Assembly (NCBI RefSeq): GCF_001921205.1
Contig: NZ_MSIE01000060.1
Location: 1 to 64,000 of the forward strand
From: Actinophytocola xanthii
GTDB lineage: Bacteria; Actinomycetota; Actinomycetes; Mycobacteriales; Pseudonocardiaceae
DNA: 64,000 nucleotides
Direction of reading: 5' to 3'
The translations under genes were made by a program, and so were the position numbers. This document shows, one piece after another, positions 1 through 64,000 of the stretch (within the stretch, counting starts at the first letter, position 1; each line of letters starts with the position of its first letter). Under the pieces are notes generated by a model that saw nothing but the letters and a program-made list of their open reading frames with translations, was not told the origin of the DNA and did not search any database.

Positions 1-47
1 CGATCGCGGAGTTGATCTTGCGTCGGCTTAAGCGACCGGCATTGGGC

Positions 48-215
48 CTAGGGCGCGTTCTCAAAGCCCTCGATCGCGGTCTTCGCGCCCAGCCCGCCGC
101 TGGCGGCGTTGTCGGACAGACCGAGTACAACCCGGTACGAGGCCTGCCCTCCGCCTTGCCAGCGACGACCTGGATCACGAAGCCCATCGACCGGGACTTT
201 GAGGACGCGCCCTAG
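48..215. mobile_element. MITE-like element, IS5-type ends, with CTAG target duplication
   Basis: The sequence GGCGCGTTCTCAAAG at 52-66 is repeated in inverted form at 197-211 with one mismatch in 15. Both ends are flanked by CTAG (48-51 and 212-215), so a 160 bp element sits between four-base direct repeats. CTAG-type four-base duplications are known for the IS5 group, and the lack of a full transposase gene makes this a non-autonomous (MITE-like) copy. A short minus-strand open frame runs across it, but I do not recognise it as a transposase domain. Bases 1-47 hold nothing I can identify. Confidence 0.6.
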
Positions 216-216
216 G

Positions 217-393
217 TCGGACATCCTGATGGAGCCCGAGGTCATCACCGAGTGCTACCCGCTCACCCTGTCCGTCCACGTGGACGGCGGAGCCCTCCGT
301 GTCGCGGTCATCCACGCCGGCCACTACGCCGTCGCGGCGATGGAGTCCCTCGCCGACCACCTGGTGCGCGCGCTCACCGAACCCGCGACCTGA
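217..393 (+). pseudogene. C-terminal remnant of an acyltransferase-like protein (possibly WS/DGAT)
   Basis: A frame open from the right end of the MITE to a stop at 391-393 encodes about 58 residues, from ATG 229 MEPEVITECYPLTLSV onward. The pattern of hydrophobic strands, 'VDGGALRVAVI', then a helix ending 'LADHLVRALTEPA', resembles the extreme C-terminus of wax-ester synthase/diacylglycerol acyltransferase proteins. No N-terminal part or active-site motif is present. If the MITE is removed, the frame to its left is closed by a stop, so this is a decayed fragment and not a simply interrupted gene. The family assignment is tentative. Confidence 0.35.
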
Positions 394-414
394 CCGCGTC
401 CGCCGGCCCGCCGC

Positions 415-1020
415 TCACTCTGGCGAACCCGACCCACGCCGGTGGACACCGGCCTTGGCGGCGACCACCGCCGCCTCGGCGGCTCGGTCGGCGGCGGTCT
501 CGTCGAGTTCGGCGGTCCCGGTGAGCAGGCGGTAGTACAGGGGCGCCGACACCGCGCGGATGACCTCCTCCGGGTCGGTGTCCGCCGGGACCTCACCCCT
601 GGCGACCGCGTCGGTGACGCACGGGGCCCACTCGGCGATTCTGGTGGTGTAGAACCTCCTCAGCGCGGCGGCGGTGGCCTCGTCCGAGGTGGCGGCGGCG
701 AGCATCGACCTGAACAGCGCGCCCTGCCTGGGGTCGGTCAGCGTCCGCACGACCAGCCTGGCGTTGGCGCGCAGGTCGCCCAGCAGCGTGCCGGTGTCCG
801 CGCGCGGCAGGGACTCCGCCGCCATCTCGAGGAGCAGGTCGGCGACCACCGCGGCGACCGAACCCCAGCGGCGGTAGACGGTCGTCCTGCCGACCTCGGC
901 ACGCGTGGCCAGCTCACCGAGGTCGAGAGCCGCGAACCCGCGCTCGGCCAGCATGTCCCCGGCCGCACGCAACACCGACGCACGCACCCGTGCGGTACGC
1001 CCGCCTGGCCGCTCCGGCAT
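415..1020 (-). CDS. TetR-family transcriptional regulator
   Basis: The 201-residue protein has an N-terminal TetR helix-turn-helix (about residues 10-55, with 'DLGELATRAEVGRTTVYRRWGS') and an all-helical C-terminal ligand domain of the TetR_C type, including 'YYRLLTG' near the end. It is divergent from the aldo-keto reductase gene, with 57 bases between the starts. A perfect palindrome in that gap is the likely operator for both promoters. By family logic it is a ligand-released repressor of the reductase and of itself; the ligand is unknown. Confidence 0.9.
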   Translation of the reverse strand: MPERPGGRTARVRASVLRAAGDMLAERGFAALDLGELATRAEVGRTTVYRRWGSVAAVVADLLLEMAAESLPRADTGTLLGDLRANARLVVRTLTDPRQGALFRSMLAAATSDEATAAALRRFYTTRIAEWAPCVTDAVARGEVPADTDPEEVIRAVSAPLYYRLLTGTAELDETAADRAAEAAVVAAKAGVHRRGSGSPE

Positions 1021-1041
1021 GCCCGAGACGCTACCGTGCTA

Positions 1042-1051
1042 CCGTTAACGG
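1042..1051. promoter_or_regulatory. Palindromic operator candidate, TetR/aldo-keto reductase
   Basis: The ten-base perfect palindrome CCGTTAACGG lies in the 57-base gap between the divergent tetR (start 1020) and reductase (start 1078) genes. It is the only clear dyad there, and its position suits repression of both promoters. Binding is inferred. Confidence 0.45.
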
Positions 1052-1077
1052 AACTACAGTCCCATTAAGGAGTGGAC

Positions 1078-2109
1078 ATGGAGTACAGGAGGCTGGGCGC
1101 GTCGGGTCTCACGGTGCCGGCGCTCGCGTTCGGCGCGGGAACCTTCGGCGGCCGGGGCGAGCTGTTCGGCAACTGGGGCGCGGTGGACGTGGCGCAGGCG
1201 CGCCGGCTGGTGGACATCTGCCTCGACGCGGGCGTCACGATGTTCGACACGGCGGACGTCTACTCGGACGGCGCGTCGGAGGAGGTACTGGGCGCCGCGC
1301 TGAAGGGCCGCCGCGACCAGGCGCTGATCTCGACGAAGACCACCCTGCCCCTGGGCGAGGACCCGGGTGGCTCGTCCCGCTCCCGGCTGCTGCGGGCGTG
1401 CGAGGCGGCGTTGCGCCGACTGGGCACCGACCACATCGACCTCTACCAGCTGCACGCCTACGACGCGGGCACCCCACCGGAGGAGACCCTGTCCACCCTG
1501 GACGACCTGGTGCGCGCGGGGAAGGTCCGGTACGTCGGCGTGTCCAACTTCGCGGGCTGGCAGCTGATGAAGTCGCTCGCGGTGGCCGACCGGCACCACC
1601 TGACCCGGTACGTGGCACACCAGGTGTACTACTCGCTCGTGGGACGGGACTACGAGTGGGAGCTGATGCCGCTCGGCCTGGACCAGGGCGTGGGCGCGGT
1701 GGTGTGGAGCCCGCTCGGCTGGGGCAGGCTGACCGGCCGCGTCCGCCGCGACCAGCCCCTCCCGCCCGGCAGCCGGTTGCACCGGACCGCGTCCTACGGC
1801 CCACCCGTGCCCGACGAGCTGCTGTACCGCGTGGTCGACACGCTGACCGACCTCGCGACGGAGACCGGCCGTACCGTGCCGCAGATCGCCCTGAACTGGC
1901 TGCTGCGCCGCCCCACTGTCTCCTCGGTCCTGATCGGCGCCCGCAACGAGGCACAGCTACGCGAGAACCTCGGCACGATCGGCTGGACGCTCACCGACGA
2001 CCAGGCGGCCCGGCTGGACGAGGCGAGCTCGACCACGGCGCCGTACCCGTACTTCCCCTACCAACGACAGGAAGGCTTCGCCCAGCTCAACCCGAGCGTG
2101 GTCCGGTAG
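1078..2109 (+). CDS. Aldo/keto reductase
   Basis: This 343-residue NADPH-dependent reductase of the AKR fold reduces aldehydes or ketones in the cytoplasm. The tetrad elements are visible in order: 'FDTADVYSDG' (Asp, Tyr), 'LISTKTTLP' (Lys) and 'YQLHAYD' (His). The C-terminal cofactor segment 'PTVSSVLIGARNEAQL' follows. The start at ATG 1078 is chosen because AAGGAG at 1067-1072 lies five bases upstream; a GTG at 1072 would overlap that site. It is a single gene divergent from a TetR repressor and is probably induced by that regulator's ligand. The natural substrate cannot be told from sequence. Confidence 0.93.
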   Translation: MEYRRLGASGLTVPALAFGAGTFGGRGELFGNWGAVDVAQARRLVDICLDAGVTMFDTADVYSDGASEEVLGAALKGRRDQALISTKTTLPLGEDPGGSSRSRLLRACEAALRRLGTDHIDLYQLHAYDAGTPPEETLSTLDDLVRAGKVRYVGVSNFAGWQLMKSLAVADRHHLTRYVAHQVYYSLVGRDYEWELMPLGLDQGVGAVVWSPLGWGRLTGRVRRDQPLPPGSRLHRTASYGPPVPDELLYRVVDTLTDLATETGRTVPQIALNWLLRRPTVSSVLIGARNEAQLRENLGTIGWTLTDDQAARLDEASSTTAPYPYFPYQRQEGFAQLNPSVVR

Positions 2110-2179
2110 CACCCGCCGCCGCGTGCATCCCGGACGTCAGCGAGATCAGCGGACGGGTGCGGGGCCGTGATCGGTTGTG

Positions 2180-2185
2180 TATAAA
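2180..2185 (+). promoter_or_regulatory. -10 element for a leaderless transcript
   Basis: TATAAA ends six bases before GTG 2192. This spacing places transcription start at or next to the initiation codon, the usual arrangement of leaderless actinobacterial mRNAs. No convincing -35 box is seen upstream. Confidence 0.35.
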
Positions 2186-2191
2186 GCTCCT

Positions 2192-2980
2192 GTGTCCCGA
2201 TCCTCCCGCGTCTTCGCCGCCGTGCTCGCGTTGCTCTTCTGCGCGACCCTCGCCTCCCCCGCCGGCGCGAGCGACAGGCACGGTGTGCCACCCGCGTTCG
2301 TCGCGCTCCGGGATGTCGATCCGACGATTCGGTACGACATCCGCTACTTCGGGCGGCACAACTTCGTCGGCGAGCGCATCGACGGGTACCGGCAGCCGGA
2401 GTGCGTTCTCACCCGGCAGGCGGCGAGGGCCCTGCGCACCGCGCAGCGCACGCTGCTGCGGCGCGGCTACACCCTCAAGGTCTACGACTGCTACCGCCCG
2501 CAGCGCGCGGTCGACCACTTCGTCCGCTGGGCCAAGGACCTCGACGACGAACGGATGAAGGCCGAGTTCTACCCCAACGTCGACAAGTCGCGGCTGTTCG
2601 CCGACGGCTACATCGCGGAGAAGTCCGGCCACAGCCGCGGCAGTACCCTCGACGTCACGCTGGTCAAGCTTCCCGTCCGTCCGCAACGGCCGTACCTGCC
2701 CGGCGAGCCGCTGGTCGCCTGCTTCGCGCCGGTCGGCCAGCGGTTCCCCGACAACAGCGTCGACATGGGCACCGGCTACGACTGCTTCGACCCGCTGTCC
2801 CACACGGACAACCCGGCCATCACCGGTGCCGCCCGCCACCACCGCGACCTGCTTCGCTCCACCCTGGCGAATGTCGGCTTCCGCAACCTCCCCGAGGAGT
2901 GGTGGCACTTCACGCTCAACGACGAGCCCTTCCCCGACACCTACTTCAACTTCCCCGTCACCCGTCGCGCACTCGGCTGA
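2192..2980 (+). CDS. Secreted D-Ala-D-Ala dipeptidase, VanX/DdpX family (M15D)
   Basis: The 262-residue precursor has a signal peptide (arginines, then a hydrophobic core and a cut near 'ASPAGAS'). The mature part carries the zinc dipeptidase motifs 'SGHSRGSTLD' (His147, Asp154) and 'EEWWH' (Glu235, His239), matching SxHxxGxxxD and ExxWH. VanX enzymes hydrolyse D-Ala-D-Ala; an exported form more likely salvages or remodels wall peptides. GTG 2192 is preferred because a TATAAA -10 element lies six bases upstream; GTG 2177 is possible and would add five residues. No vanH/vanA ligase genes are adjacent, so a role in glycopeptide resistance is not indicated. Confidence 0.88.
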   Translation: MSRSSRVFAAVLALLFCATLASPAGASDRHGVPPAFVALRDVDPTIRYDIRYFGRHNFVGERIDGYRQPECVLTRQAARALRTAQRTLLRRGYTLKVYDCYRPQRAVDHFVRWAKDLDDERMKAEFYPNVDKSRLFADGYIAEKSGHSRGSTLDVTLVKLPVRPQRPYLPGEPLVACFAPVGQRFPDNSVDMGTGYDCFDPLSHTDNPAITGAARHHRDLLRSTLANVGFRNLPEEWWHFTLNDEPFPDTYFNFPVTRRALG

Positions 2981-2988
2981 CCGGCGCG

Positions 2989-4656
2989 TCACCTCCGGGT
3001 GGGGTCGATGCGTGCGGACCGACCCCACCTGCCGCTGAACGTCCAGATGTCGGCGGCGTTGCCGGTCAGGCCCCTCGCCCAGTCGACGCCGTCCTCGAGC
3101 GTCGGACGCCGCGGCTTGTAGGCCCTGTCGAACGACCAGAACAGCTTCCGCTCCGTCAGCGGCTCCATGGCCAGTTCGGCGACGGCCAACGACGGGGGGA
3201 CCGCACTGGTGGCCCGGAGGGTGGCCCAGTGGGCACCTCGCGTCCGCAGGTGCCGCAGTCCGACCGCGTCGCCCAGCACGGAGACGTCGGCCTCGGGGGC
3301 CTCGGTCAGATCGAGCGCGAACAACGCGGGACAGGACAGCAACGGCCGCAGGTCGACCGGCTTCTCGGTGTGCAGCACCACCCGCCGCAACGTCGGGTGG
3401 CCGGCCAGGTCGGCCAGCTCGACGGTGGTCAGGTCGAGGTCGAGCACCTCGACAGGGGTGTCGCGCAGGGGTGAGAGGTCGGCGCCGGGACAGTTCTCCG
3501 TGGACACCCACCACAGCGCCTGCGCGCCGCGCAGGCGCTCGAGATCCACCCAGGGCGCGTTGCGCACCGTCAGCTCACGGATCTCCGGGCGCACTCCCCG
3601 CACTGGTGCCGCATCCGGACCGACGGCCTCCACCGTGCACACTTCGCGGTAGACGCGCCTGTGGTACTCCAGGTCGCCGGCCTGGATCCACAGTCCACCG
3701 TCCTCATGGGTGAACGAGCCGGAGGTCACGGCCTCCACCTGCCTGCGGAGCAGGGTGGTCACGGAGTCCGCGACGTAGGTCGGACCGTCGCTGTGGTCCC
3801 GTCCGATGAGGATGACCTGCCCGGATCGGCCGTGTGGACCCGGCGCCATGTCGGCGGCGAGGTAGTTGCCGGCCATGTCGGTGGCGAACGGAACCCATGC
3901 CGGATGGTCGCTCAGCCGTCGGATCGCCAGCGGCGGACCGAACTCGGTGATGAACGGCTGGAGCACGTAGCGTCGCCACCCGCGGACGACCCACCAGCGC
4001 TCCTCCGGCTCGCAGAGCTCCGCCACCGTGTCCAGACCGAACCAGCTGTAGCCGTGCAGCAGGCCCGTGCCCCCGTCGCCGTCCGCGACCCCGTACAGGG
4101 CACGCAGGTCACGCGGCAGCCGGACGCCCAGGCCGAACGCAACCTTCCGCCGGTACCGTTCCGGGAGTGGGGGTGGCAGGTTCGGCCGCGCGTCCGGCCC
4201 GAGAATCTCCCCGAGGCAGCGCAGGTAGGCACCCAGCAGGGCGACCGCCTCGTCGGGGTCGCCCGCCTCGGGAGCACCGGAGCCGGGTCCCGGGTCGCCG
4301 GGCTCGGGTGGCACCGAGTCCCGGTCGAGCAGGTACCGGAAACCCCCGTCGTCCGCCCGGTCGAGCCGCTCACTCAGCACCGCGCGACAGCGGCCGCGCG
4401 ACTCCAGCTCCAACTCGACCGTGAGGTTGTCCGAAGCTCCCGTCAGCGCGTGCAGCCGCCGCAGGCTGTCGAACACCTCGATGTCGTTCGCGCCGTGGAC
4501 GTTCAGCTCGTCCGGCTCGAACCTGAAGCCACGGTGACCGCTTCCGTGCGAGGCGAACGCGTACCCGCGCAGCTCCGCTCGCTTCCACCCACGCGGTGCG
4601 GCGGCGGCGATGTCCTCGGCCATCGCCCTGAGCACGGTCTCCCGGCTCTCGCTCAC
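2989..4656 (-). CDS. SMI1/KNR4 (SUKH) domain protein with leucine-rich tail
   Basis: The 555-residue cytoplasmic protein contains a central SMI1/KNR4-type segment ('LPPPLPERYRRKVAFGLGVRLPRDLRALYGVADGD...GLLHGYSWFGLD', split here for length) of the SUKH superfamily, which includes many immunity proteins. A C-terminal part has irregular leucine-rich units such as 'VEVLDLDLTTVELADLAGHP'. The start is GTG 4656, overlapping the upstream stop by four bases (GTGA), so the two genes form one operon. It ends eight bases from the convergent vanX-like gene. Immunity or general interaction roles are possible; no toxin gene is adjacent. Confidence 0.75.
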   Translation of the reverse strand: MSESRETVLRAMAEDIAAAAPRGWKRAELRGYAFASHGSGHRGFRFEPDELNVHGANDIEVFDSLRRLHALTGASDNLTVELELESRGRCRAVLSERLDRADDGGFRYLLDRDSVPPEPGDPGPGSGAPEAGDPDEAVALLGAYLRCLGEILGPDARPNLPPPLPERYRRKVAFGLGVRLPRDLRALYGVADGDGGTGLLHGYSWFGLDTVAELCEPEERWWVVRGWRRYVLQPFITEFGPPLAIRRLSDHPAWVPFATDMAGNYLAADMAPGPHGRSGQVILIGRDHSDGPTYVADSVTTLLRRQVEAVTSGSFTHEDGGLWIQAGDLEYHRRVYREVCTVEAVGPDAAPVRGVRPEIRELTVRNAPWVDLERLRGAQALWWVSTENCPGADLSPLRDTPVEVLDLDLTTVELADLAGHPTLRRVVLHTEKPVDLRPLLSCPALFALDLTEAPEADVSVLGDAVGLRHLRTRGAHWATLRATSAVPPSLAVAELAMEPLTERKLFWSFDRAYKPRRPTLEDGVDWARGLTGNAADIWTFSGRWGRSARIDPTRR

Positions 4657-5573
4657 CGGTTGCGCAGCACCGCGAGGGCGAGCGAGTGCTGCTCCGGCGA
4701 CGGCGGGCGGGTCCAGGTGCAGCCCGGCAGGTGATGCTCCAGCATCCGCCCCATCACGACGGACAGCACGTCGCTCGGCTCGGCGTACCGCAGGTGCGGC
4801 CGGGCCGCCCGGTACTGCTCGACCACTCGCTCGAAGCAGAACATCACCGTGTTGACGTACTTGCTCTTCTCCGCCTCCGCCCGTTCGAAGGCGGCGACGT
4901 ACTCCGGGTTCTCCGGCTCCATGACGTCCAGCACGACGTCGAGCCGGTTGCGGAGCTCCCGTGGCTCTCCCGCCAGGGCGTGCGCGTCGTCGTACAGCTG
5001 CCGAACGTGGCCCGGGCTCCGAGCGAGAACACCCATCGTGGCGAAGCCGCGGTTCTCGTCGGCGAACCCGCCGGCGAACTCGCAGTCCACGCCCTGCGCG
5101 TGGGTGGCAGCCATGAGGGCATCGGTGAACTCGTACTTGTCCATCCCGTCGACGGTGTCCGTGTCCCCCAACCACTGGCCGCTGAGGTGCAGCACACCGT
5201 CCACTTCGGACTGCGCCGCCCGCGTGACCAGCTCGCGGACGGCGCGCGCCGGATCCCGCATGGCGGCCGGCCCCATCGCGACGAACTGCTCGGCCAGGGA
5301 GAACAGCGAGATGAGCATCATCGGGTCGTAGACCCGGAGAACTCCCTCCTCGCGCATGGGGTAACACCCCTCGTCGTCGTCGAACGCCTCCAACCCGGCC
5401 ATGAGCGCCTTCTCCTGCTCGGGTGTCATGGTGAGCTGCCAGGCCCACTTCTGCTCGACGTGGAACTTGTAGAAGTCCTCACCTTTGAGCGGGTCGCGGA
5501 TCGCGTAGAACCACACGGCGAACCCGCCCACCACGACCACCAGCAGACCGAGCACTCCGAACATGACCATCAT
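4653..5573 (-). CDS. Membrane-anchored protein of unknown function
   Basis: The 306-residue protein begins with a single transmembrane anchor ('VMFGVLGLLVVVVGGFAVWF', residues 4-23) followed by a soluble, acidic, mostly helical domain ('WAWQLTMTPEQEKALMAGLE'). I do not recognise the family. The stop overlaps the start of the SMI1-domain gene by four bases, so translation is coupled and the pair probably work together. ATG 5573 is the first of two adjacent ATGs; GGAGG lies 12 bases upstream, a rather long spacing, and a TTG nearer to it is an alternative. Confidence 0.7.
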   Translation of the reverse strand: MMVMFGVLGLLVVVVGGFAVWFYAIRDPLKGEDFYKFHVEQKWAWQLTMTPEQEKALMAGLEAFDDDEGCYPMREEGVLRVYDPMMLISLFSLAEQFVAMGPAAMRDPARAVRELVTRAAQSEVDGVLHLSGQWLGDTDTVDGMDKYEFTDALMAATHAQGVDCEFAGGFADENRGFATMGVLARSPGHVRQLYDDAHALAGEPRELRNRLDVVLDVMEPENPEYVAAFERAEAEKSKYVNTVMFCFERVVEQYRAARPHLRYAEPSDVLSVVMGRMLEHHLPGCTWTRPPSPEQHSLALAVLRNR

Positions 5574-5663
5574 TCTCGTCAAACACCTCCAAGACGCGGA
5601 GCTTATCGGTGGGCTTCCAACATGCGCTTGTGGCCGGGCGGAGTCGTCTGCTTGTGTCGCGGC

Positions 5664-6446
5664 ATGAACCGCGTGATCGTCCTCCTGACAGCGCTCGGAC
5701 TCCTGGTCGTGCCGTCGGCCGCGGTCCGCTCCGGGGCGACGATCACCGTGCTCCAGCTCAACATCTGCCACGGCGGGATGGCCGGCTGCTACCGAGGCGA
5801 CGCGGCGCTGACCAGGGCGGCGGAGGTGATCCGGTCGAGCGAGCCGCAGGTGCTGTCGGTCAACGAGGCGTGCTCCGGCGACGTCGCGCGGCTGCGCCCG
5901 GCCATGGGGAACGCCCGGGCGCTGTTCGTGGCCGCACGCAACCTCGACGGCACCCCCGTCCGGTGCCGGGACGGCGACCAGCGGTACGGCAACATCATCA
6001 TGGTGGCGGACTCGTTCGGGGACCACCGCGGGGAGTCCGGCACCTACACCGCCCAGTACACGGCCGCCGACGGCCACCGGGAGCTGCGGTCCTGGGGGTG
6101 CCTGCGCACCCCGGCGCTGCACGCCTGCACCACGCACCTGTCCGCCGACCACGCGCCGACCGCGCTCGCCCAGTGCCGAGACCTGCTCAGGCGCGCGGCC
6201 GGGTTCCCGGGACCGGCGGTCGTCGTCGGGGACCTCAACCTGACCGAACACGGCTCGCCCAGCATCCGGCGCTGCGACCCACCCGGGTTCTCCCGCGGAG
6301 GTGACGGCGCCGTCCAGCACCTCTACGCCGGCGAGGACCTGTCGTTGCGCGGCATCCGGAGGCTCGACATGGCGGGCACCACCGACCATCCCGGTCTGGT
6401 GGTCACCCTGTGCCTGGAACCCCCGGTGAGCAGGGCCCTCACCTGA
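5664..6446 (+). CDS. Secreted endonuclease/exonuclease/phosphatase-family protein
   Basis: The 260-residue precursor has a signal peptide ('VIVLLTALGLLVVPSAAVRS'). Its mature domain shows the EEP order: 'VLQLNICHGG' (Asn, metal site), 'PQVLSVNEAC' (Glu), 'VVVGDLNLTEHGSP' (Asp-x-Asn) and 'GTTDHPGLVV' (terminal Asp-His). These are the catalytic residues of DNase I-like metal-dependent phosphoesterases. Likely substrates are nucleic acids or phosphoesters outside the cell. Four or more cysteines suggest disulfides. ATG 5664 starts the signal peptide directly; ATG 5622 in the same frame would precede it with 14 unlikely residues. Confidence 0.85.
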   Translation: MNRVIVLLTALGLLVVPSAAVRSGATITVLQLNICHGGMAGCYRGDAALTRAAEVIRSSEPQVLSVNEACSGDVARLRPAMGNARALFVAARNLDGTPVRCRDGDQRYGNIIMVADSFGDHRGESGTYTAQYTAADGHRELRSWGCLRTPALHACTTHLSADHAPTALAQCRDLLRRAAGFPGPAVVVGDLNLTEHGSPSIRRCDPPGFSRGGDGAVQHLYAGEDLSLRGIRRLDMAGTTDHPGLVVTLCLEPPVSRALT

Positions 6447-6526
6447 GGCCGGGCACCGGGCGGAGCGCTCGGCGCATGGCCACCCGCATACACCGCCACA
6501 ACCCGGTGCCGGCTCTAATGTGCGCC

Positions 6527-7246
6527 ATGAACTCCCCTGCCTCGGCACCGCCCAGGCGTACGCGCACGATCGTGCTCATCGGGCTGGTGGTCCTCGGTGT
6601 GGCGGGTGCGGCGTTCCTTCTGCGACGGCCGCTGCTGATGGCCGCCCCGAGCTGCCTGGCCGGGCGGTGGCGCGGCTGCTTCGGCACGGAGAACGGCGTG
6701 CTGCTCATGACGCTGGTGGGGCTGCCGCTGGCCGGGCTGGTGACGTGGGTTCTGGCACGCCGTCGCCGCGCGGCCGGTGTCGGCGCGGCGTGGCGGCTGT
6801 CGCTGGCCGAGGTGGGCATGGTCTACGGGACCGTGCCGTTCGTGTGGCTGACCACCATGCCGGGTTCGGGGGCGGGCATGGTCCCCGGCCGGCTGAGCCT
6901 GGTGCCGCTGCGGGACCTGCTCACGATGGGCCCGCTCGGGATCGTGGGCAACCTGCTGGTCTTCGCGGCGCTGGGGTTCTTCGCCCCGATGCGGTTCGCG
7001 GTGCTGGCGTCGGTGCCGCGGATCCTGGCGCTCGGGGCGGGCTGCTCGGTCGTGGTCGAGACCGCCCAGTACGTCCTGCGGTTGGACCGGGTGTCCTCTG
7101 TGGACGACGTACTGGTCAACGCCGCCGGCGCGGCACTGGCCGCGCTGGCCTCGCGCCGCTGGTGGCGCAGGCCGCCGGAGGTTCTGCCGGACCACCGTCG
7201 CGCCGCGTCCGCGACGGCCGGCGGGAAGAGGACCAGGCCGGAATGA
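6527..7246 (+). CDS. VanZ-like integral membrane protein
   Basis: The 239-residue protein has about five hydrophobic segments and the VanZ-type tail: 'DLLTMGPLGIVGNLLVFAALGFFAP' region, then 'VVVETAQYVLRLDRVSSVDDVLVNAAGAALA', where the ExxQ and DxxDxxxN-like residues are typical. VanZ proteins lower teicoplanin binding by an unknown route, and homologues are common in actinobacteria. ATG 6527 follows TCTAAT at 6513-6518 by eight bases, suggesting a leaderless mRNA; ATG 6518 is in frame but overlaps that element. It lies in the same region as the VanX-like gene but in a separate unit. Confidence 0.85.
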   Translation: MNSPASAPPRRTRTIVLIGLVVLGVAGAAFLLRRPLLMAAPSCLAGRWRGCFGTENGVLLMTLVGLPLAGLVTWVLARRRRAAGVGAAWRLSLAEVGMVYGTVPFVWLTTMPGSGAGMVPGRLSLVPLRDLLTMGPLGIVGNLLVFAALGFFAPMRFAVLASVPRILALGAGCSVVVETAQYVLRLDRVSSVDDVLVNAAGAALAALASRRWWRRPPEVLPDHRRAASATAGGKRTRPE

Positions 7247-7316
7247 GCGTGCGCACCATCGCATTGCCTTGAGTGACAAGCTCTTCGGTAGCGGGTGTCA
7301 TCTGATGGACGTCTTT

Positions 7317-7367
7317 GTGATTATTGGGTGATTTCTGCCGATCATTGTCGTTCCAGGTGATAATCAC
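7317..7367. promoter_or_regulatory. AT-rich dyad region upstream of LuxR-type gene
   Basis: The gap from 7247 to 7455 is clearly AT-richer than its surroundings. GTGATTAT at 7317-7324 is inverted at 7360-7367, and the right arm lies within an eleven-base palindrome, GTGATAATCAC (7357-7367). This looks like a regulator binding site controlling the LuxR-type gene at 7456. No obvious -35/-10 pair stands out. Confidence 0.4.
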
Positions 7368-7455
7368 GACGGGTGGTCCCCCGTGAGGGTGCGGGTGCGG
7401 TATACCTGAGAGCTGTCGGGGTTCGGCGATCGACGCGCTTCGAAGTGGGGGAACC

Positions 7456-7929
7456 ATGGTCGAATCGGATACCGTCATGCCCGCGCACGACGGGGGCGTG
7501 CTGGACTCCGAGTGGCGACAGGTGCTCCATCGGGTGCCCTTGTTGTCCGGCCGGGAACTGCAGGTGTTCCAACTGCTCGGCGCCGGCCGGGCCAATCGGG
7601 AGATCTCCGCCCTGCTGCGCGTCACCGAGCGCACCACGAAGGCTCACGTGGCCCGCATCCTGGCCAAACTCAACGTCGAGTCGCGACTACAGGCAGGGCT
7701 CGTCGCGTTCGCGTGGCAGGTGCTCGAACAGAACGGTCGCCGACTCGCCCTGCCCGCGGCGCCCTGCCAGCCCTCACGGGAGCCCGAACAGACGCAGTAC
7801 CGCCGCGGTGCCGGCGGCGCCGACCACGGCGACGGCGAACGGTGCCTTGTACCACGCCAGCAACCCGCCCACGAGGACTCCGGTAGGGCGCGCCACGCCG
7901 GCCAGGACACCGTCCTCCATGAGCCCTGA
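7456..7929 (+). CDS. LuxR-type helix-turn-helix protein without receiver domain
   Basis: The 157-residue protein has a GerE/LuxR DNA-binding domain at about residues 28-85 ('LSGRELQVFQLLGAGRANRE' followed by 'ISALLRVTERTTKAHVARIL'). There is no receiver or ligand domain before it. From about residue 105 the sequence is low-complexity and lies antisense to the end of azlD: the two genes converge and overlap by 156 bases. The true protein may be functional only in its first 105 residues. It probably regulates a local or global target; it is not in an operon. Confidence 0.72.
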   Translation: MVESDTVMPAHDGGVLDSEWRQVLHRVPLLSGRELQVFQLLGAGRANREISALLRVTERTTKAHVARILAKLNVESRLQAGLVAFAWQVLEQNGRRLALPAAPCQPSREPEQTQYRRGAGGADHGDGERCLVPRQQPAHEDSGRARHAGQDTVLHEP

Positions 7930-8100
7930 GGTCACCACCAGCGCCGCCAGCAGCACAACGGACGCGGTCTCCAGCAGCTTCGTCACCTGCGGCGGGAAGG
8001 TGATCCGGCTGCGCAGCGCCGGACCCGCGAAGCGGAACGCGAAGGTCCCGACCGCCAGCACGGCGATGGACACGACGAGAAGCATCGGTGAGACAGTCAC
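7774..8100 (-). CDS. azlD: AzlD-like branched-chain amino acid transporter subunit
   Basis: The 108-residue hydrophobic protein has four predicted membrane spans and the AzlD features 'GTFAFRFAGPALRSR' near the N-terminus and 'LLAWYKAPFAVAVV' near the C-terminus. AzlD pairs with AzlC to export branched-chain amino acids and analogues such as azaleucine. Its GTG start (8100) overlaps the azlC stop by four bases. Its 3' end overlaps the convergent LuxR-type gene. Confidence 0.88.
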   Translation of the reverse strand: MTVSPMLLVVSIAVLAVGTFAFRFAGPALRSRITFPPQVTKLLETASVVLLAALVVTSGLMEDGVLAGVARPTGVLVGGLLAWYKAPFAVAVVGAAGTAAVLRLFGLP

Positions 8101-8780
8101 GCGGCACCAGCTCCCCGCGCGGCCGGGACGCTCAGCAGCACTCCGGCCAGCGCCACCAGGACCGGCAGGCCGGGGGGCAGGAACGGGGTCGCGGCCAGGG
8201 CCAGCAACGCGCCGACGACAGCCGAGGACAGCGTGGTCCGGTCGCGCAGCGCGGGCAGGATGAGCGCGAGCAGCACCGCGGGGAACATGGCGTCGAGGCC
8301 GAGCGCGTCGGTGTTCGGCACGACGCTGCCGATGAGTCCGCCCGCCGCCGCGCTGAGCGGCCAGATGACCAGGATCCCGAGCCCGCACCCCCAGTACGCG
8401 GCCCATTTTCGCTCCTGCTCCTCCTGGGCGATGGCCATCACCACGGTCTCGTCGTTCATCAGGTGCACGCCGAGCACCCGGCGCCAGCCACGCCCGAGCA
8501 CGTCGGGCACCGACAGGCCGTACGGGATGTGCCGCGCGTTGACCAGCAGCCCGGCGAGCAGTGCCGCCACCGGACTGCCGCCCGCACCGATGATCCCGAC
8601 GAAGAGGAACTCCGACCCGGCCGCCAGCACGAGCGCGCCGAGCACCACCGGCAGCCACAGGGGGAAGCCGGCCGCGACGGCTGTGGCCCCGTAGGACAGC
8701 CCGATCAGCCCGACGGCCACGCATACCAGCGCCACGTCGGTCAGCAGACGACGGTCGAGTGTTCGCCAGACCCCACGCAT
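8097..8780 (-). CDS. azlC: AzlC-like branched-chain amino acid exporter subunit
   Basis: The 227-residue integral membrane protein has six to seven spans and AzlC signatures 'GLSYGATAVAAGFPLW', 'GSEFLFVGIIGAGGS' and 'ARHIPYGLSV', with the loop 'HLMNDETVVMA' typical of the family. With AzlD it forms a two-part exporter for branched-chain amino acids or analogues. It starts 64 bases after the stop of the ketoreductase and runs in the same direction, so it is probably the tail of the biosynthetic operon or a closely linked unit. Its link with a branched-chain aminotransferase suggests the product is an amino acid analogue. Confidence 0.9.
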   Translation of the reverse strand: MRGVWRTLDRRLLTDVALVCVAVGLIGLSYGATAVAAGFPLWLPVVLGALVLAAGSEFLFVGIIGAGGSPVAALLAGLLVNARHIPYGLSVPDVLGRGWRRVLGVHLMNDETVVMAIAQEEQERKWAAYWGCGLGILVIWPLSAAAGGLIGSVVPNTDALGLDAMFPAVLLALILPALRDRTTLSSAVVGALLALAATPFLPPGLPVLVALAGVLLSVPAARGAGAA

Positions 8781-8805
8781 GCAGACATAGTGGAGGCCGC
8801 GACCG

Positions 8806-8843
8806 CGTTCGTCAAGTCGAACACTTGTATTGTTTGGCGAACG
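8806..8843. promoter_or_regulatory. Inverted repeat between ketoreductase and azlC
   Basis: CGTTCGTCAA (8806-8815) and TTGGCGAACG (8834-8843) are inverted copies with one mismatch and 18 bases between. The minus strand also offers TTGACG here as a -35-like box for azlC. The repeat could attenuate the operon or bind a regulator that controls the exporter separately. Confidence 0.35.
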
Positions 8844-8844
8844 G

Positions 8845-9564
8845 TCAGTGGCCCATCCCGAGCCCGCCGTCGACCGGGAGAACCGCGCCGGTGACGTAGG
8901 CGGCCTCCGGCGACGCCAGGAACAGCACCGCCGCGGCCACCTCCTCCGGCCGCGCCGTGCGACCCACCGGGATCTGCTCGAGCAGGGCGGTCCGCACCCG
9001 CTCGGGGAGCCCTCGGGTCATGTCCGTGTCCACGAACCCCGGCGCCACCACGTTGCACGTGACCCCACGCCTGCCCAGCTCCCGCGCGTACGAGCGGGCG
9101 AACCCGATGAGGCCCGCCTTGGTGGCGGCGTAGTTGGCCTGGCCGGCGGCGCCACGCATCCCGTTGGCCGAGGACATCAGCACGACCCGCCCGTCCCGGT
9201 TGCGGAGCATGCCCGCGGTCGCCCGCCGCACGAGGCGGAAGGTGGCGGTCAGGTTGGTCTCCACGACGGCGGCGAAGTCCTCCTCGCTCATGCGCAGCAC
9301 CAGGCTGTCCCGCGTGATGCCGGCGTTCGCGACGAGCACCGCCACCGGTCCGTGCGCCTCCTCGACCTCCTTGAACGCGTGCTCCACGTCCTCCCGGTCG
9401 GTGACGTCGCAGCGCACCGGCAGCGCGCCGAGCGCGGTGAGGTCGGCAGGGGGCGTCCCCGTCCGGTACGTGTACGCCACCCGGTCTCCGGTCCGCGCGA
9501 GCGCGGTCACGATCGCGTGCCCGATGCCCCGGTTGCCACCGGTCACGAGAACCGAACGCGTCAT
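8845..9564 (-). CDS. Short-chain dehydrogenase, FabG-like 3-oxoacyl-ACP reductase
   Basis: This 239-residue classical SDR reduces a 3-oxoacyl group with NAD(P)H. It shows the cofactor motif 'VTGGNRGIGHA' (residues 7-17), 'NAGITRDSL', the catalytic Ser ('LMSSANGMRG') and 'YAATK', with 'PGFVDTDMT' typical of FabG. It starts at ATG 9564, overlapping the aminotransferase stop by four bases. Within this operon it is the ketoreductase acting after the two ketosynthases, on the ACP encoded upstream. A primary-metabolism role is less likely given the neighbours. Confidence 0.9.
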   Translation of the reverse strand: MTRSVLVTGGNRGIGHAIVTALARTGDRVAYTYRTGTPPADLTALGALPVRCDVTDREDVEHAFKEVEEAHGPVAVLVANAGITRDSLVLRMSEEDFAAVVETNLTATFRLVRRATAGMLRNRDGRVVLMSSANGMRGAAGQANYAATKAGLIGFARSYARELGRRGVTCNVVAPGFVDTDMTRGLPERVRTALLEQIPVGRTARPEEVAAAVLFLASPEAAYVTGAVLPVDGGLGMGH

Positions 9565-10643
9565 GCGGAGTCCTCCTCCGCGATCGTGTGGACCCAACCG
9601 TAGGGGTCGGGCCGCACGCCGGTCTGGATGCCGAGCAGTTCCTCACGCAACCGGGTGGTGACCTTGCCCGGTCCGCCGTCGCCGATGGTGAACCCGCCGT
9701 CGGCGGCCCGCACGGCGCCAACCGGGGTGATCATGGAAGAGGTGCCGGACGAGAACACCTCGGTCAGCCGGCCCTGCTCGGCGGCGGCACGCCACTGCGC
9801 CACGCCCACCGGACGCTCGGCGACCGGGTGACCGAGGGCGGCGGCGAGCGCCAGCACCGAGTCCCGGGTGATCCCCGCGAGGATCGTGTCGTTCAGCGGG
9901 GGTGTGACCACCTCGTCGCCGTAGACGAAGAACAGGTTGCTGGTGCCCAGCTCGTCGACGTGGCCGTCGCGCAACCAGACCACCTGGTCGCAGCCCTGGT
10001 CCGCGGCACGCCGCTGAGCCAGCAGCGTGCCCGCGTAGTTCCCGCCGCACTTGGCCGCGCCGGTGCCGCCGGGCGCGGCCCGGGTGTACTCGGTCTCCAG
10101 CCACACGGTCATGGGCCGGTCGCCGAAGTAGGCCCCGGCCGGGGCGGCGATCACCACGAACAGGTACTCCTGGGCGGGCCGGTAGAAGCCGAGCGTCGGC
10201 TGGGTGGCGATCATGAACGGGCGCAGGTAGAGGCTGTGCCCCTCGACCGCGGGCACCCACTCCCGGTCGGCCGCGACGAGGGTCTCCAGCGCGCCGACGA
10301 ACAGCTCGGCTGGCACGTCGGGCATGGCCATCCGGGACGCGGAGGCGGCGAACCGCTCGGCGTTGGCGTACGGGCGGAACAGCACCACCGCACCGCCCGC
10401 CGTGCGGTAGGCCTTCATGCCCTCGAAGATCTCCTGGCCGTAGTGGAACACCTGCGCCGCGGGCGAGAGCACCAACGGGGCGTGCGCCCGCAGCCGGGCG
10501 TCGTGCCAGCCCTGCCCGGCCGACCAGCGGACGGTGACCATGTGATCGGTGAACACCTCGCCGAACGGGGCGTCCGCCATCAGCCGAGCGCGCTCCCTCG
10601 CCGGTGTCGGCTCGACCCGCTCGACGGTGAACCCGGCGCTCAC
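9561..10643 (-). CDS. Branched-chain amino acid aminotransferase (fold IV PLP enzyme)
   Basis: The 360-residue protein matches IlvE in length and motifs: 'FHYGQEIFEGMKAYR', the PLP lysine in 'GTGAAKCGGNYAG', 'DELGTSNLFFV' and 'VFSSGTSSMITPVG'. Family members interconvert 2-oxo acids and the corresponding amino acids with glutamate. It starts at GTG 10643, overlapping the FAH-gene stop by four bases. In this operon it most likely aminates a pathway 2-oxo acid, not simply leucine or valine precursors, but it could also supply branched starter units for the KAS III. Confidence 0.9.
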   Translation of the reverse strand: MSAGFTVERVEPTPARERARLMADAPFGEVFTDHMVTVRWSAGQGWHDARLRAHAPLVLSPAAQVFHYGQEIFEGMKAYRTAGGAVVLFRPYANAERFAASASRMAMPDVPAELFVGALETLVAADREWVPAVEGHSLYLRPFMIATQPTLGFYRPAQEYLFVVIAAPAGAYFGDRPMTVWLETEYTRAAPGGTGAAKCGGNYAGTLLAQRRAADQGCDQVVWLRDGHVDELGTSNLFFVYGDEVVTPPLNDTILAGITRDSVLALAAALGHPVAERPVGVAQWRAAAEQGRLTEVFSSGTSSMITPVGAVRAADGGFTIGDGGPGKVTTRLREELLGIQTGVRPDPYGWVHTIAEEDSA

Positions 10644-11515
10644 GTCCCTGCCCCCACCGGGTGCGCGCGGCACCGCTGCCGCTGGGCCCCGAGGGTCTCC
10701 ACCTCGACCTCGACCACGTCCCCCGGCCGCAGGTACGGTTCGTCGATCCGGCGCAGGGCCACACCGGCCGGCGAGCCGGTGAGCACCACGTCGCCGGGCC
10801 GCAGCACCATGAACCGCGTCAGGTACCGGATCAGCCACGGCACCCCGAAGACCATCTCGCCGGTCTTCGCGTCCTGCATGACCTGGCCGTTGACCCGGGT
10901 CGTCAGCCGCAGCGCCGCCACGTCGTCCACCTCGTCCGCGGTGACCAGGTACGGCCCCAGCGGCGCGAAGGTCTCGAAGGACTTGCCCTTCACCCACTGC
11001 CCGCCGCGGTCGAGCAGCCACGACCGCTCGGAGACGTCGTTGGCGGTGCAGTAACCGGCGATCGCGGCGCGGGCGGCCTGCTCGTCGGGCAGGTACCTGG
11101 CCTCCGTCCCGATGACGACGGCCAGCTCCACCTCCCAGTCGACCCGCTCGGCGCCGGGGGGCAGCAGCAGGTCGTCGTACGGCCCGGCCAACGCCCACGG
11201 CGACTTCGTGGAGATCACCGGCTCGGCGGGGACCGCCATGCCGGCCTGCGCGGCGTGGCAGCGGTAGTTCAGGCCGACCGAGATCAGCTGGCCGCCGGCG
11301 GGCACCGGCGGGCCGACCCGCACCTCGTCCAACCGCACCTCGGGCAGCTCCTCGGCCGAGCCGGCCAGCCGGCCGGCCAACTCGGCGAGCGAGCCGGGCG
11401 AGAGCGCGGCACCGGTCCAGTCCGGCACCCACGCGGACAGGCAGCGCACGACACCGTCTCCGTCCACGGCGCACGGCAGCTCGGCACCGGGCGGGCCGGT
11501 TCGCAGCAGTCGCAT
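10640..11515 (-). CDS. Fumarylacetoacetate hydrolase-family protein
   Basis: The 291-residue protein has the FAH C-terminal fold: 'ISVGLNYRCHAAQAG', 'ISTKSPWALAGPYDD', metal ligands in 'VDWEVELAVVIG' (Glu-x-Glu), 'GYCTANDVSER' and 'GDVVLTGSPAGVALRR'. Members hydrolyse, hydrate or decarboxylate 2-oxo or 1,3-dioxo acids. It overlaps the aminotransferase by four bases, so both probably act in sequence on a 2-oxo acid. Whether it cleaves a C-C bond or works as a hydratase cannot be read from sequence. Confidence 0.88.
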   Translation of the reverse strand: MRLLRTGPPGAELPCAVDGDGVVRCLSAWVPDWTGAALSPGSLAELAGRLAGSAEELPEVRLDEVRVGPPVPAGGQLISVGLNYRCHAAQAGMAVPAEPVISTKSPWALAGPYDDLLLPPGAERVDWEVELAVVIGTEARYLPDEQAARAAIAGYCTANDVSERSWLLDRGGQWVKGKSFETFAPLGPYLVTADEVDDVAALRLTTRVNGQVMQDAKTGEMVFGVPWLIRYLTRFMVLRPGDVVLTGSPAGVALRRIDEPYLRPGDVVEVEVETLGAQRQRCRAHPVGAGT

Positions 11516-11530
11516 GATCGTCCCCGGTCC

Positions 11531-11941
11531 TCAGTTCGTCTCGAGGTACTTCTCGAAGAACGCGATCTCGGCGTCGGTGAGCCGTCTCGGTCGGTTCTTG
11601 CGGTAGTCGAACGGAGCCATCACGGTGGAGGCCCGCGCACAGGGGCGGTCGCCGTCGCGGACCTCGTAGGAGACCGTGACGGTGGCCGTCTGCAGGTCCG
11701 ACACCCACATCTCGATGTCGACCGGCTCGTGCCGGTGGGTCAACCTGCCCAGGTAGTCGATCTCGTGCCGGACCACGACCGAACCGTCCCGGAAGAACGC
11801 GTCGCCCTCGGTCGGCGCCATGCGGAAGACGAAGTCGACCCGTGCCTCCTCCAGCAGGCGCAGGTACATCACGTTGTTGACGATCCCGTAGACGTCCATG
11901 TCCGCCCAGCGCAGCGGGCAGCGGTACAGGTGGCGGGCCAT
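11531..11941 (-). CDS. Hotdog-fold acyl-CoA/ACP thioesterase (4HBT)
   Basis: The 136-residue protein begins with the 4HBT signature 'LRWADMDVYGIVNNVMYLRLLEEARVD' (key residues Asp14, Asn21, Asn22, Glu30 region). It is the YbgC/acyl-CoA thioesterase type and would release the acyl chain from the pathway ACP or CoA. It starts one base after the acyl-CoA oxidase stop and precedes the FAH gene by 15 bases. It has an unusually charged C-terminus ('KNRPRRLTDAEIAFFEKYLE'). Confidence 0.88.
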   Translation of the reverse strand: MARHLYRCPLRWADMDVYGIVNNVMYLRLLEEARVDFVFRMAPTEGDAFFRDGSVVVRHEIDYLGRLTHRHEPVDIEMWVSDLQTATVTVSYEVRDGDRPCARASTVMAPFDYRKNRPRRLTDAEIAFFEKYLETN

Positions 11942-11942
11942 G

Positions 11943-13793
11943 TCAGCGCTCCGGTCGGGCGTCGGTGAGGGACTGGAACGCGGTCACGTAGTCCTCCGCC
12001 GCGATCGGCGCGCGTACCAGCTCGGGGGTGAGCGCGAAGCCGTCGGCCAGCGCATCGGCGAGCGGCAGAATTCTCGGGCACAGCTCGTCGAGGGTCGCGG
12101 GCAGCCGCTCGACCTGCGCGGCGGTCAGCACCCCGCGGGCGAGGTACCAGCCGGCGTCGCGGTGGATCTCGGTCAGCGCGTACAGGGTGGCGAGCAGCCG
12201 CAGGCCGGTCGCCGCGTCGCTGTCCTCCGCGCGGGCGACCGCGGCGTGGAACTCCTCCACCGCCAGCCGTACCCCTCGCGTCCTGGCCATGGCCAACGCG
12301 GCGTTCATGGTGCCGTTCCACGCCTCGAGGTAGGTCCGCTCGACGGTGTCGTCGTGCATCGCGGACCTGGCCGACTCGCGCAGCGCGCGTTCGCGGTAGC
12401 CGAGCAGCGCCTGGTGCAGCGCGGGGTCACCGATGTCGTGGGCCGATCCGTCCGGCGCGGGTGGGGGTGGCTCGGTCTCCTCGGCCGCGAGCAGCTGCGC
12501 GGCGACGGTCGCCAGCAGCACCTTGTTGTCGCCCTCCGCGGTGACCAGACCCTGCAGGAGCGAGACGTAGTCGGCGATCCGGTTGACGCTGAACATGCCC
12601 TGCGCGCCGCAGCGCTCGCGCATCGAGGTGACCACGTCGGTCAGCTGCCACGTGGACAGCGCCTTGGTGACCGCGATCAACCCGTTCAGGTCGGCGTCCA
12701 CCGCTCCGCCGGCGGCCAGGTAGGCACGCTTGCCGCGGTTGAGGAGAAAGGACATCGCGTACACGGTGGACATCGCGGTGAACACCGCGAGCTGGTGGCT
12801 GCGGTACTCGATGACCGGCATCTCCTTGCGCCCCGGGCCGTTGACCAACCGCTGACGGGCGTACCGAAGTGCGATGTAGACACTCGCCCGTCCCGCGCCG
12901 ACGGCGGAGGAGGACACGCACAGCCTCCCCGGCTGGATCCGGGTCATGGAGCGCAGGAAACGCTGACGGGCGTTGCCACCCAGTGGCCGGAACGCACCGT
13001 CCTCGGCGAACTCCCCCATGTCCCCGAGCAGCAGGCTGCGCCGCGGGAGCCTCACGTTGTCGAACCAGGTCACGCCGTTGTCCAGGCCCTGCACCGGCTT
13101 CTCGGGGCACGGCGCGGCGTGCACACCGGGGCGAAGACCGTTCTCGTCGGCGATCCGCACCAGGAAGGGGTACACGCCGTGGTCCCTGCCGTCCGCCCGG
13201 AGCCGCGCCAGCACGACCGCGACCTTGGGGACGTCGGTGAAACCGCTGTAGGACATGTACTTCTGGGCGAGTGGACCCGGGGTGTTCAGCGTGAAAGTGC
13301 CGTTCTCCCGGTCGTAGGCGGCCTCCGTGCGCAGCGCGGCGACGTTGTTGCCGTAGCCCAGCTCGGTCGCCATGTACGGGCCGAACGCGGCCAGGGAGTC
13401 GAGGTCGCCCACCAGGTCGGCCAGGTCGGTGCGACCGGCACCGTGGTCGTGCACGGTGCCGAAGGTGAGGTTGTAGTGCACCATCAGCAGCGAGAACACC
13501 GAGACGTCCAGCACCGACGGCCACTCGGCGAGCGCGAACAACCGCGGCGGATCCGCAACGACCGCGCTCGGGCGGCCCAGTCTCGCGTGCAGGAACCGGG
13601 ACCGCTCGTAGGCCAGCCTGCCCGCCTCGTCCATGGTCAGGCCGGCACGGGGGTCGAAGAGGGGATCGAACAGCGCCGCACGCACGTCCGCGTGGACCCG
13701 CTCGTAGTCGCCGTCGAAGACCAGGCGGACGAGTTCGGTCGCGGTCCGTTCACGCGCGCCGGAGGTCCGGGGCGGTGCGGTGGCGATGGCCAT
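11943..13793 (-). CDS. Acyl-CoA oxidase/dehydrogenase-family flavoprotein
   Basis: The 616-residue length and the order of motifs fit acyl-CoA oxidases and not the 380-residue dehydrogenases: 'FTDVPKVAVVLARL', 'HGVYPFLVRIADENG', 'GLDNGVTWFDNVRLPR' and 'CGAQGMFSVNRI'. The catalytic glutamate is kept in 'TAEGDNKVLL'. The usual CGGHG is changed to CGAQG. The enzyme should introduce an alpha,beta double bond using FAD and O2. ATG 13793 has AAGGA eight bases upstream. It follows the KAS II gene by 57 bases and is one base from the thioesterase gene. Confidence 0.88.
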   Translation of the reverse strand: MAIATAPPRTSGARERTATELVRLVFDGDYERVHADVRAALFDPLFDPRAGLTMDEAGRLAYERSRFLHARLGRPSAVVADPPRLFALAEWPSVLDVSVFSLLMVHYNLTFGTVHDHGAGRTDLADLVGDLDSLAAFGPYMATELGYGNNVAALRTEAAYDRENGTFTLNTPGPLAQKYMSYSGFTDVPKVAVVLARLRADGRDHGVYPFLVRIADENGLRPGVHAAPCPEKPVQGLDNGVTWFDNVRLPRRSLLLGDMGEFAEDGAFRPLGGNARQRFLRSMTRIQPGRLCVSSSAVGAGRASVYIALRYARQRLVNGPGRKEMPVIEYRSHQLAVFTAMSTVYAMSFLLNRGKRAYLAAGGAVDADLNGLIAVTKALSTWQLTDVVTSMRERCGAQGMFSVNRIADYVSLLQGLVTAEGDNKVLLATVAAQLLAAEETEPPPPAPDGSAHDIGDPALHQALLGYRERALRESARSAMHDDTVERTYLEAWNGTMNAALAMARTRGVRLAVEEFHAAVARAEDSDAATGLRLLATLYALTEIHRDAGWYLARGVLTAAQVERLPATLDELCPRILPLADALADGFALTPELVRAPIAAEDYVTAFQSLTDARPER

Positions 13794-13850
13794 CGGAGTT
13801 TTCCTTCGCTCTGGTGCTGCTGCTTCCACGGTCGGCGTCCGGCGCCGCGG

Positions 13851-15065
13851 TCAGGCGGCGATGACGAGGCACACGTTCTGGCCGCCGAAGCCGAACGAGT
13901 TGCTCACCGCGATGTCCACGACGGACGGGCGAGGGGCCTTGTGGACGACGTCGACGTCCAGGCCGGGCTCCAGGTCGGTCAGGTTGGCCGTCGGTGGGAT
14001 GAGCCCGTGCCGGACGGTGAGCGCGGTGTAGGCCGCCTCGACCGCCGCCCCGGCGCCGAGCAGGTGGCCGGTCACGCCCTTGGTGGAGGTGACCTGCGCG
14101 TCGGAGCCGAGGAGATCTCGGATCACCGCGGACTCCGTGCGGTCGTTCGCGACGGTCGAGGTGCCGTGGGCGTTGACGTGCCTGACCTCCCGGCCCGCCA
14201 CCCCGGCGTCGGCGAGCGCGGCGGACAGGGCCAGGCGGGCCCCCAGTCCCTCCGGGTGCGGCTGGGTGACGTGGTGGGCGTCGGCGGAGGCACCGTGGCC
14301 GACCACCTTCGCCACCGGCGTCACGCCACGGGCCAGCGCGTGCTCCTCGGACTCCAGCACCAGCACGCCCGCGCCCTCGCCGAGCACGAACCCGTCGCGC
14401 GCGGAGTCGAACGGCCGCGACGCCGTCGCCGGGTCGGGGTGGCGGGACAGCGCTCGCATACGGGCGAACGAGGACACGTACAGCGGGCTGATCGGCGCCT
14501 CCGAGCCCCCGGCGATGACGATGTCCGCCGCACCGAGCCGCAGGAGGTCCCGGCCGATGGCGATGGCGGAGGCGCCGGACGCGCACGCGGTGCACGGCGC
14601 CAGACAGGGTCCCCGCGCACCGAACCCGATCGCCACCTGGCCCGCGGCCATGTTCAGCAGCCCCATCGGCAGCGTCTGCGGGGAGACGTCACCCGGACCG
14701 TCGGCGAGCAGCGTTCGGTGCTGTTCCTCGAGGGTCAGCGTGCCGCCCGCGCCGGAGCCGAGGACGACCGCGACGCGCGTGCCGTCCCAGTCCTCCGGGT
14801 CCAGCTGGGCGTGGGCCAGCGCCTCCGTGGCCGCGAGCATCGTGAACGTGGTGTACCGGTCCCACTGCCGCGCGCCGCGCAGCCCGTGGTCCCGTGGCTC
14901 GAAGTCCGGCACCCGGCAGGAGATGCGGACCGGCAGGTCCGCCAGCGCCGGGTCCACAGCCGCGGCGGTCTCGCCCGCCACGACCCGTGCCCAGTTGTCG
15001 GGCACGCCGATCCCCGCGGGGGTCACCAGACCGATACCGGTGACCGCCGCGCCGAACGGCGTCAT
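13851..15065 (-). CDS. 3-oxoacyl-ACP synthase II (FabF-type ketosynthase)
   Basis: The 404-residue thiolase-fold enzyme extends acyl-ACP with malonyl-ACP. The catalytic Cys is in 'CTACASGASAIAIG', the two histidines in 'NAHGTSTVANDRTE' and 'STKGVTGHLLGAGAAVEA', and 'NSFGFGGQNVCLV' closes the domain. The start overlaps the ACP stop (TGATG). It resembles elongating ketosynthases used with dedicated ACPs in secondary metabolism. No chain-length factor partner is present, so it is likely a homodimer. Confidence 0.93.
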   Translation of the reverse strand: MTPFGAAVTGIGLVTPAGIGVPDNWARVVAGETAAAVDPALADLPVRISCRVPDFEPRDHGLRGARQWDRYTTFTMLAATEALAHAQLDPEDWDGTRVAVVLGSGAGGTLTLEEQHRTLLADGPGDVSPQTLPMGLLNMAAGQVAIGFGARGPCLAPCTACASGASAIAIGRDLLRLGAADIVIAGGSEAPISPLYVSSFARMRALSRHPDPATASRPFDSARDGFVLGEGAGVLVLESEEHALARGVTPVAKVVGHGASADAHHVTQPHPEGLGARLALSAALADAGVAGREVRHVNAHGTSTVANDRTESAVIRDLLGSDAQVTSTKGVTGHLLGAGAAVEAAYTALTVRHGLIPPTANLTDLEPGLDVDVVHKAPRPSVVDIAVSNSFGFGGQNVCLVIAA

Positions 15066-15316
15066 CAGCTGGTCACGCCCGCGCCGGCGAGCTTGTCCGC
15101 CAGGCTGTCGACGACGTCGCCGATGGTGGACATGGCCGCCAGGTCGTCGTCGCTGATCTCGACGCCGAACTTCTTCTTGATCGCGGTTCCCAGCTCGATC
15201 TGGGAGAGCGAGTCGAGGTCGATGTCGTCGAACGTGGCCGTCATCGTGACGTTTTCCGGCTCGATGTCGAAACGCGAGGAAAGCAGCTCAACGACTGCGT
15301 CGAAAGTATCGGTCAT
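15065..15316 (-). CDS. Acyl carrier protein
   Basis: The 83-residue acidic protein carries the phosphopantetheine site in 'DIDLDSLSQIELGTAIKKKF', Ser in DSL at about residue 36, and ends in the third ACP helix. ATG 15316 has AAGGGA six bases upstream; GTG 15319 is too close. It lies between KAS III and KAS II, the same three-gene order (KAS III, ACP, KAS II) used for dedicated chain building in the prodiginine red clusters. Confidence 0.95.
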   Translation of the reverse strand: MTDTFDAVVELLSSRFDIEPENVTMTATFDDIDLDSLSQIELGTAIKKKFGVEISDDDLAAMSTIGDVVDSLADKLAGAGVTS

Positions 15317-15352
15317 CACATGTCCCTTGTCAGGTTTGCTTGGTCAGGTCGA

Positions 15353-16372
15353 TTACCGGAAAGCGTCGACGGCGAGTTTCGGCCACACCATCGTGGTGGC
15401 GCCCCACGAGAGTCCGGCCCCGAACGCGGCCAGCAGGACCCGGTCGCCGGGACGCAGCGCACCCCGCGCGGCGTAGTCGGTGAGCAGCAGCGGTATGGAC
15501 GCGGCGAGCGTGTTGCCCACCTTGTCGATGTTGACCGCGACGCGCTCCGCGGGCAGGTCGAGCTCCTCGGCGACGGCCGCGACGATGCGGGCGTTGGCCT
15601 GGTGCCCGACGAACCAGTCGACGTCGTCCACCCGCCAGCCCGCCCGGGCCAGCGCAGTCCGCGACGACTGGGTCATCCGCTCCACGGCCTGCGTGTAGAG
15701 CGCGCGGCCGGACATGTGCAGGTACCAGTCCTCGGTCGGCACGGCGTCGAACCCGAGGCCGCCGCTGGCCGCGCGCTGCCGCGATCCGCCGGCCGGGATC
15801 GCCAGCAGGTCGGCCTTCGCCCCGTCGCTGCCGAGGTCGATGGGACCAACGGAACCCAACTGGCCCGGCCGTCCCGCCCGCAGCAGCACCGCGCCACCGC
15901 CGTCGCCGAAGATCGGCCTGGTGTTGCGGTCCTCCGGGTTGACCAGCGTGGTGAACGCCTCCGCGCCGATGAACAGGACGCTCTCGGCGGCTCCGGCGGC
16001 GATCAGCCCGGCCGAGGTCGCGAGCCCGTAGAGGAACCCGGAGCACGCCGAGGTGATGTCGAACGCGGCGACGGTGTCGAGGCCGAGCAGGTGCGCGACC
16101 TCCGGCGCGACGGCAGGGCACAGCCGGTCCGCGGAGGTGGTGGCCACCACGACGGCGTCGGTGGTGGACTCCCCCGCCGACTTCAGCGCACGTGCGCCTG
16201 CCTCCACCGCGATGTCCCGTGTGGACAACCCGGCGGTGACGACGCGTCGCTCCTGGATCCCGGTACGGGTCCTGATCCACTTGTCGGACGAGTCCAGGCT
16301 TTCGCACAGTTCGTCGTTGGTGACAATTTTCGGTGGCAGCCAGCCCCCGAGCCCGGCAATTACCGCAGCCAT
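15353..16372 (-). CDS. 3-oxoacyl-ACP synthase III (FabH-type)
   Basis: The 339-residue enzyme condenses an acyl-CoA starter with malonyl-ACP. The Cys-His-Asn triad is visible in 'FDITSACSGFLYGL', 'FVGHQANARIV' and 'NIDKVGNTLAASI'. It has the N-terminal 'WIRTRTGIQERR' loop. ATG 16372 follows AAAGGA by five bases. It is the first gene of the minus-strand operon and is divergent from the GlcD-like oxidase. A branched starter would fit the aminotransferase and AzlCD neighbours, but this is inference. Confidence 0.93.
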   Translation of the reverse strand: MAAVIAGLGGWLPPKIVTNDELCESLDSSDKWIRTRTGIQERRVVTAGLSTRDIAVEAGARALKSAGESTTDAVVVATTSADRLCPAVAPEVAHLLGLDTVAAFDITSACSGFLYGLATSAGLIAAGAAESVLFIGAEAFTTLVNPEDRNTRPIFGDGGGAVLLRAGRPGQLGSVGPIDLGSDGAKADLLAIPAGGSRQRAASGGLGFDAVPTEDWYLHMSGRALYTQAVERMTQSSRTALARAGWRVDDVDWFVGHQANARIVAAVAEELDLPAERVAVNIDKVGNTLAASIPLLLTDYAARGALRPGDRVLLAAFGAGLSWGATTMVWPKLAVDAFR

Positions 16373-16442
16373 GGAGATCCTTTCCGCTGGCGGACCGGCG
16401 TTCGGCCCGTTCGATTCTGGAGGTGGGCTGGAGTACCGCTCA

Positions 16443-16499
16443 ATTGTCCCTTCGAACAATGCAGCTGGTTGTCCTTCGGGACAGGGTCGAAAGGACAAT
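16443..16499. promoter_or_regulatory. Nested dyads in the divergent promoter of the acyl operon
   Basis: ATTGTCCCTTCGA (16443-16455) is inverted at 16487-16499 with one mismatch in 13. Between them TGTCC-TTCG-GGACA (16470-16483) forms a perfect hairpin with a cUUCGg loop if transcribed. Four GGACA/TGTCC half-sites therefore lie in 57 bases between two divergent transcription units. This looks like an operator array, though no regulator gene lies in the operon. Confidence 0.5.
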
Positions 16500-16534
16500 G
16501 GAATTCCCTGCCGCCACCCCTACGCTTGCGGGAC

Positions 16535-17914
16535 ATGACCGCGCTCACGTCCGGCCTCCACGGGGTGCTGCCCGGGACCCGGGTCCTCACCGACCCCGAG
16601 GCAGTCGCCGCCTACGCCCACGACGAGGCCGAGGGCGCGCCGTACACGCTGCCGGCCGCGGTGGTGCTGCCGACGTCCACGGCCGAGGTGGCCGCGCTCG
16701 TCGCCCACTGTGCCGCCGAGGGGGTCCCGGTCGTGGCACGCGGCGCGGGCACGGGGCTCTCCGGCGGCGCGAACGCCGTCGCGGGCTCGGTCGTGGTGTC
16801 GTTCGAGGCGATGACCGGGGTCGTCGCGATCGACCGGGCCGAGCGGCTCGCGCGGGTGCGGCCGGGCACGGTCAACGACGACCTGCGGGCGGCGTGCGCC
16901 GAGCAGGGCCTGTGGTATCCGCCGGACCCCGCGAGCTCACCGTGGTCCACGATCGGCGGGAACGTGGCGACCAACGCGGGCGGGCCCTGTTGCGTGAAGT
17001 ACGGGGTGACCCGCGACTACGTGCTCGGCATGGAGGTGGTCACGGGCCTGGGCGAGGTGGTGCGCCTGGGCAGGCGCACCGCGAAGGGCGTCGCCGGGTA
17101 CGACCTGGCCGGGCTCATGGTCGGCTCCGAGGGCACGCTCGGGCTGATCACCGAGATCACGGTGCGGCTGCGAACCCCACCCGAGCCGGCGCGGACGGTG
17201 GTGGGGTGCTTCGACGACCTGCCGGCCGCGGGCCGGGCGGTGGCCGCGGTGGTGGGGTCGGGCGCGCAGCCGAGCGCACTGGAGCTGGTCGACCGGTTCT
17301 GCCTGCGCGCGGTGGACGAGTGGAAGCGGATGGGGCTGTCGGCCGAGGGCGACGTGCTGCTGCTGGCGCGCTGCGACACCCCGGGCGGGGCGGGCGAGGA
17401 GGAGGCGGCGGCCATCCGAGCGGCGTTCGACGCGGCCGGCGCGACGTGGAGCGAACGGTCGACCGACCAGGCCGAGGCGGACGCGCTGTTCGCCGCACGC
17501 CGGCTGGTGTACCCGGCGCTCGTGCGGCTGGGCGCGGTGCTGACCGAGGACGTCTGCGTCCCCCGCACGGAGGTGACCGAGGTCCTGGCGCGGATCGAGC
17601 GGATCGCGGAGCGGCACGACGTCCGCATCGCGTGCCTCGCACACGCGGGCGACGGCAACCTGCACCCGATGGTCGTGGTCCCTCCGGGTGACGAGGGGGC
17701 GAGGACCCGCGGCGCGCGGGCCCTCGAGCAGGTGGTGGACCTGGCGGTGGACACGGGAGGCACCGTCACCGGGGAGCACGGTGTCGGCCTGCTGAAGATG
17801 CGGGGCCTGGCACGGGAGCTGAGCCCGGCGGTGATGGCCATGCACCGGGCGGTCAAGACGGCCCTGGACCCCGCCGGCATCCTCAATCCCGGCAAGGTCT
17901 TTCCCACCGAGTGA
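16535..17914 (+). CDS. FAD-linked 2-hydroxyacid oxidase, GlcD-like
   Basis: The 459-residue protein has the PCMH FAD-binding domain ('VVARGAGTGLSGGANAV', 'PWSTIGGNVATNAGGP', 'GSEGTLGLITEITV') and the C-terminal FAD-oxidase domain with 'HAGDGNLHPMV' and 'GEHGVG'. Relatives oxidise glycolate, D-lactate or other 2-hydroxyacids to 2-oxo acids. A probable -10 (TACGCT, 16521-16526) ends eight bases before ATG 16535, so the mRNA is probably leaderless. It is divergent from the acyl operon and could supply the 2-oxo acid that the aminotransferase needs. Confidence 0.9.
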   Translation: MTALTSGLHGVLPGTRVLTDPEAVAAYAHDEAEGAPYTLPAAVVLPTSTAEVAALVAHCAAEGVPVVARGAGTGLSGGANAVAGSVVVSFEAMTGVVAIDRAERLARVRPGTVNDDLRAACAEQGLWYPPDPASSPWSTIGGNVATNAGGPCCVKYGVTRDYVLGMEVVTGLGEVVRLGRRTAKGVAGYDLAGLMVGSEGTLGLITEITVRLRTPPEPARTVVGCFDDLPAAGRAVAAVVGSGAQPSALELVDRFCLRAVDEWKRMGLSAEGDVLLLARCDTPGGAGEEEAAAIRAAFDAAGATWSERSTDQAEADALFAARRLVYPALVRLGAVLTEDVCVPRTEVTEVLARIERIAERHDVRIACLAHAGDGNLHPMVVVPPGDEGARTRGARALEQVVDLAVDTGGTVTGEHGVGLLKMRGLARELSPAVMAMHRAVKTALDPAGILNPGKVFPTE

Positions 17915-17960
17915 TCACGGCCGGCTCCGCGCACCCGGATGCCGACGGGCACCAGCGCCC

Positions 17961-18296
17961 TCAGAACCCGGAGTCCGCCCGCTCGTCGTCGGTCATCTCG
18001 AACAGCGTCCTGTCCACCCGTTCGACGTTGCCACCGCTGCCGGCGCCGACCAGACCCGCCTTGGCGTAGTCCGCCGGCCAACTGTCCAGTTCGAACAGCG
18101 CGAGCAGGGCCTGCTCCACGTTCCTCGTGTGCTGGTCGACGGCCTCCGGATCGTAGCCACGCTCGGCGGCGAGTCTCTTGCGGACGTAGGCGAGGAAGTC
18201 CGCCTCGTCACGTACTTCGAAGTCCCATCTGGCCGTGACACTGAGCCGAACCGGCGCGCGACCGCCCTTCCTGACCAAGCTCATCTCATCCGCCAT
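17961..18296 (-). CDS. Small hypothetical protein
   Basis: The 111-residue soluble protein has a basic start ('MSLVRKGGRAPVRLSV') and an acidic helical remainder containing 'RKRLAAERGYDPEAVDQHTR'. I recognise no domain. ATG 18296 is used; an in-frame ATG at 18284 has a weak purine-rich site and is an alternative. It lies between the GlcD-like gene (convergent) and an FAD monooxygenase on the same strand, 50 bases downstream of its neighbour's end. Confidence 0.6.
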   Translation of the reverse strand: MADEMSLVRKGGRAPVRLSVTARWDFEVRDEADFLAYVRKRLAAERGYDPEAVDQHTRNVEQALLALFELDSWPADYAKAGLVGAGSGGNVERVDRTLFEMTDDERADSGF

Positions 18297-18346
18297 CGTC
18301 GTGATCGTGGATCCGCTGGAGTAGACGGTACCGACGTGTGGGCGGC

Positions 18347-19483
18347 TCAGCGGTCGGACAGGCCGGCCAGGCGGTTGGCCAGGCGGCGGCGGAACACGGG
18401 CAGCGTGGCCAGGCCACGCAGCGCGAGGTTGCGCACCGGGCGGAGTGCTCGGCCCGTCGTGGCCAGTCGGGTGAGCCGGGCGGCGAAGGCCACCACCTCC
18501 ACCGCCTTCGCCCGTTGGGTGTCGGCGTAGTGGTCCAACCGGGTCTCCGCCGCCCCACCGAGCACGGCGACCAGCTCCCGGGCGAGGGCCACGGCGTCCC
18601 GCAGCCCCAGGTTCATGCCCTGCCCACCGGCCGGGCTGTGCACGTGGGCCGCGTCTCCGGCCAGGAGTACGCGCCCCCGGCGGAAGGTCGCGGCGACCTG
18701 GTGGCGCACCCGGAACCGTGAGCCCCAGACCACCTCCTCCACGGCCACCTGGACGCTCGCCGGTCCGCGCGTACGGAGCAGGTCCTGGACGTACTCGGCG
18801 GTGGGCAGCGCCGGCGGGTCGTCGACCTGGCTCACGATGCGGAAGGAGCCGTCCGGCAGTGGCGCCGAGACCAGCAGCCCGCTGGTGGAGAAGAACAACA
18901 CGACCTGGTCCGGCGGCAGCCCGCCGTCCACCCGCACGTCGGCCAGTACGAACGTCTCGCCGCCGTCCCCGGAGCCGAAGTCGATCCCGACGAGGTCCCG
19001 CACCGTGCTGTGCGTCCCGTCGGCGCCGAGCACGTAGCGGGCCTGGATCGGCTCGCCGTCGCCGAACGTGGCGACCACCGCGTCGTCGCGCTGCTGGAGC
19101 CCGACCAGCGTGCGCGGCCGCAGCACGGTCGCCCCCAGTTCCTCCACCCGCTCCGCCAGCACGCGCTCGGTCACCGACTGTGGGATCAGCAGCATGTGCC
19201 GGTGGGTGCTCGGCAGCTCGTCGAAGCGCACCGGCACCAGGACGCGGTCCCGGTCCCGGATCGAGAAGCGGGTGGAGGCGATGGCGAGGGCGCCCAGCCG
19301 CTCGGTGACGCCGATCTCGTCGAGCGCCTCCAGGGTGCGGGCGTGGATGACCGCGGCGCGCGAGGTGTTGTGCCCCTCCGCCTGCTTGTCCACCACGGTC
19401 ACCGCCACCCCGTGTGCTGCCAGATACGCGGCCGCGGTCAACCCGACCGGGCCCGCTCCCACGACCAGGACGTCGACGGTCAT
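18347..19483 (-). CDS. FAD-dependent monooxygenase (PheA/TetX-like)
   Basis: The 378-residue flavoprotein shows 'VVGAGPVGLTAAAYLA' (dinucleotide fold), 'RYVLGADGTHSTVR' (DG motif) and 'VLLAGDAAHVHSPAGGQGMN' (GD motif). It belongs to the NAD(P)H-dependent aromatic hydroxylases that modify phenols, polyketides or antibiotics. It lacks the C-terminal thioredoxin-like domain of larger members. It is divergent from a TetR gene, with operator-like dyads between them, so it is probably induced by its substrate. Confidence 0.9.
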   Translation of the reverse strand: MTVDVLVVGAGPVGLTAAAYLAAHGVAVTVVDKQAEGHNTSRAAVIHARTLEALDEIGVTERLGALAIASTRFSIRDRDRVLVPVRFDELPSTHRHMLLIPQSVTERVLAERVEELGATVLRPRTLVGLQQRDDAVVATFGDGEPIQARYVLGADGTHSTVRDLVGIDFGSGDGGETFVLADVRVDGGLPPDQVVLFFSTSGLLVSAPLPDGSFRIVSQVDDPPALPTAEYVQDLLRTRGPASVQVAVEEVVWGSRFRVRHQVAATFRRGRVLLAGDAAHVHSPAGGQGMNLGLRDAVALARELVAVLGGAAETRLDHYADTQRAKAVEVVAFAARLTRLATTGRALRPVRNLALRGLATLPVFRRRLANRLAGLSDR

Positions 19484-19511
19484 GATCCTGCCTCCAAAAG
19501 TCAACAACCGT

Positions 19512-19569
19512 TTGCCAACAGACGTTGGCAACGTTAGGCCCGGCGCCGCTTCGATGTCAACACGCGTTG
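19512..19569. promoter_or_regulatory. Two TetR operator candidates
   Basis: TTGCCAAC-AGAC-GTTGGCAA (19512-19531) is a perfect dyad with eight-base arms. CAAC-ACGC-GTTG (19558-19569) repeats the core with the same four-base spacer. The second abuts a -10-like TACACT (19573-19578). Together they would let the regulator at 19585 repress the monooxygenase and itself. Confidence 0.65.
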
Positions 19570-19584
19570 GCCTACACTCGGCCC

Positions 19585-20175
19585 ATGACTGAGGTGGTAC
19601 GGCGCTCGGACCGCACCCGGTCGGCGATCCTGGCCGCGGCGCGGGAACGCTTCGCGGCCGACGGCTTCGAACGCGCCACCATCCGCGCGATCGCCGCCGA
19701 CGCGAACATCGACCCCTCGATGGTGATGCGCTACTACGGCAACAAGGAGCGGCTGTTCGCCGCGGCCGCCGAGTTCGACCTGCGGCTGCCCGACCTGGGC
19801 GCGGTGCCCCGCACAAGAACCGGCCGGGTGCTCGTCACCCACTTCCTCGACCGCTGGGAGGAGGACGAGACCCTGCAGCTCCTGCTCCGCACGGCCAGCA
19901 CCAACCAGGCCGCGGTGGAGCGAATGCAGACGATCTTCGCGAGCCAGCTGCTACCGGCCGTGGCCGCCCTGCACCCCCCGTCGACCGAGCCGGCCGACAT
20001 CGCCCGCCGCGCCGGGTTGGCCGCCGCGCAGATCCTCGGCCTGGCTCTGTGCCGGTACGTCCTGCGCCTGCCCCCCGTCGTCACGATGGACCGCGAGACC
20101 GTGCTCGACTGGGTCGCGCCCACCGTGCAGCGGTACCTGACCGGCACCCCGGGCTCGTCCGGAAGGCGAGGCTGA
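19585..20175 (+). CDS. TetR-family transcriptional regulator
   Basis: The 196-residue protein has an N-terminal TetR domain ('RERFAADGFERATIRAIAAD', then 'ANIDPSMVMRYYGNKERLF') and a C-terminal helical dimer domain ending 'TVQRYLTG'. ATG 19585 lies six bases after TACACT, consistent with a leaderless transcript. It is divergent from the FAD monooxygenase and is probably its repressor through the two dyads in the gap. Confidence 0.92.
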   Translation: MTEVVRRSDRTRSAILAAARERFAADGFERATIRAIAADANIDPSMVMRYYGNKERLFAAAAEFDLRLPDLGAVPRTRTGRVLVTHFLDRWEEDETLQLLLRTASTNQAAVERMQTIFASQLLPAVAALHPPSTEPADIARRAGLAAAQILGLALCRYVLRLPPVVTMDRETVLDWVAPTVQRYLTGTPGSSGRRG

Positions 20176-20210
20176 GTCCACCCGGCCGGGCCCCCGCGGG
20201 TCAGGTGGAC
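20176..20210. terminator. Hairpin between convergent tetR genes
   Basis: GTCCACC (20176-20182) and GGTGGAC (20204-20210) form a seven-base stem around a GC-rich 21-base loop that can itself pair. It begins right after the stop of one tetR gene and overlaps the last codons of the convergent one, so it could serve both. No T-tract follows. Confidence 0.4.
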
Positions 20211-20779
20211 GAGGGCCCGCGCATCCCGTCGAAGAGGACGGTCAGTGCGCGGTGGCGGAACCGTTCGCTCCACCGGCCGGTGATCGCCTCCTGGCAGAGC
20301 GCCGCGAGCAGGGCGATCACCTCGGCGGTCCGCAGGTCGTCCCGGACGGTGCCCGCTGTCCGGGCACGTTCGAGCAGAAGGTCGACGGCGGGCTGGAGGC
20401 GGGTGAGGGCGTCGCCAACGTGCACCCGGCTGCCGGTTTCGGCCAGCCGCTCGAACACAGCCCGATTCTGCGCACCGAGCGCCATGACCCGGGTGCAGAA
20501 CCGGAAGAGGGCGCCCACGTCGTCGGTGGCGTTGACCAGTTCGTCCACGTCGGACACCAGCCGGTCCCACACGTTCATCACGACGGCCTGGAGCAGCTCG
20601 GGCTTGGTCGGGAAGTGCCGGAACACCGTGCCGATCGCGACGCCGGCTCGTTCCGCCACGACCTCCGTGGGAGCCGACGCTCCCTGCTCGGCGAACACGG
20701 CCTCGGCCACCTCCAGGATGCGCGCCCGGTTGCGGCGGGCGTCGGCGCGCACCGGTCGCACCGCACCATCTCGATCCAT
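20201..20779 (-). CDS. TetR-family transcriptional regulator
   Basis: The 192-residue protein has the TetR helix-turn-helix ('PTEVVAERAGVAIGTVFRHF', about residues 38-57) and a C-terminal ligand domain ('EAITGRWSERFRHRALTVLF'). It is divergent from the SnoaL-like gene. The gap contains strong inverted repeats of GTGAGT/ACTCAC, so it probably represses that gene and itself. Confidence 0.9.
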   Translation of the reverse strand: MDRDGAVRPVRADARRNRARILEVAEAVFAEQGASAPTEVVAERAGVAIGTVFRHFPTKPELLQAVVMNVWDRLVSDVDELVNATDDVGALFRFCTRVMALGAQNRAVFERLAETGSRVHVGDALTRLQPAVDLLLERARTAGTVRDDLRTAEVIALLAALCQEAITGRWSERFRHRALTVLFDGMRGPSST

Positions 20780-20800
20780 CAGTCCTCAAATCATCTTGCC

Positions 20801-20847
20801 AAGGTGAGTCGCGCTCACTATCGTTGATGTCGAGTCACACTCACCTT
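20801..20847. promoter_or_regulatory. Operator with GTGAG/CTCAC repeats
   Basis: AAGGTGAGT (20801-20809) is inverted exactly at 20839-20847. Each arm is also part of a smaller dyad: GTGAG-TCGCG-CTCAC (20804-20818) and GAGT-CAC-ACTC (20832-20842). Two adjacent TetR dimer sites in the divergent gap are the simplest reading. Confidence 0.65.
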
Positions 20848-20863
20848 ATTCCGGAGGCCCAGT

Positions 20864-21304
20864 ATGGCACGGTCGGCAACCGACACCGCGGGTCCGCTCT
20901 CGGTGTACCGGCGCATGCGGGAGGCGGTCCTGGGCGCGGAAGCCACGCTGCTCCCCGCCGAGCTGCTGGCCGAGGACGTCGTGGTCGAGACGCCGTTCTC
21001 GCCGCCGGGAGCGGGCCGGCACGAGGGCCGCGACGCGTGGCTGGAGCACTACCGCACCAACGGCGCGGCGCTGCTGGTCCGCTTCGAACGGTTCCGCGAG
21101 CTGGCCACCCATCAGACCGACGACCCCGAGGTCATCGTCGTCGAGTACGAGCTGACCGGAACGGTCACCGCCACCGGCGTGCGGTCCTCGGTGACCTGCA
21201 TCGGTGTGCTGCGGGTGCGGGACGGCCTGATCAGGCACTGGCGCGAGTACCAGGACGTCCTGGCGATCAGCGAGGCCCTGAGCCGCCGCCCCGAGGACGG
21301 TTGA
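20864..21304 (+). CDS. SnoaL-like (NTF2-fold) protein
   Basis: The 146-residue protein has the NTF2/SnoaL pattern: an N-terminal helix, 'LLAEDVVVETPFSPPG', 'WLEHYRTNGAALL' and a C-terminal strand 'IGVLRVRDGLIRHWREYQD'. Such proteins are small cyclases, isomerases or ligand binders. GGAGG at 20853-20857 precedes ATG 20864 by six bases. A TetR gene is divergent. The substrate is unknown. Confidence 0.85.
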   Translation: MARSATDTAGPLSVYRRMREAVLGAEATLLPAELLAEDVVVETPFSPPGAGRHEGRDAWLEHYRTNGAALLVRFERFRELATHQTDDPEVIVVEYELTGTVTATGVRSSVTCIGVLRVRDGLIRHWREYQDVLAISEALSRRPEDG

Positions 21305-21316
21305 GGCGAAGCCCGG

Positions 21317-22345
21317 TCAGCCGTCCAGGAGTCGGCGGGTGGTCAGGGCGAGCCGGGCCCGGGTGAGGGCGGTGGGGTCGGTGAGCTCCATGCCGAGGGT
21401 CTGTCCTATCTGGTCGAGCCGGCGGGCCACGCTGGTGTGGTGCAGGTGGAGTGCCTCGGCGGCTCGGCGCAGTGACCCGGTGGCGCAGTAGGCCTCCAGG
21501 GTGTCGAGGTCGCCGGGGCTCAACCGGGTCAGGGCCGCCACGTCGGGGTTGCGGCGCGCGCACTCCTCGGGGACGTCGGCTAGGAGCGCGAGCGCACCCA
21601 GGCTGTCGAAGCGCACCACCGGGTCACGTGCCGTGGTGAAGCGCAGGGCGGTGCGGGCCTCCTGCCAGGAGCGGGCCGGGCTCTCGGCGTGGCCGACGCC
21701 GGCCCGTACCCCTTCCGGGAAGCGCGCGGAGTCCACTGTAGTCGCCAGGAGGACGCCGACGTCGGTCAGCGGTGCCGCCTTCACCAGACGGGTGGGGCTG
21801 ACCAGGGCACCCAGCTGGTCGAGCGGGAGCCGGGACCGCACCGCCACGACCCGGACGGGAACGTCGGCGCCGAAGCCCAGCAGGCGCAGGGCACGGCTTC
21901 TCGCCGCCTCGTCGGTGTCGGCGCCGATGACCAGCTCGACCAGGGCCGGATCGGCCATGGTGGTGCTGGCCGGGCCGTACCTCTCGACCACGGCCGCGGC
22001 GGCGATGGCGAGGCGGTCCAGCACCACGTCGTCGAGCGGACCCGGCTCGGCGGAGCGTTCCAGCCAGACGGTGCCGATCTCCTCGTCGTCGAGGGTGATG
22101 GGGGCCGTGGTGGAGGGGGTCGGTACCGGGGGCGGCGCCTCGCGGCCGTCCGGGGCGAAGCGGGTCACCCGTCCGGTGCCGTGCAGCCGGATGCCGGTCA
22201 CGCACTCGGCCAGCACGGCCGAGGCCCTGGTCAGCGCCGGAAGGTCTACCCGCCGGCGCATCAGCGTGTCGTAGAACATCACGACGCGGAGCGCGCCCTC
22301 GACGTGCGAGTCCAGCTGCGACAGGCGCTCGGCCAGTGCCTCCAT
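21317..22345 (-). CDS. PucR/CdaR-type transcriptional regulator
   Basis: The 342-residue protein ends with the PucR helix-turn-helix ('LEAYCATGSLRRAAEALHLH', then 'HTSVARRLDQIGQTLGMELT'). The preceding part is a GAF-like/CdaR-like sensory region ('PITLDDEEIGTVWLERS'). It is divergent from the esterase-ABC operon. CGATCGG at 22362-22368 is inverted at 22382-22388 in the gap and is a possible binding site. It probably controls the divergent genes. Confidence 0.85.
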   Translation of the reverse strand: MEALAERLSQLDSHVEGALRVVMFYDTLMRRRVDLPALTRASAVLAECVTGIRLHGTGRVTRFAPDGREAPPPVPTPSTTAPITLDDEEIGTVWLERSAEPGPLDDVVLDRLAIAAAAVVERYGPASTTMADPALVELVIGADTDEAARSRALRLLGFGADVPVRVVAVRSRLPLDQLGALVSPTRLVKAAPLTDVGVLLATTVDSARFPEGVRAGVGHAESPARSWQEARTALRFTTARDPVVRFDSLGALALLADVPEECARRNPDVAALTRLSPGDLDTLEAYCATGSLRRAAEALHLHHTSVARRLDQIGQTLGMELTDPTALTRARLALTTRRLLDG

Positions 22346-22439
22346 GGGCCGAGGATAGCTCCGATCGGTGCGTGAACTCCGCCGATCGCGCGACGGATGG
22401 CGGACGACCAGCAGCGCCGTTCCCCACAGGATGGTCGCC

Positions 22440-23336
22440 ATGGACCCCGAACTCGAAGCGTTCCTCCCCTTCTTCCCCAAGGCCGACCTGAGCGACCCCG
22501 TCGCCGCGCGCACGCGGTTCGCCGAGCTGGCCGGCGCGGTGCCCGCACCGGACACCTCGGGCATGGACGTCGAGGACCGCACCGTGCCAGCCGACCCCGA
22601 CGTGCCGGTCCGGGTCTACCGCCCGCACCAGGCACGAGGTGCTGTCGTCTGGATGCACGGCGGCGGCTTCGTCATGGGCGACCTCGACACCGAGCACCCG
22701 TGGGCCGCCCGGCTCGCCGAGAACTCGGGCGCCGTCGTGATTTCCGTGGGCTACCGCCTCGCCCCCGAGAACCCCTTCCCGGCCGCGCTGGACGACGCCT
22801 ACGCCGTGCTGACCTGGGTCGCGGAGCACGCGGCCGAGCTGGGCGTCGACCCGGAGCGGATCGCGGTCGGCGGGCACAGCGCGGGCGGCGGGATCGCGGC
22901 AGCGGTGGCGTTACGGGCCCGCGACCAGCAGGGACCGCCGATCCGTTACCAGCTGCTCAACCAACCCGGTCTCGACGACCGGCAGGAGTCCTGGTCCGCG
23001 CGGCACTTCACGGACACGCCCTGGATGAACCGGGCCAAGGTCACCTCGGCCTGGGGGCACTACCTGGGGTCCGCACCCGCGTCCCCGTACGCCGCCCCGG
23101 CCAGGGCGACCGACCTGTCCGGTCTGCCGCCGGCCTACATCGGCTCCGCGGAGTTCTGCCCGAACCGCGACGAGGACATCGCCTACGCGCAACGCCTGCT
23201 GGCCGCGGGCGTCTCGGTCGAGCTGCACCAGTGGCCCGGGACCTTCCACGGCTCCCAGGCGATCCTGTCCGCCGAGGTCTCGCAGCGGCAGAACGCCGAG
23301 CTCGGCGCGGCCCTGCGCCGAGCCCTCGCCGGATGA
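22440..23336 (+). CDS. Alpha/beta hydrolase, hormone-sensitive-lipase family
   Basis: The 298-residue esterase shows the oxyanion motif 'WMHGGGFVMGDLD', the nucleophile 'GGHSAGGGIAA' and the C-terminal His in 'WPGTFHGSQ'. Such enzymes cleave carboxyl esters in the cytoplasm. ATG 22440 has ACAGGA eight bases upstream; ATG 22431 would add three residues. It lies seven bases before the first ABC gene, so it may act on the compound the transporter moves, for example a siderophore ester. That link is inference. Confidence 0.9.
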   Translation: MDPELEAFLPFFPKADLSDPVAARTRFAELAGAVPAPDTSGMDVEDRTVPADPDVPVRVYRPHQARGAVVWMHGGGFVMGDLDTEHPWAARLAENSGAVVISVGYRLAPENPFPAALDDAYAVLTWVAEHAAELGVDPERIAVGGHSAGGGIAAAVALRARDQQGPPIRYQLLNQPGLDDRQESWSARHFTDTPWMNRAKVTSAWGHYLGSAPASPYAAPARATDLSGLPPAYIGSAEFCPNRDEDIAYAQRLLAAGVSVELHQWPGTFHGSQAILSAEVSQRQNAELGAALRRALAG

Positions 23337-23343
23337 GGCGGCG

Positions 23344-25092
23344 ATGACGAGCGCAGAACCCGCCGGGGTGGGGCTGCTGCGCCCCCACCTGCCGAGCTTC
23401 GCCGCCGTGGTCGTCCTGCAGATCGTCGGCGCCGTCGCGGGACTGGCACCGCTGCTCGCGGTCGTCGAGCTGGGCCGGGCCCTGCTCGCACCCGGGCCGG
23501 CGGACCATGCTCGGGTGTGGACGGTCGTGGCCGTGGGTGCCGTCGGCCTGTTCGTCCGGCTGGTGCTCACCTCCGCCTCGTCCGGGATCGGGCACCTCCT
23601 CGACGACCGCGTACAGCTGGCGTTCCGCCGGCGGCTGGCCGCCCGGCTGGGGCAGGCCCCGATCGGCTGGCTCTCCCGGCGCCGCACCGGCGAACTGGCG
23701 AAGGTCGTGGGTGCGGACGTGAGCGCCGTCCACCCGGTCATCGCCCACACCCCCGGCGAGCTCGTCTCCGCGTTCGTGGTGCCGCTGGTCTCGCTGGTCT
23801 ACCTGTTCACGGTGGACTGGCGGCTGACGCTGGTCACGCTGGTACCGGTCGTGCTGGCGGTGGCGTTCGTCCCCCTGATGATGACCCCGGCCCGGCTGCG
23901 CGAGCAGAAGGAGTTCGACGCCGGCATGGCCCGGATCGCGGACTCGGTGGTGGAGTTCGTGCAGGGGATCGCGGTGGTCAAGGCGTTCGGCGGGGGCGAG
24001 CGCGCGCACCGCAGGTTCCTCGCGGCGGTCGACGAGTTCGTCGCCGGCTTCCTGCGGATGGTGCGCGGCCTGGCCCCGCTCGGGGCGGGGATGCAGGTGG
24101 TGCTGTCGCCGCCGTTCGTGCTGCTGGTCGTGCTGGTCGGCGGGACCCACCTGGTGACGACCGGCGGCATGGCCCCGGCGGACGTGCTCCCCTTCCTGCT
24201 CCTCGGGCTGGGCCTGACGGCTCCGATCGCCGCGCTCGGCCACGGTTTCGACGACCTGCAGGCCGCTCGCCGCGCGGTGGACCGGATCCGCGAGGTACTC
24301 GCGGTGCGGCCGCTGCCCGAACCAGCGCATCCGGTCCCGCCGCGGGGCCACCGGGTGGAGCTGCGCGAGGTCCGGTTCGGCTATGAGGCCGGCCATGAGG
24401 TGCTGCGCGGGATCGACCTGGTGCTCGAGCCGGGCACGGTCACCGCGGTCGTCGGGCCCTCGGGCAGCGGGAAGTCCACGCTGGTCCAGCTGTTGCCGCG
24501 GTTCTTCGACCCGACCGCGGGCCGCGTCGTGCTGGGCGGGGTCGACCTGCGGGAGATCGGCGGCCGGCAGCTGCACCGGATGGTCTCCTTCGTCTTCCAG
24601 GACGTCCGGCTGCTGCGTGCCTCGGTCGCGGACAACATCGCGCTCGCCGTTCCTCACGCCGACCTCGACGACGTGGTCCGCGCCGCCAGCCTGGCGGGCA
24701 TCCACGAGCGGGTCCTCGAGCTCCCCAGGGGCTACGACACGGTCATCGGCACCGAGGTGGGGCTGTCCGGCGGTGAGGCGCAGCGGGTCGCGATCGCCCG
24801 CGCGCTGCTCGCCGACACACCGGTCCTCGTGCTCGACGAGGCGACGGCGTTCGCCGACCCGCACACCGAACAGGCGGTGCGCCGGGCGCTGACGACGCTC
24901 GGGGACGACCGGACGGTCCTGGTCATCGCCCACCGGCTGGAGACGGTCGCCGGCGCCGACACGGTCGTCCTGCTGGAGGACGGGTCGATCGTGGAGCGTG
25001 GCCGGCCGGCCGACCTGTTGGCGGAGAACGGGAAGTTCGCCGCGTTCTGGAACGCCCGGAGTGGACTGTCACAAGGAGACGAAGCGCGATGA
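23344..25092 (+). CDS. ABC transporter, fused membrane-ATPase subunit (IrtA/YbtP-like)
   Basis: The 582-residue half-transporter has six membrane spans (about residues 15-290) and a C-terminal ATPase with Walker A 'GPSGSGKST', Q-loop 'FQDVRLL', signature 'LSGGEAQRVAIARALL' and Walker B 'VLVLDEATAF'. It pairs with the next gene, which overlaps it by four bases. The exporter-fold heterodimer with short N-termini resembles mycobacterial IrtAB and YbtPQ siderophore importers. No SIP domain or siderophore synthase is present, so export of another compound is equally possible. Confidence 0.9.
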   Translation: MTSAEPAGVGLLRPHLPSFAAVVVLQIVGAVAGLAPLLAVVELGRALLAPGPADHARVWTVVAVGAVGLFVRLVLTSASSGIGHLLDDRVQLAFRRRLAARLGQAPIGWLSRRRTGELAKVVGADVSAVHPVIAHTPGELVSAFVVPLVSLVYLFTVDWRLTLVTLVPVVLAVAFVPLMMTPARLREQKEFDAGMARIADSVVEFVQGIAVVKAFGGGERAHRRFLAAVDEFVAGFLRMVRGLAPLGAGMQVVLSPPFVLLVVLVGGTHLVTTGGMAPADVLPFLLLGLGLTAPIAALGHGFDDLQAARRAVDRIREVLAVRPLPEPAHPVPPRGHRVELREVRFGYEAGHEVLRGIDLVLEPGTVTAVVGPSGSGKSTLVQLLPRFFDPTAGRVVLGGVDLREIGGRQLHRMVSFVFQDVRLLRASVADNIALAVPHADLDDVVRAASLAGIHERVLELPRGYDTVIGTEVGLSGGEAQRVAIARALLADTPVLVLDEATAFADPHTEQAVRRALTTLGDDRTVLVIAHRLETVAGADTVVLLEDGSIVERGRPADLLAENGKFAAFWNARSGLSQGDEAR

Positions 25093-26861
25093 TCTCAACG
25101 CTGCTGCGCGTACTGGGACCCGACTACGCCCGGCCGGTGCGACGCACCATCGCCCTGATGACCACCACGGCGGTCGCCGAGGGACTGTCCTACGCGCTGC
25201 TGGTCCCCGTGCTGACGGCGCTGTTGGGCAGCGACCCCGGTGGTGCCTGGCCCTGGCTGGCCACGTTCGGGGCCGCGGTCGCGGCCTACGCGGCGCTGCG
25301 CTACCGCGCCGACCGGTCGGGGTTCACCACCGCGAGCATCCTGTTGCACGGAACGTACCGCCGTCTCGGGGACCACCTCGCTCGCCTGCCGGTCGGCTGG
25401 TTCCACGGCGCCCGGGTCGGGGAGGTGTCGGTCCTGGCCAGCAGCGGTGTCCTGCAGGTGCTGAGCGTGATCGCACACCTGCTGGCCCCGTTCGTCACCG
25501 CCTGCGTGACCCCGCTGACGATCGTCGCCGTGATGCTCGCCGTCAACTGGCGGCTGGGGTTGGCCGCGTTGGCCGCGGCCCCGGTCGTGGTGGCGATCCA
25601 GGTCTGGACGGGACGGTCGATGGCCGCCCACGACGCGGAGCGCGCCGAACGCGCCCACGAGGCCAGCGGACGTGTCATCGAGTACCTCCAGGCCCAGCCG
25701 GTGCTGCGGGCGGGCGGGCGCACCGGTGAACGCTTCGGGCTGCTCGACGACTCGCTGCGGGAGATCCAGCGCGTGTCGCGCCGTACCGTGCTGTCGGCGC
25801 TGCCCGGTGCGGTGGCGCTGACGCTCGTGGTGCAGGTGGTGTTCACCGTGCTGCTGGTCCTGAGCGCCTACCTCGCGCTCGGCGGCGGCACCGGAGCGGC
25901 GGAGGTCCTGGCGGTCCTGGTACTGGCCGCCCGCTGCGCGGACCCGCTGCTGTCCCTGTCGGACATGGGTGGCAAGCTCCGCGGCGCGCGGTCCGAGCTG
26001 GTTCGGCTGGAGACGCTGCTGAGCACCGAGCCGCTGCCCGAACCCCGGCACCCGGTCCGGCCGGGCCGCCACGACCTCGAGCTGGACTCAGTCACCTTCC
26101 GGCACGGCGACCACCCGGTGCTCGACGGGGTCTCGCTGTCGGTCCGGGAGGGACAGCGGCTGGCCGTGGTCGGGCCGTCCGGTGCGGGCAAGAGCACCGT
26201 CCTGCAGCTGCTCGCCCGCTTCTACGACGTGGACGCCGGCGCGGTCCGGGTGGGCGGCGTGGACGTCCGCGCCGTCGACCCCGAGGTTCTGATGGCGCGG
26301 ATCGCCATCGTCTTCCAGGAGGTCTACCTCTTCGACGGCACGATCGAGGAGAACGTCCGCCTCGGCCGGCCCGACGCCGGCGGGACCGAGGTCCGCGCGG
26401 CCGCCGCCGCGGCGCGGCTCGACGAGGTGGTCGCCCGCCTGCCCGACGGCTGGGCGACGAACGTCGGCGAGGGCGGCGCGCGGCTGTCCGGCGGCGAACG
26501 CCAACGCGTGGCGATCGCCCGTGCGCTGCTGAAGGACGCGCCCATCGTCCTGCTGGACGAGGTGACCTCGGCCCTCGACCCGGCCAACGAGGCGGCCGTC
26601 CACGAGGGGGTCGAGCGCCTGTTGGCCGGGCGGACGGTGGTACTGGTCGCCCACCGGCTGCGCACCGTCCACCGCGCCGACCACATCGCCTTCCTGGCCG
26701 ACGGGCGGATCGTGGAACAGGGCAGCCACGAGGAGCTGCTGCGCCGAGGCGGGCGCTACGCCGAGTTCTGGCACCTGTCCACGGCAACGGCCAGCGGACA
26801 ACCACCGGTCAGCTCGGGGCGTTCCAGCGCTGGTTCTCCTCGCCGTGACAGGTCCAGATGA
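25089..26861 (+). CDS. ABC transporter, fused membrane-ATPase subunit (IrtB/YbtQ-like)
   Basis: The 590-residue partner has six spans and an ATPase with 'GPSGAGKST', 'FQEVYLFDGTIEENV', 'LSGGERQRVAIARALL' and 'IVLLDEVTSALD'. The ATG overlaps the first subunit's stop (ATGA). The C-terminal 25 residues are low-complexity ('SSGRSSAGSPRRDRSR') and lie antisense to the end of the kinase gene, a 53-base convergent overlap. Confidence 0.9.
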   Translation: MISTLLRVLGPDYARPVRRTIALMTTTAVAEGLSYALLVPVLTALLGSDPGGAWPWLATFGAAVAAYAALRYRADRSGFTTASILLHGTYRRLGDHLARLPVGWFHGARVGEVSVLASSGVLQVLSVIAHLLAPFVTACVTPLTIVAVMLAVNWRLGLAALAAAPVVVAIQVWTGRSMAAHDAERAERAHEASGRVIEYLQAQPVLRAGGRTGERFGLLDDSLREIQRVSRRTVLSALPGAVALTLVVQVVFTVLLVLSAYLALGGGTGAAEVLAVLVLAARCADPLLSLSDMGGKLRGARSELVRLETLLSTEPLPEPRHPVRPGRHDLELDSVTFRHGDHPVLDGVSLSVREGQRLAVVGPSGAGKSTVLQLLARFYDVDAGAVRVGGVDVRAVDPEVLMARIAIVFQEVYLFDGTIEENVRLGRPDAGGTEVRAAAAAARLDEVVARLPDGWATNVGEGGARLSGGERQRVAIARALLKDAPIVLLDEVTSALDPANEAAVHEGVERLLAGRTVVLVAHRLRTVHRADHIAFLADGRIVEQGSHEELLRRGGRYAEFWHLSTATASGQPPVSSGRSSAGSPRRDRSR

Positions 26862-28365
26862 TCAGCTGGGTGCCGTCGGCGGTGTTGCTCGCCGGGACGT
26901 CGAGGCACTTGCCGGACGGGGGGTTGATGATCCGGCCCTCGGCGGCGGTGGCCCACAGCTGCGCGGGGGTGCCGTTGCAGCCGTAGAGCTGCACCGTCGT
27001 GCCGTCGTCGGTGCGGCCGCCGGCGACGTCGAGGCACTTGCCCAGGGCTCGCAGGGTGCCGTCCGGAGAGAACTCCCACTGCTGGGCGTCGTTCCCGGTG
27101 CACTCGTGGAGCTGGACGGGGGTGCCGTCGGCGGTGTTGGCACCGGCCACGTCGACGCACTTCCCCGCCAGGCCGGTGATCTCACCGGTCGGCGGGGCCT
27201 GGGTCGTGGTGGTCGTGGTCGTGGTCGTGGTGGTGGTCGTCGTGGTGGTCACCGCTGACTCGGTGGTGGGCGGGGACGTCTGCTGGCTCGCCCTGATCGG
27301 CCGGTCCGGGGTGAGCACGCTGAACATGATCACGGCGAACAGGACCGTCACCGCGACCGCCCCGCCGGAGACGACAGCCCACATGTCCGGCTTCCAGCGC
27401 CGGCGCTCGGGCTCGGGCTCGGGCCGACGGGGGCTGGTCGAGGGCTTGCGGGGCCGCGCGGGAGCGGAGACGGGCGCCGGAACGGGTGCGATGTGGACCG
27501 TGGGTGCCTCGACCGAGGGCTGGTCGGCCCCGGGAACGCTGGCCAGCAGGCGGGCGACCTCGATCTCCCGCTCGGCGATCATCGACCCGACCAAGGACGG
27601 CCACGGGGCCGGCGGGACCGGGCCGATCATCACCGGCAGCTGGTCCGGGCTGGGACGCTGCCGCGGGTCGGCGGCGAGGCACCCGGCCAGCAGCCGGCGA
27701 ACGCGCTCGGGCAACGACGCGGGGATGTCCGGCTGGGACCACCCCCGGACCGACGGGGTGCGTCCCGTGGCCGCGACGTGCAGCACCGCGCCGAGCGAGA
27801 ACACGTCGCTCACCGGGGTGATCGGCTGGCCGCTCCCCTGCTCGGGCGAGCTGAACTCCCGGGGCCCGACCCCGGCCTCGGCGGCCGCGCGGCCGATGCC
27901 GAAGTCGAGCACGCGCACGCCCTGCCCGGTGAGCCATGCGGTGGCCGGGGTCAGGTCCAGGTGTGGCAGACCGGCCCGGTGCAGCTCGCCGAGCGCCGCC
28001 GCCAGGCCGGTCGCCAGCTGGAGCAGGGCGTCCTCGCCGAGCAGGACCCCGCGTTCGACCAGCTCCCGAAGCGACAGTCCCGGCGGGAGCTCCGCGGCGA
28101 CCCAGGGCGTGGCCGCGGCCGGGTCGGCGCCGACGACCGGCATGGTGAGCGTCGCGGGAACCTGGCGCAGTGCCGCGACCTGGTGGGCGAACCGCTGCGG
28201 GAAGCCCTCGTGGGCGGCCAGGGTCGCGTCGACCAGCTTCACCAGCGCCGGCCGCGCGTGCGGGCCGCTGACCAGCAGTACCCGGCCCGTCTCGTCCGTC
28301 TCGAGCCCGGCGAGCACGGGGTAGGGCCCCACCTGTCTCGGGTCCGAGTCCCCGAGTGACCTCAC
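26809..28365 (-). CDS. Membrane-bound Ser/Thr (pseudo)kinase with external ricin-type lectin domain
   Basis: The 518-residue protein has a kinase-like domain (residues 12-250), a proline-rich linker, one transmembrane span ('VVSGGAVAVTVLFAVIMFSV'), a run of 16 threonines and a C-terminal ricin B lectin domain with three QxW repeats ('QQWEF', 'QLWAT', 'QRWNA'). The kinase keeps Lys43, Asp137 and DFG 154-156. The catalytic loop reads HLDLTPAT, so the usual Arg, Lys and Asn are lost, which suggests weak or no activity. GTG 28365 has GGAGG six bases upstream. It follows the SARP gene by 52 bases, giving an AfsR-AfsK-like pair. Confidence 0.85.
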   Translation of the reverse strand: MRSLGDSDPRQVGPYPVLAGLETDETGRVLLVSGPHARPALVKLVDATLAAHEGFPQRFAHQVAALRQVPATLTMPVVGADPAAATPWVAAELPPGLSLRELVERGVLLGEDALLQLATGLAAALGELHRAGLPHLDLTPATAWLTGQGVRVLDFGIGRAAAEAGVGPREFSSPEQGSGQPITPVSDVFSLGAVLHVAATGRTPSVRGWSQPDIPASLPERVRRLLAGCLAADPRQRPSPDQLPVMIGPVPPAPWPSLVGSMIAEREIEVARLLASVPGADQPSVEAPTVHIAPVPAPVSAPARPRKPSTSPRRPEPEPERRRWKPDMWAVVSGGAVAVTVLFAVIMFSVLTPDRPIRASQQTSPPTTESAVTTTTTTTTTTTTTTTTQAPPTGEITGLAGKCVDVAGANTADGTPVQLHECTGNDAQQWEFSPDGTLRALGKCLDVAGGRTDDGTTVQLYGCNGTPAQLWATAAEGRIINPPSGKCLDVPASNTADGTQLIIWTCHGEENQRWNAPS

Positions 28366-28417
28366 TGTCCACCTCCTGTGCCGCAGCCACCCGCGCTGGG
28401 GAGCCTGCCACAGTCGA

Positions 28418-31400
28418 TCAGGACGGGTCAGGACAACCGGGATCCAGGTCGGGCGAGCCGAGCGCGGCGAGGTCGGCGCGCACCTCCTCGGCCTCGGGCA
28501 TGCCGAGCTCGAGGTAGAGCGCCAGCGCCTCGCGGTAGTGGGACCGGGCGGTGTCGGGGTCGTCGAGGGCGCGGTGGGCGTGGCCGAGCCCGGCACGAGC
28601 CCGCGCCTGCTGATCGCGTGCGCCGATCTCGGTGGCGATGTCGAGCGCCGCGGTGTGGTGGGCGAGCGCCTCGGCGGGTGCTCCGGCGGCGTGGGCGGCG
28701 GCGCCGAGGCCGTTGCGGGCCCAGGCCTCGCCCTCCCGGTCACGCGACTCCCGCCGCAGCTCGAGGGAGCGCCGGAGGTGTTCGACGGCCCGTTCGGGCC
28801 GGCCGAGGCGGGTGTGCACGATGCCGAGGGTGTCCAGCGCGCTGGCCTCGCCGGCGTGGTTGCCCAGCGTCCGGTACAGCGCCAGGGACTGTCCCAGGTG
28901 CTCGAGCGCCGCCTGGTGGTAGCCGCGCTGTTGCTCGAGGATGCCGAGGGTCTCCAGGGCACGCGCCTCGCCGTCCCGGTCGCCGCTGCGCCGGTAGAGC
29001 GCCAGCGCCTCGTCGCAGTGGGCGGTCGCGGTGTCGTAGGCACCCAGCCGCCGCTCGATGATGCTCAGGTTGCCCAGCACGCGGGCCTGGCCGTCCTCGT
29101 CGCCGGCCTCGCGGAACAGCTCCAGCGCCTGGTGGAGGTACTCCACCGCGGGCCCGTGACGACCCAGCATCCCCTCCACGATGCACAGGCCGTTGAGCAC
29201 CTGGGCCTGTCCGGTCCGGTCACCGGTGCGCCGGAACAGGGCCAGGGCCTGGTGGAGGTGCTCGAGGGCCGGCTCGTGGCGGCTCAGCTGCCGGTAGGTC
29301 TTGCCGATGCCGAGCAGCGCGTGCGCCTGTGCGCCCAGGTCCCCGACCTGGGCGGCGGCCTGGTGGGCGTGGGTGTGCAGGGTCAGCGCGTCGGTGTAGT
29401 GGCCGGCGTCGAGGTAGCGGTAGAGCACGGTGGACAGTCCGATCGCGTGGCGCGGCCGGCCGTGTCCGGCCGCGTGTACGGCGGTCGCGACCAGGTTGGC
29501 GCGTTCGGCGTCCAGCCACGAGCGGGCTCGGTCCGGATCGGACAGTTCTGGGGCCGGCCGGCCCGCGCTCGGCGTGCGGTGGTGTTCCTCGGCCGGATGG
29601 AGGACGTCCATGGCCGCGGCGGCGGTTGCCAGGTAGTAGTCGAACAGCCGGTCGAGCGCCGCCCGGGACTCGTCCGCGGCGTCCTCTCCGGTGGCGAGGC
29701 TCGTGGCGTAGGCACGCAGCAGGTCGTGCATGCCGAACCGGCCGTGGTCGGTGGCGTGCACCAGGTGGGCGCGGTCGAGCGTGGTGAGGGCACGTCGGGC
29801 GAGGTCGAGGCTGGTGTCGACCAACGCTGCCGCCGCGTACGCGTCGAGGTCGGGTCCGGGGTGCAGGCCGAGGACGGGGAACATCCGGGCGGCGTCGGGT
29901 GGCAGGTGCCGCACCGACCAGGAGAAAACCGACGTCACCGCGGCTCGGGGGTCACCCCCCGCGTCCAGGAGATGCAGCCGGCGCCGCTGGTCGGCCAGGT
30001 CGTCGGCCAGGTCGGCGAGCGTGCTCGTCGGCCGGGAGACCGCCAGCTCGGCGGCGACGCGCAGCGCCAGCGGCAGGCGGGCGCAGCGCTCCGCGAGGTC
30101 GGCGAGGGCACGGGGTTCGGCCTCGGCCCGTTTCCCGATCAGCCGCCGCAGCAGGGCGACGGCGTCCTCGTGCGGGAGCAGGTCGAGGTCCAACCGGCGC
30201 GCGCCGTGCAGGGCGACCAGCCCGGCGAGGGAGTCCCGGCTGGTCACCAGGGCGGTGCAGGACAGGGCGCCGGGCAGCAACGGGCGGACCTGCTCGGCGG
30301 TGGACGCGTTGTCCAGCAGGACCAGCACCCGCCGGTGGGCGAGCTCGGAGCGGTAGCGGACGGCACGCTCCTCGACGCCGAGGGGGATGTCCTGGGTGGG
30401 CACGCCCAGTGCGGACAGGAGCCCGGCGAGGGCGTCGCCGGCGCTGACGGGCTGGTCGGGGTCGTAGCCGCGCAGGTTCACGTACAGCTGACCGTCGGGG
30501 AACCGGTCGGCCACCCGGTGCGCCCAGTGCACGGCGAGCGCCGTCTTGCCCACGCCGGCCGTGCCGGACACCGCGGACACGACCACCGTCGCAGCCCGCC
30601 CCTCCGCGCCGCTCAACACGCCGTCGAGCTGGGCGAGCTCGCCGGCCCGCCCGGTGAAACCGGGTACGTCCAGGGGGAGCTGTGCCGGACCGGCCGGCCG
30701 GGAGGGCGCGGGCGCCTGCCGCAGACCGCCCCGCAGGATCGCCAGGTGCGTGCGCCGGAGCTCGTCGCCGGGCTCCACGCCCAGCTCATCGACGAGGCGC
30801 TGTCTCGTCTCGCCGTACCGCTCGAGCGCCTCGGCCTGGCGTCCGGCGGCGTGCAGCGCGCGCATCACGGTGGCGGTGAGCGACTCGACCAGCGGGTGCT
30901 CGGCCAGCAGGCGGCTCAGGGGCTCGACGACGCCGACCGCGTTGCCGATCTCGAGCTCCGCACGCGCCCAGGCGACGACGGTGTCGAGGTGCTCGCGGAG
31001 CCAGGCGTCGCGGGTACGGGCGGCCCACGCCCCCGGCAGCCCCGACAGGGGCTCTCCCCGCCACAGACCGCGGGCCTCGCGCAGCAGCGACAGCCGCCGG
31101 CGCTGGGGACAGGCCGGGTCGCGGGCCTGTTCGACCAGGTCTCGGTACCGGTGGAGGTCCACCCGGGCCGGGTCGATCTCCAGGGCGTAGCCGCCGCCCC
31201 GGCGCACCACCGGGGCGGCCTCGCCCTCGGAGGTGCCGGTGCGCTCCAACAGCCGGCGGATCCGCGTCAGATGCGTGTGCAGCGTTCGCCGCGCGCGCTG
31301 CGGGGCCGCCGTCCCCCACACCCGGTCGACCAGAACCGGAACCGGGACCGGGCGTCCCGCGTCGACGGCGAGGGCGGCCAACACCTCACAGCACTGCGGT

Positions 31401-31465
31401 GGGCCCACCGCGACGGTCCGCCCACCGGCGTGCACCTCGACCGGCCCCAACAAGCGAAGTTCCAT
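28418..31465 (-). CDS. AfsR-like SARP transcriptional regulator (BTAD, NB-ARC, TPR)
   Basis: The 1015-residue protein has an OmpR-type winged helix (residues 1-95, 'MELRLLGPVEVHAGGRTVAV'), a bacterial transcriptional activation domain (to about 245), an NB-ARC ATPase with P-loop 'VSGTAGVGKTALAVHWAH' and 'RRVLVLLDNAS', and about seven C-terminal TPR units such as 'ALEHLHQALALFRRTGDRTG'. This is the AfsR architecture of pathway activators. ATG 31465 has GGAGG five bases upstream. It is divergent from the ACP-GNAT operon, whose promoter carries SARP-type repeats, and upstream of a kinase-like gene. Confidence 0.93.
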   Translation of the reverse strand: MELRLLGPVEVHAGGRTVAVGPPQCCEVLAALAVDAGRPVPVPVLVDRVWGTAAPQRARRTLHTHLTRIRRLLERTGTSEGEAAPVVRRGGGYALEIDPARVDLHRYRDLVEQARDPACPQRRRLSLLREARGLWRGEPLSGLPGAWAARTRDAWLREHLDTVVAWARAELEIGNAVGVVEPLSRLLAEHPLVESLTATVMRALHAAGRQAEALERYGETRQRLVDELGVEPGDELRRTHLAILRGGLRQAPAPSRPAGPAQLPLDVPGFTGRAGELAQLDGVLSGAEGRAATVVVSAVSGTAGVGKTALAVHWAHRVADRFPDGQLYVNLRGYDPDQPVSAGDALAGLLSALGVPTQDIPLGVEERAVRYRSELAHRRVLVLLDNASTAEQVRPLLPGALSCTALVTSRDSLAGLVALHGARRLDLDLLPHEDAVALLRRLIGKRAEAEPRALADLAERCARLPLALRVAAELAVSRPTSTLADLADDLADQRRRLHLLDAGGDPRAAVTSVFSWSVRHLPPDAARMFPVLGLHPGPDLDAYAAAALVDTSLDLARRALTTLDRAHLVHATDHGRFGMHDLLRAYATSLATGEDAADESRAALDRLFDYYLATAAAAMDVLHPAEEHHRTPSAGRPAPELSDPDRARSWLDAERANLVATAVHAAGHGRPRHAIGLSTVLYRYLDAGHYTDALTLHTHAHQAAAQVGDLGAQAHALLGIGKTYRQLSRHEPALEHLHQALALFRRTGDRTGQAQVLNGLCIVEGMLGRHGPAVEYLHQALELFREAGDEDGQARVLGNLSIIERRLGAYDTATAHCDEALALYRRSGDRDGEARALETLGILEQQRGYHQAALEHLGQSLALYRTLGNHAGEASALDTLGIVHTRLGRPERAVEHLRRSLELRRESRDREGEAWARNGLGAAAHAAGAPAEALAHHTAALDIATEIGARDQQARARAGLGHAHRALDDPDTARSHYREALALYLELGMPEAEEVRADLAALGSPDLDPGCPDPS

Positions 31466-31526
31466 CTCCGCCTCCGTGCAGCAATTGCTGACACCCGGCG
31501 AGTCAACCATTCACCAGAGCGGCGCC

Positions 31527-31544
31527 GTTGACAACACGTTGACA
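31527..31544 (+). promoter_or_regulatory. SARP-type direct repeat, 11 bp period
   Basis: GTTGACA occurs at 31527-31533 and again at 31538-31544, exactly 11 bases apart. SARP activators bind heptamer direct repeats with this one-turn spacing. An inverted GTTGAC lies at 31502-31507, nearer to the SARP gene. No good -10 follows, as expected for an activator-dependent promoter. Confidence 0.55.
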
Positions 31545-31602
31545 GCTCGACCGACACGACACCCGCATCCTGTCCGTCGTCACCGACGGAAGGACGCGAA
31601 CC

Positions 31603-32496
31603 GTGACCGCCCAAGCCGAACCGATCACGTTTCCGCCGGCGCCGGGCCGGCAGGACCACCGCCGGGAGCTCGCCGAGCTCCTCGGCTTGACCGTCGCGGA
31701 GCTGCCCGACGAGGCCCGGTTCGTCGACGATCTCGCGCTGGACAGCCTGGACATGATGAGCCTCGCCGCGTGGCTGGACGAACGGGGTGTGCGGGTCGAC
31801 CCGGCGCACGCGACGCTTGGCAGCGTCGGCGAGGTGTTGGCACTGCTGGACAACACGGCCGCGCTGGGGCTGACCGGGCTGTCGGTCGAGATGTCGGACG
31901 GACGGAGCGAGCTGCCGGGACCTCCCGCGCCGCCGGCCGATCCGCTGGTGCCGGTGCTGGAGACGCGGACGTTCCGGCTGGTTCCGTTGGAACCGAAGGA
32001 CGTTCCGTTCCTCTACGCGTTGGCCGTGCACCCGCGGAACTGCTTCCGGTGGCGCTACCACGGCGTTCCGCCGTCACCGGAACGCTTCACCGACGAGCTG
32101 TGGGCGCACGTCCTCACGCAGTACGTGGTGCGGCGGGTGGACGACAACCAGCCGGTGGGCCACGTCGTCGCCTACGGGGCCAACCAGAACGTCAGCCATG
32201 CCTTTCTGGGCGCGGTGTTCCAGGGGAGGTACCCGGGAACCGGTCTCGCCGCCGAGACCGTCGCGCTGTTCGCCAGGCACCTCTTCCGCGTCTTCCCGCT
32301 CCGCAAGCTGTACCTGGAGATCCCCGACTTCAACTGGGGCCAGCTGAGCAGCGGGGAGGGCACCTACTTCGAGACCGAGGGCGTGCTGCGCGAGCACGTC
32401 TACTACGCGGGCCGCTACTGGGACCAGCGGGTCTGCGCCATCTACGGAGACATGCACGGGCAGAAGCCGAACCCAGCGAAGGGAACCGCACGATGA
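31603..32496 (+). CDS. Acyl carrier domain fused to a GNAT acyltransferase
   Basis: Residues 18-83 of this 297-residue protein look like an acyl carrier protein: 'ELAELLGLTVAELPDEARFV' then 'DDLALDSLDMMSLAAWL', with the pantetheine serine at Ser48 in DSL. After a Pro-rich linker, residues 119-285 form a GNAT domain ('TRTFRLVPLEPKDVPFLYAL', 'GAVFQGRYPGTGLAAE', 'KLYLEIPDFNW'). A carrier and a transferase in one chain could load an acyl group and pass it to an amine. GTG 31603 has GGAAGGA eight bases upstream. Its stop overlaps the next gene (ATGA). Target and acyl group are unknown. Confidence 0.8.
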   Translation: MTAQAEPITFPPAPGRQDHRRELAELLGLTVAELPDEARFVDDLALDSLDMMSLAAWLDERGVRVDPAHATLGSVGEVLALLDNTAALGLTGLSVEMSDGRSELPGPPAPPADPLVPVLETRTFRLVPLEPKDVPFLYALAVHPRNCFRWRYHGVPPSPERFTDELWAHVLTQYVVRRVDDNQPVGHVVAYGANQNVSHAFLGAVFQGRYPGTGLAAETVALFARHLFRVFPLRKLYLEIPDFNWGQLSSGEGTYFETEGVLREHVYYAGRYWDQRVCAIYGDMHGQKPNPAKGTAR

Positions 32497-32930
32497 GGTC
32501 CATCACCAGCCGCGCCCCCGCGCTCGCCCTGGCCATCGCCGCCGCGGGCGCCACGACCGCACTCGCACCGACGGCGGCGCAGGCCGACACCGCCGCCCAG
32601 GAGCCGCTGGCGCAGCTTCGGATCGCCGGGCCGGACGGCGAGGTCACCGTCCAGGGCACCTGCGGCGACTCGTTCACCCCCGAGATCGTCGACGGGTGGG
32701 GGTTCGTGACCGCCCGCGCCTACTGGAGCGTCTGGTGCTCGAACGGCAACGTCTACATGGAAGGCTGGGTCGACGACGCCCGCTCGGACGGAGCCTGCGC
32801 CGCGGTACGGGGCGAGTTCCCCAACAACCCGACCCAGGTCGCCCACAACTGCCCCGCCGACAGCCCCCGCACCGAGTTCACGTTCAAGGGCACCGGCCGG
32901 ATCGTGAACGGGTATCTGTTCCTGGACTGA
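32493..32930 (+). CDS. Small secreted protein of unknown function
   Basis: The 145-residue precursor has a long Ala-rich signal peptide cut near 'AAQADTA' (about residue 31). The mature part, about 114 residues, has four cysteines ('GTCGDS', 'VWCSNG', 'GACAAV', 'HNCPAD'), likely two disulfides, and beta-strand-like segments. I recognise no family. Translation is coupled to the ACP-GNAT gene by a four-base overlap, so the secreted protein may be a partner or substrate of that enzyme or part of the same response. Confidence 0.8.
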   Translation: MRSITSRAPALALAIAAAGATTALAPTAAQADTAAQEPLAQLRIAGPDGEVTVQGTCGDSFTPEIVDGWGFVTARAYWSVWCSNGNVYMEGWVDDARSDGACAAVRGEFPNNPTQVAHNCPADSPRTEFTFKGTGRIVNGYLFLD

Positions 32931-32967
32931 GAACCGGGGGCGAGGGCGGGTGGCCGGCGGGGGTCGG

Positions 32968-34161
32968 TCACCCGCCCTTCGGTGCCGCCACGGCCCTGGC
33001 GAGGGCGAGCGGGGTGAGTACGGCCAGGCCCGCGCCGATCCACAGCACGCTCGTCGCGGTCAGGGTGTCCACGGTGAGGCCGCCGGCCAGGGAGCCCAGG
33101 GCGATGGAGAGGTTGAACGTGGAGACGTAGAGGGACGAGGCGGCCTCGGTGGCGGTCGGGGCGGCCGTGAGGATCCAGGTCTGGAACGTGACCGGGACCG
33201 CGCCGTAGCCCAGGCCCCACAGGACGAGCAACGCCCCGGCCGTGGCGACGGTGGTGTCGACGGTGGCCAGGAGCACCATCGCCGAGGCGAGTACCAGGGC
33301 GATGCCGACGATCGTCGCCCGCGGGTTCCTGGTGACCAGGGCGCCGGCGAGGAAGTTGCCGCAGATCCCCGCCACGCCGAACACCAACAGGAGCGTGCCG
33401 ATCAGGTGGTCTGCGACCCCGTGGGCCAGCAGGACCGGCCGGACGAACGTGTAGGCCAGGAAATGGCCGGTGATGACGAGGAACGCCATCAGCAGGCCAG
33501 CGCGCACCCCCGCGCTGTCGCGGAACACCCGGGGCAGGTCGGCCAGGCCGAGCACGCGCTCCTGGGGCAGCCGCGGCAGCAGGAAGACCAAGCAGGCCAA
33601 CGAGACCAGCCCGAGCACCCCGACCGCGGTGAACGCGAGACGCCAGCCGCCGAGGTCGCCCAGCACGGTGCCGGCGGGCACCCCCAGAACCGACGCCGTC
33701 TCGACACCGCCGAAGATCACCGCGGTCGCCCGGGGCACCTGGCGCTCGGGGACCAGGCGCAGCGCGATCCCGCCGGCGATCGACCAGAACCCGCCCACGC
33801 TGATCCCGATCAGGAAACGGGCGAGCAGCACGACGGCGAAGCTGGTCGCCAGGCCGGAGGCGAGGTTGGCCGCACCGACGAGTCCGATCAGGACGGACAG
33901 CACGAGGCGGCGGTCGAGGCGGCCGGTGAGCACGGTGACCAAGGGCGCGGACACGGCGGCGACCAGGCCCGGCACGGTCACCATCAGCCCGGCCACGCCC
34001 TCGGACACCGCCAGGTCGGCGCCGACCGGCGTCAGCAGACCGACCGGCAACAGCTCGGAGGTCATCAGGGCGAAGATGCCCAGGGTCACCGCCAGCACCG
34101 CGGCCCAGCCCCGGGCCGCCGACCGGCCGGTGCCGGTCGCGGCCGTGTCGAGAGAGCTCAC
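32968..34161 (-). CDS. MFS transporter (AraJ/Bcr-like drug exporter)
   Basis: The 397-residue protein has 12 predicted spans and the MFS loop 'TGRLDRRLVLSVLIG' with the antiporter motif 'GISVGGFWSIAGGIALRLVP'. It resembles AraJ/YdhP-type sugar or drug exporters. GTG 34161 overlaps the AhpD-like gene's stop by four bases, so both come from one mRNA. The divergent MocR regulator probably controls the pair. The substrate is unknown. Confidence 0.9.
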   Translation of the reverse strand: MSSLDTAATGTGRSAARGWAAVLAVTLGIFALMTSELLPVGLLTPVGADLAVSEGVAGLMVTVPGLVAAVSAPLVTVLTGRLDRRLVLSVLIGLVGAANLASGLATSFAVVLLARFLIGISVGGFWSIAGGIALRLVPERQVPRATAVIFGGVETASVLGVPAGTVLGDLGGWRLAFTAVGVLGLVSLACLVFLLPRLPQERVLGLADLPRVFRDSAGVRAGLLMAFLVITGHFLAYTFVRPVLLAHGVADHLIGTLLLVFGVAGICGNFLAGALVTRNPRATIVGIALVLASAMVLLATVDTTVATAGALLVLWGLGYGAVPVTFQTWILTAAPTATEAASSLYVSTFNLSIALGSLAGGLTVDTLTATSVLWIGAGLAVLTPLALARAVAAPKGG

Positions 34162-34610
34162 CGGGTCCCCGGTGTCTTGCGGGTGGTGACGTTCATCCGG
34201 TTCCACGCATTGACCGTCAGGATCACCGCGACCAGCTGGGCGAGCTCCTCGTCGGCGAAGTGTTCGGCGGCCTGCTCGTAGACCTCGTCCGGCACCCCGT
34301 CGGGAAGCCGGGTGACGGCCTCGGTCAACGCGAGCGCCGCCCGCTCCCGTCCGGTGTAGACAGAGGCCTCCTCCCACGCGCTGAGCTGGTAGATCCGGTC
34401 CTCGGTCTCGCCGGCCTTGCGGGCGTCGGTGGTGTGGTAGTCGATGCAGTACGCGCAGCGGTTGATCTGCGAGGCCCGGATCTGGACCAGCTCCACCAGC
34501 ACCGGGTCGACACCGCGCCGAGCCGCGGCGTCCAGCGCGAGGACCGCCTTGAAGACCTGCGGCGCGACCGCGGAGAAGTTCATGCGCTCGGGCACCTGGA
34601 ACGTTGTCAT
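34158..34610 (-). CDS. Carboxymuconolactone decarboxylase/AhpD-family protein
   Basis: The 150-residue helical protein carries the AhpD active site 'NRCAYCIDYHTTDARKAGE' with a CxxC pair and downstream His, giving peroxidase or disulfide-reductase activity in relatives. Such YnjA-type proteins often respond to electrophile or peroxide stress. It is the first gene of a two-gene operon with the MFS exporter. The gap to the divergent MocR gene is 47 bases. Confidence 0.9.
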   Translation of the reverse strand: MTTFQVPERMNFSAVAPQVFKAVLALDAAARRGVDPVLVELVQIRASQINRCAYCIDYHTTDARKAGETEDRIYQLSAWEEASVYTGRERAALALTEAVTRLPDGVPDEVYEQAAEHFADEELAQLVAVILTVNAWNRMNVTTRKTPGTR

Positions 34611-34657
34611 GGCAGTGACCCTATGACCGGAAAGGCCCACGGGTATGGTGCATTCCC

Positions 34658-36058
34658 ATGGCAAGTACGTGGGCCAATTCGGCGGACCTGCATCTCGAGC
34701 TCCAGGGTCCGGGAACCCGCCGGGCTCAGCTCATGCACGCGTTGCGGGAGGCCATCCGGTCCGGCCGGCTCGCCCCCGACACCCGGCTGCCGCCCTACCG
34801 CGGCCTCGCCCACGACCTGGGGATCGCCCGCAACACGGTGGCCGCCGCCTACGCGGAGCTCGTCGAGGAAGGCTGGCTGACCGCACGACAGGGCTCCGGA
34901 ACCCGGGTCGCCCGTCGCGCCGTGCCGGCGCCGGCGGACCCGGTGCGACGCCCGAGCGGTCCGCCGCGGCCGGAGCTCCGCCACGACCTGCGGCCCAGCT
35001 CGCCGACCGCCGCCGCCTTCCCGCGCGCGGCCTGGCTCACCTCGGCGCGCCGCGCGCTGACCGCAGCGCCCAGCGAGGCCTTCGGGGTGGGCGACCCGCG
35101 CGGCCGGCCGGAGCTGCGCCGCGCTGTGGCCGAGTACCTGGCTCGGGCGCGAGGCGCGCGCACCGACCCGGACCGGATCGTCATCTGCTCGGGGTTCGCG
35201 CACGGCCTGCGGTTGCTGGCCGAGGTGCTCGACGGTCCTGTCGCGACGGAGTCCTACGGGCTGGACTTCCACCGGGAGTGCCTGCACAGAGGCGGGCTGC
35301 GCACCGTGGCGCTGAGCATCGACGCGCACGGCGCCCGCGTGGACGAGCTGCCGGACACCGGCGCGAGGGCGGTCCTGCTGACCCCCGCGCACCAGTACCC
35401 GACCGGCGGCGCGCTCCACCCGCGGCGCCGGGCGGCGGTGGTCGACTGGGCCCGCTCGACGGGTGCGCTGCTCCTCGAGGACGACTACGACGGCGAGTTC
35501 CGCTACGACCGCGAGCCGGTGGGCGCGGTCCAGGGGCTCGACCCCGAGCGCGTGGTCTACCTCGGCTCGACCAGCAAGAGCCTGTCCCCCGCGTTGCGGC
35601 TCGGATGGCTGGCACTACCGGGGTCGATCATCGACGAGGTCGTCGCCGCCAAGGGGCAGCGGGAGCTGACGGCGGGTGTCGTCGACCAGCTCACCCTCGC
35701 CGACCTGATCGCCCACGGCGCCTACGACCGGCACCTGCGCCGTATGCGGCAGAGCTACCGGCGACGGCGGGACCTCCTCGTCCGCACGCTCGCGAGCCGC
35801 GCGCCGCGGGTCCGGGTGAGCGGCATCGCGGCGGGGCTGCACGCCGTGCTCGAGCTGCCAGCGGGCACCGAGGACGCCGCGCTCGCCGCCGCCCACCGGC
35901 TCGGCATCGCCCTCGACGGGCTGCGCGCCTACCGGCACCCGGACAGCCAAATGCCGGTGCGCGACGGGCTGGTCATCGGCTACGGCACACCGCCCGACCA
36001 CGCCTTCGCCGCGGCACTGGACGCGCTGTGCCTGGCCCTGGCACGGAGCACCGCCTGA
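34658..36058 (+). CDS. MocR-type (GntR-aminotransferase) transcriptional regulator
   Basis: The 466-residue protein joins a GntR winged helix ('LREAIRSGRLAPDTRLPPYR', 'GIARNTVAAAYAELVEEGWL') to a fold-I aminotransferase domain with the PLP lysine in 'YLGSTSKSLSPALRLGW' and 'EDDYDGEFRYD'. Relatives such as PdxR sense pyridoxal phosphate and control vitamin B6 or amino acid genes. It faces the AhpD/MFS operon and probably controls it. ATG 34658 follows a TATGGT -10-like element. Confidence 0.92.
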   Translation: MASTWANSADLHLELQGPGTRRAQLMHALREAIRSGRLAPDTRLPPYRGLAHDLGIARNTVAAAYAELVEEGWLTARQGSGTRVARRAVPAPADPVRRPSGPPRPELRHDLRPSSPTAAAFPRAAWLTSARRALTAAPSEAFGVGDPRGRPELRRAVAEYLARARGARTDPDRIVICSGFAHGLRLLAEVLDGPVATESYGLDFHRECLHRGGLRTVALSIDAHGARVDELPDTGARAVLLTPAHQYPTGGALHPRRRAAVVDWARSTGALLLEDDYDGEFRYDREPVGAVQGLDPERVVYLGSTSKSLSPALRLGWLALPGSIIDEVVAAKGQRELTAGVVDQLTLADLIAHGAYDRHLRRMRQSYRRRRDLLVRTLASRAPRVRVSGIAAGLHAVLELPAGTEDAALAAAHRLGIALDGLRAYRHPDSQMPVRDGLVIGYGTPPDHAFAAALDALCLALARSTA

Positions 36059-36061
36059 GGG

Positions 36062-36691
36062 TCACTGGTGTGGTCCCACATGGATGATCACGAACTTGCC
36101 GCCCTGGAAGTGGCCGACCACGCAGCGGCGGGGGTTCCTGTTCCGGTCGAAGTAGACGGTGAACGAGGTGGACGCCCCGTAGCGTTCGCTGTCGGCCCGG
36201 ACCAGCTCGAAGTTCCCGCGCGGCTGGCCGCGCAGCCAGTCCTCGACCGTGGTGTCCGCGAAGAAGTCGATCGTGACCTCGTCGGGGTTCTCGCCCCCTT
36301 CGAGGTGGCGGTAGAAGCTGTCCGTGCGCTCGAACTGGGGCTCCTCGTCGAAGGCGGCCCAGAACGGGGTCGCTAGGGCCTCGGCGGCCTCCGTGCGCCT
36401 GCGCTCGTCCTCCTGGGCGTCAGCGACGCGCTGCCGGACGCTCTCCGCGGTCCTCTCGCGCACCCTCAGCCCACCCTGGGCGAACAGGCGCGCCGCCGCG
36501 CCACCACGTCCCCCGCGCCGGTTGACCTCGTCGCGCGTCTTCTTCGTCGCCCGCTCGGTCACCTCGGCCTTGACCTCATCCCGCTTGCGCTTCCGGTCGT
36601 CGCCACCCCGGTCGTCGCGACCGCGGTCGTCGCCCCGACGGTCGTCGCCCCCGCCGGGGTTGGTCGAACCGCTCTGCTCGACGCTGGTCAT
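36062..36691 (-). CDS. Hypothetical protein with charged repeats
   Basis: The 209-residue protein starts with Asp/Arg repeats (GDDR/GRDDR units at about residues 15-33), continues with a highly charged helical region ('RKRKRDEVKAEVTERATKK') and ends in a compact beta-rich domain ('STSFTVYFDRNRNPRRCVVG', 'FVIIHVGPHQ'). I do not recognise it. Its start overlaps the upstream stop by four bases, so it is coupled to the next acidic protein. It ends three bases from the convergent mocR gene. Confidence 0.65.
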   Translation of the reverse strand: MTSVEQSGSTNPGGGDDRRGDDRGRDDRGGDDRKRKRDEVKAEVTERATKKTRDEVNRRGGRGGAAARLFAQGGLRVRERTAESVRQRVADAQEDERRRTEAAEALATPFWAAFDEEPQFERTDSFYRHLEGGENPDEVTIDFFADTTVEDWLRGQPRGNFELVRADSERYGASTSFTVYFDRNRNPRRCVVGHFQGGKFVIIHVGPHQ

Positions 36692-37473
36692 TCGGCCATC
36701 TCCTCGGCGATGTTCTGCCGCACGGTGGCGGCGATCTCGGACAGGTCCTCCGCGCTCAGCGCCTCCGCGCCCTCGACCTCCGAGGCGGCCTCGGCGACGA
36801 GCCGCTCGACCAGCGCGTCGACGTCGAGCTCCGCCTCCTCGGCGGGCGTCCCGCCGGAGTCGGGCACCGTGCCGGAGTCGGGCTCGGCGGGGCTCAGCAG
36901 CTCGCCGACAAGGTCGGTCAGCCAGGCGAGCTTGTGGTCGTCGGGGTGGGCGTCCCAGCCGCTCCCCCACCGGGGGTCGAGCTGCTGGCCGAGATAGTGG
37001 CGCCAGTCCGACCCCCAGGCCTGCGCCAGGCGGCCGCCGATCTCGGCGCCCACCCAGGCGAACCGGTCCCCCGAGTCGGGCTCGGCGGTCTCGGCGGCGG
37101 GTTCGGCCGCACCGGTCTCGGCCTGCTGGGCCTCGGCGGCGTCGCCGTAGCGCTGCCAGTACAGCTCCCAGTACGCGCCCGGCAGCTGCGGACGCACCGC
37201 GAGCACCCGTTCCACCGGCGCCAGCCCGTCACCGGCCCACCCCACCGCCTCCAGGAACGCCTCCACCGACGCGGTGTCGAGCGCGCCGGCCCCGTCCCGC
37301 ACCCGCGCGGCGAACCGCGTCAGGTCCTGGTCCTCCTCGCCGGCGGCGTAGGCCGCCTGAAGGAGGTCGAACCAGTAGTCGACCTCCGCGTCGCTGGTCA
37401 ACGGGACAGCCGCGATCAGCTCCGCGGTGTCGTTGTCGACCCCGCTCGGCAACGCGGTGAAGGGAGTGGCCAT
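36688..37473 (-). CDS. Acidic hypothetical protein
   Basis: The 261-residue acidic protein has 'LTSDAEVDYWFDLLQAAYAA' and a Trp-rich centre ('GAYWELYWQRYGD', 'WGSDWRHYLGQQLDPRWGSG'), linked by Glu/Pro-rich segments with 'AEPDSG' repeats. No signal peptide or membrane span is present and I know no family. It is coupled (ATGA) to the basic, repeat-bearing protein downstream; opposite charges suggest the two could form a complex. ATG 37473 has no strong ribosome site. Confidence 0.65.
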   Translation of the reverse strand: MATPFTALPSGVDNDTAELIAAVPLTSDAEVDYWFDLLQAAYAAGEEDQDLTRFAARVRDGAGALDTASVEAFLEAVGWAGDGLAPVERVLAVRPQLPGAYWELYWQRYGDAAEAQQAETGAAEPAAETAEPDSGDRFAWVGAEIGGRLAQAWGSDWRHYLGQQLDPRWGSGWDAHPDDHKLAWLTDLVGELLSPAEPDSGTVPDSGGTPAEEAELDVDALVERLVAEAASEVEGAEALSAEDLSEIAATVRQNIAEEMAE

Positions 37474-37580
37474 GCCACCACAGTCCCCCGACCGGCACGC
37501 GGGTGATGCCGCCGCAGGGGTGGGACCGCGGCTGCCGATCCCGTCACGAAGAACCGCCCGAAGGTGCCGGGAGCCCGGCC

Positions 37581-37651
37581 TTGACCGCGCTCGAGCGGCG
37601 CTCGTATGGTCAGTGTTCCACTGTACGAGCATCGTGCCGTGTCACGGCACG
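37581..37651 (+). promoter_or_regulatory. Promoter with layered dyads for the CoA-transferase operon
   Basis: TTGACC (37581-37586) and TATGGT (37605-37610) are 18 bases apart. Dyads cover the expected start: GCTCGTA (37600-37606)/TACGAGC (37624-37630) enclosing CAGTG-TTC-CACTG (37611-37623). A 19-base palindrome, CGTGCCGTG-T-CACGGCACG (37633-37651), follows just before the ribosome site. The nearby IclR-type regulator is a candidate binder; the palindrome could instead act as an RNA hairpin. Confidence 0.6.
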
Positions 37652-37665
37652 TGGCAGGGGACGCG

Positions 37666-38859
37666 ATGACGCTGGCGCTGGAGCACCTGACGATCGTCGA
37701 CCTGAGCCAGGTGATGGCCGGGCCCTTCTGCTGCCAGCTGCTCGGGGACCTCGGCGCCGACGTGATCAAGGTCGAGCCGGTCGACCGTGGAGACGCGACC
37801 AGGGAGGCCACCGGCCACCGGCTGCCCAACGGCGAGAGCGCGGCCTTCGTGGCGGTGAACCGGAACAAGCGGAGCATCGCCATCGACCTGCGCACCCCCG
37901 GCGGGCTGGCCGCCTTCCACCGGCTCGTCCGCACCGCCGACGTGGTGGTGGAGAGCTTCCGGCCGGGCGTCGCGGCCCGCCTCGGGATCGACTATCCCTC
38001 GCTGCGCGAGGTCAACGAGCGGATCGTCTACGCCTCGATCTCCGGGTTCGGCCAGACCGGTCCGTACGCGCACCGGCCGGGCTACGACCTGATCGCCCAG
38101 GCCATGTCCGGGATCATGAGCGTGACCGGGGAGCCGACCGGGGCACCGGTCAAGTCCGGCGTCCCCGTCGCGGACCTGTCCGCCGGGCTGCTGTGCGCGG
38201 TGGGCATCCTCAGCGCCTGTCTGGCGCGCACGGTCACCGGCCGCGGCCAGGCCGTGGACACCTCCCTCTACGACGCGGCGCTCGCCATGTCGGTGTGGGA
38301 GACAGCCGAGCTGTGGGCGACCGGCCGGGCGCCGGGGCGGCTCGGCTCCGCGCACCGGGTCAACGCGCCCTACGAGGCGTTCCCCACCCGCGACAGCCAC
38401 CTCACGATCGGCGCCAACAACGCCCGCCTGTGGCAGCGGCTCTGCGTCGCGCTCGACCGGCCGGACCTGCTCGAGGACCCGCGGTTCGCCACCAACACCG
38501 ACCGGGTGCGCAACCGCGACCAGCTCTCCGGCGAGCTCGGCGCGACGCTGGCCGAGCGCGACACCGACGAGTGGGTCGAGCTGCTGCTGGCAGCGGGTGT
38601 GCCGGCCGGACCGATCCGGGACTACGCCCAGTCCTGTTCGGACCCGCACACCCTGGCCAGGGAGATGGTGGTGGAGATGGACCACCCCGCGGAGGGCACG
38701 GTGCGCGCGCTCGGCATCCCGGTCAAGCTCAGCGAGAACGCCGGCGCGATCCGTCGGGTGCCGCCGGCCCTGGGCGAGCACACCGACGAGATCCTCGGTG
38801 CGGTGGGCTACTCGGAGGCCGACATCGAGGCGCTGCGGGCGAACGGAGCCGTGCGATGA
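37666..38859 (+). CDS. CaiB/BaiF-family CoA-transferase
   Basis: The 397-residue class III CoA-transferase moves CoA between organic acids. It shows 'VDLSQVMAGPFCCQLLGDLGADVIKVE' (in two pieces: active-site region at residues 11-37), 'ESFRPGVAARLGIDY', 'ASISGFGQTGPYAHRPGYDL' and the catalytic Asp in 'VADLSAGLL'. AGGGGA lies five bases before ATG 37666. It is coupled to a crotonase gene (ATGA), suggesting activation of an acid to its CoA ester followed by hydration or a lyase step. Confidence 0.93.
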   Translation: MTLALEHLTIVDLSQVMAGPFCCQLLGDLGADVIKVEPVDRGDATREATGHRLPNGESAAFVAVNRNKRSIAIDLRTPGGLAAFHRLVRTADVVVESFRPGVAARLGIDYPSLREVNERIVYASISGFGQTGPYAHRPGYDLIAQAMSGIMSVTGEPTGAPVKSGVPVADLSAGLLCAVGILSACLARTVTGRGQAVDTSLYDAALAMSVWETAELWATGRAPGRLGSAHRVNAPYEAFPTRDSHLTIGANNARLWQRLCVALDRPDLLEDPRFATNTDRVRNRDQLSGELGATLAERDTDEWVELLLAAGVPAGPIRDYAQSCSDPHTLAREMVVEMDHPAEGTVRALGIPVKLSENAGAIRRVPPALGEHTDEILGAVGYSEADIEALRANGAVR

Positions 38860-39623
38860 GCGTCGAGGTCAGCGTCGAGGGAGCGGTCGCGACGGCCACG
38901 GTGAACCGGCCGTCCGCGCGCAACGCGATGACGATGCCCATGTACGAGGCGCTGGCCGACTTCTGCGCCGCGGTCGACGAGAACCCCGAGGTGCGGGTCG
39001 CCGTCCTACGCGGCGCCGGGGGCACGGCGTTCGTCTCCGGCACCGACATCAACCACTTCCGGGGCTTCGAGGGCGCGGAGGACGGTCTGGACTACGAGCG
39101 CCGGGTCGAGTCGGTGCTGGCACGGATCGAGCGGGTCCGGGTGCCGACGGTCGCGGTCGTCGAGGGCTACGCGACCGGTGGCGGGCTGTCCATCGCGGCG
39201 GCGTGCGACCTGCGGATCTGCACCCCGGCGGCGCGGTTCGGCCTGCCGATCGCCCGCACGCTGGGCAACTGCGTGTCGATGCCGACCTACGCCCGGCTGG
39301 TGCACCTGCTCGGCGCCACCCGCACCACCCACCTGATCTTCACGGCCGGTTTCGTGGACGCCGAGGAGGCCGTCCGGATCGGACTGGCCGGCGAGCTGGT
39401 CGCCGACGAGGACCTCGAGCCGCGGCTGGCCGAGCTGTGCGAGCAGCTCGCCGGGCACGCACCGCTGACCATGCGCGCCACCAAGACCGCGCTGCGTCGG
39501 CTGCGTGAGCACGCGCTGCCGGCCGACGACGACCTGATCTCGCTGTGCTACGGCAGCGACGACTTCCGCGAGGGCGTCAGCGCCTTCCTCGACAAGCGCC
39601 GGTCCCGGTGGCGTGGCCGGTGA
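38856..39623 (+). CDS. Enoyl-CoA hydratase/isomerase (crotonase) family protein
   Basis: The 255-residue protein has the crotonase oxyanion segments 'FVSGTDINHFRGFEG' and 'EGYATGGGLSIAAACDLRIC', and 'FGLPIARTLGNCVSMPTYARLV'. The glutamates that hydrate enoyl-CoA in classical members are not evident (the segment after GGG reads Leu-Ser; the later one Leu-Gly-Asn), so the reaction may differ. It is the second gene of the CoA-transferase operon and convergent with an iclR gene. Confidence 0.88.
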   Translation: MSVEVSVEGAVATATVNRPSARNAMTMPMYEALADFCAAVDENPEVRVAVLRGAGGTAFVSGTDINHFRGFEGAEDGLDYERRVESVLARIERVRVPTVAVVEGYATGGGLSIAAACDLRICTPAARFGLPIARTLGNCVSMPTYARLVHLLGATRTTHLIFTAGFVDAEEAVRIGLAGELVADEDLEPRLAELCEQLAGHAPLTMRATKTALRRLREHALPADDDLISLCYGSDDFREGVSAFLDKRRSRWRGR

Positions 39624-39643
39624 GCGGGACGCGGTGCGACGCC

Positions 39644-40402
39644 TCAGGAGCCCGGTGGCCGCCGGTAGCCGAGCGTCGCACTGATCCGCCTGGCCGCCTG
39701 CCGCACCAGCGCACCGTAGGACTCGCGCTGCCGCTCGGACATCCGGCTCCCCGGTGCCGACACCGACAGGCTCGCCGAGGCAACACCGCTCTGGTCGAAG
39801 ATCGCCGAGGCGACGGCGGAGATGTCGGTTCGCCACTCGCCCACGTTCGTGGCGAAACCCCGTTCGCGCACCCGTTCCAGCTCGGCGAGGAACTCCTCCC
39901 AGTCCACGATGGTCCGCTCGGTGTGGCGCTCGAGCCGGTCGCCAAGGATTGTCCGGACCTCCTCGGGCGTGCGGTGGGCCAGGATCGCCTTGCCGTTGGA
40001 CGAGCCGTGCAGCGGCACCGCGCTGCCGAGCTCGATCACCGCGCGGACCGGGTGCTCGGTCTCCACCTTGTCGATCAGCACCGCGTGGTCCCCGCGCAAC
40101 ACCATCAGGTGCGCCGTCTCGCCGGTCTCGCGGCGCAGCTCGCGCATCACCGGCAGGGCCGCGTCCCGGACCCCGATGTCGGCGACCGCGCGCTGTCCGA
40201 TATGGAGGGCGTGCGGGGAGAGCACCCACCGGGTGGTCTCCCCGCCGTCCGGGTAGATCCACCCGGCGGTCCACAGTGTCTGCAGCGCCCGCTGGACGGA
40301 GCTTTTCGGCATGCCCAGCCGGCGGGACAGCTCGCCCACTCCCGCCGGCTGCGCGTACGCCACCTCCTCGAGAACCCGGAAAGCCGCGAGAACCGTGCGC
40401 AT
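39644..40402 (-). CDS. IclR-family transcriptional regulator
   Basis: The 252-residue protein has an N-terminal winged helix ('AGVGELSRRLGMPKSSVQRALQTL') and a C-terminal IclR effector domain ('VPLHGSSNGKAILAH', 'ERGFATNVGEWRTDISAVAS'). Effectors of this family are often carboxylates. ATG 40402 is used; GTG 40414 in frame would add four residues and the purine-rich stretch there does not decide. Lying between the CoA-transferase operon and the permease, it probably controls the whole catabolic region. Confidence 0.92.
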   Translation of the reverse strand: MRTVLAAFRVLEEVAYAQPAGVGELSRRLGMPKSSVQRALQTLWTAGWIYPDGGETTRWVLSPHALHIGQRAVADIGVRDAALPVMRELRRETGETAHLMVLRGDHAVLIDKVETEHPVRAVIELGSAVPLHGSSNGKAILAHRTPEEVRTILGDRLERHTERTIVDWEEFLAELERVRERGFATNVGEWRTDISAVASAIFDQSGVASASLSVSAPGSRMSERQRESYGALVRQAARRISATLGYRRPPGS

Positions 40403-40438
40403 CCCCTCACCCACTCCCCCAGTGTAGGCAGATCGCGA

Positions 40439-41782
40439 CTACAGCCAGCCCGGCAACACGAAGATCATCCAGGCCAGCACCGGCGCGACGATGATCATGG
40501 ACATGCCCCAGATCATCAGGCCGCGGAACACCCGGTCCCGGACGTCCTCCGGCGTGCTCGCCACGGTGAGCGCGCCGCTGGTCGAGAACGGCGAGGAGTC
40601 GACCACCGACGAGGAGATCGCCAGCGCCACGATCAGGCCCACCGCACCCACCTGACCGGTCAGCAGGAACGGCACGGCGAGCGGGATCAGCGCGCCGAGT
40701 ATCCCCGTCGTGGACGCGAACGCGGACACGGCGGCACCGATCAGGCAGATCACGAACGCGGCGAGCAGCGGGACACCGATGTCGGCGACGCTGTCGCCGA
40801 GCATGTCGATCGTGCCCTGGCGTTCGAGCAGCGCCACGTAGGTCACCACACCGCAGATCAGCAGCACGGTCGGCCAGGCGACCTGCGCCACGCCCGCCTT
40901 GGTCTCGCGCGGGAACAGCACGCAGATGACCGTGGCGATGCTCAGGGCGAGCAGGCCCACGTCGATGTCGAACGCGAGTGCGCCGGCCACCAGCACGACC
41001 AGGCCGGTGAGGGTGACCACCCGCTGGGCGTTGAGCGTGGTGACCTCGACTGCCGCCGGGGCCGTCCGGGTGGCGGTCGCGGCCCCACCGCCGCCGGTGC
41101 TCTCCGGCCGGACGTCGACTTCGGGTTCGGCCTCCGGCGCGGGCGCCGAGTCGTCCGTGCCGTCCTCCGCCCGCCGGTGGAGCAGGTCCCGACCGCCGAA
41201 CAGCACGAACACCACGAGGCTGAGCAGCACGTTGAACAGGAAGGAGCCCAGCCACAGCAGGGCCGGGTTGCCCGGCAGGTCGCTGCGCTCGACCACGCCA
41301 TTGGTGATGACGCCGAAGACGCCGATCGGCGAGAAGCCGCCGGCGCTGCCGCCGTTGATGATGAGCAGCCCCATGAGCATCGGGTTGATCCGGTGGCGCA
41401 CGGCGAAGGTCATGCCCACCGGCGCCATGATCGCCACCGCACCCGGTACCACCGCGCCGACCGAGGTCAGCAGTCCGGTGACCAGGAACATGACCCACGG
41501 GATGAGCGCGATACGTCCGCGCACAGCGCGGACTCCCATGTGGATGAGCCAGTCCACGGTGCCGTTGGCCTTGGCGATGGCGAACAACAGCGTGACACCG
41601 ACGAGTACGACGAACAGATCACCGGGGAAGCCGGAGAACAGGTCGTCCTCGCTTTCCCCGAATACGAGCGTACCGAGCAGAAATGCACCGAGAAATGCGA
41701 TCGCACCCATGTTCACGGAACGCAGGGTGGCTAACAGGACGATGAGGACCAGGACGACTATCGAGACTATTTGTCCAGCCAT
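40439..41782 (-). CDS. Carboxylate permease, SLC13/MatC-like
   Basis: The 447-residue membrane protein has about 11 spans in two halves joined by an acidic, Pro-rich cytoplasmic loop (about residues 205-255, 'APAPEAEPEVDVRPES'). Each half ends with a small-residue re-entrant motif ('INGGSAGGFSPIGVFG' and 'SSSVVDSSPFSTSGAL'), as in dicarboxylate carriers such as MatC and the SLC13/ion-transporter superfamily. GGGAG lies six bases before ATG 41782. It probably brings in the acid that the neighbouring enzymes consume. Confidence 0.88.
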   Translation of the reverse strand: MAGQIVSIVVLVLIVLLATLRSVNMGAIAFLGAFLLGTLVFGESEDDLFSGFPGDLFVVLVGVTLLFAIAKANGTVDWLIHMGVRAVRGRIALIPWVMFLVTGLLTSVGAVVPGAVAIMAPVGMTFAVRHRINPMLMGLLIINGGSAGGFSPIGVFGVITNGVVERSDLPGNPALLWLGSFLFNVLLSLVVFVLFGGRDLLHRRAEDGTDDSAPAPEAEPEVDVRPESTGGGGAATATRTAPAAVEVTTLNAQRVVTLTGLVVLVAGALAFDIDVGLLALSIATVICVLFPRETKAGVAQVAWPTVLLICGVVTYVALLERQGTIDMLGDSVADIGVPLLAAFVICLIGAAVSAFASTTGILGALIPLAVPFLLTGQVGAVGLIVALAISSSVVDSSPFSTSGALTVASTPEDVRDRVFRGLMIWGMSMIIVAPVLAWMIFVLPGWL

Positions 41783-41885
41783 ATAGGACTCCCCGAGAGA
41801 CAACGGCGACTCGCGAGAACGGAGGAAGTATGACCTGAAACACAAATTGCAGTCAATAGTTCACGATCACCGACAGGAGTTGGCG

Positions 41886-43052
41886 ATGCCATACCCGGCC
41901 GGACGACATTTCCTGCAAATTCCCGGTCCGACGAATGTGCCGGACCGGGTCCTGCGCGCGATTTCCGCGCCGACCATCGACCACAGAGGACCGGAGTTCG
42001 CGGAGCTCGCCCGGGAGGTGCTGAGCGCGCTCGGGCCCGTGTTCGGCACCGCGGGCCCGGTGGTGGTCTACCCGTCCTCGGGTACCGGCGCGTGGGAGGC
42101 GGCGCTGGTCAACACGCTCAGCCCCGGTGACCGCGTACTGGCCTTCGAGACCGGCCACTTCGCGACCCTGTGGCGGGAGCTCGCGGAGAAGCTCGGCCTG
42201 GTGGTGGACTTCGTGCCGGGTGACTGGCGCCACGGTGTCGACCCGGCCGCGGTGGCCGAGCGCCTCGAGCGGGACACCGGGCACTCGGTGCGCGCGGTGT
42301 GCGTGGTGCACAACGAGACCTCAACCGGCGTGACCAGCCGGGTCCCGGAGGTGCGGCGGGCGCTCGATGAGACCGGACACCCGGCGCTGCTGCTCGTCGA
42401 TACCGTGTCCTCCCTCGGCTCGATCGACTACCGGCACGACGAGTGGGGCGTGGACGTCACGATCTCCTGCTCCCAGAAGGGGTTGATGCTCCCGCCCGGG
42501 CTCGGGTTCAACGCGGTCAGCGAGAAGGCGCTGCGCGCGGCCGACTCGGCGACACTGCCCCGCTCCTACTGGGACTGGCGACCGATCCTGACCGCGAACG
42601 AGCGCGGCTTCTTTCCGTACACGCCTCCGACCAACCTGTTGTACGGGCTGGTCGAGAGCGTGGCGATGCTGCGCGAGGAAGGGCTCGACCAGGTGTTCCA
42701 ACGGCACCGTCGCCACGCCGCGGCCACCCGGGCGGCTGTTCGCGGCTGGGGGCTGGAGGTGCTCTGCCTCGACGAGCGTGAGCACTCCGCCTCGCTCACC
42801 GCGGTCCTGGTCCCCGAGGGGCACGACGCCGACAAGCTCCGCGAGCTGATCCTGGACCGCTTCAACATGTCGCTGGGCACGGGCCTGGGCCGGCTGGCCG
42901 GCCGGGTGTTCCGCATCGGCCATCTCGGCGACCTCAACGACCTCTCGCTGGCCGGCACCCTGTCCGGCGTCCAGATGGGACTCCAGCTGGCAGGCGTGCC
43001 GATCGACAGCGGCGGCATCACCGCCGCCCTGCGGGTCCTGGAGGAGGCATGA
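41886..43052 (+). CDS. Class V aminotransferase, serine/alanine-glyoxylate type
   Basis: The 388-residue PLP enzyme matches serine-glyoxylate/alanine-glyoxylate aminotransferases: 'QIPGPTNVPDRVLRAI', 'YPSSGTGAWEAALVN', 'VHNETSTGV', 'LLVDTVSSLGSID', the PLP lysine in 'SCSQKGLMLPPGLG' and 'YTPPTNLLYGL'. CAGGAG precedes ATG 41886 by six bases. Its stop overlaps the next oxidase gene. The pair suggests 2-hydroxyacid oxidation to a 2-oxo acid (glyoxylate-like) followed by amination. Confidence 0.92.
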   Translation: MPYPAGRHFLQIPGPTNVPDRVLRAISAPTIDHRGPEFAELAREVLSALGPVFGTAGPVVVYPSSGTGAWEAALVNTLSPGDRVLAFETGHFATLWRELAEKLGLVVDFVPGDWRHGVDPAAVAERLERDTGHSVRAVCVVHNETSTGVTSRVPEVRRALDETGHPALLLVDTVSSLGSIDYRHDEWGVDVTISCSQKGLMLPPGLGFNAVSEKALRAADSATLPRSYWDWRPILTANERGFFPYTPPTNLLYGLVESVAMLREEGLDQVFQRHRRHAAATRAAVRGWGLEVLCLDEREHSASLTAVLVPEGHDADKLRELILDRFNMSLGTGLGRLAGRVFRIGHLGDLNDLSLAGTLSGVQMGLQLAGVPIDSGGITAALRVLEEA

Positions 43053-45916
43053 GCAGGGACCTGTTGGAGCGGCTGCGGGCGGACCTGTCCGGGGAGGTCC
43101 AGTTCGACGACTACACCCGACAGCTGTACGCCAGGGACGCCAGCATGTACGCGATCACACCCCTGGGGGTTGCGTTCCCGCGGGACGCCGACGACGTGGC
43201 GGCGGCAGTAGCGGCCGCCGCCGAGTACGACGTTCCGGTGGTCCCGCGCGGCGCGGGAACCAGCCTCGCCGGGCAGACCGTAGGACCCGGGCTGGTGCTC
43301 GACCTGTCCCGGCACCTGAGCCGGATCATCGAGCTGGACCCCGAGGCGAAGGTCGCCCGGGTCCAGCCCGGGGTCGTCCAGGACCAGCTGAACCGGGCCG
43401 CCGCGGCGCACGGGCTGATGTTCGGTCCGGACACCTCCACCAGCAACCGGGCCACGATCGGCGGGATGATCGGCAACAACTCCGCCGGCAGCGGCTCGGT
43501 GCGCTACGGGATGACCATCGACCACGTCCGCGAGCTCGAGGTGGTGCTCTCCGACGCCTCGACCGCGACGTTCGGGCCTGGTGCTGTTCCGTCCACCACG
43601 GACGGCCTGCTCGGCAGGCTGTACCGCGAGCTGCCCCTGCTGCTCGAGGCCAACCGGGACGCCGTGGCGACCGGGTTCCCCTCGTTCTGGCGCAGGGCCG
43701 GCGGGTACCGGCTCGACCGGCTGGCCCGCGAGTTCGACCTGGCCAAGTTCGTCGTCGGGTCCGAGGGCACGCTCGTCGTCGCCACCAGCGCGGTGGTCGG
43801 CCTGGTGGACAAGCCGCGGCGGACGGTGATCGCGGTCGGGCACTTCGCCTCCACCCGGGCGGCCATCGAGGCGACCGAGGACGCGCTGGCCTGCGAGCCG
43901 GCCGCGGTGGAGCTGATGGACCGCACGATCCTGGACCTGTCCCGCGTACGCCCGGAGTACGCCACGCTCGGCACGATCCTGCACGGCGACCCGGACGCGC
44001 TGCTGTTCGTCAGCTTCACCGGCGACGACGAGGCCGAGCTGCTCGGCCGGCTGCGGCGGCTGACCTCGTTGTGGGGCAGGCACGGCCACGGCTACCACAC
44101 CCTGGAGGCCGTCACCCCGGCCCAGCAGGGTGCGCTGCTGAAGGTGCGCAAGTCCGGTCTCGGGCTGCTGATGGCCGCGAGCGTGGGCGGCAGCCGACCG
44201 CTGGCCTTCGTCGAGGACACCGCCGTCGACCCGAAGTACCTGCCGGAGTACACGGCTCGGTTCGCCGCGATCCTCGAGCGACATGGCCTGCGGGCCGGCT
44301 TCTACGGCCACTGCTCGGTGGGCTGCCTGCACGTCCGCCCGTTCATCGACCTCACCGAGCCGGGCGGGGTGGCGCTGCTGCGCACCGTCGCCGAGGAGAT
44401 CAAGCATCTGGTCGGCGAGTACGGCGGGGTCAACTCGAGCGAGCACGGCGACGGGCTGGCCCGCAGCGAGTTCAACCGGGAGCTGTTCGGCGACGAGCTG
44501 TACGAGGCCATGCGCGCCGTGAAGCAGTTGTTCGACCCCCGGGGCACGCTGAACCCCGGCAAGATCGTCGACGCGCCTGCGATGACCGACAACCTGCGCG
44601 ACCCGGCCCTGCCGGCGGCGCGACCGTTCGACACGCGACTGCCGTTCGAGGTGGTGGGCGGCATGCGTGGCGCCGCGGACCGGTGCATGAACATCGGCCT
44701 GTGCCGCAAGGACGCCGCGGGCGCGATGTGCCCGTCCTACATGGCCACCCACCGCGAGGAGGACTCCACCCGCGGCCGGGCCAACGCGCTCGTCCACGCG
44801 CTGTCCACCCCGGACCCGCGCACCGCGCTCGGCGACGACCGGCTGCACGAGGTGCTGGACCTGTGCCTGATGTGCAAGGCGTGCAAGAGCGAGTGCCCGC
44901 TGGGCGTGGACATGGCCAAGCTGAAGAGCGAGGCGCTGTCCCACCGCCACGACCGCTACGGCGTGCCGCTGCGCTCCCGCGTGTTCGGGGGCATCCGCAC
45001 CCTGAACCGGCTCGGTTCGGCGACCGCCCCGCTGTCCAACCGGGTCGGCGCGGTGCGACCGCTGATGGAGCGGTACCTCGGCATCACGGCGCGACGGCCG
45101 CTTCCCCGCTTCGAGCGCCGAAACCTCGTGCGCTGGTTCCGCCGCCGCCCGGTGCCCTCGGCCGCACCGCGCGGGCCGGTCGTCCTGCTGGCCGACTCGT
45201 TCACCACGTTCACCGAGCCGGCGATCGGTCGGGCGGCGGTGGAGCTGCTCGAGCTGGCCGGGCACCGGGTGCGGCTGGTCTCGGAGGGCTGCTGCGGCCG
45301 GTCGAGCCTGTCGAAGGGGTTGCTGGACGATGCCAGGGCCAAGGCCTCGGCGCTGACCGACCGGCTGGCCGCGACCGAGGGCCCGGTCACCGGCTGCGAG
45401 CCGTCCTGCCTGCTGACCCTGCGCGACGAGGCGTTGTCGCTGCTGCCCGACGACCCGCGGGCTTCGACCGTCGCGGGGCGGGTGCGTCAGGTCGAGGAGC
45501 TGCTGACCGAGGCCATCGACGACGGAGCCCTCCGCCTGGCCGAGGACGCCTGGCCCGCCGGGCACCGGATCCTGTTCCACGGGCACTGCCACCAGAAGGC
45601 CGAGGTCGGTACGGCGGCGACCGTCGCGTTGCTCTCCCGCCTGCCCGGCGCCGAGATCGTGGAGCTGGACGCGGGCTGCTGCGGGATGGCCGGCTCGTTC
45701 GGTTTCGAGGCCGAGCACTACGAGGTGTCGATGACCATCGGCGAGGACCGGCTGTTCCCCGCGGTGCGGTCCGAACCGGACACGACGGTCCTCGCGGCGA
45801 CCGGCGTCTCCTGCCGGCAGCAGATCGCCCACGGCACGGCGCGACGCGCCCACCACCCGGTCGAGCTGGTGCTGGCGGCGGTCCGCGGCACGGGGGCCGG
45901 GGCGACGCCCCCGTGA
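43049..45916 (+). CDS. FAD- and Fe-S-containing 2-hydroxyacid dehydrogenase (GlcD-GlcF fusion, Dld-II-like)
   Basis: The 955-residue protein joins a GlcD-like FAD part (residues 1-510; 'VPRGAGTSLAGQTVGPG', 'TIGGMIGNNSAGSGSVRYG', 'GSEGTLVVATSAVVG', 'GHCSVGCLHVRP') to a GlcF-like part with 4Fe-4S cysteines in 'CMNIGLCRK' and 'CLMCKACKSECPLGVD' and two CCG-type domains ('EGCCGRSS', 'AGCCGMAG'). Electrons probably go from a 2-hydroxyacid to the quinone pool or cytochrome. It is coupled (ATGA) to the aminotransferase. Confidence 0.93.
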   Translation: MSRDLLERLRADLSGEVQFDDYTRQLYARDASMYAITPLGVAFPRDADDVAAAVAAAAEYDVPVVPRGAGTSLAGQTVGPGLVLDLSRHLSRIIELDPEAKVARVQPGVVQDQLNRAAAAHGLMFGPDTSTSNRATIGGMIGNNSAGSGSVRYGMTIDHVRELEVVLSDASTATFGPGAVPSTTDGLLGRLYRELPLLLEANRDAVATGFPSFWRRAGGYRLDRLAREFDLAKFVVGSEGTLVVATSAVVGLVDKPRRTVIAVGHFASTRAAIEATEDALACEPAAVELMDRTILDLSRVRPEYATLGTILHGDPDALLFVSFTGDDEAELLGRLRRLTSLWGRHGHGYHTLEAVTPAQQGALLKVRKSGLGLLMAASVGGSRPLAFVEDTAVDPKYLPEYTARFAAILERHGLRAGFYGHCSVGCLHVRPFIDLTEPGGVALLRTVAEEIKHLVGEYGGVNSSEHGDGLARSEFNRELFGDELYEAMRAVKQLFDPRGTLNPGKIVDAPAMTDNLRDPALPAARPFDTRLPFEVVGGMRGAADRCMNIGLCRKDAAGAMCPSYMATHREEDSTRGRANALVHALSTPDPRTALGDDRLHEVLDLCLMCKACKSECPLGVDMAKLKSEALSHRHDRYGVPLRSRVFGGIRTLNRLGSATAPLSNRVGAVRPLMERYLGITARRPLPRFERRNLVRWFRRRPVPSAAPRGPVVLLADSFTTFTEPAIGRAAVELLELAGHRVRLVSEGCCGRSSLSKGLLDDARAKASALTDRLAATEGPVTGCEPSCLLTLRDEALSLLPDDPRASTVAGRVRQVEELLTEAIDDGALRLAEDAWPAGHRILFHGHCHQKAEVGTAATVALLSRLPGAEIVELDAGCCGMAGSFGFEAEHYEVSMTIGEDRLFPAVRSEPDTTVLAATGVSCRQQIAHGTARRAHHPVELVLAAVRGTGAGATPP

Positions 45917-45929
45917 CGGTGCCGGGGTG

Positions 45930-46706
45930 TCAGCGGCGACGCGGCCAGGGCTCCGGTACGGTCCCGGCCACCGTCGTCGCCACCGTCATCGTCCAGGTGT
46001 GGACGAACGTCCCGTCGGGGCGAGGACGCATCCCGGTCGGCGGGCCGCCGCGCAGCTCCTCGGCGAACCGTGCGCGGATCCGCTCCCGCGTGCCGGGTGG
46101 CGTGGCGGTGCGCTCGAGCCAGTCCTCGAGGTCCACGGGCTGGTCGTGCGCCGAGGACGAGACCACCTCGGCGCCGGCGCCGCGGAGCAGCGTGTGGATC
46201 TGGGCGAGGGTGAGCGTCGTGCCGTGGCTGGGGTCACGGAGGCGTTCGATGCTGTTGGCCTCCTCGGCCACCGCGGGGTCATCGTCGGCGGTCAGGTCGA
46301 CCACGGCGACCCGGCCGGCGGTCACCCGGACCATCTCCCGGACCACGCCCGCCGGGTCGGCGACCTGGTGCAGGGCGAGGCGGCACACGGTGAGGTCGAA
46401 CAGCGCGTCGCGGCAGGGCAGCGCCGTCGCGTCGCCCCGCAGGAAGGTGACGTTCGCGTCGCCAGCCAGGCGGCGGCCCTGGGCCAGCATCTCCGGCGTC
46501 AGGTCGAGCGCGAGGACGTGTGCCACGTGCGGGGCGAGTGCCCGGCCGAGGTGCGCGGCACCCGCGGCCACGTCGAGCACCAGGTCGGTCGGGGACGGCT
46601 CGAGCTCGGCGAGGATCCAGTCCAGGCCCGCCGCCGCGAAGCCGGTGTCGGTGAAGGTGTGCGCCTGCAGGCGGAACTGTGCACGCACCGCGTCGTTGTG
46701 GTGCAC
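45930..46706 (-). CDS. SAM-dependent methyltransferase (class I)
   Basis: The 258-residue protein shows the UbiE/Methyltransf_11 pattern: 'VLDVAAGAAHLGRALAPHV' (motif I), 'VLALDLTPEML' (motif post-I), 'FLRGDATALPCRDALFDLTV' and 'CRLALHQVADPAGVVREMVR'. GTG 46706 is chosen because GGGAGG lies five bases upstream and 'HHNDAVRAQFRLQAHTF' then forms the normal N-terminus; an earlier GTG would add 12 basic residues. It is downstream of and on the same strand as the OpuC genes, though a shared mRNA is uncertain. The substrate is unknown. Confidence 0.88.
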   Translation of the reverse strand: MHHNDAVRAQFRLQAHTFTDTGFAAAGLDWILAELEPSPTDLVLDVAAGAAHLGRALAPHVAHVLALDLTPEMLAQGRRLAGDANVTFLRGDATALPCRDALFDLTVCRLALHQVADPAGVVREMVRVTAGRVAVVDLTADDDPAVAEEANSIERLRDPSHGTTLTLAQIHTLLRGAGAEVVSSSAHDQPVDLEDWLERTATPPGTRERIRARFAEELRGGPPTGMRPRPDGTFVHTWTMTVATTVAGTVPEPWPRRR

Positions 46707-46741
46707 GGCCGCCTCCCGGACTCGCCACCGGTGGTGGCGTC

Positions 46742-47713
46742 TCACTCGGGGTTGGTCACGAAACCCTGTTCTACCAGCCAGTCACGGGCGACGACAGCGG
46801 GGTCGTCCCCGTCGCCGTCGATCCTGACCGACAGCTCGAGGATCACGTCGTTGTTCAGCTTCGCCGAGACCGGGTCCAGGACGTCGGCGAGCTGCGGGTA
46901 GCGCTCCAGGAACTCGGTGCGCACGGTCACCGCGGCGTTGTACTGGGGGAAGGTCTTCTTGTCGTCCTCGAGCACGGCCAGGTCGAGGGTGAGCACGCGG
47001 CCGTCGGTGGTGAAGACCTCGCCGAAGTTGCAGGTGCGACCCGCGGCCAGGGTGGCGTAGATGGCCCCGACACCGAAGGTCTTGATGCTGGCGTCGGGGA
47101 CGTCGAAGCCGTAGGTCTGCTCCGCGCCCAGCAGCCCGTCCTGGCGGCTGATGAACTCCGACTCCATGCAGAACGTTCCCAGCGACGGGTCCTTCTTCAG
47201 CAACGCCACCATGTCCGACATCGTCCGCAGGCCGTGCCGGTCGGCGAACTCGCGGGTCGTGGCCAGCGCGTACTTGTCGTTAACCGGCGAGTAGTCCAGC
47301 CACGCGATGCCGAAGCGCTCCGCGTCGGCCTTCTTCACCGCGTCGTACTGGCCCTGCTCGTCGCGGATCGGCTCGGTCTGCTGCTGGAAGTTGATCCAGC
47401 TCGTGCCGGTGTACTCCCAGTACAGGTCGACGTCCCCGACCTCCAGTGCCTGCCGCACGCTGGGCGAGCCCTGGATGTTGGTCAGGTCCTCGACGTCGGC
47501 ACCGGCCGCCTCCAGGGCGACCTGGGCGATGTAGCCGAGCAGGATCTGCTCGGTGAAGTTCTTCGACCCCACCTTGATGTCCACACCGGCCAGCTCCGGC
47601 ACCGGCCGGATCGACCCCGGACCCACCTCGAACGGCAGGGAGTACCCCGCGGCGAGGCCGCAGCCGCTCAGCAGCAGCGACGTACTGGCGAGGAAACCGG
47701 CCAGGCGCCTCAT
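46742..47713 (-). CDS. Glycine betaine/choline-type substrate-binding lipoprotein (OpuCC/OsmF-like)
   Basis: The 323-residue precursor has a lipobox 'LLSGC' with Cys18, so it is a membrane-anchored binding protein. Family motifs include 'VGSKNFTEQILLGYIAQVAL', 'DLYWEYTGTSWINF', 'KKADAERFGIAWLDYSPVND' and 'DVILELSVRID', typical of the OpuAC family that binds quaternary amines. It is the last gene of a four-gene ABC importer unit, joined to the permease by ATGA. Substrates are probably osmolytes such as glycine betaine or choline. Confidence 0.9.
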   Translation of the reverse strand: MRRLAGFLASTSLLLSGCGLAAGYSLPFEVGPGSIRPVPELAGVDIKVGSKNFTEQILLGYIAQVALEAAGADVEDLTNIQGSPSVRQALEVGDVDLYWEYTGTSWINFQQQTEPIRDEQGQYDAVKKADAERFGIAWLDYSPVNDKYALATTREFADRHGLRTMSDMVALLKKDPSLGTFCMESEFISRQDGLLGAEQTYGFDVPDASIKTFGVGAIYATLAAGRTCNFGEVFTTDGRVLTLDLAVLEDDKKTFPQYNAAVTVRTEFLERYPQLADVLDPVSAKLNNDVILELSVRIDGDGDDPAVVARDWLVEQGFVTNPE

Positions 47714-48483
47714 CGCAACCCCTTCGGTCCGAGATAGCGTTCGGCCAACGCACCCAGCCAGTCGACCAGCAACGCCAGTCCGACGGTGAGCGTCGCACCG
47801 GTCAGCAGCACCGTCGTGCGGGCCACCCGGTAGCCGGTGTCGATGATGAACCCGAGACCGCCGCCGTTGACGAACAACGCCAGCGTCGCGGTGCCGACCG
47901 CCAGCACGAGCGAGGTCCGCAGCCCGGCCAGGATCAGCGGCACGGCGAGCGGCAGCTCCACCCGGCGCAGCACCCCGAACGCGGAGAGACCGATCCCGCG
48001 ACCGGCGTCCACAAGAGATGGATCGACCTGCTGGATGCCCACCATCGTGTTGCGCAGCACCGGGAGCAGGGACACGAACGCCAGCGGAATCGCGGCCGCC
48101 CAGAGGCCTTCCTGTTCGGTGAACAGGAAGTAGAGCACGATGACGCCGATCGCCGGTGCGGCCTGGCCGATCGTGGCGATGCCGAGGAACACCGGTACGA
48201 CGGCCTTCGCCCACGGTCTGGTGAGGACGATGCCGAGCGGGATCGCCACGACGACGACGAGCACCGTCACCGCGATCGTGATCAGCACGTGCTCCCAGGT
48301 CGCCTTGAGCAGGGTGGACGCGTTGAGCGTTACCACCTCGATCGCGTCCAGCTCGGTGTTGAACGCCCACAGCAGCACCGCGGCCACCAGCAGCAGCGCC
48401 GCGATCGGCTGCAGGAACAACCGGACCAGCTCCGCACGACGGGAGCCGGAGTCGACGGTGAGAACCGGGTCGGTCGCGGTCAT
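47710..48483 (-). CDS. Compatible-solute ABC permease (OpuCB/D-like)
   Basis: The 257-residue permease has six to seven spans and the binding-protein-dependent inner-membrane motif 'LPVLRNTMVGIQQVDPSLVDAGRGIG' (EAA-like loop, residues about 150-175). ATG 48483 overlaps the ATPase stop and its own stop overlaps the lipoprotein start, so the order ATPase-permease-binding protein is tightly coupled. Confidence 0.9.
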   Translation of the reverse strand: MTATDPVLTVDSGSRRAELVRLFLQPIAALLLVAAVLLWAFNTELDAIEVVTLNASTLLKATWEHVLITIAVTVLVVVVAIPLGIVLTRPWAKAVVPVFLGIATIGQAAPAIGVIVLYFLFTEQEGLWAAAIPLAFVSLLPVLRNTMVGIQQVDPSLVDAGRGIGLSAFGVLRRVELPLAVPLILAGLRTSLVLAVGTATLALFVNGGGLGFIIDTGYRVARTTVLLTGATLTVGLALLVDWLGALAERYLGPKGLR

Positions 48484-49610
48484 GAGGCGTGTTCCTCACG
48501 CAGCTCCCGGATCTTGGCCACCACGGTGTCCAGCTGGACCGTGCCCACGTACTCACCGCGCGACCCGGTGACCACCGCGTCACCGCCCTCGGTGAGGATC
48601 GCCTCCAACGCGTCCTGCAGGGTCGACCGCTCGCTCACCGAGTCGCCGACCGGGTTCCCGATTCCGTCGAGCGAGTCGCCGCCGAGCTGACGGTGGTGCA
48701 CCCAGCGCAGCGGGCGGCGCTGGCCGTCCAGCACCAGCGCGTACTTGCGGCTCTGGGTCTCGAGCCGGCGCCGCACCTCGGCCGGGCTCTCGTCCTCGGC
48801 GGCGATCACGGCCTCGGCCATCTCGATGTCCCGCACCCGCAACAGGGTCAGCTGCTTGAGCGAGGCCCCGGCGCCGACGAACCCGGCGACGGTGTCGTCG
48901 GCCGGGTTGGCCAGGATCGCCTCGGGCGTGTCGTACTGAAGGATCCGCGACCGGTCGCCGAGAACCGCGATCCGGTCGCCGAGCTTGACCGCCTCGTCGA
49001 AGTCGTGGGTGACGAACACGATCGTCTTGCGCAGCTCCGCCTGCAACCGCATCAGCTCGTCCTGCAGGTTGCCGCGCGTGATCGGGTCGACGGCGCCGAA
49101 CGGCTCGTCCATCAGCAGCACCGGCGGGTCCGCGGCGAGCGCCCGTGCCACGCCGACCCGTTGCTGCTGGCCGCCGGAGAGCTGCCGGGGGTAGCGGTCG
49201 CGGAACCGGCCGGGCTCGAGGCCGACCAGCTCGAGCATCTCCTCGACGCGGGCGGCGGTCCGCTGCCGCGACCAGCCGAGCAGCCCCGGCACCATGCCGA
49301 CGTTCTGCGCCACGGTGAAGTGCGGGAAGAGACCGGCCTGCTGGATCGCGTAGCCGATCCCGCGGCGCAGCTCGTCCGGGTCCAGGCTCAACGCGTCCCG
49401 GCCGCCGATGGTGATCCGGCCGCTGGTCGGCTCGATCAGGCGGTTGATCATCCGCATCGTGGTGGTCTTGCCGCAACCGGACGGTCCCACGAAGACTGTC
49501 GTCTCCCCTGGGTTGATGGTCATCGTGAAGCGGTCCACCGCGGGATCCTGTTGCCCCGGATAGCGCTTGGTCACCTCGTCGAGCTCGATGCCGACGGACT
49601 GTTCAGCCAC
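48480..49610 (-). CDS. opuCA: Compatible-solute ABC transporter ATPase with CBS domains
   Basis: The 376-residue ATPase shows Walker A 'VGPSGCGKTTTMRMINRL', 'QQAGLFPHFTVAQNV', signature 'QLSGGQQQRVGVARAL' and Walker B 'VLLMDEPFGAVDPI'. Two C-terminal CBS motifs (about residues 250-370, 'DAVVTGSRGEYVGTVQLDT') are the ionic-strength sensors of OpuCA/OpuAA proteins. GTG 49610 overlaps the upstream permease's stop by eight bases. Confidence 0.93.
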   Translation of the reverse strand: MAEQSVGIELDEVTKRYPGQQDPAVDRFTMTINPGETTVFVGPSGCGKTTTMRMINRLIEPTSGRITIGGRDALSLDPDELRRGIGYAIQQAGLFPHFTVAQNVGMVPGLLGWSRQRTAARVEEMLELVGLEPGRFRDRYPRQLSGGQQQRVGVARALAADPPVLLMDEPFGAVDPITRGNLQDELMRLQAELRKTIVFVTHDFDEAVKLGDRIAVLGDRSRILQYDTPEAILANPADDTVAGFVGAGASLKQLTLLRVRDIEMAEAVIAAEDESPAEVRRRLETQSRKYALVLDGQRRPLRWVHHRQLGGDSLDGIGNPVGDSVSERSTLQDALEAILTEGGDAVVTGSRGEYVGTVQLDTVVAKIRELREEHAS

Positions 49611-50250
49611 GAATCCCCCTCGAGGTGGTGAGGCGAGCGATGATCAGGTAGAGCGCGTCGATGGCCAGCGCCATCACCACGATGCCGATCGTGCCGGCCA
49701 GCGCCTGGTTGGTGGCGTTGGCCGCACCGGCCCGGTTCAGCCCGGAGAAGATCTCGGTGCCGAGCCCGGGGCCTTTGGCGTAGGCGGCGATCGCGGCGAT
49801 GCCCATCAGCATCTGCGTGCTGACGCGCATTCCGGCGAGGATCGCCGGCCACGCGAGCCGCAGCTCCACCCTGCCCAGCACCGCCACCCGGTTCATTCCG
49901 ATGCCCCGGGCCGCGTCGGTGACCGCCGGGTCGACGCCGCCGAGGCCGACGATCGTGTTGCGCACGATCGGCAGCAGCGCGTAGAGCACGAGCGCGGTCA
50001 CCGTCGGCGCCACGCCCAGGCCCACCAACGGGATCAGCAGGCCGAGCAACGCGAACGACGGGATGGTCAGGACCATGCTGGCCAACGCGGTGGCCGCGAT
50101 CGAGCCGATCGGGCTCCGGTAGACCGCGACTCCCACCAGGACGCCGATCACCGCGGCCACCAGCGTGCACTGGATCACCACGCTGGCGTGCTGGTAGGCC
50201 TCGACGGCCAGCCGGGGCCAACGGTCGACGACGAACTCCCAGAGGGTCAC
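49603..50250 (-). CDS. Compatible-solute ABC permease (OpuCD-like)
   Basis: The 215-residue permease has about six spans and the loop 'LPIVRNTIVGLGGVDPAVTD'. GTG 50250 is chosen because GGGAGG lies nine bases upstream and the length then fits the family; an earlier GTG near 50295 is possible. It is the first gene of the opuC-type operon. The 196-base gap before it (50251-50446) is somewhat AT-richer and must hold the promoter, but I see no clear -35/-10 pair. Confidence 0.87.
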   Translation of the reverse strand: MTLWEFVVDRWPRLAVEAYQHASVVIQCTLVAAVIGVLVGVAVYRSPIGSIAATALASMVLTIPSFALLGLLIPLVGLGVAPTVTALVLYALLPIVRNTIVGLGGVDPAVTDAARGIGMNRVAVLGRVELRLAWPAILAGMRVSTQMLMGIAAIAAYAKGPGLGTEIFSGLNRAGAANATNQALAGTIGIVVMALAIDALYLIIARLTTSRGIRG

Positions 50251-50446
50251 CTCCGGCCACCTCCCCCCGACGACGAACGCGTCCGCCCTCGTCACTCTTC
50301 GTCCATTCGCACCCACCGTTTCGTAAAGTTGACCTACCTGGCAAGTGCGGCGCGTCTGTATCCGGCCGGTTACATCGGTCCTGACCTGCCACAACGAACT
50401 CAGGTAACAAAATCGCGTAACCGTCGGTTCCACAGTGGATAGGGCG

Positions 50447-51265
50447 TCAGGACGCCGGTCCAGCGGAGAGGAGCCGCCGCGTCAGCAGGTGCAGTCGTGC
50501 GGCGTCGGCGTGGTCGTCCTCACCGACCGCGAGTGGCAGGCGGGTGCCGCGGGCGTACAGGGTGAACGGCTCCTCGGGTGGCGCGGCGATGAGCTCGGCC
50601 ATCGGTGCGACGGCCCTGTCGGGCGGGCTGCCGAGTACCCGGGCGAGCAGGCGCACCACGGCCCGCGCGGGCCGGCCCAGGGCGCCCTGGTGGCTGGACC
50701 GGACGAACCCGGGGTTGAACAGCACGTAGCGCACGTGGTCGCCGCCGATGCGCAGGCCGGACAGGAAACCCATCCGCCGGCTCTGCAGGTTCGCCGCCCG
50801 CCAGCTGAACCCCTCGGCGAGTTGGAGGTCCTCCCAGCGGACGGCGGCCGCCGGGGCGCCGGGGACGGTGGTGTCGAGGACCAACGGGGTGGGCGCGGCG
50901 GCGAGCGAGCGGCTCAGCCCGGTGGCCAGCAGATGGCGGCTCAGGTAGTAGAGGGCGAAGGTGTGCTCGAACCCCTCCTCGGTGACCACCCGTTCGCGGT
51001 GCACGTAGGCGGCGGCGAGGACCAGCGCGTCGATGACCGGGAACCGTTCGGCGATCTCGGCCGTGACGCGCCTGTTCTCGGCCACCAGGCGAAGGTCGGC
51101 GGCGACGAAGTGCGGCGTGCCGCCCTCGCCCGCCTCCCGCACGAGCGAGTCGAACTTGCTCCCGTCCCGCCCGACCACGACGACCGTGGCACCTCGTCGG
51201 AGCTGGTCCAGGGCCAGTGCCCGGCCGATGCCGTCGGTACCGCCGGAGATCACCACCGTCGTCAC
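50447..51265 (-). CDS. Short-chain dehydrogenase/reductase
   Basis: The 272-residue SDR has 'VVISGGTDGIGRALAL' (cofactor) and 'VVVVGRDGSKF'. The usual YxxxK is replaced by 'LQSRRMGFLSGL', so the catalytic Tyr and Lys are not in their normal context, as seen in some retinol-dehydrogenase-like or atypical SDRs. GTG 51265 has GGGAG five bases upstream. A tetR gene is divergent, with a large symmetric operator in the gap. Confidence 0.85.
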   Translation of the reverse strand: MTTVVISGGTDGIGRALALDQLRRGATVVVVGRDGSKFDSLVREAGEGGTPHFVAADLRLVAENRRVTAEIAERFPVIDALVLAAAYVHRERVVTEEGFEHTFALYYLSRHLLATGLSRSLAAAPTPLVLDTTVPGAPAAAVRWEDLQLAEGFSWRAANLQSRRMGFLSGLRIGGDHVRYVLFNPGFVRSSHQGALGRPARAVVRLLARVLGSPPDRAVAPMAELIAAPPEEPFTLYARGTRLPLAVGEDDHADAARLHLLTRRLLSAGPAS

Positions 51266-51278
51266 GAGCTCTCCCACC

Positions 51279-51332
51279 TGTTCCGGATCAGTCGTTCCGC
51301 TTAAGCGTATCCGGAACGAATGATCCGGAACA
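51279..51332. promoter_or_regulatory. 54 bp symmetric operator between SDR and tetR
   Basis: TGTTCCGGATCA (51279-51290) is inverted exactly at 51321-51332. Inside, CGTTCC (51293-51298) is inverted at 51313-51318, and CGCTTAAGCG (51298-51307) is a palindrome. The region spans both start sites and is most simply two TetR dimer sites. Confidence 0.75.
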
Positions 51333-51347
51333 AGGTAGGATCGCCGG

Positions 51348-51926
51348 GTGTCCACCGGGTCTCGACGGCAGCGCTGGGACGCCGCGCGCAACCACGACCA
51401 GGTGCTCGCCGCCGCCAGGGACCTGTTCAGCACGCGAGGACTGGCGACCGACGTGCGGGAGATCGCCACGCTGGCGGGCGTCGGCGTGGCGACGCTGTAC
51501 CGGCACTTCCCCACCAAGGACGACCTCGTTCGGGCGGCGGTCGCGGACGACCTCGCCGAGTGGTGGGCGCTCACCCGGCGCGCGGCGGCCGAGGAAGACG
51601 CCTGGAGTGGGCTGTGCGCCTTCGTCGAACAGACGCTGGCCACCATGGCGCGGCACCGCGCCGTCCTGGATGGCGTCATGGCACCGGCCGCGGCGCCGGC
51701 GGCGTTCGAGGCCTGTCACACGCACCTGCGGGCGGAGCTCGACGGCCTGGTCCGGCGCGCGCACCAGCAGGGCACGCTGCGACCGGAGGTGTCGGCGGCC
51801 GACGTGAGCCTGCTGGTCCTGGCCCTCGGTCAGGTCGTGCGGCACACCGCGGAAAGCCCGGACGCCTGGCGCAGACACACCCACCTCGTCCTCGACGGCC
51901 TGCACGTCCGCGCCGCGCGGCGGTGA
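51348..51926 (+). CDS. TetR-family transcriptional regulator
   Basis: The 192-residue protein has the TetR helix-turn-helix ('DVREIATLAGVGVATLYRHF', residues 35-54) and a SbtR-like C-terminal domain. GTG 51348 lies six bases after TAGGAT (51336-51341), suggesting a leaderless transcript overlapped by the operator. It probably represses the divergent SDR gene and itself. Confidence 0.92.
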   Translation: MSTGSRRQRWDAARNHDQVLAAARDLFSTRGLATDVREIATLAGVGVATLYRHFPTKDDLVRAAVADDLAEWWALTRRAAAEEDAWSGLCAFVEQTLATMARHRAVLDGVMAPAAAPAAFEACHTHLRAELDGLVRRAHQQGTLRPEVSAADVSLLVLALGQVVRHTAESPDAWRRHTHLVLDGLHVRAARR

Positions 51927-51936
51927 CGCCCGCGGG

Positions 51937-52551
51937 TCAGGACGTGCCGCCCGCGGGGTGGTCGCGCAGCATCCGCCAGCACAGGTAGAAGCACCCACCG
52001 GTCGCCGGCGCGCCGAGCACGGTGCTCGCGATGCCGAGCGGGGTCACCTGGCCGGCGAGGTAGAGCGGGACCAGCACCGCCGCGGCGACGACGTTCTTCG
52101 CCAGCAGCAGGGCGGTGCACAGTTGGTAGCGCCGGCGGCGCACCCGGTCTCGTCGCCAGACCCGCCGCTCCCCGCGCGCGGTCGCGACCACGAGCCCGAC
52201 CACCGGCCAGCCGACCAGCATGGAGCCCAGCAGCACCGCGGCACCGGCGATGTTGAGCAGCATGACCGGGAGGTAGTAGTCCACCGCGTTCCCGGTGCTG
52301 ACGGCGAGCGCCGCGGACGCCCCGACGACCAGCAGCGCGGCACCGGCCTGCCAGTACTTCCGGTCGGTGCGGAGCCGGAGGACCGCCAGCACGAGCACGC
52401 CGCCGACCGCGACCAGAGCCGCCGTCGGCACCTGGCCGGTCACCAGGTAGGCGATGAGGAACAGCGCCCGCGACGTGACGCCCTCGGCGACCGTGCGCCA
52501 CCCGCCCACCGCGGCGAACACCGACAGCGAGGTGCGGGTCAGCACGTTCAC
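51937..52551 (-). CDS. DUF3159-like integral membrane protein
   Basis: The 204-residue protein has five to six hydrophobic segments and begins 'LSVFAAVGGWRTVAEGVTSR' followed by 'ALFLIAYLVTGQ', the pattern of the actinobacterial DUF3159 family of unknown function. GTG 52551 overlaps the FAD monooxygenase stop by four bases, so the two are co-translated. It might shuttle or anchor something for the oxygenase, but nothing proves this. Confidence 0.8.
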   Translation of the reverse strand: MNVLTRTSLSVFAAVGGWRTVAEGVTSRALFLIAYLVTGQVPTAALVAVGGVLVLAVLRLRTDRKYWQAGAALLVVGASAALAVSTGNAVDYYLPVMLLNIAGAAVLLGSMLVGWPVVGLVVATARGERRVWRRDRVRRRRYQLCTALLLAKNVVAAAVLVPLYLAGQVTPLGIASTVLGAPATGGCFYLCWRMLRDHPAGGTS

Positions 52552-53648
52552 GGGCGCGCCCCCGCGGTCGCGGCGGTGTCCAGGTGCTCCCGGCGCATCG
52601 CGTCCTCGTAGGCGCCGATCGCGGCGGTCAACCCGCGCCGCCCGCCGGCGACATCGACCAGCGCGTCCCGCAGGCGGTGTGCGTCGCGCATCGCCAGGTT
52701 GGCACCGAAGCCCGGCGCCAGGTGGATCGCGTCGCCGAGGAGGGTCACCGGACCGGGCGACCAGGGCGGCGGCGGTGGGATCACCCCGATCCGGAGCGTG
52801 GCCGTCATGGCCGGCCACGCCTGGTCCAGCAGGTGTCGCACCGTCGGGTGCGGGTCGACGGTCGGGTCGGGGTGACCGGGCGCATGGGGCAGTGCCCACA
52901 TCACGTAGTCCTCGAGCCCCGCCACGGCGCGCGGGGCCAGCGCGGGCAGCCACCGGTCGCGTGCGGCAGCGGGTGGTTCGGTGTACCGCAGCACGCCCAG
53001 GGCCATCGTCGTGTCGCCCAGGCGCGCACTGGTGGCGCTGTCCCCGATCAGGTCCGGGAGCCCGGTGCCGGCCGCGAGGCGCAGCGGGGTCGCTCCCATC
53101 AGCATGCGCCGGCCGGTGTCGTGGACGCGTACCGCCGGCAGGTACTGGCCGCGGACGACCGAGCCGATCCCGTCCGCGCCGACCAGCACGTCGGCGGTGT
53201 CCGTGCCGCCGTCGGCGAACCACGCCCGGACCGTGCCGTCGGGCCGGTGCTCGAACCGGGTGAGCTCGGTGCCGAAGCGCACGGCGTCCTCGAGCCCGGT
53301 CAGCAACACCGCCCGCAGCAGCGGCCGGTGGGCCTGGCGGCCGGGCCGGGCGCCGGCCGTGCCGTCGTAGGCGCGCTCGCCGACCACCGCCGGCCTGCCG
53401 TCGACTTCGGACAGGAGCAGGGTGCGCTCGCGCGGGCGCCCCATGGTCGCTTCCACCATCGCGAGGTGCCCCGGTGGCAGACATGCCCGCAGCGCCGCCG
53501 TTGCCCGGTCGTCGAGGTGCAGGCTCACCCCCTGCGGGCGCCCCCGTGCCCCGTCCCGCTCGTACACGACGACGTCGACACCGACCCGGCGCAGGCCCTG
53601 GGCCAGCGTCAGCCCCCCGAGGCCGGCCCCCACCACGATCACCCTCAT
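52548..53648 (-). CDS. FAD-dependent monooxygenase
   Basis: The 366-residue flavoprotein has 'VVGAGLGGLTLAQGLRRVGV', 'DVLVGADGIGSVVR' and 'TLLGDAIHLAPGFGANLAMRD' (GD motif). It resembles the small group A monooxygenases that hydroxylate aromatic or terpenoid compounds. ATG 53648 has AAAGG seven bases upstream. A divergent tetR gene and a perfect 18-base palindrome suggest induction by substrate or product. Confidence 0.9.
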   Translation of the reverse strand: MRVIVVGAGLGGLTLAQGLRRVGVDVVVYERDGARGRPQGVSLHLDDRATAALRACLPPGHLAMVEATMGRPRERTLLLSEVDGRPAVVGERAYDGTAGARPGRQAHRPLLRAVLLTGLEDAVRFGTELTRFEHRPDGTVRAWFADGGTDTADVLVGADGIGSVVRGQYLPAVRVHDTGRRMLMGATPLRLAAGTGLPDLIGDSATSARLGDTTMALGVLRYTEPPAAARDRWLPALAPRAVAGLEDYVMWALPHAPGHPDPTVDPHPTVRHLLDQAWPAMTATLRIGVIPPPPPWSPGPVTLLGDAIHLAPGFGANLAMRDAHRLRDALVDVAGGRRGLTAAIGAYEDAMRREHLDTAATAGARP

Positions 53649-53660
53649 CCGGACACCTTT

Positions 53661-53678
53661 CTTCATCAGTTGATGAAG
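53661..53678. promoter_or_regulatory. 18 bp palindromic operator
   Basis: CTTCATCA-GT-TGATGAAG is a perfect dyad 13 bases upstream of the monooxygenase start. A second half-site, GATGAAG, lies at 53704-53710 near the tetR promoter. The regulator at 53736 is the likely binder. Confidence 0.7.
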
Positions 53679-53735
53679 TTCACCGTATCAAACTCCACCG
53701 TTCGATGAAGAAACCTGGGCTAGACTGTTCCGGTC

Positions 53736-54341
53736 ATGGCAGAGCGGAGTACGGCCGGTCGCCCCGGGCGTTGGCGGTCCGGTGCGGAGAGCAGGCAGCG
53801 GATCCTGGAGACCGCCCGGGCGCTGTTCCGCCAGCACGGGTTCGGCGGGACGACCGTGCGCGCGGTCGCCACCGAGGCCGGTGTCGACCCGGCGATGGTG
53901 TTCTACTTCTTCGGCACGAAGCAGGGCCTGTTCAGCGCCGCCCTCGAGATGCCGCCGCACGTGCCACCGGCCATCGAGGCTGTCTTCGAGGGAGGTCTGG
54001 CCGGCGTCGGGGAGCGCCTGGTCCGGACGCTGGTGGAGAACATGGACAGGTCCGACCGAAGTCCACTCGCGACCTTGACGAGATCGGCCCCGACCCACGA
54101 CCAGTCCCAGGCACTGCTCCGCGAGTTCATCGCCCGGGAGATCACCGCGCGGTTGACCGCGCTGCTCGACACGCCGGACGCGGAGGTGCGGGCGGGGATG
54201 GTGAACGTGCAGCTCCTCGGGCTGACCGTGGCGCGCTACATCGTCCGCATCGAGCCGATCGCCTCCGCCCCCGTCGAGGAGCTGGTCGCCAGGTTCGGTC
54301 CGGTCGTCCAGCACTGCCTGACCGGTCCGCCGGCAGCCTAG
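53736..54341 (+). CDS. TetR-family transcriptional regulator
   Basis: The 201-residue protein has a typical N-terminal domain ('ARALFRQHGFGGTTVRAVAT' and 'EAGVDPAMVFYFFGTKQGLF') and the C-terminal domain of the TetR_C_17-like type ('NVQLLGLTVARYIVRIEPIA'). TAGACT lies 13-18 bases before ATG 53736. It is divergent from the monooxygenase-DUF3159 operon and probably represses it. Confidence 0.92.
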   Translation: MAERSTAGRPGRWRSGAESRQRILETARALFRQHGFGGTTVRAVATEAGVDPAMVFYFFGTKQGLFSAALEMPPHVPPAIEAVFEGGLAGVGERLVRTLVENMDRSDRSPLATLTRSAPTHDQSQALLREFIAREITARLTALLDTPDAEVRAGMVNVQLLGLTVARYIVRIEPIASAPVEELVARFGPVVQHCLTGPPAA

Positions 54342-54363
54342 GGCGTACTTCGGGAGGGAACAG

Positions 54364-54783
54364 GTGTCGCTTCCTGGTTGTGGAGACCGGATCGACGAGT
54401 TGTCCGGTGCGAGTGGACTGTCGATGACCGGGGAGTTCCCCGCGCGGGCCGACCGGAGCGGGGACGGGCTGTTCGCGGGCACGGTGACGGTCGCCAGTAC
54501 GGACCGCACGGTCGCGGGGGTGACGACGCCGGCGGCCGAGGTGTACGTGACCGCGGGCGGCGAGGTCGTGGCCGTGCCGCTCGCCCAGGACCTGGTCGGT
54601 CGGATGATCCGTCTCGGGCCGGGCGAGCGCCAGGTGTTCCCCGCGGCGGGGTCCCTTCGGCACTGTGCCACGGGCGAGGCTCTGCCCGCGGGGCGCTACG
54701 AGGTGTTCGCCGTGGTGGTGGTCAATAGCGGGGACGGGCAGGCGGTGGTCGTCGGGGGACCCTGGCCGCTCGAGGTGGGCTGA
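54364..54783 (+). CDS. Hypothetical beta-rich protein
   Basis: The 139-residue protein starts 'MSLPGCGDRIDELSGASG' and then looks like a beta sandwich ('GTVTVASTDRTVAGVTTPAA', 'YEVFAVVVVNSGDGQAVVVG'). No signal peptide is present, yet the fold pattern resembles secreted or surface domains, and the 'PGCG' start recalls a mature lipoprotein, so a lost leader is possible. GGGAGGG lies seven bases before GTG 54364. A strong hairpin follows the stop. It lies 22 bases after the tetR stop and may share its mRNA. Confidence 0.6.
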   Translation: MSLPGCGDRIDELSGASGLSMTGEFPARADRSGDGLFAGTVTVASTDRTVAGVTTPAAEVYVTAGGEVVAVPLAQDLVGRMIRLGPGERQVFPAAGSLRHCATGEALPAGRYEVFAVVVVNSGDGQAVVVGGPWPLEVG

Positions 54784-54792
54784 ACTCGGCTG

Positions 54793-54831
54793 GGTGCGGC
54801 CGGGGGGCGTCACGCGCCCTCCGGCCGCACC
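54793..54831. terminator. Bidirectional hairpin terminator
   Basis: GGTGCGGCCGG...CCGGCCGCACC pairs over 11 perfect bases (54793-54803 with 54821-54831), and the stem continues through GGGCG/CGCCC to a five-base loop with one mismatched position. It lies between the convergent 54364 gene and the protease gene and would end both transcripts. Confidence 0.7.
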
Positions 54832-54837
54832 GGCTGG

Positions 54838-55842
54838 TCAGGTCACGATGGAGACACCGAACCTGGCCTGGACCCGGCTCCACAGCTCGGCGTAGCGGGT
54901 GTTGCCGCTCGCGGCGATGTTGTGCCCGCGGATGTGCTTGTCGGTGCCGCTCACGCTCAGGGCGTACACCGGTGAGCCGGAGTCGCCGCCCTGGGTGAGG
55001 ACTCCGCCGGTCCACACCATCACCGGCGACTTGCAGCCGCTCGAGGTGCACACGATGCCGTTGACGCTGTTCACGGTGTGTCCACAGTGTTCACCGGTGG
55101 TCCGGCCGCTGTGGCAGTAGTTGGTGAAGCCCACGACCGGGTTCCCCGCGGAGGCGACGTGGTGGCCGGTCGAGCTGTTGACGCCGCCGACGTAGATGAA
55201 CGAGCCGTAGGACTCGCCGCCCAGCAGCACCATGTCCTGGCTCGGCAGCCCGTTGCCGAACGCGGTTCCGAAGTAGCGGCCACCGAGCTCGGTGAACGCG
55301 TTGGTCCCGTTGCCGAAGCAGTGCCCGGCGGTCACCATGAACCGCGCGCCGGACGAGTTCTGCACCGTGTAGCCGGCACTGCAGTGGGGCAACCCGGGGG
55401 TGTCGGTGATCCCGGCACCACCCCAGTAGGCCGGCACGTCGTCGCGGCGGCTGAAGTTGTCGGTGACGGCCTGGCGGCGGACCTCGACCATCCCCCGGTG
55501 CGGGCCGACCAGCGACGAGACCACCTCGGCCGGGGCGTCGGTCTCGACGACGACCTTGCCGCTGACCGCGTCGGCGTAGGCACCGAAGGTGTAGCGGGTT
55601 CCGTTGTCGCGAACGTGGTCCGCGATTCTCTTCTGGATGCTGGCCGACGCCCGGCTGACCTCGGCGCTGACCGCGAGAGCGGATCTGCCCGAGGCCTGGT
55701 CGGCCGGGACCGCGCGCTGCGTGGCCGACCTCCCGTTCCCGTCGGGTTTGCCTTCGGCCTGTGCCAGCGTCGTGCCGACCGCCATCGCGACCGCCGCGAC
55801 GGCGAGCGAGGTCAGCAGGTTCCTTCTCAATCGCACGCCCAT
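54838..55842 (-). CDS. Secreted chymotrypsin-like serine protease, streptogrisin/alpha-lytic type (S1)
   Basis: The 334-residue precursor has a signal peptide (cut near 'TTLAQAEG'), a propeptide and a protease domain with the His in 'FMVTAGHCFGNG', the Asp in 'LPSQDMVLLGG' and the Ser in 'TQGGDSGSPVYAL'. Cysteines in 'AGHC', 'NYCHSG', 'EHCGH' and 'CTSSGCK' form disulfides. Such proteases are activated by removing their own propeptide outside the cell. The I36-type inhibitor gene 2.3 kb away could be a partner, though this is inference. Confidence 0.93.
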   Translation of the reverse strand: MGVRLRRNLLTSLAVAAVAMAVGTTLAQAEGKPDGNGRSATQRAVPADQASGRSALAVSAEVSRASASIQKRIADHVRDNGTRYTFGAYADAVSGKVVVETDAPAEVVSSLVGPHRGMVEVRRQAVTDNFSRRDDVPAYWGGAGITDTPGLPHCSAGYTVQNSSGARFMVTAGHCFGNGTNAFTELGGRYFGTAFGNGLPSQDMVLLGGESYGSFIYVGGVNSSTGHHVASAGNPVVGFTNYCHSGRTTGEHCGHTVNSVNGIVCTSSGCKSPVMVWTGGVLTQGGDSGSPVYALSVSGTDKHIRGHNIAASGNTRYAELWSRVQARFGVSIVT

Positions 55843-55983
55843 GCCCCTTCCTCGAATGGGAGGCGCGCTCGAGTCACTCGTGATCGCATGTCCTCCCCCA
55901 GTGATGCCCAAGAACATCGCGGTCCAGAAGGGACCATGACGGGCACCACGGACAACGTCACCCGATCGAGGGACGACGGCGGG

Positions 55984-56295
55984 CTAGGTCAACCCACCTA
56001 CCCAGGAGTCCTTCACCACAACGTGCCGCAGACCGCCGGACTCCTCGATGTGGCGAAACCACTCCCGGCATTCAGGAACGGTGTTCACGAGCCGCGCCGC
56101 CTCCTCCGCCTCGGCGTGGCCGCGCCAGACGAGCACGTCCAGCCAGCTGCCGTCCTCCTCCTGGGTCAGGAACGCGGCGAGGCAGGCGGGGAACCGCCGT
56201 CGCAGCGCCTCGATCATCGCCGGCCGCTCGGCCAACAGCTTCTCCTCGGCTCCGGGGTGGACCGTGAACCGGGCGAGCTCGATCACCATCGTCAT
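55984..56295 (-). CDS. Antibiotic biosynthesis monooxygenase (ABM)-domain protein
   Basis: The 103-residue protein is a single dimeric alpha+beta barrel domain: 'VIELARFTVHPGAEEKLLAE', 'AAFLTQEEDGSWLDVLVWRG' and a helix ending in 'WFRHIEES'. Relatives act on quinones, haem or polyketides or have no known activity. ATG 56295 overlaps the STAND-protein stop by four bases, so they are co-translated. Confidence 0.82.
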   Translation of the reverse strand: MTMVIELARFTVHPGAEEKLLAERPAMIEALRRRFPACLAAFLTQEEDGSWLDVLVWRGHAEAEEAARLVNTVPECREWFRHIEESGGLRHVVVKDSWVGGLT

Positions 56296-57911
56296 GCCGC
56301 GACCGTAGCTTCGGGCACCGACAGTTCCGCCGCTCGTCCGGAGCCCGTGGCCCGCTGGGCGGCGAACACGGTGAGGACGATCACGGTGAGGACGAGCACG
56401 GCCACCATCAGCACCACCACGAGACGGCGCATCCTGGCGAGCCTGCCGGCGACGGCAAGCTCGGTCGCGTGGCTGGCGTCGAGGAACGCGCGCTCCCGCT
56501 GGTTCAGCGCCGATCCCCCGATCCCGGCGTGCTCCAGAGCGACCGTCAGGCGTGCGCCGCGGTACAGCAGGTCGGGATCCCGGCCCAGCGCGACCCAGGC
56601 GTTGCTGGCCTCGGCGAGCCCGCTCCGTACGAACAGGCTCTGCCGGGCCTGGTCGAGCCAGGCACCGAACCGGGGCCAGCCGGTGAGGACGGCGTCGTGC
56701 GCCAGCTCGACGGTGGTCTCGCCGACCGTCACGAGCCGGGCCGCCGTCAGGCGCTCCAGCGCCGTGCGGACCGCCGGGTCGTCCTCGTCCAGCTCGTCGA
56801 GCTGGACCCGGCGGCGGGCCGGCACACCCGCCTCCCCGGGCGCCACCAACCGCAGGAGCAGGTCCCTGGCGGCCGACTGGTGCCGGGCGTCCATGCCCCG
56901 GTACGTGTTCTCCGCGGTCTCCGCGACGAGCGCGGCGATCCCGCCGCCGGTCTCGTAGGCGGCCAGCGACAGCGTCGTCCCCGACCGCAGCTCCCAGGCC
57001 CTGGCCAGGGCCGCCGCCAGCCAGGCCAGGCCGCCGGGCTGGTCGACGGTCTCGGCCACCAGCCGCACGGCGAGCGCCGTCTCCACGTGGTACCCGCTGC
57101 GGGCCGCCGGTTGGGTGATCGCCGCACCGAGCTCGTCGGGCGTCATCGGCACCACCGCGAGCCGCGCGGAGGGCGCGACCTCCGCGACACAGCCCGCCAA
57201 CGCGTCGGCGCGGACGCCGAGGACCACCCGAACGCCGGCCTGGGCCGCGTCGCGCAGCGCCGCGACGAGCTCACCCCGCTCTGCGGGGTCGCCCTGGCCG
57301 GCGAGGACCCGCTCGAACTGGTCGACGACCAGCAGGAGCCGGGGATCCTCACCGCGGCGGCTGGTCAGCGCCCGGGTGCGCGCCGCGCACTCCCGCGGCG
57401 GAACCGTCCCCGGCGTGAGCACCACGGCCCGCAGGCCGGTCCCCGGGAGCAACCCGGCCCGCAGCAGCGAGGAGACGCCGGACCCGGACGGTCCGCTCAC
57501 GGCCACCAGCGTGTGCTCGTCGACCAGGCGCAGCAGCTCGCACACCAGCGGGGCCCGGCCGAACAGCACCGCGCCGTCGCCGGCGTCCAGCGAGGCGCCG
57601 CCCGGATAGGGCGCCGCACGCCGGGTGCTCGCGTCGGTGTCCGCCGCCAGGACGCGCATGACCGAGGACCAGCGGGCCATCCAGCCCGTTTCGTCACCAC
57701 CGCAGGCACGGACGTAGGCCAGCGTCACGGCGAGGCTCGGCAGCCGGTCGCCGCGCGCGGCCTGGGCCAGGGTCGTCGGCGCGTAGTGGGCGCGCTTGGC
57801 CAGCTCCCGGTAGCCGGGGCTCCCCGCGGCGTGGCGCAGCCTGCGCAGCTCGAAGGCGAACCGTTGGACGACCCCCGCGTCGGGATCGATGGCGCGTTCA
57901 GGACGGGACAT
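56292..57911 (-). CDS. nSTAND1-type NTPase with helix-turn-helix and C-terminal membrane anchor, degenerate Walker A
   Basis: The 539-residue protein has an N-terminal Cro/XRE-like helix-turn-helix (residues 18-80, 'LAKRAHYAPTTLAQAARGDR'), a STAND NTPase (Walker A region 140-153 GPSGSGVSSLLRAG; Walker B 'LLLVVDQFERVL', Asp197) and one C-terminal span ('RRLVVVLMVAVLVLTVIVLT'). The Walker A lysine is replaced by Val146 while the rest is intact. Related proteins continue into WD40 repeats, absent here. ATG 57911 has GGAG eight bases upstream. It faces the I36-inhibitor gene across 219 bases. Confidence 0.83.
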   Translation of the reverse strand: MSRPERAIDPDAGVVQRFAFELRRLRHAAGSPGYRELAKRAHYAPTTLAQAARGDRLPSLAVTLAYVRACGGDETGWMARWSSVMRVLAADTDASTRRAAPYPGGASLDAGDGAVLFGRAPLVCELLRLVDEHTLVAVSGPSGSGVSSLLRAGLLPGTGLRAVVLTPGTVPPRECAARTRALTSRRGEDPRLLLVVDQFERVLAGQGDPAERGELVAALRDAAQAGVRVVLGVRADALAGCVAEVAPSARLAVVPMTPDELGAAITQPAARSGYHVETALAVRLVAETVDQPGGLAWLAAALARAWELRSGTTLSLAAYETGGGIAALVAETAENTYRGMDARHQSAARDLLLRLVAPGEAGVPARRRVQLDELDEDDPAVRTALERLTAARLVTVGETTVELAHDAVLTGWPRFGAWLDQARQSLFVRSGLAEASNAWVALGRDPDLLYRGARLTVALEHAGIGGSALNQRERAFLDASHATELAVAGRLARMRRLVVVLMVAVLVLTVIVLTVFAAQRATGSGRAAELSVPEATVAA

Positions 57912-58130
57912 CGGAATCACTCCCCCAAGTGAAAGCCCGACCTCGGAGTCTTCCCGCCCTCGTCGTCGTGCACAACCTCGTCGCCCTGGATCACAGGAAC
58001 TTCTACGGAACCGGTCCCCCGCGCGTTGTGCGGGGTTTGTGCGTGCGGTGCCGGCGAAGGGCTCCGCACAACCGCTCGCCCCGCTAGACCTTGTCCCGCG
58101 CAACACAACCGACCTCATCGGAGGAGTCAC

Positions 58131-58616
58131 ATGTCTCGAAAGCTGTTCGCCAGGCTGGCCGGTATCACCGTGGCGGTCGCCGCGTCGAGCGTCGCGCTGC
58201 TGGCCGCACCGGCGTCGGCCGCACCGGCACCCGGCGTGGACAAGCCGATCCCGGCCGCGCCGAAGGGGCCGTACTGCTCGTCGGGCTACCACTGCGTGTT
58301 CTGGTCCGCGCTCGGCAGCGCGTCGCACGACTACTTCAACAGCGACGTCAACTTCACCGACGACCTGCTCACCAACGGCGAGGTCGTCAACGACAACATC
58401 TGGTCGGCCAGCAACTCCTCCACCGGGGGGTACGAGAGCCACTACTACTACGACATCAGCTACGGCGGGGGCCTGGTGTTCTGCGTGAACCCTGGCGGGG
58501 CCGTGGAGTACACCGAGCTCACCGACGACCTGGTCGACGGCAACGGTGTCGCCCAGCGGGACGAGGCGAGCTCGCTGCGCCTGCGCGGAACCACGACGAT
58601 CCCATGCTTCAACTGA
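58131..58616 (+). CDS. Secreted peptidase inhibitor, family I36-like
   Basis: The 161-residue precursor has a classical signal peptide (cut near 'APASAAPAP') and a mature domain with 'GYHCVFWSALG' and 'NNIWSA'-like turns, matching the I36 (SMPI, metalloprotease inhibitor) fold. Four cysteines ('PYCSSGYHC', 'LVFCVN', 'IPCFN') can form two disulfides. GGAGGAG lies six bases before ATG 58131. The 219-base upstream gap has GTTGTGCGG (58025-58033) inverted at 58064-58072, a possible regulatory site. It may inhibit secreted proteases encoded nearby. Confidence 0.85.
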   Translation: MSRKLFARLAGITVAVAASSVALLAAPASAAPAPGVDKPIPAAPKGPYCSSGYHCVFWSALGSASHDYFNSDVNFTDDLLTNGEVVNDNIWSASNSSTGGYESHYYYDISYGGGLVFCVNPGGAVEYTELTDDLVDGNGVAQRDEASSLRLRGTTTIPCFN

Positions 58617-59527
58617 CCGACGGCACTCCCGAGGGCCCCGGCGACCAGCGGTCGCCGGGCCCCCGGGCCCGCTTCACGTTCGCGGTCGCGACGCTGCTGG
58701 CGTCGGCGGCGGCAACCGCTGCCCTGCTCGTCTCCGGCGACGCCGCCCGGCGGCCGGACCCGTCGCGAGCCACCGGCGTGCCACCCGTCTTCGCCCTCTA
58801 CGAGCACGACCTGCCCGGCCAACGGCGGATCGCGGTCGCCAACGACCGGTTGGTGACCGAGTGCATGGCCCGCGCCGGGCTGGCGTACGAGTCGGCCACC
58901 GCCCGCGCCGGCGGGGAGCTGGCCGAGCCGGATCCGCAGCAGCCGTTCGGCCCGGAGAGCATCGAGCAGCTGGCGCCGGTCACCGAACCCGCGCCACCCC
59001 AGGAGGTCGCGCGGAACGACGACTACCTGCACGCGCTCTACGGCCCGCCGGATCGGCGCGTCGCGGTGCGCGGTGCGCGGCTGCGGGTGTCCGGTCCGGC
59101 GCACGGGTGCGTCGCCGAGGCCGCCGCACGCCTGCTGGGCGCGGACCGTCCACGGTGGATGCTGCTCAAGGTGCTCCTGTTCGAGGCCGCCGAGGACGCC
59201 CGCCACGACGTCGAGTCCGACGAGGAGCTGCGGGCGGCCACCCGCCGGTGGCGGGCGTGCATGGGCGCGGCGGGGTTCCGCGCCGAGGACCCGGTGGAGC
59301 TGTTCGACGGGCTGTCGGCGACCGGGGACCTGCGGGAGGTGCCGGAGCTGCGTGCGGACGTGCGGTGCAAGCGGGAGACGGGGTACCTCGAGGTCGCCTA
59401 CGCCCGCCTGGCCCTGGCCCAGCAACGCCGCCTGGACGCCGACCCGAGCGTGGCCGCGGACTGGCTGCGGCTGGTGAACCACCAGAAGAACGTCGCCAAC
59501 GAGGTCCTCGCCGCCGACCGGAGGTGA
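58604..59527 (+). CDS. Hypothetical protein with one membrane span and paired cysteines
   Basis: The 307-residue protein has a short cytoplasmic start, a hydrophobic segment (residues 22-43, 'FTFAVATLLASAAATAALLV') and an external domain with repeated Cys-helix units ('TECMARAGL', 'HGCVAEAAARLL', 'WRACMGAAGF', 'VRCKRETGY'). I do not know the family; similar four-Cys proteins are seen in actinobacteria. ATG 58604 overlaps the I36 gene by 13 bases and has no good ribosome site of its own, so it is likely translated by reinitiation after the inhibitor. Confidence 0.72.
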   Translation: MLQLTDGTPEGPGDQRSPGPRARFTFAVATLLASAAATAALLVSGDAARRPDPSRATGVPPVFALYEHDLPGQRRIAVANDRLVTECMARAGLAYESATARAGGELAEPDPQQPFGPESIEQLAPVTEPAPPQEVARNDDYLHALYGPPDRRVAVRGARLRVSGPAHGCVAEAAARLLGADRPRWMLLKVLLFEAAEDARHDVESDEELRAATRRWRACMGAAGFRAEDPVELFDGLSATGDLREVPELRADVRCKRETGYLEVAYARLALAQQRRLDADPSVAADWLRLVNHQKNVANEVLAADRR

Positions 59528-59573
59528 CGGTGTCACCCGTTCGGGGCGACGGCGGGCGCCCTACGCTCGGGAG

Positions 59574-60536
59574 GTGAGCACACCGTCCGAAGGGGACTCA
59601 CCGGGACAGGGTGGACCGTGGCTCCCCCACGCCGCGCCGGCGGAGCCCGAACCGGCACCGAGCGCACCGACCCGGCCGGCCGCGGTGACCGCGGCGTTCT
59701 GGCTCGTGCTGGCGAGCGCGGGGTTGTCCATCGTCTCGGTAGGAGTGTTCTTCGCGCTCTACTGGCAGGACGTCCGCGAGTGGATGCGGGAGGACTACCT
59801 CGCCTACGGCGAGAACTACACCGAGGCCGATCTCACCGGGTCGGCGTGGTTCTTCACCATGCTCTGCATCGCGCTCGCCGCGCTGGGGGCCACGCCGTAC
59901 GTGACGTTCGCCTTCGTCGCGCGGCGCGGGGCGAACTGGGCCCGGATCACGCTGACCGTGCTGGTCCTGTGCGGGGGCTTCGTCATGCTGGTGCTGACGG
60001 TGGTGCCGTACGGGGGCGCGCTGACCGACTCGCTGCCGTTGCGCCTGGTGCTGTTCGTGAACACCGTGTTCTCGGCGAGCGTCGTCGTCCTGCTGTTTCG
60101 CGACAGCGCCGACCGGTTCTTCGCGCTGTCGTTACCGGAGGTACCCGGGAACGCCGACCCGGTGGTGGACCCCGTGCCCTGGTATCCGTCCGACCTCGCG
60201 GGCGAGGGGTGCTGCGAGATCGTGGTCACCGCCCCGAGTTTCGAGTGGCTCGCCGGCTTCACGAAGAAGCTCGTCGATGAACGATTTGTCGCTTGTGGAC
60301 AGATAATCCGGGAGATTCGGTCCATCTACTGGTGGGACGGTGCGGTCCGGCACGGGACGGAGGCTCGGGTGGCGCTGCACACTCGCCGGACCCTCGTGCC
60401 CGAGATCGTCGCCCTGACCGAGGAACTGCACCCGTACGAGACCCCGTGTGTCGTCGTCACGCCTCTGGTGGGTGGGAGCCCCGCATACCTCGACTGGGTC
60501 GAGGAGGAGACGCGGGAGCCTGCCCAACCCAGGTGA
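59574..60536 (+). CDS. Four-span membrane protein fused to a CutA1 domain
   Basis: This 320-residue protein has a Pro-rich start, four membrane spans (about residues 37-62, 91-115, 123-145, 156-175) and a C-terminal CutA1 domain (213-312). The domain shows 'CCEIVVTAPSFEWLAGFTKK', 'LVDERFVACGQIIREIRSIY', 'WWDGAVRHGTEARVALHT' and 'HPYETPCVVVTPL'. CutA1 proteins are normally free cytoplasmic trimers linked to metal tolerance. Membrane attachment is unusual and suggests a channel or sensor tied to a trimeric metal-binding domain. GTG 59574 is the start, 46 bases after the preceding stop. Confidence 0.82.
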   Translation: MSTPSEGDSPGQGGPWLPHAAPAEPEPAPSAPTRPAAVTAAFWLVLASAGLSIVSVGVFFALYWQDVREWMREDYLAYGENYTEADLTGSAWFFTMLCIALAALGATPYVTFAFVARRGANWARITLTVLVLCGGFVMLVLTVVPYGGALTDSLPLRLVLFVNTVFSASVVVLLFRDSADRFFALSLPEVPGNADPVVDPVPWYPSDLAGEGCCEIVVTAPSFEWLAGFTKKLVDERFVACGQIIREIRSIYWWDGAVRHGTEARVALHTRRTLVPEIVALTEELHPYETPCVVVTPLVGGSPAYLDWVEEETREPAQPR

Positions 60537-60553
60537 ACCCGGGGACGCCGTGG

Positions 60554-61327
60554 TCAGGCGGCGTACATCACCTTGAGGCCGCGCACGTCGCCGGCGCCGA
60601 GGGTGCGGTGGACGGTGCTGCAGGAGGGCATCTTGGGCGCCATCACCTGCGAGGAGTGCGTGGCCTGGTCGACGTGGCCGAGACCGGCGGTGTGGCCGCG
60701 CTCGTGGACGGCGACGGCCTGGAGGTCGAACTTGTTGCTGCAGCCCGCGGGGAGCGTCGTGAACCAGCCGTGGAGCTTGTTGTCGATCAGCATGTCCGAG
60801 GCGATCACGGTCATGGTCGAGGTGCGGTAGTAGACGCAGGTGTAGGCGAGGGTCGTGGTGGGGAGGCTGCCCCAGCTGGTGACGCTCACGCCGTCGTTGC
60901 CGGTGCAGGTGCCCTGGGCGGAGACCTGGGCGGTGAGCGTGGTGGTGCCGGCGTAGACGTGGGTGGTCTTCAGCGGCGTGGTGCCGCCGCAGCGGTAGGC
61001 GGCGGTGAAGACGGTCGCGGTTCCGGCCTTCAGCGCGGTCAGGGCCGTCGAGGCCACCGAGGCGGGCGCGCCGGCACCGTTGTAGGACCAGCTGAACGTG
61101 CTGGGCAGGCGCCAGGCCGAGAGGGCGTAGGCGGTGTCCAGGCAGCCGGGAGGGGTCGCCGCGGCCGTGGTGGCCTGCTCGAAGGCGGTGGGAGCGAGGA
61201 TCGCCTCCGCGACGACGGTCACATCGTCACCCGTCTGCTGGGTGGTGGTGTTGCCGGCCGCTAACCCGCTGACCGCGGTGGCGAGGACGACGACCGCGGA
61301 GAGAACAGCGGTGGCTTTGCGGAGCAT
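60554..61327 (-). CDS. Secreted zinc metalloprotease (matrixin/snapalysin-like, M10/M7)
   Basis: The 257-residue precursor has a signal peptide and a C-terminal zinc site 'VHERGHTAGLGHVDQ' (HExxHxxGxxH, the catalytic Glu present) with a Met-turn in 'SQVMAPKM'. It also has paired cysteines at 'GTCTGND' and 'YTCVYYR'. Such enzymes hydrolyse proteins outside the cell. ATG 61327 has AAGGA six bases upstream. The I36-like protein encoded 2 kb away, from a family of metalloprotease inhibitors, is a possible regulator. Confidence 0.88.
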   Translation of the reverse strand: MLRKATAVLSAVVVLATAVSGLAAGNTTTQQTGDDVTVVAEAILAPTAFEQATTAAATPPGCLDTAYALSAWRLPSTFSWSYNGAGAPASVASTALTALKAGTATVFTAAYRCGGTTPLKTTHVYAGTTTLTAQVSAQGTCTGNDGVSVTSWGSLPTTTLAYTCVYYRTSTMTVIASDMLIDNKLHGWFTTLPAGCSNKFDLQAVAVHERGHTAGLGHVDQATHSSQVMAPKMPSCSTVHRTLGAGDVRGLKVMYAA

Positions 61328-61573
61328 CGGGGGTCCTTCCATCGGTGACGATGGGTCAACAGTCGGTCACCTCCGTTGCTGTTCGGTGGCTCGGTCGAGT
61401 GCCGTTCGGGTGCTGATGAGCGAAATGCGCCGACGTTGCCCCGCCTTTCCCCCTGTTTCTCCGCTCCGGTCGAACCGCGACCCGAACGCCGCTATTCGGC
61501 GAACTTTGTTGTACCGCAGCGTGTTCATCCGGATACCGTCAGTTGACATAGTTCCTCGACGACGGAGGTCGGC

Positions 61574-61642
61574 ATGGGTGGCTGCAACTGTGGGTGCTCG
61601 AACTGCTCCGGCTCCGGATGCGGTTGCTGCGGAGCCTGCTGA
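61574..61642 (+). CDS. 22-residue cysteine-rich peptide
   Basis: ATG 61574 opens a 22-codon frame with eight cysteines at positions 4, 6, 8, 11, 16, 18, 19 and 22; the rest is Gly, Ser, Asn and Ala ('CNCGCSNC', 'GCGCC'). It has no signal peptide. GGAGG (61564-61568) lies five bases upstream, a possible promoter (TTGTAC 61509-61514, TACCGT 61534-61539) precedes it, and a perfect hairpin starts 12 bases after the stop. The composition suggests metallothionein-like metal binding or a modified peptide precursor. It is divergent from a metalloprotease gene. Function is unknown. Confidence 0.6.
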   Translation: MGGCNCGCSNCSGSGCGCCGAC

Positions 61643-61654
61643 CGGACAGCCGGA

Positions 61655-61686
61655 CAGCCGCGAGCCCCTCCCGGGTCTCGCGGCTG
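61655..61686 (+). terminator. Hairpin after the cysteine-rich peptide gene
   Basis: CAGCCGCGAG (61655-61664) pairs perfectly with CTCGCGGCTG (61677-61686) over a 12-base loop. No T-tract follows, as is common in high-GC actinobacteria. The location supports a short separate transcript for the peptide. Confidence 0.6.
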
Positions 61687-61756
61687 CGCTGTCGGCTCGG
61701 CCGCCGAGGACCCCTGACCCGAGTCAGGACGCGATCATCTGGTTTGGTCGCGGGGC

Positions 61757-63034
61757 TCAGCCAAGTGCCTCGACCGCGTCGAGGGTGCGGTCGATCTGCT
61801 CGGGGGTCGTCACGATGCTGGGGCCGAAGCGCAGGAACTGTTCGGCGTAGGGAGTGACGCTGGCCGAGATCCCGTGGCTCTCGCGCAGCGCGGCGGACGC
61901 GGAGAAGGCGTCCATGCTCTCTACCGCGCAGCAGACGATTCCCGCCGACAGGTCGGGCGAGCGCGGGGTGACCAGCCGCACGCTGTCGATCCGGGCGAGG
62001 CCTTCCTTGAGCCGGCTGGCCTGTTCAGTGATCTGGGCGGCGATCCGGCGCCGGCCGATGGCCTGGTGGAACTCGAACGCCTCGCGCAGGGCCCACCGGT
62101 GCTCGAAGGTGTGGTAGCCGCCCGGGGTGTACGCGGCGCCGGGCGTCTCACCGCCGGAGAACGTGGGGATGAGCGCGTCCAGCGCGTCCCAGGAGCGACC
62201 CCACAGCAGCCCGGTACCGCGCGGCCCGAAGAGCCATTTGTGCGTGCCGGTGGCGAGGAAGTCGCACCCGAGGTCGTCGATGTCGGCGTCGACCGCTCCG
62301 AAGCCGTGCACGCCGTCGACGCACAGCAGCGCCCGGTCGGCGGGGGCACGGCCGGCGTTGGCCGCCGCGACCGCCTGACCGATCTCGGCCAGCGGCAGCC
62401 GCACCCCTGTTCCGGAGTGCACCCAGGTCACCGCGATCACCCGGGTGGCGGGGCGGATCGCGGCCCGTAATCGGCGGACGATCTCGGCGGCGTCGGCGTC
62501 CTCGGGCCGGTCGTAGAGCCGTACGCGCCGCACCGCCGCCCCGGTCCGCCGGCCGGCGAGCCGCACGGCCTCGTGCGTGGCGACGAAGTCGTGCTCGGTG
62601 GTGAGGATCTCCTGGCCGCGGCGCAGCCGGAGTCCGGAGTAGAGCAGGCCGAGCCCCATCGTCGTGCTGTCGGTGAGGGCGATCCGCTCTGCGGAGGTGT
62701 TCAGGTAGGTCGCGGCGGCGGCGCGGACGTCGTCCTCGGCACGCACGTTCTGCTGGACGTAGTGCTCGGCGTCGCGGTCCATACCGGTCCGGTGCCGCTC
62801 CACCGCCTCCCGCACCGGCCGAGGATGAGCGGCGAACACGTAGGCGGCGAGGTGGACCAGCTCCGGGTCGAGCGCGAACTGGGCGCGGACCGACTCCCAG
62901 TCCGCCGGGTCGAACTCGTCGCGCCGTCGGGCCGCGGAGGGCTCGGCATCGGGCGTCCCCGTACAGGCGGCGACCGTACCCACGCCAGCGAGAAGCCCCG
63001 CGGCAAGCAGAGTACGGCGACTGTGCTCGTCCAT
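61757..63034 (-). CDS. Exported class V aminotransferase-fold PLP protein (isopenicillin N epimerase-like)
   Basis: The 425-residue protein has a Tat-type leader, 'SRRTLLAAGLLAGVGTVAAC', whose last residues also form a lipobox (Cys23). The enzyme domain shows 'ALTDSTTMGLGLL', 'DFVATHEAV', 'CVDGVHGFGAVD' and the PLP lysine in 'ATGTHKWLFGPRGTGLLWG'. Isopenicillin N epimerase- and cysteine desulfurase-like folds are normally cytoplasmic; folded export of a cofactor-loaded enzyme fits Tat. ATG 63034 is chosen because it starts the leader. It is convergent with the cysteine-rich peptide gene. The substrate is unknown. Confidence 0.87.
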   Translation of the reverse strand: MDEHSRRTLLAAGLLAGVGTVAACTGTPDAEPSAARRRDEFDPADWESVRAQFALDPELVHLAAYVFAAHPRPVREAVERHRTGMDRDAEHYVQQNVRAEDDVRAAAATYLNTSAERIALTDSTTMGLGLLYSGLRLRRGQEILTTEHDFVATHEAVRLAGRRTGAAVRRVRLYDRPEDADAAEIVRRLRAAIRPATRVIAVTWVHSGTGVRLPLAEIGQAVAAANAGRAPADRALLCVDGVHGFGAVDADIDDLGCDFLATGTHKWLFGPRGTGLLWGRSWDALDALIPTFSGGETPGAAYTPGGYHTFEHRWALREAFEFHQAIGRRRIAAQITEQASRLKEGLARIDSVRLVTPRSPDLSAGIVCCAVESMDAFSASAALRESHGISASVTPYAEQFLRFGPSIVTTPEQIDRTLDAVEALG

Positions 63035-63145
63035 CGGATGATCATAACCGCCGGTCGGAGCAGCTGGGAGGACAACGAGCTCCTGGGACACGCATCGAAA
63101 TCTCCGCGGTGAGAGTCGGTCCGTGCGTACACCTCAGTCAGAGCC

Positions 63146-63187
63146 GCCACGGCCTGGTCAATGCGACCGCACACGAACCGCCGTGGC
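63146..63187. terminator. Inverted repeat downstream of the AT-richer gene
   Basis: GCCACGGC (63146-63153) and GCCGTGGC (63180-63187) form an eight-base perfect stem with a 26-base loop. It lies 18 bases beyond the stop of the minus-strand gene at 63206, so a terminator role is likely. The long loop makes this uncertain. Confidence 0.35.
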
Positions 63188-63205
63188 CGTGTCATCTACT
63201 CCGCG

Positions 63206-63757
63206 CTACCAGGATGACTTCATCCTTCGGTACAGGGCAATCAAATCCGGGGCCAGATAGTTGACGGTTTCGAGTTGCCCCGCAGCGTCCAGACGATTCA
63301 GGATTTCCATTACGACCGGGTCACGGTCATAAGCCGGATTACCTTCCGCTATGATTCTTTGAATCACGACAAAACACCGGATCAGCAGGTCGCGATGCTC
63401 TGATATGTTGGCCAGGACTGGCCTGATCAGTTTATCATAGACGGCGAACGCCAATGCATAGTTGTTGCTTCGGTTGAGATGAAGATCGTACTCGATTGCA
63501 TCGTCGAGTTCCTCGCGAAGGATTTCAGCGATCATCGTTCTCGACTCGGGCACGAGCATCCACAACAGGTCCTGAAACTTGCCGAGACTCAAGTCCATTG
63601 AACCTCGTCTGATTTGCTCGAGACGATCGCGCTCGTCGCTTTCCGGATCATACACGGAGGCAAAGAATCCACTCGCAGGGACACGGAAGCTGCCCCAAAT
63701 GGTGGTTATCGTCACAAATTCTTCCGCTTCAGATCGCGACGACTCGTGATCAGTCAC
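63206..63757 (-). CDS. Hypothetical protein from an AT-richer island
   Basis: The 183-residue protein is helical and acidic ('LVPESRTMIAEILREELDDA', 'NRLDAAGQLETVNYLAPDLI'), with 'WGSFRVPASGFFASVYDPES' near the start. Its codon use and base composition are clearly AT-richer than all neighbours, suggesting recent transfer. GGAGG lies four bases before GTG 63757. It resembles in size and setting immunity-type proteins placed after a toxin gene, and a partial minus-strand frame lies just upstream, but I recognise no domain. Confidence 0.7.
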   Translation of the reverse strand: MTDHESSRSEAEEFVTITTIWGSFRVPASGFFASVYDPESDERDRLEQIRRGSMDLSLGKFQDLLWMLVPESRTMIAEILREELDDAIEYDLHLNRSNNYALAFAVYDKLIRPVLANISEHRDLLIRCFVVIQRIIAEGNPAYDRDPVVMEILNRLDAAGQLETVNYLAPDLIALYRRMKSSW

Positions 63758-63785
63758 ACGTCCTCCGCAGTTTTGATTCACACTC

Positions 63786-64000
63786 TTAGCCGGCGCCGTC
63801 CGCATTTTGCTGCGCGAGCCTATCACGCGTTCCGGCGACGTCCATCAGCGTGCATAGGACCCCTACAGTTCCGAGATACTGCGGACCGTTGATGACGTCG
63901 CCAACCACTGGTGCGACACCGAAGATTCCCATTCCGCGCATGAACCCTCCGGTGGACGGCGCCTTTGTCAGCCTTGGCTTACTCGGCCTACCCCTGGTCG
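63786..64000 (-). CDS. Partial protein, C-terminal end, cut by window edge
   Basis: A minus-strand frame is open from the window edge to a TAA at 63786-63788, giving 71 codons without a start that must be used (in-frame ATGs at 63941 and 63932). The sequence includes a hydrophobic Gly/Val-rich stretch ('GIFGVAPVVGDVINGPQYLG'). The composition is AT-richer, like the gene 28 bases downstream, so the two may have been acquired together and share an mRNA. The family cannot be told from this piece. Confidence 0.4.
   Translation of the reverse strand, partial: TRGRPSKPRLTKAPSTGGFMRGMGIFGVAPVVGDVINGPQYLGTVGVLCTLMDVAGTRDRLAQQNADGAG

Follow-up and report, generated by a model that had tools for sequence, protein, structure and literature searches.

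Eleven genes of Actinophytocola xanthii probably form a compact cluster for a short, polyketide-type, non-proteinogenic α-amino acid. They lie in the window, by which we mean the whole 64 000-nucleotide stretch of contig NZ_MSIE01000060.1 that was analysed. An initial annotation of this DNA had proposed ten minus-strand genes and a divergent GlcD gene; all were present, and Pfam and NCBIfam placed them in the families that it had guessed. Sequence matches of the cluster proteins to solved families were clear. The features, including a LuxR-type gene missing from the initial annotation, are:

16526-17914 (likely start ATG at 16535), plus strand: GlcD-type FAD-linked 2-hydroxyacid oxidase/dehydrogenase (TIGR00387, below cut-off)
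16440-16502, no strand: inverted repeat between the divergent GlcD and KSIII genes, with arms at 16440-16455 and 16487-16502 (from sequence)
15353-16372, minus strand: KSIII, a FabH-like β-ketoacyl-ACP synthase III (PF08545/PF08541; NCBIfam NF006829 above cut-off)
15065-15319, minus strand: acyl carrier protein, ACP (PF00550)
13851-15065, minus strand: KSII, FabF-like (PF00109/PF02801)
11943-13793, minus strand: ACOX, an acyl-CoA-oxidase-like flavoenzyme (PF22924/PF01756 above cut-off)
11531-11941, minus strand: 4HBT hotdog thioesterase, TE (PF13279)
10640-11515, minus strand: FAH-superfamily metal enzyme (PF01557)
9561-10643, minus strand: BCAT, a class IV branched-chain-type aminotransferase (PF01063; NF009897 above cut-off)
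8845-9564, minus strand: KR, a FabG-like SDR ketoreductase (PF13561)
8787-8822, minus strand: azlCD promoter-like element (read from sequence)
8097-8780, minus strand: AzlC exporter subunit (PF03591)
7774-8100, minus strand: AzlD exporter subunit (PF05437)
7456-7929, plus strand: LuxR-type (GerE) regulator gene, convergent with azlD (PF00196)

Most of the genes were said to overlap by 1-4 bases. Overlaps do exist, but at only four of the nine junctions (1 base at ACP/KSII; 4 bases each at FAH/BCAT, BCAT/KR and AzlC/AzlD), and the other five have gaps of 1, 15, 33, 57 and 64 bases. By family assignment, the window operon contains no NRPS, modular PKS or ligase, as originally claimed, and neither a thiolase nor a CoA ligase.

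Recurrence of the gene set

Relatives' loci were gathered with an ACOX profile (n = 62; all carry ACOX by construction). KSIII, KSII, ACOX, FAH and GlcD occurred together in 24 of them. Streptomyces, Rhodococcus and Pseudomonas are among the bacteria that have this core, which bears out the expectation that the set is a conserved unit elsewhere. Its presence in 24 of the 62 loci puts the gene set, as judged by sequence, far beyond chance. FAH and GlcD co-occurred without exception (24/24 loci, 0/38 others); neither was found in the remaining 38 loci, several of which are short. A 4HBT thioesterase was present in 23 and KR in 22 of the 24 core loci. All eleven genes were found in 11 Streptomyces/Kitasatospora loci, with GlcD divergent as in the window. 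Named carriers include Streptomyces sioyaensis DSM 40032, Kitasatospora phosalacinea NRRL B-16228 and Pseudomonas khavaziana SWRI124. The spread is patchy: ACOX at ≥50% identity was seen in 2 of 99 other relatives, neither of which had FAH, GlcD or BCAT in the stretch retrieved (one stretch reaches a contig end), and ACOX at E ≤ 1e-100 was seen in 3 of 398 Pseudomonas genomes, one being the already known L065 genome.

Across five proteobacterial loci, KSIII, KSII, ACOX, TE and FAH were 46-67% identical to the window proteins and KR 39-47%. The GlcD copies of these loci were only 29-35% identical to that of the window, and two GlcD types could be distinguished by the signatures VGHVGDGNFHF (proteobacterial) and LAHAGDGNLHP. 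The Rhodococcus cluster aminotransferases branch separately from the Streptomyces/window type, and the exporter genes across the core loci are either AzlCD or EamA. Different hosts thus use different lineages for a single step (GlcD, the aminotransferase and the exporter), which speaks for oxidation of a 2-hydroxy acid, amination and export being genuine steps.

On a Rhodococcus plasmid, the set lacks a separate thioesterase gene and GlcD lies within the operon. We considered a fusion of a thioesterase to the Rhodococcus aminotransferase and set it aside as weak: there was one 22-residue match (E 0.002), and Pfam showed an aminotransferase domain only in the 572-aa protein.

Predicted route to an amino acid

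The chemistry proposed at the outset (a short chain, desaturation, release, a 2-oxo acid, amination and export) fits the gene content across distant hosts. Our version of the pathway draws on gene content, kept catalytic motifs, conserved association and the differing lineages per step; from these we infer the chain length, all substrates, the order of reactions, the installation of the 2-hydroxyl and the product, including the suggestion that the latter is branched and an antimetabolite.

KSIII, whose Cys-His-Asn residues are kept in 36/36 aligned homologues, would carry out the first condensation between an acyl-CoA starter, with propionyl-CoA the favoured guess, and malonyl-ACP; the ACP DSL motif is kept in 44/44 homologues. 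KR, whose window and cluster copies have the Ser and Tyr-x-x-x-Lys motifs, would process the product together with a host dehydratase/reductase. KSII (Cys-His-His in 44/44 homologues), which has no partner ketosynthase in the window operon, would then add another malonyl unit in a second condensation.

The flavoenzyme would dehydrogenate the acyl thioester. As well as matching both acyl-CoA oxidase families above cut-off, ACOX has a T-x-E-G-(D/E) motif whose Glu420, which we take to be the catalytic base, aligns with the solved acyl-CoA oxidases 5y9d and 1w07. This glutamate was kept in 43/43 readable homologues, which favours plain dehydrogenation over oxygenation and led us to reject the idea of a hydroxylase that lacks the base. 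The thioesterase, with DMDxYG(V/I)(V/I)NNV in 28/28 homologues, would set the acid free from the carrier.

GlcD is predicted to convert a 2-hydroxy acid to a 2-oxo acid. It scored 397 bits against the glcD equivalog model (cut-off 568), and it combines the FAD-linked oxidase family match with HxGDGNxH and GEHG motifs, both present in 26/26 cluster copies. Its presence in all 24 core loci, and inside the operon in Rhodococcus, argues that it is a pathway member. The window copy shares 73-74% identity with three cluster copies and 47% with the next GlcD of its genome. The best solved match was 9qgz, named glycolate oxidase, and among six genomes searched for GlcD copies, Kutzneria has a 66% identical copy outside a cluster of this kind; its substrate could thus be an ordinary one. 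The main gap in the pathway lies just before this step: there is no obvious α-hydroxylase among the cluster's enzymes to supply the 2-hydroxy acid. A flavin monooxygenase gene (18347-19483) adjoins GlcD; we thought of it as the missing hydroxylase and put it aside.

For the FAH enzyme, the best solved match was the L-2,4-diketo-3-deoxyrhamnonate hydrolase 8gsr. ExE is present in 26/26 copies, Asp and Lys are kept where readable, and the lid His is present in 25/25 readable copies. FAHD1 has a lid His and Glu pair. At the lid Glu position, the cluster enzymes have Glu in 18 cases, Gln in 5 (the window among them), Asp in 1 and Val in 1. We therefore rejected a FAHD1-like C-C hydrolase and prefer an isomerase/hydratase-type role. 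The substrate is probably a 2-oxo acid, which would be rearranged or ring-closed by a metal-dependent enzyme with isomerase-, hydratase- or cyclase-like activity.

Amination, export and alternative readings

BCAT would aminate the 2-oxo acid to give the amino acid. The window BCAT falls with BCATs from other actinobacterial clusters of this kind rather than with the housekeeping enzyme of its own genome; for BCAT as for GlcD, the genome encodes a second copy of lower similarity at another site. Sixteen of the 24 core loci carry BCAT (14 actinomycete loci, Mitsuaria and Pseudoalteromonas), as do the window and the cluster of Rhodococcus sp. 2G. The flanking sequence retrieved for the other eight contained none: five Pseudomonas loci, Massilia, Paraburkholderia and L054, which reaches a contig end. 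These BCAT-free cores in Proteobacteria could mean that the core product is a 2-oxo acid (or 2-hydroxy acid) and that some hosts add an amination step that is not essential. In three of the five Pseudomonas loci, the core has a pyruvate dehydrogenase E1 paralogue as its neighbour; such an enzyme might consume a 2-oxo acid or need shielding from one. However, the in-cluster BCATs listed above count against this reading, and both Pseudomonas carrier genomes searched have a single BCAT located elsewhere, which could stand in; we regard it as unlikely.

The final step of the amino acid pathway would be export by AzlCD, as predicted from two neighbouring genes with the AzlC and AzlD domains of Pfam. 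The window AzlC is 69% identical to the cluster AzlC of two Streptomyces/Kitasatospora loci (L047 and L049) and 46% identical to a second AzlC in its own genome. The idea that azlCD and FAH always co-occur did not hold: AzlC was present in 13 of the 24 FAH-bearing core loci and an EamA gene in six, with neither in five (one cut by a contig end). According to the accessible text of PMC10882977, AzlCD of Bacillus subtilis is promiscuous and exports asparagine, 4-azaleucine and histidine. This promiscuity, together with the absence of AzlCD from some core loci, counts against our main reading. The AzlCD of the window, unlike that of B. subtilis, is tied to a biosynthetic set.

We also considered whether the genes make an unusual acyl or amino acid block for a larger assembly line elsewhere in the genome, with AzlCD serving only to relieve excess. 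In some loci that lack FAH and GlcD, all or part of KSIII-ACP-KSII-ACOX adjoins other ketosynthase genes: Actinophytocola oryzae (L036 and L079, on one contig) has two further ketosynthase-like genes, and L035 has a large ORF that matches a ketosynthase. Against this, the annotated 29.7 kb Rhodococcus plasmid stretch, like the window operon, has no ligase, NRPS or modular PKS, and 11 of the 12 Streptomyces/Kitasatospora loci that have BCAT also have azlCD. Such a supply role is therefore decidedly unlikely. Ordinary fatty acid or leucine breakdown by genes adjacent by chance, which would fit the catabolic relatives of ACOX, FAH, BCAT, KR and GlcD, is very improbable given two ketosynthases and an ACP of biosynthetic type, an operon free of thiolase and CoA ligase genes, a patchy distribution and a BCAT of cluster lineage beside a separate housekeeping copy.

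Separate transcription of azlCD had been raised as a point against a single unit. The exporter genes do have their own promoter-like element in the 64-base KR-AzlC gap, comprising a palindrome, GTTCGACTTGACGAAC (8807-8822), TTGACG, a 17-base spacer and CACTAT directly preceding the AzlC ATG; by the identities above, though, azlC is the cluster-type copy. The element was also found 5' of azlC in at least 8 of 11 loci and at the second azlCD of the window genome; a consensus promoter scan did not list it. An XRE-type gene lies near azlC in 11 Streptomyces/Kitasatospora clusters. The LuxR-type gene of the window is a possible cluster regulator; seven Streptomyces/Kitasatospora loci have similar genes downstream of azlD. 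A motif related to the GlcD/KSIII inverted repeat, AATTGGCCNTTGGTAC (≤3 mismatches), was in the same place in 13/13 Streptomyces/Kitasatospora loci, and the repeat is possibly a shared operator.

Furanomycin and other known systems

No published description of the cluster was found among the open-licence PMC papers listed, nor was a paper on structure 7W5U found. Our leading, but tentative, candidate for the product is L-furanomycin or a close analogue, on the grounds of pathway logic and host range. In the accessible text of PMC3662646, this antibiotic is an isoleucine analogue made by a polyketide route from propionate and acetate with at least six steps after chain assembly, its producers are S. 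threomyceticus and P. fluorescens SBW25, and its biosynthesis genes had not been identified as of 2013. No furanomycin gene was named in that text or among the other open-licence PMC papers listed. The cluster core is present in Streptomyces and Pseudomonas, both genera of furanomycin producers. A short propionate/acetate polyketide that becomes an isoleucine-like amino acid, as that text describes, is consistent with two condensing enzymes, BCAT and an AzlCD-type exporter; putative genes for both chain assembly and α-amino acid formation are present with their motifs (KSIII, KSII, ACP, TE, GlcD and BCAT). An extra IleRS as self-resistance was considered and rejected. Seven of eight cluster genomes have one full-length copy above cut-off and Kutzneria has two, with no duplicate in the window genome by an ileS family search; a single IleRS in most of these genomes gives no target-duplication support for an isoleucine antagonist.

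In a furanomycin pathway, the dissociated KSIII/KSII pair would build a C7 chain, the ACOX-like flavoenzyme would set up oxygenation and ring closure, the GlcD-type oxidase and the FAH-fold enzyme would give a cyclic 2-oxo acid, and BCAT would finish the molecule. Loci without BCAT would make related 2-oxo acids or use a housekeeping enzyme. The cluster might thus encode furanomycin or an analogue, an antimetabolite amino acid family common to Actinomycetota and Proteobacteria, although we would not expect this on balance. If our main reading is right, furanomycin genetics would become directly testable in the named carrier strains. Amino acid antimetabolites made by clusters that are easily overlooked, for want of an NRPS, modular PKS or ligase, would become accessible to genetics, and bacteria would be shown to convert a short acyl chain to an α-amino acid via a 2-hydroxy acid oxidase and an FAH-fold enzyme.

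The cluster differs from the cispentacin (Amc) pathway, which uses a KS-CYF pair rather than KSIII with a single KSII, starts from 2-oxoglutarate, and has a class III aminotransferase that acts on an ACP-bound keto group; ACOX, FAH, GlcD and a class IV aminotransferase set the window cluster apart. The AmcF model scored 208 bits (cut-off 325), the AmcB model was also below cut-off, and AmcG was not among the matches listed (25 of 27), so that the cispentacin-type AmcF/AmcG pair was not found. Three ACOX genes from Streptomyces plasmids, which adjoin genes for ScbR-type regulators and a P450 and presumably encode avenolide-type butenolide oxidases (Aco), are 36-38% identical to the window ACOX. 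These three loci have no KSIII or KSII annotated within 14 kb flanks and represent a different pathway; one has a phosphopantetheine-binding protein. Routes from fatty acids to amino acids are known in fungi, e.g. for HC-toxin, and prodiginine clusters contain a KSIII-ACP-KSII trio of the same three enzyme types as found here.

Gene set and its conservation

Translation, Pfam and NCBIfam bear out the ten minus-strand genes, encoding KSIII, ACP, KSII, an acyl-CoA-oxidase-like protein (ACOX), a 4HBT thioesterase, an FAH-family enzyme, a class IV aminotransferase (BCAT), an SDR ketoreductase and the AzlCD exporter, together with the divergent gene for a 2-hydroxyacid oxidase (GlcD). Most of these genes had been described as overlapping by 1-4 bases; overlaps occur at only four of the nine junctions (1 or 4 bases each), and at the remainder the genes lie 1 to 64 bases apart. 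The cluster and nearby features are:

2989-4656, gene for a SUKH-1 (SMI1/KNR4) domain protein, near the cluster
7774-17914, the ten minus-strand genes and divergent GlcD
16725-16822, tRNA-Arg (ccg) called by ARAGORN within the GlcD reading frame, probably a false positive
18347-19483, FAD-dependent monooxygenase gene adjoining GlcD, with a TetR gene further out; not counted as a cluster member

A profile built from four ACOX proteins was searched against the genome contig collection, giving 62 loci in which gene presence was decided by bit-score limits. KSIII, KSII, ACOX, FAH and GlcD were all present in 24 loci, so that the set is conserved as a unit in other genomes; neither FAH nor GlcD exceeded the limit in the other 38, some of which are a few kb long. 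Among the 24, ACP was over the limit in 23 (weak, at 29% identity, in L069, from the Massilia/Paraburkholderia pair), the thioesterase in 23 (exception, Rhodococcus L080), the ketoreductase in 22 (exceptions, Kutzneria L056 and L054, which ends at a contig end), BCAT in 16, AzlC in 13 and EamA in six. All 24 have FAH, and the suggested constant pairing of azlCD with FAH therefore does not hold.

All eleven window genes, with GlcD divergent from KSIII, occur in eleven Streptomyces/Kitasatospora loci, which also carry a carboxyltransferase gene and an XRE-type regulator and, in five cases, a phosphopantetheinyl transferase. On a Rhodococcus sp. 2G plasmid, outside the ACOX-profile scan, a single run comprises KSIII, ACP, KSII, ACOX, SDR, GlcD, aminotransferase, FAH, MaoC, AzlC and AzlD. 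The aminotransferase (572 aa) has a short, weak C-terminal match to the window thioesterase; Pfam found no second domain in it.

Some ACOX match (E<=1e-20) was present in 59 of 100 genomes, including A. xanthii itself (8.34 Mb). Identity of at least 50%, the window aside, was reached in just two (53% and 50%), and FAH, GlcD and BCAT were not found around these relatives (regions of 20 and 14.6 kb, the second up to a contig end). A close ACOX occurs in 3 of 398 Pseudomonas genomes. This patchy distribution fits a secondary pathway moving horizontally.

Several loci depart from the window arrangement. The five Pseudomonas loci (L061-L065) have an EamA gene and an XRE-type regulator in place of AzlCD, and BCAT was not found in their flanks. 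In the Massilia and Paraburkholderia loci (L068 and L069) the cluster adjoins luciferase-like monooxygenase and DUF1330 genes (Pfam), and further common genes resemble, by eye only, GST and isopropylmalate dehydrogenase; these neighbours perhaps indicate a further product. The KSIII-ACP-KSII-ACOX group stands, whole or in part, without FAH and GlcD at L035, L036/L079 (Actinophytocola oryzae, with two more ketosynthase-like genes nearby), L072, L076 and L077, possibly as a starter-unit cassette for other polyketides.

Catalytic residues and gene lineages

Conserved catalytic features include Cys-His-Asn of KSIII (36/36), Cys-His-His of KSII (44/44), DSL of ACP (44/44), the thioesterase motif (28/28), the BCAT lysine (18/18) and the GlcD motifs (26/26). 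The ACOX glutamate, aligned with solved acyl-CoA oxidases, is kept in all 43 readable copies. FAH retains its acidic metal site and lysine wherever readable; its lid has the histidine in 25 of 25 copies and the glutamate three residues further on in 18.

Pairwise identities of KSIII, KSII, ACOX and FAH across the 24 loci are mutually correlated (0.91-0.98); with the relatedness of the hosts still contained in the figures, this is no more than supportive. GlcD identities correlate less with these four (0.66-0.78), at 0.94 with thioesterase and ketoreductase, and at 0.98 with AzlC (15 loci); FAH correlates more weakly with thioesterase (0.80) and ketoreductase (0.83). GlcD of actinobacterial and proteobacterial loci is unlike in signature and identity, which we read as one step taken by different lineages. 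The window GlcD shares 73-74% identity with three GlcDs from the clusters, versus 47% with the next-closest copy encoded by A. xanthii. A GlcD-like gene outside the Kutzneria cluster (G503, contig C2 446876-448198) is 66% identical, and in Rhodococcus the cluster GlcD (52%) is hardly closer than another copy (48%). In a FastTree tree covering 18 BCATs from the clusters and 10 of housekeeping type, the window, Kutzneria and Streptomyces/Kitasatospora cluster copies stand apart (support 0.959); those of Rhodococcus, Mitsuaria and Pseudoalteromonas are placed elsewhere, some at weakly supported nodes. A second A. xanthii BCAT is 61% identical to that of the window.

Regulatory elements

Between GlcD and KSIII, all 13 Streptomyces/Kitasatospora loci match AATTGGCCNTTGGTAC when 3 mismatches are allowed, ten of them in both arms and the others in one; the Kutzneria locus has neither. 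Elsewhere, two loci each have one extra match. In the window one arm is matched, with 3 mismatches, and there is an inverted repeat of 16 bases (88% complementary).

Upstream of azlC, GTTCGnCTTGACGAAC occurs in the window and in all eight Streptomyces/Kitasatospora loci displayed (of 11), with a single change in one, and is accompanied by a -10-like box directly before the azlC start codon. A second azlCD in the A. xanthii genome (contig C1, ~4981-6716) has the same palindrome and a divergent XRE-type regulator, 65% identical to the Kitasatospora cluster protein. The shared element suggests that azlCD probably has a promoter of its own and is perhaps controlled in trans, although the site was not among the hits of a consensus promoter scan. 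The initial annotation had set against its reading both a non-conserved gene set, which the 24 of 62 loci contradict, and ordinary fatty acid or leucine catabolism genes with separately transcribed azlCD, of which the conserved element makes the second half, separate transcription, probable.

Proposed pathway and candidate product

Enzymes of the FAH fold have 2-oxo acids as substrates. The presence of KSIII together with a single KSII points to two condensations, and GlcD implies a 2-hydroxy acid intermediate, the hydroxyl of which may come from an oxygenating ACOX or from an enzyme outside the cluster. FAH would then act on the 2-oxo acid before amination by BCAT. Putative precursor-supply genes vary by host: three of the five Pseudomonas loci have a paralogue of pyruvate dehydrogenase E1, and Streptomyces has a carboxyltransferase. 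The latter (L047, 13798-15366) scores 933 bits to 7w5u (acetyl-CoA carboxylase beta); the next solved chain among the matches listed, a propionyl-CoA carboxylase B subunit, scores 644.

The cluster is a real, conserved amino acid pathway, probably secondary-metabolic. Its logic is well supported; the origin of the 2-hydroxyl and the product remain at candidate level. Furanomycin agrees with the cluster in origin, class and host range (PMC3662646) and is the leading candidate product, though less likely than not. No published description of this gene set was found among the open-licence PMC papers listed. The nearest characterised dissociated-PKS amino acid found was cispentacin (PMC10698177), the key pathway enzymes of which are unlike those of the window cluster.
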